Origin: a virus
IMG/VR virus record: IMGVR_UViG_3300029914_000116
Coordinates: 1-27,040 of that record
DNA length: 27,040 bases
Strand: one strand, 5' to 3'
Below, piece by piece: positions 1-27,040 of this stretch. The notes below the pieces were generated by a model. That model was not told where the DNA came from. It made no database searches and saw only the letters and a program-made list of their open reading frames with translations. Numbering within the stretch: position 1 is the first letter of the stretch; every line of letters starts with the position of its first letter. The translations under genes were made by a program, and so were the position numbers.

Positions 1-162
1 GACGGCTACGGCTACGGCTCCGGCTCCGGCGACGGCTACGGCTACGGCGACGGCTACGGCTACGGCTCCGGCTCCGGCGACGGCTACGGCTACGGCGACG
101 GCTACGGCTCCGGCTCCGGCTCCGGCGACGGCTACGGCTACGGCGACGGCTACGGCTCCGGC
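1..162. repeat. Hexanucleotide tandem repeat (GACGGC/TACGGC/TCCGGC)
   Basis: The whole stretch is built from 6-base units that all end in CGGC and differ only in the first two bases (GA, TA or TC). Units group into higher-order blocks of about 30 to 48 bases. It has no unique spacers, so it is not a CRISPR array. It encodes the Gly-X tail of the preceding partial gene and continues beyond the window edge. Confidence 0.9.
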
Positions 163-165
163 TAA
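1..165 (+). CDS. 3' end of a protein with a Gly-X dipeptide-repeat tail (partial)
   Basis: Frame 1 is open from the first base to a TAA at 163-165 and reads as 54 residues in which every second one is glycine (codon GGC) and the others are only Asp, Tyr or Ser, in blocks such as DGYGYG and SGSG. The start lies outside the window, so the folded part of the protein is not visible. The next gene begins 35 bases later on the same strand. The segment is low-complexity and probably a flexible tail; function cannot be read from it. The other forward frames give equally repetitive Ala/Thr- or Arg-rich peptides, but this frame ends cleanly just before the next ribosome binding site, which supports it. 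Confidence 0.6.
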   Translation, partial: DGYGYGSGSGDGYGYGDGYGYGSGSGDGYGYGDGYGSGSGSGDGYGYGDGYGSG

Positions 166-200
166 ACCGATGTGGTGGGCGTTCTTTTGGAGGCTTGAAA

Positions 201-875
201 ATGGGCATTGTCAGTTGGCTGATGGGCTTGACGCGTGGCGGACGCCGGACGCCGGAGGGCGCGATGGACGTGGTTTCGCGTATGCTGCGGGATCGGCAAT
301 CGAGGGCCGACTTCCTGGTGAATCTCGACCACGAGGACCTGCCGGATGGCGCGGCCTTGCCGGCTGAGTTCCGCATCAAGGTCAAGGTGACGGAGCACCA
401 TCCGAGCCTGGATGAGCCGGTCCTAGCTTATCCGCGGAGCCTCCAGCCGAAGGACCGGGGCGGGCCGCTGTCGGGTGGCTTCCCGCACAAGTTCACGACG
501 CTGGCTGTCCTTCTTGCCGCTGCGGTCGGCGGGACGCTATCGGGGTGCAGCTCGACGCCGACCCCGGCGCAGGTGACGGCTGGTGCGCAGGCGGTGCTGA
601 CGTTGGGCGCGTTGGCGGCGCAGACCAACACGACCGCGGACAAGTTCGTCGCGCAAGGTGCGCTGTTCTGCCAGTCGCCGGCCGGGTCGGCGCTGCCGGC
701 TGTGTTTGTGCTGGCCAACCTGGCGGGCGCGCCGGTCGCGGTGACGGGTGCTGCGTCGACCGCGGTTGCTGCCGCGTGTGCTCTGTTCCAGGCGATCCCG
801 ACCACGCCGCCGGCGAATGCGGCTGCGGTGCCCGTGGTTGTGGCGCCCGTAACGACGCTGCCCGCCGTTCACTGA
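201..875 (+). CDS. Unknown protein with internal lipoprotein-like signal and Ala/Val-rich C-terminus
   Basis: The ATG at 201 is chosen because GGAGG at 189-193 sits 7 bases upstream; a TTG at 195 is in frame but lies too close to that site. The product is 224 residues. Residues 1-95 are soluble-looking and mixed-charge. Residues 99-113 form a hydrophobic stretch followed by LSGC, with Cys at about 116, then SSTP, which looks like a class II signal peptide lipobox. The rest is rich in Ala, Val, Thr and Pro. A lipobox this far from the N-terminus is unusual; no ATG, GTG or TTG lies close before it (the nearest in-frame GTG is at 387). It may be an uncleaved membrane anchor or a fusion of a cytoplasmic segment to a lipoprotein. 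Spanin- or holin-related roles are possible but not shown. Confidence 0.65.
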   Translation: MGIVSWLMGLTRGGRRTPEGAMDVVSRMLRDRQSRADFLVNLDHEDLPDGAALPAEFRIKVKVTEHHPSLDEPVLAYPRSLQPKDRGGPLSGGFPHKFTTLAVLLAAAVGGTLSGCSSTPTPAQVTAGAQAVLTLGALAAQTNTTADKFVAQGALFCQSPAGSALPAVFVLANLAGAPVAVTGAASTAVAAACALFQAIPTTPPANAAAVPVVVAPVTTLPAVH

Positions 876-881
876 CGCGCT

Positions 882-1166
882 GTGCCGGCTCGGGGTCCAA
901 CCGCGAAGGATATCCCGCCTGTCAGGATAGCCGGTCATGACTTCGTCCTGGGCCGGTGTGTGCGGCCAAAGACTGACAATACCCCGTGTGGCCGGTTCTG
1001 GTCTGATATCAGGCCATACGGGGACGAGAAATGGGAGACCTACATCGACCAGCTCGACATCGCCCACTACGGGAAGGCGACGCGGCTCGAGATGCATGAG
1101 ATACACGTCGCCCGGGCGGCCGAGCGGAAGCAAGTCTGCATTGGTAGCAATTGGAGATACGAGTGA
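882..1166 (+). CDS. Hypothetical protein, small, Cys-containing
   Basis: Starts with GTG at 882, 6 bases after the previous stop, and encodes 94 residues. There is no clear Shine-Dalgarno, so the start is uncertain; an in-frame GTG at 960 would give a shorter product. The central part carries three Cys (GRC, PCG and a later VCIG) and an aromatic SDIRPYGDEKW stretch that looks folded. Its stop overlaps the GTG of the nuclease gene (GTGA junction at 1163-1166), placing it in the same transcript. I do not recognise the family. Confidence 0.6.
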   Translation: MPARGPTAKDIPPVRIAGHDFVLGRCVRPKTDNTPCGRFWSDIRPYGDEKWETYIDQLDIAHYGKATRLEMHEIHVARAAERKQVCIGSNWRYE

Positions 1167-1726
1167 ACCACCGTGAGCACCGCTTTTCGCACTACGTGAA
1201 CGCCTATTTCGAGCGCGTTTTGGTGGGCGATTGCTGGTTTACGGCGGTGGAGACCGGCGTTTACATGAAAGGCGCCACCGACGAGGCCAGGATGCGAGCC
1301 GAAACGCTGCGCAAGGCGCGCGGGATCAAGCCGGCGCATCTGGATTGGTATGTTTACCAGCGTGAAACGGGCATTTTTGGGCAATTGGAGCTAAAAGTAG
1401 GGAACAACAAGCCGTCTGCGGGCCAGGAAGTGACGATTCGGCTGCTGGAAGAGCGGAAAATACCGGCCGGATGTGCCTGGACGATCCCGCAAGTGCATGA
1501 TTGGGCGGTTGACTCGGGGTTTAAGCTGCACGGGAACGCCAAAAACATCGTCCGGGAGCTTCACCAGCGCCATTTGGCGGCCGATCTGGAGGCGGAGGGG
1601 AAGGTTTCGCCTGTCGCGCCCAAGGATGTGGGTTGGCGGGAGCAGAAACGCGGAGCGCAGCGGCAGAAAGAGGCGCTTATGGCCGAGCGGGAGTTCGAGA
1701 ACATCGTTTTGGGAGGTTTGACGTGA
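1163..1726 (+). CDS. VRR-NUC-like PD-(D/E)XK nuclease
   Basis: The start is GTG at 1163, with GGAG at 1153-1156 at good spacing and a 4-base overlap with the preceding gene; the product is 187 residues. Residues 56-92 show the VRR-NUC pattern: an Asp after a Pro-containing loop (LDW, D61), then a hydrophobic strand ending in ELK (E76, K78), then GQ (Q88), matching the D...ExK metal-binding core. VRR-NUC proteins in phages are stand-alone nucleases commonly encoded next to SNF2-type helicases, as here: the next gene overlaps by 4 bases. The C-terminal 60 residues are charged and helical. Likely roles are branched-DNA processing in replication or recombination. The family is fairly clear from the motif; the substrate is unknown. 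Confidence 0.75.
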   Translation: MNHREHRFSHYVNAYFERVLVGDCWFTAVETGVYMKGATDEARMRAETLRKARGIKPAHLDWYVYQRETGIFGQLELKVGNNKPSAGQEVTIRLLEERKIPAGCAWTIPQVHDWAVDSGFKLHGNAKNIVRELHQRHLAADLEAEGKVSPVAPKDVGWREQKRGAQRQKEALMAEREFENIVLGGLT

Positions 1727-3090
1727 CCCCGGAATATCTGGCCTTTCTGTCAGCGAAAGCGCCTCGGGCCGATCCTGTTGGCATCGATCCCCGCCCTATG
1801 CCTGGCCACATGTTCGATTATCAGTCCGCGGCGACAGAGTTTTGCCTGCGGCAGGGGCGATCGGCGCTGTTTCTTGATACAGGTCTGGGCAAGACCATCT
1901 GCGAGCTTGAGTTTGCCGATCAAGCTAGGGCATTCACCGGATCACCATCGCTGATACTGACACCTCTTGCGGTCGCACGTCAGATCGAAGCAGAGGGTCA
2001 TCGTTTCGGTTACGATTGCCACGTCATCCGCGAGATGTCTGATGTGCGTATGTGCATCAATATCTGTAATTATGACCGGATTGATAAGCTTGATCCGTCC
2101 GCGTTTGGATGTGTCGTGCTGGATGAAAGCTCGATCTTGAAAAACTTCGCGGGATCGACAACGCGCGCTCTGACTTCCATGTTTGCCGACACACCGTTCC
2201 GTCTGTGCGCCACCGCCACCCCCGCGCCTAATGACCACATGGAACTTGGCACGCACTCCGAGTTTCTCGGGATCATGCCACAGGCCGATATGCTTATGAG
2301 GTGGTTTATCAACGACACGAGTGATACCGGCACCTGGCGGCTCAAGGGTCACGCTCAAAACCATTTTTGGGATTGGGTCGCATCGTGGGCCGTCATGGCA
2401 TCATCGCCGGACGATCTTGGGTTTGACGGATCGAGGTTCGTCCTGCCGCCGATGTCCATCCATAAGCACAAGGTAACGGCTGAGATCACACCCGACGACG
2501 GTTTGTTTGGTTTCAACGTCTCTGCGACTGAGATGTTTAAGCTCAAGCGGCAGACATCTGATGTGCGCGCCGACGAAGTTGCGCGGCTTATCGGGACCGA
2601 ACAAAATGAACCGTGGTTGATCTGGGTAGATACCGACCATGAGGCTGACGCCGTCCTGAGCCGGTTGCCGGATGCCATCGATGTTCGTGGATCGATGACA
2701 CCTGAGCGCAAGGAGGAAGGGCTTTTGGCGTTTCTCACATCGGGGCGCCCTCTTGTGACCAAAGGCAAGATTGCCGGCCAAGGACTAAACTATCAGCACT
2801 GTGCGCGACAGGTATTCGTCGGCCGATCGTTCTCTTACGAGATGTGGTATCAATGCGTTCGCCGATGCTGGCGGTTCGGGCAAACACGCCCTGTCCACGT
2901 CCACATCATCGTTGCCGAGGGCGAGGATCAGATCGGCCGCGCGATCGATCGCAAGGCCGATGGCCACGAGCATATGAAGCGCTCGATGCGTTCTGCCGCA
3001 CGTCGGGCGATGGGCCAGTCATCGAATATCAAGGTTGCCTATGATCCGCAGCACGATGGGAGATTGCCGGCATGGTTATCCGCTGCTTGA
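1723..3090 (+). CDS. SNF2-like superfamily 2 DNA helicase/translocase
   Basis: Starts with GTG at 1723, preceded by GGGAGG at 1711-1716 and overlapping the nuclease stop by 4 bases; 455 residues. The frame is open further upstream, but only inside the nuclease gene. Motifs in order: Walker A DTGLGKT (52-58), a motif II of DESS (134-137) in place of DEAH, motif III ATATPAPN (163-170), and a C-terminal motif VI QCVRRCWRFGQTRPV (about 377-391) with the arginine fingers and GQ typical of SNF2/RapA-like enzymes. It is a short, phage-type ATPase without accessory domains. It probably acts on DNA with the VRR-NUC nuclease. Base composition is somewhat AT-richer than flanking genes. The last 19 bases overlap the methyltransferase gene. 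Confidence 0.88.
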   Translation: MTPEYLAFLSAKAPRADPVGIDPRPMPGHMFDYQSAATEFCLRQGRSALFLDTGLGKTICELEFADQARAFTGSPSLILTPLAVARQIEAEGHRFGYDCHVIREMSDVRMCINICNYDRIDKLDPSAFGCVVLDESSILKNFAGSTTRALTSMFADTPFRLCATATPAPNDHMELGTHSEFLGIMPQADMLMRWFINDTSDTGTWRLKGHAQNHFWDWVASWAVMASSPDDLGFDGSRFVLPPMSIHKHKVTAEITPDDGLFGFNVSATEMFKLKRQTSDVRADEVARLIGTEQNEPWLIWVDTDHEADAVLSRLPDAIDVRGSMTPERKEEGLLAFLTSGRPLVTKGKIAGQGLNYQHCARQVFVGRSFSYEMWYQCVRRCWRFGQTRPVHVHIIVAEGEDQIGRAIDRKADGHEHMKRSMRSAARRAMGQSSNIKVAYDPQHDGRLPAWLSAA

Positions 3091-3956
3091 ATGATGCGCA
3101 CGGTCAGGACTGGAGCTTGTATAACGGCGACTGCGTGGACGTTTTGCGCCAGTTGCCGGATCGATCGGCCGGATTCAGCGTCTACTCCCCTCCATTCTCA
3201 AATCTGTTCGTCTACTCGGACAGCGAGAGCGACATGGGCAACAGCGCCAACGATGCCGAATTTTTCCGGCATTACGGCTTCATGCTCGAACAGCTTACGC
3301 GTGTCATGAAGCCCGGGCGCCTCGCCGCCGTCCATTGTTCCGACCTCCCGTTGACTAAATGGAAGGATGGCGTAATCGGTATCAAGGATTTCAGCGGCGA
3401 TCTGATCCGCGCTCACGAGGCGGCAGGATGGATACTCCACAGCCGTGTTACCGTGTGGAAAGACCCAGTGGTCGAGATGACGCGGACAAAGGCGTTGGGA
3501 TTGCTCTATAAGCAATTACAGAAGGACAGCACCCGCTCGCGCCAAGGCATGGCCGACTACGTCCTTGTGTTCCGTGCGCCAGGCGAGAACGTGGAGCCTG
3601 TTGGGCAGGATCGCGACACGTTCCCTGTCGAGCAATGGCAGCAATGGGCATCGCCTGTCTGGATGGATATCCGCCAGACCGATACGCTCAACGTCCAGCA
3701 GGCACGTGAGCATTCGGATGAACGGCACGTCTGCCCGCTCCAGCTTGGTTTGATCGAGCGTGCCATCCTGCTTTGGAGCAACCGGGGCGATACAGTGCTT
3801 TCCCCGTTCACCGGGATCGGAAGCGAAGGTTTTGGCGCGGTCAAGCTGCGTCGCAAGTTCATCGGCGTGGAACTAAAGGGCGGCTATTTTGCCATTGCGC
3901 GAAAGAACTTGGCAAACGCGGAATCCGGCGCCGTGGATCTGTTCGACGCCGCTTAA
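3072..3956 (+). CDS. Site-specific DNA methyltransferase, beta-class (N4-cytosine or N6-adenine)
   Basis: The ATG at 3072 has GGGAG upstream at 3058-3062; 294 residues. Catalytic motif IV SPPF is at 39-42, after a GDCVDVL strand, and the SAM-binding motif I, FTGIGSEG, is at about 246-253, followed by the acidic strand FIGVEL. Motif IV before motif I is the beta-class order. SPPF/SPPY is common in N4-cytosine enzymes but also occurs in N6-adenine enzymes, so the methylated base is not settled. No restriction endonuclease is adjacent, which fits an orphan phage methyltransferase protecting or marking viral DNA. Position directly after nuclease and helicase genes suggests one DNA-metabolism operon. 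Confidence 0.87.
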   Translation: MVIRCLNDAHGQDWSLYNGDCVDVLRQLPDRSAGFSVYSPPFSNLFVYSDSESDMGNSANDAEFFRHYGFMLEQLTRVMKPGRLAAVHCSDLPLTKWKDGVIGIKDFSGDLIRAHEAAGWILHSRVTVWKDPVVEMTRTKALGLLYKQLQKDSTRSRQGMADYVLVFRAPGENVEPVGQDRDTFPVEQWQQWASPVWMDIRQTDTLNVQQAREHSDERHVCPLQLGLIERAILLWSNRGDTVLSPFTGIGSEGFGAVKLRRKFIGVELKGGYFAIARKNLANAESGAVDLFDAA

Positions 3957-3981
3957 AAAACCCCAGAAAAAGGAACACACG

Positions 3982-4137
3982 ATGGCTGACGAATCATGGC
4001 GTCCGTGGCATGGCCGGGAAAATCCTCTTGAGGCGATGTATCAGCACTTCACGGCGCAGATCGAGGCGCTGAAAGCGCAGATCAACCCGGCGCCAGCGCC
4101 GACGCCAGCGCCATCGCCGCCTAAGCCGGCCGCATAA
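3982..4137 (+). CDS. Small protein, helical with Pro/Ala tail
   Basis: A 51-residue ORF starting at ATG 3982, with AAGGA at 3970-3974 (7-base spacing). The first 35 residues look helical, with heptad-like spacing around HFTAQIEALKAQI; the last 15 are a PAPTPAPSPPKPAA-type tail. The stop is 1 base before the next ATG. A similar plan, short coiled coil plus Pro-rich tail, is seen in the gene at 23845. The good ribosome binding site and fit between neighbours support it; function unknown. Confidence 0.65.
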   Translation: MADESWRPWHGRENPLEAMYQHFTAQIEALKAQINPAPAPTPAPSPPKPAA

Positions 4138-4138
4138 C

Positions 4139-4336
4139 ATGGCCGACGACGGCGTCCCGCCGGCCACGATTGCTGACGCGTGTCCGCACTGCGCCGCGGG
4201 TCACCCGGTATCCCTGCACAACGGGAACGGGACCCCCGAATATGTTCACCGCATGTCGGCGCAAGCCGGAACGGGGTCGCGTTGGTCGATCACCATCTGC
4301 CGAGCGGACAAGATCAGAAAGGGGCTTGTGAAGTAA
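4139..4336 (+). CDS. Hypothetical protein with CPHC motif
   Basis: A 65-residue ORF from ATG 4139, 1 base after the previous stop. It has one CPHC pair near residue 15 and a later Cys, so metal binding is possible but not demonstrated. AAAGGGG at its 3' end (about 4318-4324) serves as ribosome binding site for the next gene, and its TAA shares one base with that gene's ATG (TAATG), so the two are translationally coupled. Family not recognised. Confidence 0.55.
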   Translation: MADDGVPPATIADACPHCAAGHPVSLHNGNGTPEYVHRMSAQAGTGSRWSITICRADKIRKGLVK

Positions 4337-5781
4337 TGAACGTCCAGGCGAGGGGATCGAGCGTCCAGTTCCACAACGACGCGGTGAAGGTGTCCGAGCA
4401 GGACCCGGAGTTGGCCTATCGGCTGCTGTGCTCATCGGTGACGATCGACCCGACCAACGCCGTGGCATGGGCTGCCATGGGCATCTGCCTGTCCAAGCTG
4501 GGGAAGCTGCCAGCGTCGATCGCGGCGTTCCGCCGGGTATTGTCGATTCCCTACGGGCCGAACCATCAGCACGGGGACAACTCGCCCAAGCTGCAATACA
4601 CCGCGATGGTGAACATCGCGCACCAACTGAAGAACGACGGCGCGATCTATGAGGCGGTCGACGCTGGCTATCAGGCCAGGGACTTCTTTGACGAGAACGC
4701 CGAGGCAATCGGCGAGGACCAGGAATGGTTTCTCTACACCAACCAGAGCCAGGTTCTGTCCATCATCGACCAGACCTCGATGTCTATCGATTACGCGCTG
4801 CGCGGCTGGAGCCTGAACCCAACGTCCCCGGAGGCGGAGCTGGCGCTCGCGTTGTGCTACCTGTGGGACGGAAACTATGCGACCGGACTGCGGCACTTCG
4901 AGGCGCGGTTTGCGATGGAGAAGGGGCTGAAAAGCTTCCAGAATTACCCTTATCCGCGGTGGACCGGCGGGCATCTGGACACCCTGTTCATTGCCAGCGA
5001 GCACGGCATAGGCGACACGCTGTCGATGGCGCGGTTCGTGCCGCGCACCACGCAGTTCGCCAAGCGGGTGCTGTTCCAGGTGCATGCGGAGCTGCACCGG
5101 ATGCTGACCACGGCGTTTCGGGACTGGCCGAGCGTGAGCGTGATACCTGCCACGACGATGCTGCCGCTGTCCGACGCTTGGTGCCCGGTGATGGGCCTGC
5201 CGACGGTGCTTGGCCTGACGACGGAGCAAATCGCCAGTCATCACCAAGCGTGGCGGATGCCGGATTTCCCGACCACCATGCCGACCGGATGGAAGGCGAC
5301 GGATGCCAAAATCCACATCGGGATCGCGTTTGGCGGGTCGCCTGGGAACGGGATCGACCGGTGGCGCTCGATCCCTGTCACGCAGTTCCTCGACCTCTAC
5401 GATGTGCCCGGCGTGCAGCTTTACTCCCTCCAGATCGGCCCCAGGGCGCAGGACTTGCACCTGTCGGGCTGTGCAGCGCTGATCCGGGACCTGTCGCCAT
5501 ACATCAAGGATGCGACGGATACGGTGAACATCATCAAGGAACTGGACCTCGTCATCACGATCGAGTCGTTCCTTGGGCACCTGTGCGGTGCGATGGGAAA
5601 GGAAACGTGGGTCGCCTACTCGCGCCGCGGTGGCGACTGGCGGATCGGTCGCAAAGAGGGGCCGGCGCTCTGGTATCCGAATCATCGTATCTTCAGGCAG
5701 GAGGCGGACTTCGAATGGAACCCAGTGTTCAAGAGGATAGCGCAGGCGCTACGGGCGAGGCTTGGTCTGCCGGAAGTCTGA
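4336..5781 (+). CDS. TPR-domain glycosyltransferase (GT9/GT41-like C-terminal domain)
   Basis: The start is ATG 4336, coupled to the preceding stop (TAATG); the open frame continues upstream to 4180, but that part overlaps the previous gene. 481 residues. Residues 15-195 contain TPR-like helical pairs (around AVAWAAMGICLSKLGKL and EAELALALCYLWDGNYATG). From about residue 215 the fold resembles bacterial TPR proteins with a GT-B domain: GIGDTL (224-229), HIGIAFGGSPGNGIDRWRS, YSLQIGP, then LDLVITIESFLGHLCGAMGK. In relatives the last motif usually reads DTSVAHLAGALGK, so here the acidic residue is Glu while the His is kept. Such proteins usually glycosylate surface polysaccharide or protein. Its placement in a phage operon beside a DNA methyltransferase and a GcrA-like regulator is odd; candidates are surface modification against superinfection, or modification of a phage component. 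Confidence 0.8.
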   Translation: MNVQARGSSVQFHNDAVKVSEQDPELAYRLLCSSVTIDPTNAVAWAAMGICLSKLGKLPASIAAFRRVLSIPYGPNHQHGDNSPKLQYTAMVNIAHQLKNDGAIYEAVDAGYQARDFFDENAEAIGEDQEWFLYTNQSQVLSIIDQTSMSIDYALRGWSLNPTSPEAELALALCYLWDGNYATGLRHFEARFAMEKGLKSFQNYPYPRWTGGHLDTLFIASEHGIGDTLSMARFVPRTTQFAKRVLFQVHAELHRMLTTAFRDWPSVSVIPATTMLPLSDAWCPVMGLPTVLGLTTEQIASHHQAWRMPDFPTTMPTGWKATDAKIHIGIAFGGSPGNGIDRWRSIPVTQFLDLYDVPGVQLYSLQIGPRAQDLHLSGCAALIRDLSPYIKDATDTVNIIKELDLVITIESFLGHLCGAMGKETWVAYSRRGGDWRIGRKEGPALWYPNHRIFRQEADFEWNPVFKRIAQALRARLGLPEV

Positions 5782-6350
5782 AATCGAGGCCGAACTGGCG
5801 CGGCGAAGCGTGGACGCCATGGATGATGCAGCGGGCTTTGGAGATGAAGAGCGCCGGGAGTAACCGGGCTGAGATAGCCCAGGAGATCGGCGTCAGCTAC
5901 AACGCGGTCGTCGGGAAGCTGTATCGGTGGGACATGGCGCAGAAGGGAATAAAGCCATCACACCGCAAGAAGCCAGGCGGGGCCGAGAGACGGGCGCAGC
6001 GGTTGGCGCAGAAGGAAGCGCAGCCGGCACCCGTCGAGGTCGCCCCGGCCGTGACGCTGCCGCCGCTGGTTTCTCTCACGGAGCCTGTCGAGGCGGCGGT
6101 ATCGGTTGCTACTGTCAGGAACCATACCGAACCGTCATCGGACGAAAAACCTACTCTCGGGTATGTCTGGTCTGCGCCCAAGCCAAAGCCGGTGAACGTG
6201 AGCACGGCGGTATGTCAGTGGCCGAGCGACATCCCGGGCACCCGGCGCTTCACGTTGTGCGGGTGTCCTGTCGAGCGCCACGGGCGGCCGTATTGTGGCG
6301 CGCACGCCGACAAAGCCTATATCCGCAGGAAGGTGGTCTATGCTGACTGA
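5715..6350 (+). CDS. gcrA: GcrA-like cell-cycle transcription regulator
   Basis: The start is ATG 5715, which has AGGAGG at 5699-5705 upstream and lies inside the end of the glycosyltransferase gene (67-base overlap). Starting at ATG 5823 instead would lose the conserved Trp of the domain. 211 residues. Residues 33-72 match the GcrA helix-turn-helix: W-T, then a helix ending KSAGSNRAEIAQEIG, then SYNAVVGKLYRW (GcrA: RNAVIGKVHR). The middle is Pro/Ala/Val-rich linker. The C-terminus has the GcrA signature CQWP (167-170), then CGCPV, YCGAH and AY. In Caulobacter GcrA binds the housekeeping sigma factor and promoters methylated at GANTC. The phage copy may redirect host RNA polymerase or the cell-cycle programme. 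Family assignment is firm; effect is inference. Confidence 0.88.
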   Translation: MEPSVQEDSAGATGEAWSAGSLKSRPNWRGEAWTPWMMQRALEMKSAGSNRAEIAQEIGVSYNAVVGKLYRWDMAQKGIKPSHRKKPGGAERRAQRLAQKEAQPAPVEVAPAVTLPPLVSLTEPVEAAVSVATVRNHTEPSSDEKPTLGYVWSAPKPKPVNVSTAVCQWPSDIPGTRRFTLCGCPVERHGRPYCGAHADKAYIRRKVVYAD

Positions 6351-6555
6351 CAACGAAGCTGTGGCGATGGAGATACTGTCGCACGAGGACATGCTGGCCA
6401 TCGGGCGCTGGGAAGATGTCATCAAGGGACTGGCCAGCAGACGCTTGTGTGTGCGCGTTATGGACCAGTGGCACCGGATCACGCCGGCTGGGATCGTCGC
6501 ATTCGAGGCGCACGAGCGGGCGCAATACGCGCCTGTGATCGAGGGGGAGTTGTGA
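6340..6555 (+). CDS. Small hypothetical protein, possible winged-helix fold
   Basis: ATG 6340 with AGGAAGG about 6 bases upstream; overlaps the GcrA-like gene by 11 bases; 71 residues. Two helices are followed by a strand-like WHRITPAGIVAFEAHE segment, which resembles the wing end of small phage DNA-binding proteins (xLTPxGxxAxE). This is a pattern impression only. It ends in a TGATG junction with the next gene. Confidence 0.6.
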   Translation: MLTDNEAVAMEILSHEDMLAIGRWEDVIKGLASRRLCVRVMDQWHRITPAGIVAFEAHERAQYAPVIEGEL

Positions 6556-6773
6556 TGGCGCTGGCGATGCAGGACGTGTTCTCGTCCCACATCAACCAGA
6601 TCGGACACGACCCAGACACGGGGGAGTTGCACGTCGCCTGGGACAGCGGCAAGCGCTCGATCTACAGTGGCGTGCCGGCGGACGTGGCGCAGACGGTCAT
6701 GCGCTCATGGTCTGTAGGCAAGGCGCTGACGACCAAGGTGAAGGGTGGGCAGTATGAACACCGATACGCATGA
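6555..6773 (+). CDS. KTSC-domain protein
   Basis: ATG 6555 overlaps the previous stop (TGATG) and follows a GGGGGAG site; 72 residues. The order SSHINQIGHD, a strand of the form LHVAWDSG, YSGVP, and SWSVGKALTTKVKGGQYEHR matches the KTSC domain (named after its Lys-Thr-Ser-Cys-like positions), a roughly 60-residue domain found alone or fused to many nucleic-acid enzymes and common in phages. Its molecular role is not established. The next gene starts inside its last 20 bases. Confidence 0.8.
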   Translation: MALAMQDVFSSHINQIGHDPDTGELHVAWDSGKRSIYSGVPADVAQTVMRSWSVGKALTTKVKGGQYEHRYA

Positions 6774-7011
6774 CCATGCGGCGAGGTTCCGCGCGATTGC
6801 CGACAAGATCGACCTGAACGGCAGCGCGGACTTCGGCGGTGCCTACGTGATCGTCGGCCCCGAGGGCACGTCGATCGACCTTCTGATGCTGGACGGCAAA
6901 GCCAACCCGGCGGTGTTCTGGTCGACCGTGCAGACGCGCGTGCAGATCGTGCTCGCCGAAATCGCCGACGCGGAGCGGAGCGGTGGCATGTTGCAGGGGG
7001 TTAGGCGGTGA
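6754..7011 (+). CDS. Conserved phage protein of unknown function
   Basis: ATG 6754 with GAAGG at 6741-6745; a GTG at 6745 is also in frame but coincides with the Shine-Dalgarno. 85 residues. It has an N-terminal helix (HDHAARFRAIADKI), a strand pair around FGGAYVIVGPEG, and a C-terminal helix with FWSTVQTRVQIVLAEI. I recognise this general type as a small protein often found just upstream of phage terminase genes, without known function. It ends 3 bases before terL. Confidence 0.7.
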   Translation: MNTDTHDHAARFRAIADKIDLNGSADFGGAYVIVGPEGTSIDLLMLDGKANPAVFWSTVQTRVQIVLAEIADAERSGGMLQGVRR

Positions 7012-7014
7012 CCC

Positions 7015-8919
7015 GTGCCGTTTGATGGGGCTTGGACGCCGGAACATGCCGCTTCTGTCAAGGCGGCGTTCTACGAATTCCTAAACCACACGTGGGTCAA
7101 GTCCAAAGAAAAGGGCTGGATCATCCTTGGTGAAAATCTATATGGCGCCCAGACCACCGTCATAGAAGGGATATTCGACGGTCTGGGTAACGATATCCAC
7201 GACTTTAAGGTCCTGAAAAGCCGGCAGCTTGGCGTTTCAACCATTATCCGCGCGCTGATGGCATTTTGGACTGGGATATTCGACGTTACAGCCTCTCTGA
7301 TGTTTGACACATCGGCTCATTTGATGGAAGCCCGTCAAGAGCTAGTGGATATGATACAGAGGTTCCCGGCAAGCTACAATTTCCCGAAACTGATTGGAAA
7401 TAACCGGAACTTCCTGATCCTGGAGAACAAATCACGCATAAACCTGATAGCGGCCGGCGTCAAGGAAACCAAATCGTCTCAGACGCTCGGAACCGGCTCC
7501 GCTATATCAGTTTCGCACCGTTCCGAGTTGTGCAACTACGGCAATATCGTCGGCATGGAGACATTTCGCCATTCTTTGGCGAGGAAAAATCCAAACCGTT
7601 TGTTTGTCGATGAGAGCACGGCCAAGGGGCCGAATATTTGGCAAGAAATCTGGTATGAGGCGAAGGATGATCACCACGCAAAGTGCATTTTCTGCGGTTG
7701 GTGGTCGCATCCGGACCAGAAAATAGAGCAAGACGACCCCGATTTCCAGAAATACGGCATTCAACCGCTTTCGCCGCTCGAAAAGCAGAAGATACGGCAG
7801 GTTTACGAGCAATACGGCCACGAAATAACGGCCGAACAGCTTGCATGGATCAGGAAGGAGATGAATCCGACCGCTGATGCGGACGGTGACGCTGATCCTG
7901 ACTTCTCGGGCGACAATTCGCGGCTTGAACAGCAGCCTTGGACTGAGGAAGACGCGTTCCAGATGACGGGCGCGGTGTTCTTCGATCCCGAAGAACTGAC
8001 GAAGCAGATGAAGCTTCACGTCAGCCGCAAATACAAGACCTACCACTATACCGCCGGCATCGAGTTCAGCGACCTGCGTGTCTATCCTGCGCCCAACGCC
8101 AAGTCCGTGCAGCTCAAGGTGTGGGAGGAGCCGGTCGAGGATTCTGTCTACATTATCGCCACCGATGTTGCCTTCGGCCGCGCCGAGTTCAACAACCGGT
8201 CCTCGATCGAGGTGATGCGCGCCTACGCGGACGGGCTCGATCAGGTGGCCGAATACTGCTGGCCGCTGATCAACACCAAGCAATTGGCGTGGGTCATCGC
8301 CAGCCTGGAAGCGTGGTATGCCGGCGAGCGGTCGACTGTCTACCGGATTGTCGACATCAACGGCCCCGGCGAGGCCACGTTCCGGGAGTTGCAGGACTTG
8401 AAGCTTCAACTGCGGCACGGCTACTTCGGCTCGACGCTGACAGAGCGCGGCCTGCAGGACATCCAGCGCAACGTGCGGAATTACATCTACACCCGCACGG
8501 ACAGCATGGGACGCGGCCACGCGTGGCAGTTCAAGGCGCAGTCGCAGCTCAAGGTGGCGATCATGGAGCGCCTGCGCGACTTCGTGCAGAACGGCATGCT
8601 CCACATCCGATCGCAGGAGTCCTTGGATGAGATGCGGTGGATCACCCGCGAGGGCGACAAGATCGAGGCGCAGGGGACCAAGCAGGACGATCGGGTGTAT
8701 TCGCTTGCGATGGCGGTGCGTCACTGGGAAGAGAACGCGCGCCGTGCGCTGATCCAGGCCAAGCGGACTCGGGCGTTTGAAGAGGCGGCGCGGCGCATGA
8801 CGATCAAGGATCAGGTGACGTTGTATAATCAGAACCAGCTTGATAGCTTCATCAGCGGGCAGGTTGCGTCCCGGCGGCGTATGATGGCGGCGGCGCGGCG
8901 GCAGAGTTGGAGGGGTTGA
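7015..8919 (+). CDS. terL: Terminase large subunit (packaging ATPase and nuclease)
   Basis: GTG 7015 follows AGGCGG; 634 residues. The N-terminal ATPase has a deviant Walker A, KSRQLGVST (68-76), of the RQ-type seen in many terminases. Its Walker B region reads AISVSHRSELC, where SE replaces the usual DE. A CIFC pair (about 224-227) lies in the ATPase part. The C-terminal nuclease shows an Asp in IIATDVAFGR (D384) and QDDRVYSLAMAVRHW (D558/D559), the metal-binding acids of the RNase H-like nuclease. It cuts and pumps DNA into the prohead through the portal encoded two genes later. The first half is clearly AT-richer than the second (about 43% GC at 7381-7440 against about 67% at 8521-8580), suggesting a mosaic gene. 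No separate small terminase was recognised. Confidence 0.92.
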   Translation: MPFDGAWTPEHAASVKAAFYEFLNHTWVKSKEKGWIILGENLYGAQTTVIEGIFDGLGNDIHDFKVLKSRQLGVSTIIRALMAFWTGIFDVTASLMFDTSAHLMEARQELVDMIQRFPASYNFPKLIGNNRNFLILENKSRINLIAAGVKETKSSQTLGTGSAISVSHRSELCNYGNIVGMETFRHSLARKNPNRLFVDESTAKGPNIWQEIWYEAKDDHHAKCIFCGWWSHPDQKIEQDDPDFQKYGIQPLSPLEKQKIRQVYEQYGHEITAEQLAWIRKEMNPTADADGDADPDFSGDNSRLEQQPWTEEDAFQMTGAVFFDPEELTKQMKLHVSRKYKTYHYTAGIEFSDLRVYPAPNAKSVQLKVWEEPVEDSVYIIATDVAFGRAEFNNRSSIEVMRAYADGLDQVAEYCWPLINTKQLAWVIASLEAWYAGERSTVYRIVDINGPGEATFRELQDLKLQLRHGYFGSTLTERGLQDIQRNVRNYIYTRTDSMGRGHAWQFKAQSQLKVAIMERLRDFVQNGMLHIRSQESLDEMRWITREGDKIEAQGTKQDDRVYSLAMAVRHWEENARRALIQAKRTRAFEEAARRMTIKDQVTLYNQNQLDSFISGQVASRRRMMAAARRQSWRG

Positions 8920-9521
8920 TGCCCAGAGCACGCACTTACGAATGCCCGGGCACGGCGGCGCACCCGCCGCACCAGTTCACCTTTCTCCACCATCCATCGG
9001 TGGCGGCCGACCCCCTGCCGCGCTATTGCGGTGTGTGCGGCTATGATAGCCACGAGGAAGATGGCTACGACGAGGCTCTGACCTCGCCGCACATCGGGAA
9101 GTCCATCAAGATGACCGTGGACCAGATGCACCGTCAGATGGAGGACGGCGCGCAGTTCCGGGCTGACATCGCGCAGGAGAAGTTCGGGCTCGACAGCCAG
9201 GACGCGTCGATCATGAAGATGACGGACATGCGGGACGGCCTGCGCATGGGCGACACGTCGGATGCGAAGCTCGCTCCAAGCCCGGTGACCCAGGTCATGG
9301 ACGCGGCGCCGGTGGGTATGTTCGGTTTTCAGGGATCGGCCGGGCTGGGATACAGCGGCGCGGTGGCGGAGGGTCCGTTCCCGAACGCCGGCGCTAGGAC
9401 GCAGGCGATGGTCCGGCAGCACCACGCAAATTTCACCGCGACTTCCGGCCAGGTGGGGGCGACGACATCCTCAATGCCGGCGCTCGAAACCACATCGCCT
9501 AACTATCGGCGTCGTGTATGA
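8919..9521 (+). CDS. Hypothetical protein with N-terminal zinc-ribbon-like Cys/His cluster
   Basis: ATG 8919 shares a base with the terL stop (TGATG) and has GGAGGGG upstream; 200 residues. The N-terminus has one Cys in YECPG, a His-rich stretch, then YCGVCGYDSHEEDG, compatible with a small zinc ribbon. The C-terminal half is low-complexity, Gly/Ala/Thr/Ser-rich. It lies between terminase and portal, so a role in packaging or head assembly is plausible but unproven. Confidence 0.7.
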   Translation: MPRARTYECPGTAAHPPHQFTFLHHPSVAADPLPRYCGVCGYDSHEEDGYDEALTSPHIGKSIKMTVDQMHRQMEDGAQFRADIAQEKFGLDSQDASIMKMTDMRDGLRMGDTSDAKLAPSPVTQVMDAAPVGMFGFQGSAGLGYSGAVAEGPFPNAGARTQAMVRQHHANFTATSGQVGATTSSMPALETTSPNYRRRV

Positions 9522-9528
9522 TTGATGG

Positions 9529-11310
9529 ATGAGCGATAAAGCGAAAGTCCTAGACTTCCCGTCGAAAAAGTCCATGGCGTCGCGTCCCGACGCCTTCATG
9601 GAACTGCCGCAAGACAACAAGCTACTCGTCCGGCAGGTCATGGAGATCAACGAAATCTGCCGGTCGGATGTCGGCCAGCGCGCTGCCTATTATCGCCAGC
9701 TCAACATGATCGTGGAAAGCGGCAAGTCCGATGGGTCCCGATCGCTGATCAACCTGCTTTATAGCCTGATCGACCGGCTCGCGTCGCACCTGTTCTCGCC
9801 GACTGAAATCCGTTTCTCCATGGATTTCGAGAACGAATACCCGGAAGAAATCCTCAAGCGCGGCAACGTCGCGACCCGGCTCCTGGCGCGCTCATTCGAG
9901 CGGACGAACACCGACATCCTGTTCGCCCAGGGGGTGTTCGAGGCGCTGAAATACGGTTCATGCTTCCTGAAACAGTGGGTCACGCAGGACGGATCAGAGA
10001 AGCTTCCGACCTACCATTCCAGCCTCGTGATGCCATGGCAAATGGGGGTCTACAGGCCGGACACCAACTCCCTGGACGACCAGCCGGCGATGACCCAGAG
10101 CGTCACGCTGACGATGCCGGAAGTGTGGCGACGAATCTACCACATGCCGGACGCGCGGCAGTTGTTTGACCGGATCAAGCAGCATGCCGCGCCCGGCGCG
10201 ACGGACGTTGCGAACAGCTTTTTCCACCAGGTGCTGAACACCTCGCAGATCAACACCGGGGCCGGTGCGGCGTCGCGGCCGGTCCCCGGCGGCATCGTGC
10301 AACTGTCCACGGACCCGAACTATGGCGGCGTCGGCCCGTCCGGCGCGGCGCCGATAGCGGTGATGCACGAGACGTGGATGTGGGACGGCGACGATTACAC
10401 CACGATCCAGATCATCGAGCCTGACATCCTGATCGCGCCGCGGTGGAAGCGGTCCAACCTGCTGATATCGGGTCACCAGTGCGGTTTGCACCCGTTCACG
10501 TTGATCCAGGCCAACCCCACGTCGGGCAACCTGTGGGGGCGCAGCGAGATCGCCGACCTGATCAACCCGCAAGACTTCCTTGCCGAAACCGCGTCGGACA
10601 TTCGCCGGCTGTTCGGTCTGCAGGTCGACAAGCTCCTGGCGTTCTCAGGCGACGGGCTGACGGATGAGCTTTACGACCAGATGCGCCAGGCCGGGTATGC
10701 CAACCTCGGCCCGAGCGGAAGCGCCGTGGACCTGACGCCAAAGTTCCCGGCCGAGGCGTTACCGCTTCTGGAGAAGCTGATCCAGATCATTGAAATGATT
10801 AGCGGTTTTGACAACATGCTGTCGGGAAAGGGCGAGCCAGGCGTGCGCAGCGGCGTGCAGAGCAACCCAATGATGAAGGCGGCGGGTGCGCGTCTGAAGG
10901 ACCGGTCCTTGCTGATCGAGCGGCAGTGCGCCGCGGCGGGTGATCTGCGTTTGAGCATCATGGAGGCGAAGGACGGCCGAGCCTACTGGACCGATCCGAA
11001 GCACCCGAACGAGACGCAATTCCTTCTGGCCGACCTGCCGGAAGATCGGCGTGTGACGGTGGACGGCCACACCACGTCGCCGATCTTCGCCGACGATCAT
11101 CAGTCGCTCATCGTGGGCGGCCTGAAGCTGGGCATCATCGACCCCGAATCTGCCATCGAGATGCTGCCATTCCAGAATAGGGACATCATCCTGACGCGTC
11201 TGCGCGCCAAGGAAGAGAAGCAAGCGGCGCTGATGCAGCAGCTCCAGAAGCAGAACCCGGAGGAATACGCGAAAATCATCGAAAAACAGGCGTCGTCTAA
11301 GAGACGGTAG
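9529..11310 (+). CDS. Portal protein (head-tail connector)
   Basis: ATG 9529, 593 residues, no strong ribosome binding site. The call rests on size, position directly after terL and before scaffold and capsid, and sequence character: an N-terminal helical part with RSLINLLYSLIDRLASHLF, a stretch around GVFEALKYGSCFLKQWV, beta-rich middle with GWRSEI-like GRSEIADLINPQDF, a long helix around LPLLEKLIQIIEMISGFDN, and a charged helical C-terminus ending in KRR. These are typical of podovirus portals (T7 gp8-like or P22 gp1-like), which form the dodecameric DNA entry channel. Its stop codon lies inside an inverted repeat. Confidence 0.85.
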   Translation: MSDKAKVLDFPSKKSMASRPDAFMELPQDNKLLVRQVMEINEICRSDVGQRAAYYRQLNMIVESGKSDGSRSLINLLYSLIDRLASHLFSPTEIRFSMDFENEYPEEILKRGNVATRLLARSFERTNTDILFAQGVFEALKYGSCFLKQWVTQDGSEKLPTYHSSLVMPWQMGVYRPDTNSLDDQPAMTQSVTLTMPEVWRRIYHMPDARQLFDRIKQHAAPGATDVANSFFHQVLNTSQINTGAGAASRPVPGGIVQLSTDPNYGGVGPSGAAPIAVMHETWMWDGDDYTTIQIIEPDILIAPRWKRSNLLISGHQCGLHPFTLIQANPTSGNLWGRSEIADLINPQDFLAETASDIRRLFGLQVDKLLAFSGDGLTDELYDQMRQAGYANLGPSGSAVDLTPKFPAEALPLLEKLIQIIEMISGFDNMLSGKGEPGVRSGVQSNPMMKAAGARLKDRSLLIERQCAAAGDLRLSIMEAKDGRAYWTDPKHPNETQFLLADLPEDRRVTVDGHTTSPIFADDHQSLIVGGLKLGIIDPESAIEMLPFQNRDIILTRLRAKEEKQAALMQQLQKQNPEEYAKIIEKQASSKRR

Positions 11311-11319
11311 TTGACCGTC
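11303..11319 (+). other. Inverted repeat around the portal stop codon
   Basis: GACGGT (11303-11308) and ACCGTC (11314-11319) form a perfect 6-bp stem with a 5-base loop AGTTG. The portal stop codon TAG (11308-11310) sits at the stem-loop boundary. There is no T-run, so it is not a standard intrinsic terminator. Confidence 0.6.
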
Positions 11320-11323
11320 AAAG

Positions 11324-11342
11324 ATACGTCTGTTAGACGTAT
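11324..11342 (+). other. Perfect 8-bp inverted repeat (possible hairpin or operator)
   Basis: ATACGTCT (11324-11331), loop GTT, AGACGTAT (11335-11342). The arms match perfectly. It follows directly on the hairpin at the portal stop. No T-run follows, so it may be an RNA stability or processing element, or a dyad bound by a protein. Confidence 0.6.
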
Positions 11343-11346
11343 TCAA

Positions 11347-11421
11347 GCCGGGCGGGATACGGAGCGCTGTGTGGGGATAAGAGACCTCCCCTCTCTCCGC
11401 TTCACACAGCGTCCGCCCGGC
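11347..11421 (+). ncRNA. Putative structured RNA element: long two-part stem upstream of a small basic gene
   Basis: GCCGGGCGG (11347-11355) pairs with CCGCCCGGC (11413-11421), 9 of 9. After an asymmetric 9-base bulge, CGCTGTGTG (11365-11373) pairs with CACACAGCG (11403-11411), again 9 of 9. The apical part can also pair GGGGA (11373-11377) with TCCCC (11387-11391), or CGGAG (11360-11364) with CTCCG (11395-11399), so alternative folds exist. The loop is pyrimidine-rich (ACCTCCCCTCTCTCC) and could pair with the GGGGGG ribosome binding site just downstream. No open frame uses it. Either a cis-acting regulator of the gene at 11441, a transcript processing site or a small RNA; the role is inference, the pairing is seen. 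Confidence 0.5.
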
Positions 11422-11440
11422 GCATTCAGGGGGGTTAGAA

Positions 11441-11596
11441 ATGTCGGTCACGAAGAAAAAGGCGAGCAAAAGCAGCAGCAAGCCCATGGGCCGCCCAAAG
11501 GGTGGTTTGGACAGCAGGCTGAACAGCCCCAAGGCAATTCGCCGCCAGAGTAACAAGCGTCTGTCCGGGCTCCGTGCGCTGGCGATAGCGTTTTGA
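11441..11596 (+). CDS. Small Lys/Arg-rich protein
   Basis: ATG 11441 is preceded by AGGGGGG at about 11428-11434; 51 residues. The N-terminus is Lys/Ser-rich (KKKASKSSSK), then MGRPKGG, then an Arg-rich helix ending in LRALAIAF. The charge suggests nucleic-acid or acidic-surface binding; GRPKGG resembles an AT-hook core, but a single short match is weak. The next gene's TTG overlaps its stop (TTGA). Placement between portal and capsid genes fits a small head-module protein. Confidence 0.6.
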   Translation: MSVTKKKASKSSSKPMGRPKGGLDSRLNSPKAIRRQSNKRLSGLRALAIAF

Positions 11597-11778
11597 CTGA
11601 TACCGCAACCCTCGATATCGCCACTCTGGCGTGCCAAGTCTGCGGAGGCGGGTGGTTTGCATGCTCGCCCGGCACGGTCGCTGAGGATCAAGAGCATGGT
11701 AATTTGTTCAAGTTAAAGCCGGCACCCGAAGTTCCCATGCAGGTTTGGTGCCTCGACTGCTGGCCGCTCAGGAAATAA
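11593..11778 (+). CDS. Small protein with two CxxC pairs (zinc-binding candidate)
   Basis: TTG 11593 overlaps the stop of the previous gene by 4 bases (TTGA); 61 residues. CQVC near residue 14 and CLDC near residue 54 are two CxxC knuckles that together could coordinate one zinc, with a third Cys in FACSPG. No Shine-Dalgarno is visible, so translation would depend on coupling. Family unknown. Confidence 0.5.
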   Translation: MTDTATLDIATLACQVCGGGWFACSPGTVAEDQEHGNLFKLKPAPEVPMQVWCLDCWPLRK

Positions 11779-12022
11779 CAGTTGGTTGGAGCCGATTTGA
11801 CCGGCGCCGATCGGACGCCGCTACATGGCCATCCTCGCTAAGCGAACGGCTCCGAACGTACACGGCCGTTGCGGTGCGCAAACCGGGCTCCGTAAAACCA
11901 TTGCGGAAAGGATGGCCGCCGATCGCTATGGAAGAGGGAAACCAAAACGATGCCCATACCAGCCGAAGCCGATCACCACATCGTATGCGAATGCCGAAGC
12001 CTGTCCAGTTTCACTTAGGAAT
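11779..12022. other. Gap between the forward genes and the reverse cassette; at most a doubtful ORF
   Basis: A + strand frame opens at ATG 11825 and has some protein-like content (RCGAQTG, KRCPYQPKP), but it has no good ribosome binding site and runs about 200 bases antisense into the glycosyltransferase gene before stopping at 12226. A 32-codon frame starts at 11938 and a 22-codon one at 11950. None is convincing. Short dyads such as GACC-AAT-GGTC (12034-12044) lie at the convergent end, but no T-run terminator is seen. It may be degraded gene remnant. Confidence 0.35.
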
Positions 12023-12727
12023 CTAGGCGGTCGGACCAATGGTCGAGTCATCCATAGTGGTCACCACGAGCGGTGGAATGCAAACAAACGCGTTCATCAT
12101 CGGGTAGAAAGCGTTCATCATCACGTCCACGCCGACGTTCAGCACCTGCGTTTCCCCCATGTCGGGAAACTGGATCACCACATCCTGCGTGATGGCGTCT
12201 TGCCGGCGCAAGAACTTCGCCCCTGACGGCGAAATCGCATACCCGACCGTCCCCCATGCCCGATATAGCTTCGAGGCATTCGCCGCGAGCCGGCAGTTCT
12301 GGTAGCGATCGATGTGCCGGCGCAGCTCGCCAAGCTCGCACTGCATGCCGCCCCAGGCGCCAGGGACCATATCAAACATCAGGAGCGCGTTGAAATTCCA
12401 TCCCCACAGGATGATGTCCCAGTCCTTGGGGAGCGATTCCAAGACCTTCCGGTGCGCGCCCATGAACGACAGATGCACGATCGCGTCGTCCTCAAAGATT
12501 GTCATCGGCCGGCCTGCCTCGATCACCTCATCCCAGAACGCCATGTGCGACAGGAGACACCCGAGCGCGCCGTCTGAATGCTTCAGCGACGGGTAACGTA
12601 AGCGGTCCACTGTTTGACCGTCGACCGCGGTCTGCACGACGCATGGGACATGCGGGTTGCGGGAATGGAATAGCTCCAGGCGATGGGGGGTCCGTTCCAG
12701 GCTGAGAACGCGCAGGTCTTCCATCAT
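12023..12727 (-). CDS. Glycosyltransferase family 25-like (LPS/surface glycan)
   Basis: On the reverse strand from ATG at 12727 (a second ATG follows directly) to TAG at 12023-12025; 234 residues. The ATG overlaps the stop of the HTH gene (ATGA), with AGGA about 9 bases upstream. The family signature is clear: GCLLSHMAFWDEVIEAG (about 56-72) followed by TIFEDDAIVH, with EDD at 79-81, the nucleotide-sugar/metal motif. GT25 enzymes typically add hexoses to lipooligosaccharide cores. A reverse-strand cargo gene in the head module looks like a moron that could change host surface glycans during lysogeny or infection. Family confident; acceptor and timing are inference. Confidence 0.82.
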   Translation of the reverse strand: MMEDLRVLSLERTPHRLELFHSRNPHVPCVVQTAVDGQTVDRLRYPSLKHSDGALGCLLSHMAFWDEVIEAGRPMTIFEDDAIVHLSFMGAHRKVLESLPKDWDIILWGWNFNALLMFDMVPGAWGGMQCELGELRRHIDRYQNCRLAANASKLYRAWGTVGYAISPSGAKFLRRQDAITQDVVIQFPDMGETQVLNVGVDVMMNAFYPMMNAFVCIPPLVVTTMDDSTIGPTA

Positions 12728-12921
12728 TCTATCACGTCCTGTGATGCCCATTCGGTGAATGCCTCGATCGGCAGGAGCCATTTGCGGCCGATCCGTCGAT
12801 GCGGCGGCGGGTTGGGGCCGCGCAGGCGGGTATAAAGCGTCGTCAACGACACCCCGACCATGGCCGCGCCCTGCTTCGGGCTGAGATATTTCGGGATGTC
12901 GATATCCAGCGGTTCGGCCAT
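12724..12921 (-). CDS. Excisionase/AlpA-like helix-turn-helix DNA-binding protein
   Basis: Reverse strand, ATG at 12921 (a GTG at 12924 directly precedes it and is also possible); 65 residues. YLSPKQGAAMVGVSLTTLY (12-30) is a MerR/excisionase-type helix-turn-helix, followed by a Pro-rich turn and the wing HRRIGRKWLLP, then an amphipathic helix. This matches the helix-turn-helix family 17 (excisionase-like) plan. It is coupled to the GT25 gene downstream (ATGA), so it may regulate that pair, or be a remnant of an integrase/excisionase module; no integrase is adjacent. No clear promoter was identified upstream. Confidence 0.8.
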   Translation of the reverse strand: MAEPLDIDIPKYLSPKQGAAMVGVSLTTLYTRLRGPNPPPHRRIGRKWLLPIEAFTEWASQDVIE

Positions 12922-13107
12922 CACACGCTTTTACCAACGCGATCAAAGCGCGCCTAGCGAAATAAGCGAACGCCGCCATTGCGCCGCGCGCGCGTGTAAG
13001 CGCTGACTGCGGCGCCCGGACTTAACTGTCTCCCGAGTCAGAAATGACCCGAGTGGCGGCGATAACGAGGAGCGTTCGGGCATCGTGTCACTATTCAGGA
13101 GATCGCT
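12922..13107. promoter_or_regulatory. Divergent intergenic region, probable regulatory DNA of the reverse cassette
   Basis: This gap separates divergent genes and must contain the start of the reverse transcript if that cassette has its own promoter. Visible structure: a tandem AGCGAA-ATA-AGCGAA at about 12955-12969, a GC-alternating run near 12985, and a CCCGAGT direct repeat at 13033-13055. I could not fit a convincing -35/-10 pair on either strand. Confidence 0.35.
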
Positions 13108-13167
13108 ATGATTAAGGAAATTGGCGCTCGCGACCGTCGTCCCAAGGGCCGCGGCCGGAAGCACTAA
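13108..13167 (+). CDS. Tiny Arg/Lys-rich ORF (19 aa)
   Basis: ATG 13108 is preceded by CAGGAG (13097-13102) at good spacing and ends at TAA 13165-13167. The peptide, MIKEIGARDRRPKGRGRKH, is strongly basic. The good ribosome binding site and head-gene context favour translation, but at this length coding cannot be proven from one sequence. Confidence 0.4.
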   Translation: MIKEIGARDRRPKGRGRKH

Positions 13168-13168
13168 T

Positions 13169-13210
13169 ATGATCCGCTTCAGGAATATGAAGCGCGGTCG
13201 TCGGATGTAG
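13169..13210 (+). CDS. Tiny Arg-rich ORF (13 aa)
   Basis: ATG 13169 lies one base after the previous stop and reads MIRFRNMKRGRRM to TAG 13208-13210. It would need re-initiation from the preceding tiny ORF. Very short; listed because it shares the strongly basic character and sits in tandem. Confidence 0.25.
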   Translation: MIRFRNMKRGRRM

Positions 13211-13219
13211 TCCAGAGCC

Positions 13220-13657
13220 ATGCCGATTCCGGGCGAAGCCCCGCCGACACCACCGCCTGAAGCTCCCGGTGCCGCCGCACCGCCTGGAGGAGCGCCAACG
13301 CCGGGTCAGCCGCCTATCGGCTCCTCCCCTGCAACGGCGCCGACCCAGAACCTCGGCCACGCGGCGCAGGGTATTCAGATCGTCGGGATGCTCCTGAACG
13401 GCATGGCAATGGCTATTGCCAAAGTCGGCGCGTCTACGCCGGTCGGCCAAGCGCTGTCGAAAGCCTTGGTCGATATCGGCAAGCACGTGCCGCCTGGCAG
13501 CAGCACGCCGCAAGGCGAGCAGAACGCCATGCAGGCGATGATGCAAAAGAAAATGCAAATGGCGCCGCAGATGGCCGCCATGGGTGCGCAAGGTCCGCGC
13601 CCCCCGATGCCGGGAGCCCCGCCGGGCGCTGGCGCACCTCCACCGATGGCAGGGTAA
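13220..13657 (+). CDS. Pro/Ala/Gly/Met-rich phage protein
   Basis: ATG 13220 to TAA 13657, 145 residues; only a weak ribosome binding site. The first 40 residues are Pro/Ala-rich low complexity, the centre (about 50-95) is a hydrophobic-amphipathic helical segment (AAQGIQIVGMLLNGMAMAI...VGQALSKALVDIGKHVP), followed by a Met/Gln-rich helix and a Pro/Gly tail. Such proteins are common between portal and scaffold genes in alphaproteobacterial and related podoviruses; the role is unknown. Confidence 0.7.
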   Translation: MPIPGEAPPTPPPEAPGAAAPPGGAPTPGQPPIGSSPATAPTQNLGHAAQGIQIVGMLLNGMAMAIAKVGASTPVGQALSKALVDIGKHVPPGSSTPQGEQNAMQAMMQKKMQMAPQMAAMGAQGPRPPMPGAPPGAGAPPPMAG

Positions 13658-13666
13658 GGTATTCAA

Positions 13667-13840
13667 ATGCCGAATATTTTCCAGGACAACACAAAGTCTA
13701 TCCCCAAGTCTGACGCGCAGATCGTCCGCGTGAACATGGAAGAGCTGGAGATCGGCGGCCGGAAGTCGCACCTGCCGGGCGGCTCGAAGGCGACCGACAT
13801 GAGCATCAGCCACGTCCCGAACGCCGGATCGAAGACCTAA
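13667..13840 (+). CDS. Small hypothetical head-module protein
   Basis: ATG 13667 with AAGG at 13656-13659; 57 residues, stop TAA 13838-13840, 3 bases before the scaffold gene. The composition is ordinary and protein-like (VRVNMEELEIGGRKSHLPGG), not repetitive. It is placed as a small protein between the Pro-rich protein and scaffold; function unknown. Confidence 0.65.
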   Translation: MPNIFQDNTKSIPKSDAQIVRVNMEELEIGGRKSHLPGGSKATDMSISHVPNAGSKT

Positions 13841-13843
13841 TCC

Positions 13844-14437
13844 ATGGCGGTTCGCGAGGTAGACGAGTCCGAATTCCTGAACGCGCAGGCCGTTGTCGCC
13901 GCCGTCAACAAGATGATGGGCGACAAGGACGCGCGCAAGCTTCTGCTCCAGGCGCGGAAGAAATCCGACCCGAGCGCGGTTATCCCGGAGCTTGACGCGG
14001 CCGAGCCCGTCAATGCGCAGGTCAACGAAATCCGCGCGATGCTCGCCGAGGAAAAGGCAGCACGCGAGGCTGAGAAAGCCGAGCGCGCCCAGGCCGCCCA
14101 GGTTGCCGAGTTCACCCGCTCATGGGAGCGGCAAAAGAACACGCTGCGCCAGGCGGGATGGCGGGATGACGGGATCGACGCAATCGAGAAGATGGCGCAG
14201 GACCGCGGTATCCCCGACCTCGAAGCCGCTGCCGCGCTGTTTGAAAAGCTGCACCCGCCGGCCGAGCCGGTCCAGCCGAACGGTCATGGCTCGTGGGGCT
14301 TCTTCGATGGCAACGCGGAAGACGACACGTTCATCAAGTCAATGATCGCTTCGAAGGGCGATGACGAAGGCGCGCTCGATCGGGAGATCAAGGCGACACT
14401 GAAGGATTTTCGGAGCCAAACGGGCGCCAGGCGCTGA
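13844..14437 (+). CDS. Probable scaffolding protein
   Basis: ATG 13844 to TGA 14437, 197 residues, directly before the major capsid gene. It is highly charged and helical, with a coiled-coil stretch around EEKAAREAEKAERAQAAQ (about residues 68-85) and an acidic, Gly-containing C-terminus ending in a basic helix (KATLKDFRSQTGARR). A helical protein with basic C-terminus just before capsid is typical of podovirus scaffolds, which guide capsid assembly and then leave the prohead. The assignment rests on position and composition, not on a conserved motif. Confidence 0.7.
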   Translation: MAVREVDESEFLNAQAVVAAVNKMMGDKDARKLLLQARKKSDPSAVIPELDAAEPVNAQVNEIRAMLAEEKAAREAEKAERAQAAQVAEFTRSWERQKNTLRQAGWRDDGIDAIEKMAQDRGIPDLEAAAALFEKLHPPAEPVQPNGHGSWGFFDGNAEDDTFIKSMIASKGDDEGALDREIKATLKDFRSQTGARR

Positions 14438-14453
14438 GTAGGAGTGTAGAGAC

Positions 14454-15509
14454 GTGCCGATCCCCGGTTTAGGCGTCGCCCCCGCAGCGGGCAATATTTA
14501 TAACGAACTGACGGCCACTACCAGACGCGCGTTTGTCCGGAAGTTGTTCGTCCAGATTTATTTCGCCTCTCCGTCTCTGTTCTATCTCTGGGGAAATGCC
14601 CAGAAAGCAGCGGGCGGCCTGAACCAGATCACGATCCCCATGCAGGGTCAGAGCATGGTTCAGGGCCAGTTCACCGGATACGGCGGTGGATTTAACTCGC
14701 CAGTTATTACCCCCGGCATCCAGAACGGCCAGTGGAACCTCGCCTACTGGGTTGTTCCGATCCCCCTGCCGTTCGGTGAAACGATCATCCAGGCGACCGA
14801 TCGGGAAATCTCGCTGCTCAAGGCGCGTATGAATGACGCCTATGCGGTGACCCGGCAGAACATCGCCCGGCTGCTCTATACGAACAACACGGCGAACCCG
14901 CTGTATCCGAACAGCATGGTCGATGCTTTCGACAACGGCACCAACGCGCCGACCTATGGCGGCATCAACCGCAACGCGGCGGGCAACTCGGCCTTCCAGG
15001 GGCAGTATATCAACGCTGGCGCCGGCACGACATGGGCAACGAACTTCACCACCAATACTACGGGCTTCAACCGCAAGGCGATGGCGACGCTGATCCAGAA
15101 GGTGACGGACGCCGCGGGCGGCGAGGCGCCAACCTACATCGTCATGAACCCGGCTGACTTCGCGACCACGAACAACGACTTCATCGGGGTGGAGCAGGGC
15201 TACGTCGAGCCCGGCAACCGGTTCTCGATCGATACGCCGATCAGGTCGTCATTCCCGAATATGAACATTTCGGGCGTGCCGATCTTCGCCGACCATTTCG
15301 TGCCGGTCGGCAACATGTGGGGCGTGAACGTAAAATACAGCAATATCTACATCAGCGAAGACGCGGCAATGGACTTCAGCGGCTTCTATTCGCTGGTTCC
15401 TCTTGGTCAGATCGGCCAGCAGGGGATTGTCGTGCTAGGGTATGACTTCGTGTCGGCGAAATCAGTGTCCGGGTTCTGGTGTTACGGATTTGGTGGGAAT
15501 GCCTATTAA
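14454..15509 (+). CDS. Major capsid protein (HK97-fold type)
   Basis: GTG 14454 with AGGAG at 14440-14444; 351 residues. It follows the scaffold gene and has an N-terminal helix (RRAFVRKLFVQIYF), a phage-coat-like PLYPNSMVDAFDNGTN stretch followed by YGGINR, a long helix FNRKAMATLIQKVTDAAGG followed by PTYIVMNPADF (the helix and strand of the P-domain), and a late GVPIFADHFVP strand, all characteristic of HK97-fold coat proteins that carry the N-terminal arm. I do not see a protease gene, so maturation cleavage is unclear. Confidence 0.85.
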   Translation: MPIPGLGVAPAAGNIYNELTATTRRAFVRKLFVQIYFASPSLFYLWGNAQKAAGGLNQITIPMQGQSMVQGQFTGYGGGFNSPVITPGIQNGQWNLAYWVVPIPLPFGETIIQATDREISLLKARMNDAYAVTRQNIARLLYTNNTANPLYPNSMVDAFDNGTNAPTYGGINRNAAGNSAFQGQYINAGAGTTWATNFTTNTTGFNRKAMATLIQKVTDAAGGEAPTYIVMNPADFATTNNDFIGVEQGYVEPGNRFSIDTPIRSSFPNMNISGVPIFADHFVPVGNMWGVNVKYSNIYISEDAAMDFSGFYSLVPLGQIGQQGIVVLGYDFVSAKSVSGFWCYGFGGNAY

Positions 15510-15521
15510 GGAGTCGGAACG

Positions 15522-16661
15522 ATGAGTATCATTATTTCGGGTCCGGGCGTTGGCCTTCCGTATCCGATGTCCCTGTATCCGGGGAATCTGAACAACGCGC
15601 CGCAGAACACCCCGGCCAACTTCGTCGGCATCTCGCCGGGCGATGAGATCGTTATCCCGAGCACGGGCACGAACGGCTGGATCGTCGATACCGGTGCGGT
15701 GTGCGTCCTGCAGTGGCTCGACCCGATCACCGGCATTTGGCGCACGGACCAGCGCCCTGGCAGCGGCGCGCAGATTGTTACAAGCGACGGTTTCACGCGG
15801 CGGATCGCGAACCTGACAGGGTGCCCGGTTGGTGCGGCGGTGACCGGCGGCGGTTCCGGCTACGCGCAGGCGACGGCGACGATCACCCCGAACATCGGCG
15901 GCTCCACCTGGCAGGCCATCGTCGGCGGGGCGCTGTCGATTTCCACGATCGCGGCGACCGGTGCGAATTACACGATGGCGCCTCTGGTCCATATCCCGGT
16001 TCCGCCGAACCCCGGCATCCAGGCGACGGCTTACGCGGTCATCACCTCGGGCACGGTGTCGTCGGTATCGCTGCAGGACTTCGGTGCCGGCTACATCTCC
16101 GCGCCTACCGCGCTGATCATCCCTAACCCGGCCGATCCGAACTACGGCACGATCACCACGGCGTCGATCACGCTCGTGCTGAACGCGGCGCAGTCCACGG
16201 CGATCACGGGCGCGCTGCTCACGAACAACGGCGCCCCGATCACGTCGAGCCTCACCGGCCTGACACTGACGGCGACCGGTGGCGCAGGGTCCGGTGCCAC
16301 GCTGGCGGCTCTCGTCATGCAGTGCATCACCGCGGCGACGGTTACGGCAGGCGGCGGCGGCTGGGGCAACGCGGCGGAACCCCCCACCGTGACCACGGCC
16401 GGCGGATACTACAACGGCGCGGCCTCGGTGAACCCGAACCCGATGGTGGAACTGACCAAGTTCCGCGCCAGGCCGGGCGTTATCACCGTCACCGCATCGA
16501 GTGCCGGTCTGATCTCGGCTCCCGTCGTGCAGGACCCGGGTCTGTTTGTGTCCACGCCGAGCGCTGTGATTATCCCTGGCGGTGCGCTGCCGACCACGCT
16601 GGCGTCGGTCACGCTTACACTGGGCGGATTCCAGGATACCATACTGCTTCAGCCTCTCTGA
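15522..16661 (+). CDS. Virion protein with repeated GGxGY beta modules
   Basis: ATG 15522 with AAGGAG at about 15509; 379 residues. The first 100 residues form a beta-type domain (GISPGDEIVIPSTGTNGWIVD). From residue 108 on, short repeats of the type GGGSGYAQA, TGANYTMAPLV, FGAGYISAPTAL and AGGYYNGAA recur, joined by Ala/Thr/Ile strands, consistent with stacked beta-sandwich or solenoid modules. Directly after the capsid gene, a decoration or head-fibre role is plausible. The same module occurs in the adaptor at 17434 and the nozzle protein at 21043. Function is inferred from position only. Confidence 0.7.
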   Translation: MSIIISGPGVGLPYPMSLYPGNLNNAPQNTPANFVGISPGDEIVIPSTGTNGWIVDTGAVCVLQWLDPITGIWRTDQRPGSGAQIVTSDGFTRRIANLTGCPVGAAVTGGGSGYAQATATITPNIGGSTWQAIVGGALSISTIAATGANYTMAPLVHIPVPPNPGIQATAYAVITSGTVSSVSLQDFGAGYISAPTALIIPNPADPNYGTITTASITLVLNAAQSTAITGALLTNNGAPITSSLTGLTLTATGGAGSGATLAALVMQCITAATVTAGGGGWGNAAEPPTVTTAGGYYNGAASVNPNPMVELTKFRARPGVITVTASSAGLISAPVVQDPGLFVSTPSAVIIPGGALPTTLASVTLTLGGFQDTILLQPL

Positions 16662-16687
16662 GTTGCGGGGCCGGGAGGTGGTGACGC

Positions 16688-17434
16688 ATGCTGACAACCT
16701 ACCTCACGGCCACGCAGAGTCTGCTCCAAAACCCGGCGGCCCCCATCCCGCTTTACGCGACCACCGCGCTTACCACGTATATCAACAGCGCCCGCAATCA
16801 GCTTGCGGGCGAAGCGAAGTGCATCCGCTATATGGGAACGCTGGCGCTGACCGCCGGAACCCAGGTCTACCCTTACAGCGCAATCGCTTTAGCCGGGGGG
16901 ACTGCGGCCGGTATAGCTGGTGTGCTGGATGTCGAGACGCTTTGGTATCAAGTCGGCGTGGGGCAGAAATGGATACGTCCTCGCCCCTGGCCGTGGTTCT
17001 CTCTTTTTGAGCTGAACAACCCGGTCCCTGTCGGCGGCCCGCCGAAGGTCTGGGCGCAATATGGGCAGGGCGCGAGCGCGCAGGCATCCCCCCTGCCGGT
17101 CGGCGGTGGCTCGCTGTATGTTTCTCCGCCGCCTGATTTCGCCTATGCGGTGAACGTGGATTGCGTGTGCTACCCGATCGCGCTGGTGAACGACACGACG
17201 GCGGAAGCGCTGCCGTTCCTGTGGACGGACGCAATACCCTACTTCGCGGCGTATCTGGCTCTGCTGAGCGCACAGACCGGCATTCGGACGCAGGAAGCGC
17301 TTGGAATGTATAAGCTCTATAGCGAGTTCGTGGACCGGGCGCGCAAGGCTTCCACGCCGATGGTGCTACCGTCGATCAACCCGCAAGTCCCGAACCCGAC
17401 CCGGCAGAACCAACTTGGCGTCGGCGGCGGATAA
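16688..17434 (+). CDS. Head-tail adaptor 1 (gp4/gp11-like)
   Basis: ATG 16688 with GGGAGG at about 16672; 248 residues. N-terminal helices (TTYLTATQSLLQ, TALTTYINSARNQLAGEAKCIR), then GTQVYPYS, a beta part, and a C-terminal helix pair (LPFLWTDAIPYFAAYLALL, MYKLYSEFVDRARKAS). This is the plan of podovirus tail tubular A / P22 gp4-type adaptors that bind under the portal. It is clearly a paralogue of the next gene: both share CIR, YP(Y/F)S, a C-C near QC, EALP..WTD, and the final helix. It ends in a TAATG junction with that gene. Confidence 0.75.
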   Translation: MLTTYLTATQSLLQNPAAPIPLYATTALTTYINSARNQLAGEAKCIRYMGTLALTAGTQVYPYSAIALAGGTAAGIAGVLDVETLWYQVGVGQKWIRPRPWPWFSLFELNNPVPVGGPPKVWAQYGQGASAQASPLPVGGGSLYVSPPPDFAYAVNVDCVCYPIALVNDTTAEALPFLWTDAIPYFAAYLALLSAQTGIRTQEALGMYKLYSEFVDRARKASTPMVLPSINPQVPNPTRQNQLGVGGG

Positions 17435-18366
17435 TGCCCGCCACGCTCAACACTTACCTCAAAAGCGTCCAGCGCTTCTGCCGTGACAGCCGGCAGGAGC
17501 TGTTGGACCCGGCCGACCTGATTGACTACATCAACCAGGGCCGGCGCGAGGTCGCGATGCGCGCGCAGTGCATCCGGGTGCTCCCTCCGATCAGCGGCGC
17601 GATCACCACGATCCAGGTGACGAACGGTGGCTCGCAATACACCAACCCCCAGGTGGTCATCACCCCTCCCGACAGCCCGACCGGCTTCCTGCCGTTCCCG
17701 AACGGCAAGCAGGCCATTGGCACGGCCACGGCGATCGGCGGCGTCATCGTCAACGTGGCGGTGAACTATGGCGGCAGCGGTTATTTCGCGCCGCAAGTCA
17801 CGATCAACGACCCAACGGGCGCGGGATTTACTGCGACCGTCAACACGTCTCTGAACAACACGCTGAACGAAGGCCAGGAAGCTTACCCATTTTCCGGGAT
17901 TGATCTATCGTATTTCCCTGGCGTGGCGTCGGTCTATTTTGTCCGTAGTGCGTCGATCATATACAGCAATTACAGATATTCGCTACCGATGTATGCCTTC
18001 TCGACTTACCAGTCGTTGATACGGCAGTATGTTGCATCGCAATATCAGTATGTCCCTACGTTTTGTTCGCAGTTTGGCCAGGGTGTGAATGGCACGCTGT
18101 TCATGTATCCGGTGCCGTCGCAGAGTTATCAGTTGGAGTTCGACTGCCAGTGCTTGCCCCAAGACCTGATTGATAATCAGAGCGTCGAGGCGCTGCCGGA
18201 CCCGTGGACTGATTGCGTTGGATATTGGGCGGCGGCTCTGGCCTATCTGGAACTACAGAACGGCAACGCTGCGCGCATGTATTTCGACTTGTTTGACAAA
18301 AGGGTATCCGCGATTTCTGCTCATGTCCGCCCCGGAAGAATCTCAAACCCCTACGGGCGCTGGTGA
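17434..18366 (+). CDS. Head-tail adaptor 2, paralogue with inserted beta module
   Basis: ATG 17434 shares a base with the previous stop (TAATG); 310 residues. The flanks align with adaptor 1: LNTYLKSVQRF, DLIDYINQGRREVAMRAQCIR, then, after about 80 extra residues, EAYPFSGIDL, FDCQCLPQDL, EALPDPWTD and a final helix. The extra segment (about residues 55-140) has GGSQYTNP and GGSGYFAP motifs, the same type as in the genes at 15522 and 21043. It is GC-rich (about 70% at 17641-17700) whereas the following adaptor part is about 45% GC at 17941-18000, supporting later insertion. Probably both adaptors form rings between portal and nozzle. The 3' end overlaps a small ORF starting at 18323. Confidence 0.75.
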   Translation: MPATLNTYLKSVQRFCRDSRQELLDPADLIDYINQGRREVAMRAQCIRVLPPISGAITTIQVTNGGSQYTNPQVVITPPDSPTGFLPFPNGKQAIGTATAIGGVIVNVAVNYGGSGYFAPQVTINDPTGAGFTATVNTSLNNTLNEGQEAYPFSGIDLSYFPGVASVYFVRSASIIYSNYRYSLPMYAFSTYQSLIRQYVASQYQYVPTFCSQFGQGVNGTLFMYPVPSQSYQLEFDCQCLPQDLIDNQSVEALPDPWTDCVGYWAAALAYLELQNGNAARMYFDLFDKRVSAISAHVRPGRISNPYGRW

Positions 18367-18430
18367 TTATGCGCTTACTTCTGATCAATTCACCGGCTCT
18401 GCGTGGGCCACGGTAACGGCGGTCAACTGA
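18323..18430 (+). CDS. Small ORF bridging adaptor and tailspike genes (35 aa)
   Basis: ATG 18323, inside the end of adaptor 2 in the +1 frame, to TGA 18428-18430, which overlaps the tailspike ATG (TGATG). The peptide is protein-like (MSAPEESQTPTGAG, ALTSDQFTGSAW). No ribosome binding site is seen, so it could be translated by re-initiation or as a frameshift extension of adaptor 2. The perfect coupling to the next gene favours real translation. Confidence 0.45.
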   Translation: MSAPEESQTPTGAGDYALTSDQFTGSAWATVTAVN

Positions 18431-21042
18431 TGAGCGGCAGCAGCATCCAGCAGAGCGGCAGCGTCACCCCCGGCCATCCGGCGGTCTGGGTGCAGGATGG
18501 CGTCTGCCAGGACGCCGGGCCAGCGACATCGGGCATTCTCGGCGAACTGGGTCTTCAGAACAACGGCGGGATCGCATTCGGGATCAACAACGTCGCCCCG
18601 AACAACCCCAACGGCTACACGCAGTTCGGCATATCGGTCGCCCAGACGGGCACCATCACGCTGTATGCGGAGAGCTACAACGGCGCCCCGCCTGCGGTGC
18701 TCAACTTCAACATCAATGGCTTGGTCTATCCATTTGCGCTATCGGGCAACGTCACCGGCCCGTCGTCTTCGGTCAATGGCGATCTCGTATCGTTCTCCGG
18801 GACCACGGGCGTTCTGATCGCCGATGCCGGGATCAATGTGACCGGTATCACCATTTCGGTGGCGACGATCGCGGCATTGCGGGCCGCCATGACAAGCAGC
18901 TTGCCGCAACAGCAGGTCTTTGTTCTGGGATACGCCGCGTTCCTGGATGGCGGGCAAGGCGCTTTCTACGTCGATGCAAGCGATGTGGTTTCGGCCGACA
19001 ACGGCGGGACAATCATCGTGGACGTGTCCGGGCGCCGCTGGTATCGCCAGACGGGCGGCGGGTCGTGGTCTGTCAAATGGTTCGGCGCCAAGGGCGACGG
19101 GAGCACCGTCGACACGGCGGCGTTCACCAACGCCATCGGCGCGCTTTTGACTGCTGGCGCCGGGGTGCTGTTCTGCCCGCCGGGGACCTATATCGTCTCA
19201 GCGATCTCCGTGCCCAATGGCATCACCATCCAGGGCGCGCGGGCAGCGACGACGCTGAAGCTGGCACCAGGCGCGGAAACCGACGTGATCGTGTCGCAAG
19301 GGGCGTGGGCGCAACTGAATCGCCGCATCACTGCGACGGTATCCAGTGGCGCGACATCGGTCACCGTGAGCAACGTCACCGGCATTTCGGTCGGTGACAC
19401 CATGATTTCGCAAGCCAATAACGGCATTTGGTATAACTATTCGGTCGGCTCGATCAGTGGTGCAACGATCGGAATCGCGGGGTCTTTGACCTTGCCGGGT
19501 GGCGCGACGCTCGCGGTCGGCGCCCCGGCACTGGACGCCACGACGATCTATACGGCCACGATGACGATCCGTGACCTCACCATCGATGGAAATGTGTCAA
19601 ATCAGCCGGCGGGGCCATCCAACATCTGCCTGTCCCAGACCGCGGCGCCCGGCTCGCTCTCAATCAATGGCGGACTCGCGATCGGCGGGACTGCTTACCT
19701 CTCCTATGCGAGCAATCAGTATCTCATCATCACCACGACGGCGGCCAACACCGCCACGGTGACGATCACCGGGACGCGAATCCAAGGAAACTACACGTCA
19801 AGCGGCCTGTCGGAGACCGTTACTCTCGGCGCGGCTGGCGCGATCACCACGAATAACCAGTATGTCACCGTGACCTCGGTCGTCGCGAATGCTGCGATCA
19901 CCGGGCAGATCAGCGTTGGCGCGGCGGACGGAACGGCGTCCTGCAACGGGATTACCGTCATCATGGCCAACCCCATCATTGAAGATGTGTATATACAGAA
20001 CGCCCGGGGTTGGGGCGTGCGAATGGGCTTCACGACCGGGTTTAATGACATCATCCCCTACATGACGAATGTCGCGGTGAATTCCGCGTGGGGCTTGGCC
20101 TGGATCAATGCAAACGATTGCCGGTTCAGCCGGTTGATCGGCAACTTTCTGAACCCGCTCGGCATCTGGTGGGACCGGGAGTCGTCAGGATCGATGCTCG
20201 ACCAGGCGCATGTATCCGGCGCCTACACCGGCACGGTCGCGGTGCAGCCAGCCTGGGGCATGGTGGTCGATGGCGACACCGTCAACTGCACGGATGTGAA
20301 TATCGAGGAATCGGTCCTCGCCCAAGTGCTTGTCCGCGCGAACAATTTCCAGTTCAACGGCGGGAACGTCTTTTACACCGGGGCAAAACCGAACGACACC
20401 ACCGAGTCGGCCGGGTTCCAGATCGGCGACACGACCAACGGGTTTACCGGGATCGAAGCATACGACATCGTGACCCGGGCAAAAAACTGTTCGGCCGGCG
20501 CGATCGACTTCGTCAGCGACGGAGGTTATGGGCGCGTCCGGCTCACGGGGTATGATCAGCAGTCGACGGTGGCCAGCAATGCGCTGAGTGGCGCCACCAG
20601 TATCACGCTCAACGGGGACATCGCCGCGTTCGGGGCCGGAAACAACGTCGTTATCCAACTCAACGGGCCTTCCTACCAGCAGGTCAATCTGACCGCCTAC
20701 AATCAGACCACGGGTGTCGCCACGATCTCGCCGGCTCTGAGCGGAGCGGCCAATGGCGGGAACAAGGTCTATCGGGGTCGCTCGATCACCGGCACGCTGG
20801 CAACCGGGGCGGCGCAATCGGACATCCAGATCAACATGATCGGGACATTCCCGCAATCCTTCATCCAGGCCATCCCGAACGTCTATACCGTGGCGTTTCT
20901 GCCGTCCGCGTCGTTTGCCGTGGCAGGGGCGCGGGCCTTCGTCAGTGACGCCACCGCGACCACATTCGGCTCAAACGTGAGTGGTGGCGGCTCCAACTTC
21001 GTGCCGGTGTTTTTCACCGGCACCACATGGGTCATCGGATAA
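18430..21042 (+). CDS. Tailspike, pectate-lyase-like beta-helix receptor-binding protein
   Basis: ATG 18430, coupled to the previous stop; the frame is open to 18403 but no better start exists. 870 residues. Residues 1-140 are a beta-rich N-terminal part probably attaching the spike to the virion. VKWFGAKGDGSTVDTAAF at about 215 followed by FCPPGTYIVS is the hallmark of the pectate-lyase-like beta-helix family found in tailspikes and capsular depolymerases. The body is a long Thr/Gly/Ala/Ile beta-helix with NGGNVFY-type turns. The C-terminus (FLPSASFAVAGARAFVSDA, TTFGSNVSGGGSN, VPVFFTGTTWVIG) is a phage fibre/spike terminal motif of common type. It likely recognises, and may cleave, a surface polysaccharide of the host. 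Catalytic residues cannot be assigned by eye. Confidence 0.87.
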   Translation: MSGSSIQQSGSVTPGHPAVWVQDGVCQDAGPATSGILGELGLQNNGGIAFGINNVAPNNPNGYTQFGISVAQTGTITLYAESYNGAPPAVLNFNINGLVYPFALSGNVTGPSSSVNGDLVSFSGTTGVLIADAGINVTGITISVATIAALRAAMTSSLPQQQVFVLGYAAFLDGGQGAFYVDASDVVSADNGGTIIVDVSGRRWYRQTGGGSWSVKWFGAKGDGSTVDTAAFTNAIGALLTAGAGVLFCPPGTYIVSAISVPNGITIQGARAATTLKLAPGAETDVIVSQGAWAQLNRRITATVSSGATSVTVSNVTGISVGDTMISQANNGIWYNYSVGSISGATIGIAGSLTLPGGATLAVGAPALDATTIYTATMTIRDLTIDGNVSNQPAGPSNICLSQTAAPGSLSINGGLAIGGTAYLSYASNQYLIITTTAANTATVTITGTRIQGNYTSSGLSETVTLGAAGAITTNNQYVTVTSVVANAAITGQISVGAADGTASCNGITVIMANPIIEDVYIQNARGWGVRMGFTTGFNDIIPYMTNVAVNSAWGLAWINANDCRFSRLIGNFLNPLGIWWDRESSGSMLDQAHVSGAYTGTVAVQPAWGMVVDGDTVNCTDVNIEESVLAQVLVRANNFQFNGGNVFYTGAKPNDTTESAGFQIGDTTNGFTGIEAYDIVTRAKNCSAGAIDFVSDGGYGRVRLTGYDQQSTVASNALSGATSITLNGDIAAFGAGNNVVIQLNGPSYQQVNLTAYNQTTGVATISPALSGAANGGNKVYRGRSITGTLATGAAQSDIQINMIGTFPQSFIQAIPNVYTVAFLPSASFAVAGARAFVSDATATTFGSNVSGGGSNFVPVFFTGTTWVIG

Positions 21043-23043
21043 GTGTCCGATAGCCAGTCAGGGGGCGGCGGGCAAGGCGGGCCTCCGTTCCAGCCATTAG
21101 CGTTCGAGGGCTTCACTACCCTGAACACTGACGGCTCTCGGCCGGGGATCAAGGATCAGGAGATGTATTGGTGCGACGGCTTTATGCCGGTCGGCGCCTC
21201 GCAGCTTCGGACAATTCCCGACGTGGGGGCGCCAATCTTTGCAGTCGCCTCGCCGAAAACGATCGTGTTCTTCGCCTTTGCGAACATAGGGTCGGACCCT
21301 TACGCCGTTGTGTTTATCTCGGATGGCAGCGTGGAGTTGGTCAATACACAGACCAATGTTGCAAAACAGATCATGATCCCGGGCACGCTGATTAACCCGC
21401 TGCCCACGAATACCGGGATCGCGCAGTGGGGCAACCAGTTCATCATCATCGTGACGGAACTGGTCAACGGCTATTGGATAACGGACGGTCTGATCCTTTA
21501 CTCGGCCGGGGGGATCGGGCCGACAGCCAACGATCTGACCTCGGGCGGCACGGGTTACACCAGCGCGCCGGGGCTCGCGGCCTTCGGCGGCTCCGGGTCC
21601 GGCATCACCTTGACGCCGCTCTTCACCCCGGGCGACAACGTCTATGAGCTGGTCGTTGGCAATCCGGGGACCGGCTACAAAGCCGGCGACTTCGTCCAGT
21701 TGCAGTTCAGCGGCGGCGGGACCGACACGGGCGGCATCCTGACGCCGAACGTCGTGAACGGCTCGATTGCGTCGATCAACATCGTGAACGGCGGGACCGG
21801 CTACAAGATATCGCCGCTGACGCTGTCGTTTGCCGGCGGTGAGGGCGGCGGCGCGGCGGCGACGGCCACCGTGACGGCAGGGGTCATCACGGGGACCTCC
21901 GTCACGACCGGCGGGGCCTTCTACAACAACCAAGCTGCTGTCATCATCCCGCCAGGGTTCAACAACGCCGCGTCCGCCACGCTCGCGCTCATGCCGTTCG
22001 GCCTGAACGGATCGGCGGTGGAGACCTATCAGAACCGGGTCTGGGTGTCCTCGGTGAGCGATGTGCCGGTGACGGAATCACTGATCACGTTCAGCGCGCC
22101 GGAGAGCTACACGGACTTCAGCGCGGCGGACGGAGGTGGCTCGTTCAGCTCCGCCGACAGCTTCCAGAAGGTTAGCTACATACAGCCGAGACAAACGAAC
22201 GGCTTTCTGTATCTCGTGTCGGATTCGTCCATTAACTACATAGGCGGCGTGACCACGTCCGGCGAGCCGCCCACAACCTCGTTCAGCAACCAGAACGCCG
22301 ACCCGGAAGTGGGCACGCCGTGGGCGACCACGATCAGCACCATCGGATCGAACCTCGTGTTCGCCAACGCGTGGGGCGCGCATGTCAGCTACGGCGGGCA
22401 GGTCACGAAGATCAGCTCGCAATTGGACGGCTTCTACAACACCGTGCCGATCAATCCGGCTTTTACGCCATCGGCCGCCAAGCACATTCTCTACGGCAAG
22501 GCCGTCTGGGTTCTGCTCTACCCCGTGATAGATCAATACACGTTCGCGCCGGTGAACAAGCTTCTGATGTGGGATCGCGAGAAAAAGGCATGGTGGACAA
22601 GCCAGCAGAGCGTCAGCCTGACGTTCATTGCGGGGCAGGAGTTCAACTCGGTTCTGTCGGCATATGGGACAGACGGCACGTCCCTCTATCCGCTGTTCGC
22701 GGTGCCGGGGGATGGCTTCACGAAGGTGGTTCAGTCCAAGATGTGGACCGCGCCGGGCGGATATCTGACGGCAAAGTCATCGGGTCGGGCGTGGCTCCTG
22801 GCGCAGTATGACAGCCTCACGTCGCCGGCGCTGACGTTCCTCGTGGATACGGACGCGGGGCCGCTGTTCTCGCAGAGCATCACGTTCGCAGGACCCGCGA
22901 CAATGGAGGGGTTTTATGTTACGCCGCCGACCGCAACGGGACAGGTCGGGGTCATGCTCGGGATGACGATCGCAACGAACGCCGCGGACGTGACGCTGAT
23001 CTCGGCGTCTATCGATTCCGTGCCGGTCGGGTATCGCGGCTAA
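21043..23043 (+). CDS. Tail nozzle protein (T7 gp12/P22 gp10-like) with GGxGY insert
   Basis: GTG 21043, directly after the tailspike stop; 666 residues. The N-terminus (NTDGSRPGIKDQEMYWCDGFMP, split here by position) and strands such as PYAVVFISDGSVELVNT resemble beta-propeller tail tubular B proteins. Residues about 160-305 are four repeats centred on GGTGYTSAP, PGTGYKAG, GGTGYKISP and GGAFYNNQA, the beta module also found at 15522 and 17434. After them the propeller theme resumes: VETYQNRVWVSSVSD, FSAPESYTDFSAADGG, QTNGFLYLVSDSSINYIGG, GSNLVFANAWGAHVSYGG. It forms the tail nozzle beneath the adaptors. TAATG junction with the next gene. Confidence 0.75.
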   Translation: MSDSQSGGGGQGGPPFQPLAFEGFTTLNTDGSRPGIKDQEMYWCDGFMPVGASQLRTIPDVGAPIFAVASPKTIVFFAFANIGSDPYAVVFISDGSVELVNTQTNVAKQIMIPGTLINPLPTNTGIAQWGNQFIIIVTELVNGYWITDGLILYSAGGIGPTANDLTSGGTGYTSAPGLAAFGGSGSGITLTPLFTPGDNVYELVVGNPGTGYKAGDFVQLQFSGGGTDTGGILTPNVVNGSIASINIVNGGTGYKISPLTLSFAGGEGGGAAATATVTAGVITGTSVTTGGAFYNNQAAVIIPPGFNNAASATLALMPFGLNGSAVETYQNRVWVSSVSDVPVTESLITFSAPESYTDFSAADGGGSFSSADSFQKVSYIQPRQTNGFLYLVSDSSINYIGGVTTSGEPPTTSFSNQNADPEVGTPWATTISTIGSNLVFANAWGAHVSYGGQVTKISSQLDGFYNTVPINPAFTPSAAKHILYGKAVWVLLYPVIDQYTFAPVNKLLMWDREKKAWWTSQQSVSLTFIAGQEFNSVLSAYGTDGTSLYPLFAVPGDGFTKVVQSKMWTAPGGYLTAKSSGRAWLLAQYDSLTSPALTFLVDTDAGPLFSQSITFAGPATMEGFYVTPPTATGQVGVMLGMTIATNAADVTLISASIDSVPVGYRG

Positions 23044-23381
23044 TGGCTCTCGCGGACCTGTTCAATGTCCCATCAAGCCCGGAAGAGATGGCAAAGTGGA
23101 GCTTTGCGCACCAAGCGCACCATCGCGAATTGAATGATGAGATATTTCAGAAACACGGCATATCCATCCCGGAGTATATTCTTGATCCGGTAAATCTCGC
23201 GGACCCGGTCTCCTTCTTATATCGACACACAACTTGGCACAACGATATCGATCAGGTATTAGGTGTCTCCGGATACGACCTGACATCGGTGGATTTCACG
23301 GATAAAGAGCAGTTTTCCGGGTGGATATGGCTGAACGCGCAATTGCATCTGGCCGAAGCTGACGCAACCGAGGTGTTCTGA
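23043..23381 (+). CDS. Conserved phage protein of unknown function
   Basis: ATG 23043 (TAATG junction), 112 residues, ending TGATG with the next gene. Helix-rich, with aromatic and His residues (FAHQAHHRELNDEI, YRHTTWHNDIDQVLG, FSGWIWLNAQLHLAEA). GC is lower than its neighbours. It sits between nozzle and internal-virion genes, in the position of small proteins seen in other podoviruses; I do not recognise a named family. Confidence 0.7.
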   Translation: MALADLFNVPSSPEEMAKWSFAHQAHHRELNDEIFQKHGISIPEYILDPVNLADPVSFLYRHTTWHNDIDQVLGVSGYDLTSVDFTDKEQFSGWIWLNAQLHLAEADATEVF

Positions 23382-23848
23382 TGCCGATTCTAATGCCGAT
23401 GAGTGCGACACCCCCGGAAGACATTCGCCGTGTCGAGCGGGTGGACCTGGAAATGATGGCGGCGTGGCTGGTGAAGCGCCTGCAGGAACGCCACACCGAG
23501 GCGGGCTATGGCGTGATCATGGGATGGCTTGGCGGCTTGTTGGCAAGCAACGAGTATTTCTTCGTCCGCACTGCGCGGGCGGTCGCCCTCGCACAAGTGG
23601 TCCGCCTTCCGCTGGAGGTGCAGCCCGAGGTGCATGTGCGGTTCTGCTTCTGCATGGCGGAGGAAGATGAGCACGAGGCGGCCGATTTATACCCGCGCAT
23701 GGCGTCATGGGCAGCCAATCTGAATGCGTCCAAAATCTTCCTTGCGGGCTGGAGCGACATCACCTTTAAGCGGGCCGGCGCGAGGATCGGCCGGAACACG
23801 CAATTGAAGACACCGGAACACTATGTCCTGCTGGGCCGAGTGGTATGA
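23381..23848 (+). CDS. Small protein, possible GNAT-like (T7 gp13 position)
   Basis: ATG 23381, coupled (TGATG); 155 residues. A helix with RRVERVDLEMMAAWLVKRLQ, a strand run YFFVRTARAVALAQVV, VHVRFCFCMAEEDE, then a helix YPRMASWAANLNASKIF and a late strand VLLGRVV. This strand-helix-strand order is reminiscent of GNAT-type folds used by internal virion proteins of T7-like phages, but the acetyl-CoA loop is not evident. ATGA overlap with the next gene. Confidence 0.6.
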   Translation: MPILMPMSATPPEDIRRVERVDLEMMAAWLVKRLQERHTEAGYGVIMGWLGGLLASNEYFFVRTARAVALAQVVRLPLEVQPEVHVRFCFCMAEEDEHEAADLYPRMASWAANLNASKIFLAGWSDITFKRAGARIGRNTQLKTPEHYVLLGRVV

Positions 23849-24222
23849 GACTGCCGTTTGCCACCGAGTCCGAAGTCCACGCCTTGGCTGCCCGCGTAAC
23901 CGCTCTTGAACAGGAATATACCAAGATGAGCACTACGATCACCACGCTGACCGCAGATATCGCAACGCTGACCGCGACCGTCCAAACCGCTGTGACCGAT
24001 ATCATGGCGCTGAAGGCCACGATCGCATCGCTGGATGCGTCTGGTTCCGGTGCAACCGCCGAACAGATTTCCGCTCTGGACGCGCAGGTCAACACCGCCA
24101 ACACGAACCTCGCCGCTGCCCTGTCAGCGATCCCGGCGGCCGATCTGACCGCGCCGGCGACCACCACGCCAGAGCCGACCCCCGAGCCTACTCCTGCGCC
24201 GAGCACCGTTCAGGCTGGCTAA
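23845..24222 (+). CDS. Coiled-coil protein with Pro/Thr tail
   Basis: ATG 23845 overlaps the previous stop (ATGA); 125 residues. Residues 8-75 have hydrophobic positions every 3-4 residues (LAARVTALEQEYTKMSTTI, TTLTADIATLTATV), typical of a coiled coil; residues 100-125 are a TPEPTPEPTPAP-type tail. Possibly an oligomeric structural or chaperone-like protein. No catalytic motif. Confidence 0.65.
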   Translation: MRLPFATESEVHALAARVTALEQEYTKMSTTITTLTADIATLTATVQTAVTDIMALKATIASLDASGSGATAEQISALDAQVNTANTNLAAALSAIPAADLTAPATTTPEPTPEPTPAPSTVQAG

Positions 24223-24228
24223 CGCCAA

Positions 24229-25311
24229 GTGACCGAGGCGGGGCCGCCGTTTATCGTCTACGCGCTGCCCCGCTCTCGGACTTATTGGCTATCCCGCTTC
24301 CTCTCCACCGAAGGGTGGCACTGCGGGCACGATGAGATTCGGCACGTGCGGAGCCTGGAGGATGTGAAGTCCTGGCTCGCACAGCCGTTCACCGGCACCG
24401 TCGAGACCGCCGCCGCGCCGTTCTGGCGGCTGGTCGAAACCTATTGTCCCGACATCCGCACTGTCGTCGTTCGCCGGCCTGTTGCAGATGTGGTGGAGAG
24501 CGCCATCCGCCTTGGCGTTGGGATCGACCGCGCGAAGCTCACGAAGGGCATGACCCTTCTGGACCACAAACTTGACCAGATCGAGGCGCGGGCGCGGAAC
24601 GTCATTTCCGTCAGGTTCTCCGAACTAGGCGACTATTCACAGTCCGGTCTTGCTTGTGGGCGCGTGTTCCAGCACTGCCTCGGTCAGAGGATGAACACAA
24701 GATATTGGATAGAAAAGGATAAAGAAAATCTCCAGATAGATATGCTGCAATGCCTGAGATACTTCCAGGCGTTCAAACCTCAGATGGACAAAGCAGCAAG
24801 TATAGCAAAGCATAAAATGTTGCGCGACATGGCGCGCCACGCCCCGGTCGAGAAAGACGGCGTGACCTTCCAGCAAGAGGATTTCGATACCTTTTTCCGG
24901 GATTCTGAATCTCTGATGCGGGAACATTGCGCGCAGATCGGGGAACGCCCGGACAGCTTCCGTTCGAAGAACGTTCCCTTGGCGCGGCGGCTTTACGAGA
25001 AAGGTGTGATGCAGATCACAACGGCCCGCTGCAACGGCCGGATGTTCGGCTACCTGATGACGCTCTATGGACCTTCGATGGAGAGCGAGACCGAGACCGA
25101 GGCGCTGAACCTCGCGTTCTTCGCGTCGCCGGACATCCCGCTTCTCGGCCTGAAACTGAAACAGGCGTGCGCGGCCGCGCTACGGGAAAAGGGTGTGAAC
25201 CGGGTTTTCTCCCGCACGGGCCGCGCCGGGCCGCGCATGGGCGTTCTCGATCGTCGGATGGGTGCGGAGGAGATCGGCATCATGTATAAGCTGGAGTTGG
25301 AGGCGGAATGA
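24229..25311 (+). CDS. Sulfotransferase-like / GNAT-like fusion protein
   Basis: GTG 24229, 6 bases after the previous stop, no clear ribosome binding site; 360 residues. The N-terminus has a sulfotransferase-type P-loop YALPRSRTYWLSRFL (11-25), where PRSxT is the 5'-phosphosulfate (PAPS) loop, and VVVRRPVADVVESA (about 79-92), the 3'-phosphate motif. The C-terminal 110 residues look like a GNAT fold: QITTARCNGRMFGYLMTLYG, LGLKLKQACAAALREKGVN, then MGVLDRRMGAEEIG. The two are joined by an AT-rich stretch (about 24690-24820). I recognise this type as a phage protein found with ejection genes. Whether it is an active enzyme or a structural internal protein is unknown. Confidence 0.75.
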   Translation: MTEAGPPFIVYALPRSRTYWLSRFLSTEGWHCGHDEIRHVRSLEDVKSWLAQPFTGTVETAAAPFWRLVETYCPDIRTVVVRRPVADVVESAIRLGVGIDRAKLTKGMTLLDHKLDQIEARARNVISVRFSELGDYSQSGLACGRVFQHCLGQRMNTRYWIEKDKENLQIDMLQCLRYFQAFKPQMDKAASIAKHKMLRDMARHAPVEKDGVTFQQEDFDTFFRDSESLMREHCAQIGERPDSFRSKNVPLARRLYEKGVMQITTARCNGRMFGYLMTLYGPSMESETETEALNLAFFASPDIPLLGLKLKQACAAALREKGVNRVFSRTGRAGPRMGVLDRRMGAEEIGIMYKLELEAE

Positions 25312-25312
25312 C

Positions 25313-26482
25313 ATGGGCTTGGCAGCAGCGGGCGCGTCGCTTTTTGGAGTAGCAGACGCTGGTCTTGCGGCCGGTGCTGCTGAGGGTGCCGCCGACTTGG
25401 GTGGCTTGTCAGCTCTCTGGGCTGCCCCGACAGAAGCGGCGCTTGCAGCAAACGGGATTGGCGATGTGGCAGCCGGCGCGGCTGGACTGGCTGGCGCAGG
25501 GGACGCACTCGGAGCGGTCGGCGCAGGCGCGGCTGGTGCAGCCGACGCACTTGGTGTCGGCGCAGGCACCACGGCAGCCGCCGGGGCGGCGGACGTAGGC
25601 GCTGGTGCCGGGGCATTGGCGGCGCCGATTGGCACGACCCCGCTCGCCGCCGCCGGTCCGGCCGCGGCATCAATCGCGGCTCCGGTCGGCGCGGCTCCTG
25701 TTGATCTGACATCCGCGGCCGCGGGCGTCGGCGCCGGTGGCGCTGGTGCTGCGCCGACAGACGCGTTGACGCTGGCGAGTTCCACGGTCCCGGATGCCGG
25801 GGCCGCTGCGGGGGCTTCGCCTGCTGCCGCAGCAGCGAACGGGATTGGCGCCCCGGTAACGGGCGCCGGCACCATCGGCAACTCGGCCTGGGAAACGCCG
25901 GCAGCGGCGGGGGCCGCGGGCAACAGCGGGGGCGGAGGGATCGGGAGCTTTCTCGGTTCGGCCGGCAGCGCGCTGCAAGCGCACCCGCTACAATCGCTTG
26001 GGGTCGGCGTGGCGGGCCTCGGCCTGGCGAAAGACCTGTTCGCCGATCAGGCGCCCAAGGGCACGAACGCGCTGAACAGCCTGGCGGCCAATTCCGCCTC
26101 GCAGGGCCAAATTCTGCAATCCTACCTGGAGACGGGCACCCTGCCGCCCGCGATCCAGGCGTCGGTCAATGCCGCGACGCAGGCTGGCATCTCCGCGATC
26201 AAATCGAAATACGCCGGTATGGGCGTGGCAGCGGGGTCTTCCGGCGAGGTGCAGGACATCGCCTCCCTCCAGCAGCAGGCCGTCTATCAGGGCGCGACGC
26301 TCGCGGATCAGCTTCTCCAGCAGGGCCTTAGCGAAACGCAGCTTAGCTCCTCGATTTATCAGAGCCTTATCCAGAACCAGACGGCGATGGACGGCCAGAC
26401 GACGCAGGCGATCGGTGGCTTGTCGTCGGCGCTCGCCGGTGGGATCAGGCTGGGTAATAGCGGCGTGACGGTTCAGCAGTAA
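25313..26482 (+). CDS. Ala/Gly-rich internal virion (ejection) protein
   Basis: ATG 25313 with GGAGG upstream at about 25299; 389 residues. Residues 1-230 are almost entirely Ala, Gly, Val, Pro and Leu, consistent with a flexible or membrane-interacting segment. Residues 230-389 are an ordinary helical domain (NALNSLAANSASQGQILQ, GISAIKSKYAGMGVAAG, DIASLQQQAVYQGATLAD, LSSALAGG) typical of short-tailed phage ejection proteins that form a channel through the cell envelope. TAATG junction with the transglycosylase gene. The high GC (over 70% in the low-complexity part) also opens a long antisense frame, which is not a gene. Confidence 0.72.
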   Translation: MGLAAAGASLFGVADAGLAAGAAEGAADLGGLSALWAAPTEAALAANGIGDVAAGAAGLAGAGDALGAVGAGAAGAADALGVGAGTTAAAGAADVGAGAGALAAPIGTTPLAAAGPAAASIAAPVGAAPVDLTSAAAGVGAGGAGAAPTDALTLASSTVPDAGAAAGASPAAAAANGIGAPVTGAGTIGNSAWETPAAAGAAGNSGGGGIGSFLGSAGSALQAHPLQSLGVGVAGLGLAKDLFADQAPKGTNALNSLAANSASQGQILQSYLETGTLPPAIQASVNAATQAGISAIKSKYAGMGVAAGSSGEVQDIASLQQQAVYQGATLADQLLQQGLSETQLSSSIYQSLIQNQTAMDGQTTQAIGGLSSALAGGIRLGNSGVTVQQ

Positions 26483-27040
26483 TGTCAGGCAGCACGACCC
26501 CCGATCCGTTTGCGCAGGCGGTATCCGGGACACCGGTCCCGCCATGGATACTGGCCGGCCTGGTGAGGACCGAATCGGGCGGTAATCCGAACGCGCGTAA
26601 CGACCAAAGCGGCGCATTCGGCCTCGGTGGTTTCCTGCCATCGACCGCTTCGCAGCCAGGCTTCGGGATGCAGCCGTTGCCGGCCGGTGCCAACAACGAC
26701 CAGCAACTGAAATTTGCGGCCGACTACCTGTCGGCGCGCGGAAAAGACCTCGGCCTGAAGCCAGAGGATTGGCAAGACCCGACCAAGGCAGCGGCGGCGC
26801 TGATCGCCTATCATGGGCCGCAGAAAGACGCGAACGGCATCGACGGCGTCACCTATGCCATGAAGGCGCTCGGCCTTGACCCGCTCACCGCCTCGTCGGC
26901 GTTCGGCACATACCAGACCATGACCGCCCAGACGGTGAACGACATCCGCGCGGCGGGTGCTGAGAAGGCCAAGGCGCAGGGGCCGATCTACGATCAGATG
27001 ATGGCCGACGTGGCGGCCGACAAAGCGCAGTTCAACAAGG
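26482..27040 (+). CDS. Internal virion protein with lytic transglycosylase domain (partial)
   Basis: ATG 26482 (TAATG), open to the last base of the window, at least 186 residues with the C-terminus missing. ILAGLVRTESGGNPNARND (23-41) carries the catalytic Glu (E31 in TESGG) of the lysozyme-like/transglycosylase family, followed by GAFGLGGFLPSTA, where GLGGFLPSTA takes the place of the usual GLMQLMPxTA, and a later AAALIAYHGP matching the AYNaGP motif. The domain degrades peptidoglycan locally during DNA ejection, as in T7 gp16. The long remaining part probably forms the ejection channel but is outside the window. Confidence 0.82.
   Translation, partial: MSGSTTPDPFAQAVSGTPVPPWILAGLVRTESGGNPNARNDQSGAFGLGGFLPSTASQPGFGMQPLPAGANNDQQLKFAADYLSARGKDLGLKPEDWQDPTKAAAALIAYHGPQKDANGIDGVTYAMKALGLDPLTASSAFGTYQTMTAQTVNDIRAAGAEKAKAQGPIYDQMMADVAADKAQFNK

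Follow-up and report, generated by a model that had tools for sequence, protein, structure and literature searches.

An ancient GGxGY beta module shared by three virion proteins of an uncultured short-tailed phage, probably an insertable structural brick

How does one beta module come to lie in three otherwise different virion proteins of a single short-tailed phage, and what might it do there? The question is raised by the IMG/VR virus record IMGVR_UViG_3300029914_000116, a sequence of 27,040 bases that was analyzed as a whole (the window) and belongs to an uncultured short-tailed phage. Its gene set includes a major capsid protein, a 379-aa virion protein (P0001), two adaptors, a tailspike and a nozzle. 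An original prediction made from the letters alone had placed repeats of the form GGxGY in P0001, adaptor 2 and the nozzle, and all three sets of repeats are present close to where they had been placed. The tailspike-like protein (18403..21042, + strand) is encoded between adaptor 2 and the nozzle, and HMM and profile searches detected no GGxGY module in it. Other features of the record include a short tandem repeat at its start (1-190) encoding Arg-Leu runs, a glycosyltransferase family 25 gene on the opposite (-) strand between the portal and capsid genes (12023-12979, Pfam E 1.7e-14), and an SLT transglycosylase domain (26482-27039, Pfam E 3e-7) that is truncated by the record end. Among the late virion genes, a 360-aa protein without a Pfam match (24229-25311) gives the impression of a sulfotransferase-like start (VYALPRSRTYWLSRFL).

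The gene for P0001 (15522..16661, + strand) lies directly 3' of that for the major capsid protein, and its product is laid out as an N-terminal domain (residues 1-100) followed by about six module units. The module segment spans residues 103-300 (15828-16421), with unit 1 at residues 103-134 (GGGSGY; 15828..15923, +), unit 2 at residues 136-175 (TGANY; 15927..16046, +), unit 3 at residues 177-218 (FGAGY; 16050..16175, +) and a degenerate unit 4 at residues 227-265 (16200..16316, +). Two more degenerate units are suggested by the repeating strand pattern of residues 266-379 (16317..16658, +), a C-terminal part whose resemblance to the module is weak (hhalign 25.8%, E 7e-4). P0001 is the weakest of the three carriers: when the first nozzle HMM was used, the copy in this genome fell short of the E 0.01 threshold. 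Given that P0001 alone matches weakly, its membership draws on the family profile, the alignment for which spans the full length of the protein with the repeats included, and on the predicted structure. The AlphaFold model (mean pLDDT 84.4) has a P22 gp10-like (nozzle) protein as its top BFVD match (E 4e-12), followed lower down by cyanophage structural proteins, baseplate wedges and tail fibres, and P0001 has no Pfam match at E<=1. At one other locus (L067:8542-9120), a small proline-rich protein encoded 5' of the capsid gene has one module pair at its C-terminal end, an arrangement seen at no other locus.

Adaptor 2 (17434..18366, + strand) matches Pfam SU10_adaptor (PF24175) with an E of 9.5e-13 and 49.5 bits, compared with a curated cut-off of 27, and the best stretch of the match begins directly after the insert, at adaptor 2 residue 143 and profile position 47. 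The insert comprises residues 52-142 (17587..17859, +) and holds one block of two units (residues 55-85 and 103-139). Adaptor 1 (16688..17434, +) is related to adaptor 2, and an HMM made from nozzle units only found the module in none of its 114 orthologues. This genome has a single adaptor 1, and about two dozen loci (L016, L018, L004, L011, L031 and others) have two to four copies of it, arranged in tandem before adaptor 2 in several of these loci.

The nozzle protein (21043..23043, + strand) is a predicted seven-bladed propeller. Its AlphaFold model (mean pLDDT 83.3) matches the SU10 nozzle 7z4b with a Foldseek E of 2.5e-13 and also matches the nozzles of T7, P22 and cyanophage A4, whereas Pfam gave no match for the nozzles at E<=1. 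Strand counting on the model (DSSP strings) puts the insert, residues 156-320 (21508..22002, +), between blades 2 and 3, the blade order being taken from such secondary-structure strings and from published descriptions. Its four units (residues 156-196, 200-239, 240-279 and 280-318) constitute two blocks.

That the three segments are one homologous beta module, as had been predicted, agrees with profile-profile comparison. With family alignments built from IMG/VR relatives, hhalign gave 97.6% (E 5e-12) for the nozzle and adaptor 2 segments, 95.7% (E 1e-8) for the nozzle and P0001 segments, and 95.0% (E 4e-8) for the adaptor 2 and P0001 segments. The non-module parts of the same three proteins showed no mutual profile match. 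The nozzle-unit HMM was applied to the 17,142 ORFs of 236 loci; one contig's loci can recur, and sequences with identical C-termini were dropped before counting. At E<1e-3 it found the module in 83/94 adaptor-2 proteins, a count for which two or more units above 6 bits were not required, and in 37/93 P0001 proteins. Low-scoring adaptor-2 proteins, when read individually, still contained a degenerate insert, and the only adaptor 2 that is devoid of a module insert is that of the distant phage MW202753. As judged from these sequences, adaptor 2 carries the module in all relatives within the clade. The MW202753 adaptor (L071:8463-9311) has a different insert at about the module's place, which by eye resembles a small carbohydrate-binding domain and for which Pfam returned no family of that kind.

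At the nozzle, the same HMM found the module in 66/88 proteins, and in module-free orthologues the two flanks are joined directly (WDGTTFY..PG to MPTGI.GT..ETY). Insert length was measured by means of flanking HMMs in 74 nozzles below 80% host identity. There was no insert in 16, an insert of 69-72 aa in four, 149-171 aa in 16, 225-272 aa in 36 and 307 aa in one, and these separate clusters indicate steps of two units. Based on the length steps and on isolated pairs, what is inherited as a block appears to be two GGxGY units together rather than a single unit. A parity test of alternating unit types, in which unit positions were noisy, left pairing unsupported, with 105/324 of the same parity against 128 expected.

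On a tree of the non-module part of the nozzle, the presence of the module requires five changes, compared with at least 16 when labels are shuffled. In the outgroup MW202753 this nozzle site is occupied by about four units, and therefore the sequences point to a nozzle module that is probably ancestral and has been lost several times. About one lineage in five does without the insert, indicating that it is not essential for ejection in the clade. Presence of the module in the nozzle showed no association with whether a further gene separates adaptor 2 from the nozzle (Fisher p 0.58). The nozzle of one phage nested in a module-free clade (L113) holds one pair. In the nozzle at L112:5368-7566, one more of the 74, the standard site is empty and about four units are located in an earlier propeller loop. 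The MW202753 nozzle (L071:9314-11302) is a baseplate wedge initiator in GenBank, a label that is probably due to the shared module.

In the models of both P0001 and the nozzle, each unit has the same long-short-long strand pattern. Sequence searching led to one relative of solved structure, Dpo31, the tailspike of phage Carin-1. The nozzle-trained HMM gives its residues ~446-520 a score of 24.5 bits, whereas 1000 shuffles reach no more than 9.3; the match to the full nozzle profile is modest (E 5e-4) and of high composition bias. The matching segment falls inside D3* (434-536; PDB 28lx), an inserted domain of two GGxGY units that the authors describe as having an Ig-like fold (PMC13317679). 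The match to D3* makes an Ig-like fold likely for the module, but the Foldseek search of the P0001 model against PDB gave no confident match (best E 0.01). Dpo31 differs from the proteins described here in that the host is a trimeric depolymerase spike. No Ig-like family model in Pfam matched P0001 or the nozzles, and a single-unit profile compared with solved structures returned weak antibody and BurrH repeat matches that were judged to be chance. BACON repeats of crAss-like phage tail proteins resemble the module in being tandem beta domains subject to duplication and transfer (PMC6949934), but the GGxGY module has no BACON family match in Pfam and is a different sequence family.

What, then, could such a module do in a head-region protein, an adaptor and a nozzle? 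Charged residues make up 1-5% of the modules versus 10-17% of the host parts, Gly, Thr, Ser, Ala and Val are abundant in the units, and the conserved positions are Gly, Tyr and aliphatic. Composition and conservation are thus more in keeping with a structural brick than with an enzyme or a specific binding site. We consider it probable that the GGxGY segments are an ancient virion domain of paired units that acts as an insertable, near-uncharged structural brick. The domain would be a pair of ~40-residue three-strand units, the pair of ~70-90 aa corresponding to the size of an Ig-like domain. The closest known parallel in position and working is SU10 gp17, whose tail tip is built of four Ig-like nozzle domains that lie between blades 2 and 3 and change their arrangement during ejection (PMC9509320). 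The two nozzles share a platform, a seven-bladed propeller and tandem beta domains between blades 2 and 3. They differ in that the domains here are GGxGY unit pairs that number from 0 to 4 blocks among relatives and, in one phage, occupy another loop. By analogy with SU10, the one to four bricks between blades 2 and 3 probably make up a blunt tail tip, whose length and packing they would determine, and they may rearrange upon ejection. In adaptor 2 the one brick would lie at the start of the region that docks long tail fibres in the SU10 and T7 adaptors, and would probably project from the neck at the adaptor ring near the fibre dock, an exposure suggested by secondary-structure strings and published descriptions. 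In P0001 about six units would form the bulk of a head-region protein.

The main alternative, to which we give a clearly lower probability, is a glycan- or surface-binding domain, in which case the copies on head, neck and tail tip would be many weak putative attachment points for host polysaccharide. The same block is found in tailspikes, including the depolymerase spike Dpo31, and in tail fibres and baseplate proteins, all of which would suit binding, and the 936 lactococcal phages decorate several virion proteins of one phage with related bricks, there carbohydrate-binding modules (PMC6669499). Two of those modules bound host cells in assays. For GGxGY, neither Pfam nor NCBIfam gave a carbohydrate-binding family match, charged residues are almost absent from the module, conservation is confined to Gly, Tyr and aliphatic positions, nozzle modules have been lost in several lineages, and the activity of Dpo31 is assigned to its central module D3 (PMC13317679), all of which argue against binding.

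The strong composition bias of all three segments also raises the concern that their likeness reflects convergence of Gly/Thr/Val-rich low-complexity beta sequence and not homology. We regard this as very improbable, given that the segment profiles score 50-70 against 19.0 for the best column-shuffled control of the same composition, and that the predicted strand pattern and structure matches agree. In addition, the matches of the nozzle-trained HMM at E<0.01 among the 17,142 ORFs are nearly confined to the three families, with only three other ORFs, two of which come from cyanophage records that had been fetched because they bear the module.

The weakest account, one that we hardly credit for this phage, is recent spread through duplication within its genome, as the original prediction had proposed: three proteins of one genome do bear the module, and blocks 62% identical in the cement and sheath of an Acetobacteraceae prophage suggest that similar spread may occur elsewhere, but 177/180 sampled units find their best match in the same protein of another phage and 0/180 find it in their own genome, the three DNA segments have no mutual nucleotide similarity beyond short chance matches, and adaptor 2 and P0001 bear the module throughout the clade. 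Units group by protein and by position. The unit matches and the absence of nucleotide similarity lead us to reject duplication within this genome; by sequence comparison, the module is an ancient shared domain. On the original prediction's own terms, segments present in all orthologues as a normal part of each family would speak against it; this is the case for adaptor 2 and P0001 across the clade, but not for the nozzle, where the module is polymorphic.

How far does the module extend beyond these phages? It matches many PHROG families, among them tail fibre, baseplate wedge, head closure, virion structural and head decoration proteins, whereas a module-free nozzle has 0 PHROG matches. By profile, the same repeat occurs in cyanophage baseplate wedge, fibre and structural proteins (several families, e.g. 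phrog_701, 708, 5342, 19630 and 460); these belong to other phages and differ in being very large and in carrying long arrays. Neither Pfam nor NCBIfam contains a model for the GGxGY repeat, and a search of the literature for the motif string found nothing relevant. A tblastn search of phage records with a long module array found nothing, probably because low-complexity filtering masks the array. Shared beta domains on virion proteins are already known; this recurrent one is without a Pfam or NCBIfam model, and it can mislead annotation, since PHROG families with different functional names match it and a relative's nozzle has received a baseplate label. Tentatively, we suggest an undescribed phage-wide structural family, a two-unit cassette that would move among head, neck, sheath, spike and tail-tip proteins and whose copy number would set the length or geometry of the podovirus nozzle tip. 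The nozzles, in which a single site holds between 0 and 4 blocks, constitute a natural length series for the role of the tail tip in genome delivery.

Finally, we surveyed 150 genomes sampled from the bacterial family of one Acetobacteraceae MAG, and the module was present in 11/150. Of the module proteins that were read, leaving aside a P0001 relative, one has four clear units and the rest have two, one of these adding two very weak unit matches. The proteins that carry it include pectin-lyase tailspikes, a DUF3383 tail sheath, a structural cement protein (PF22758/PF23982), a tail-assembly protein, a phrog_427 protein and a beta-lactamase-family protein that is minor tail protein-like. More recent spread between virion proteins is plausible in these unrelated prophages. 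In one of them (L251), a cement protein (6260-7105) and a sheath protein (10170-11558) each have one two-unit block, the two blocks sharing 62% protein identity, which makes this prophage a second example of a phage with the module in more than one virion protein.
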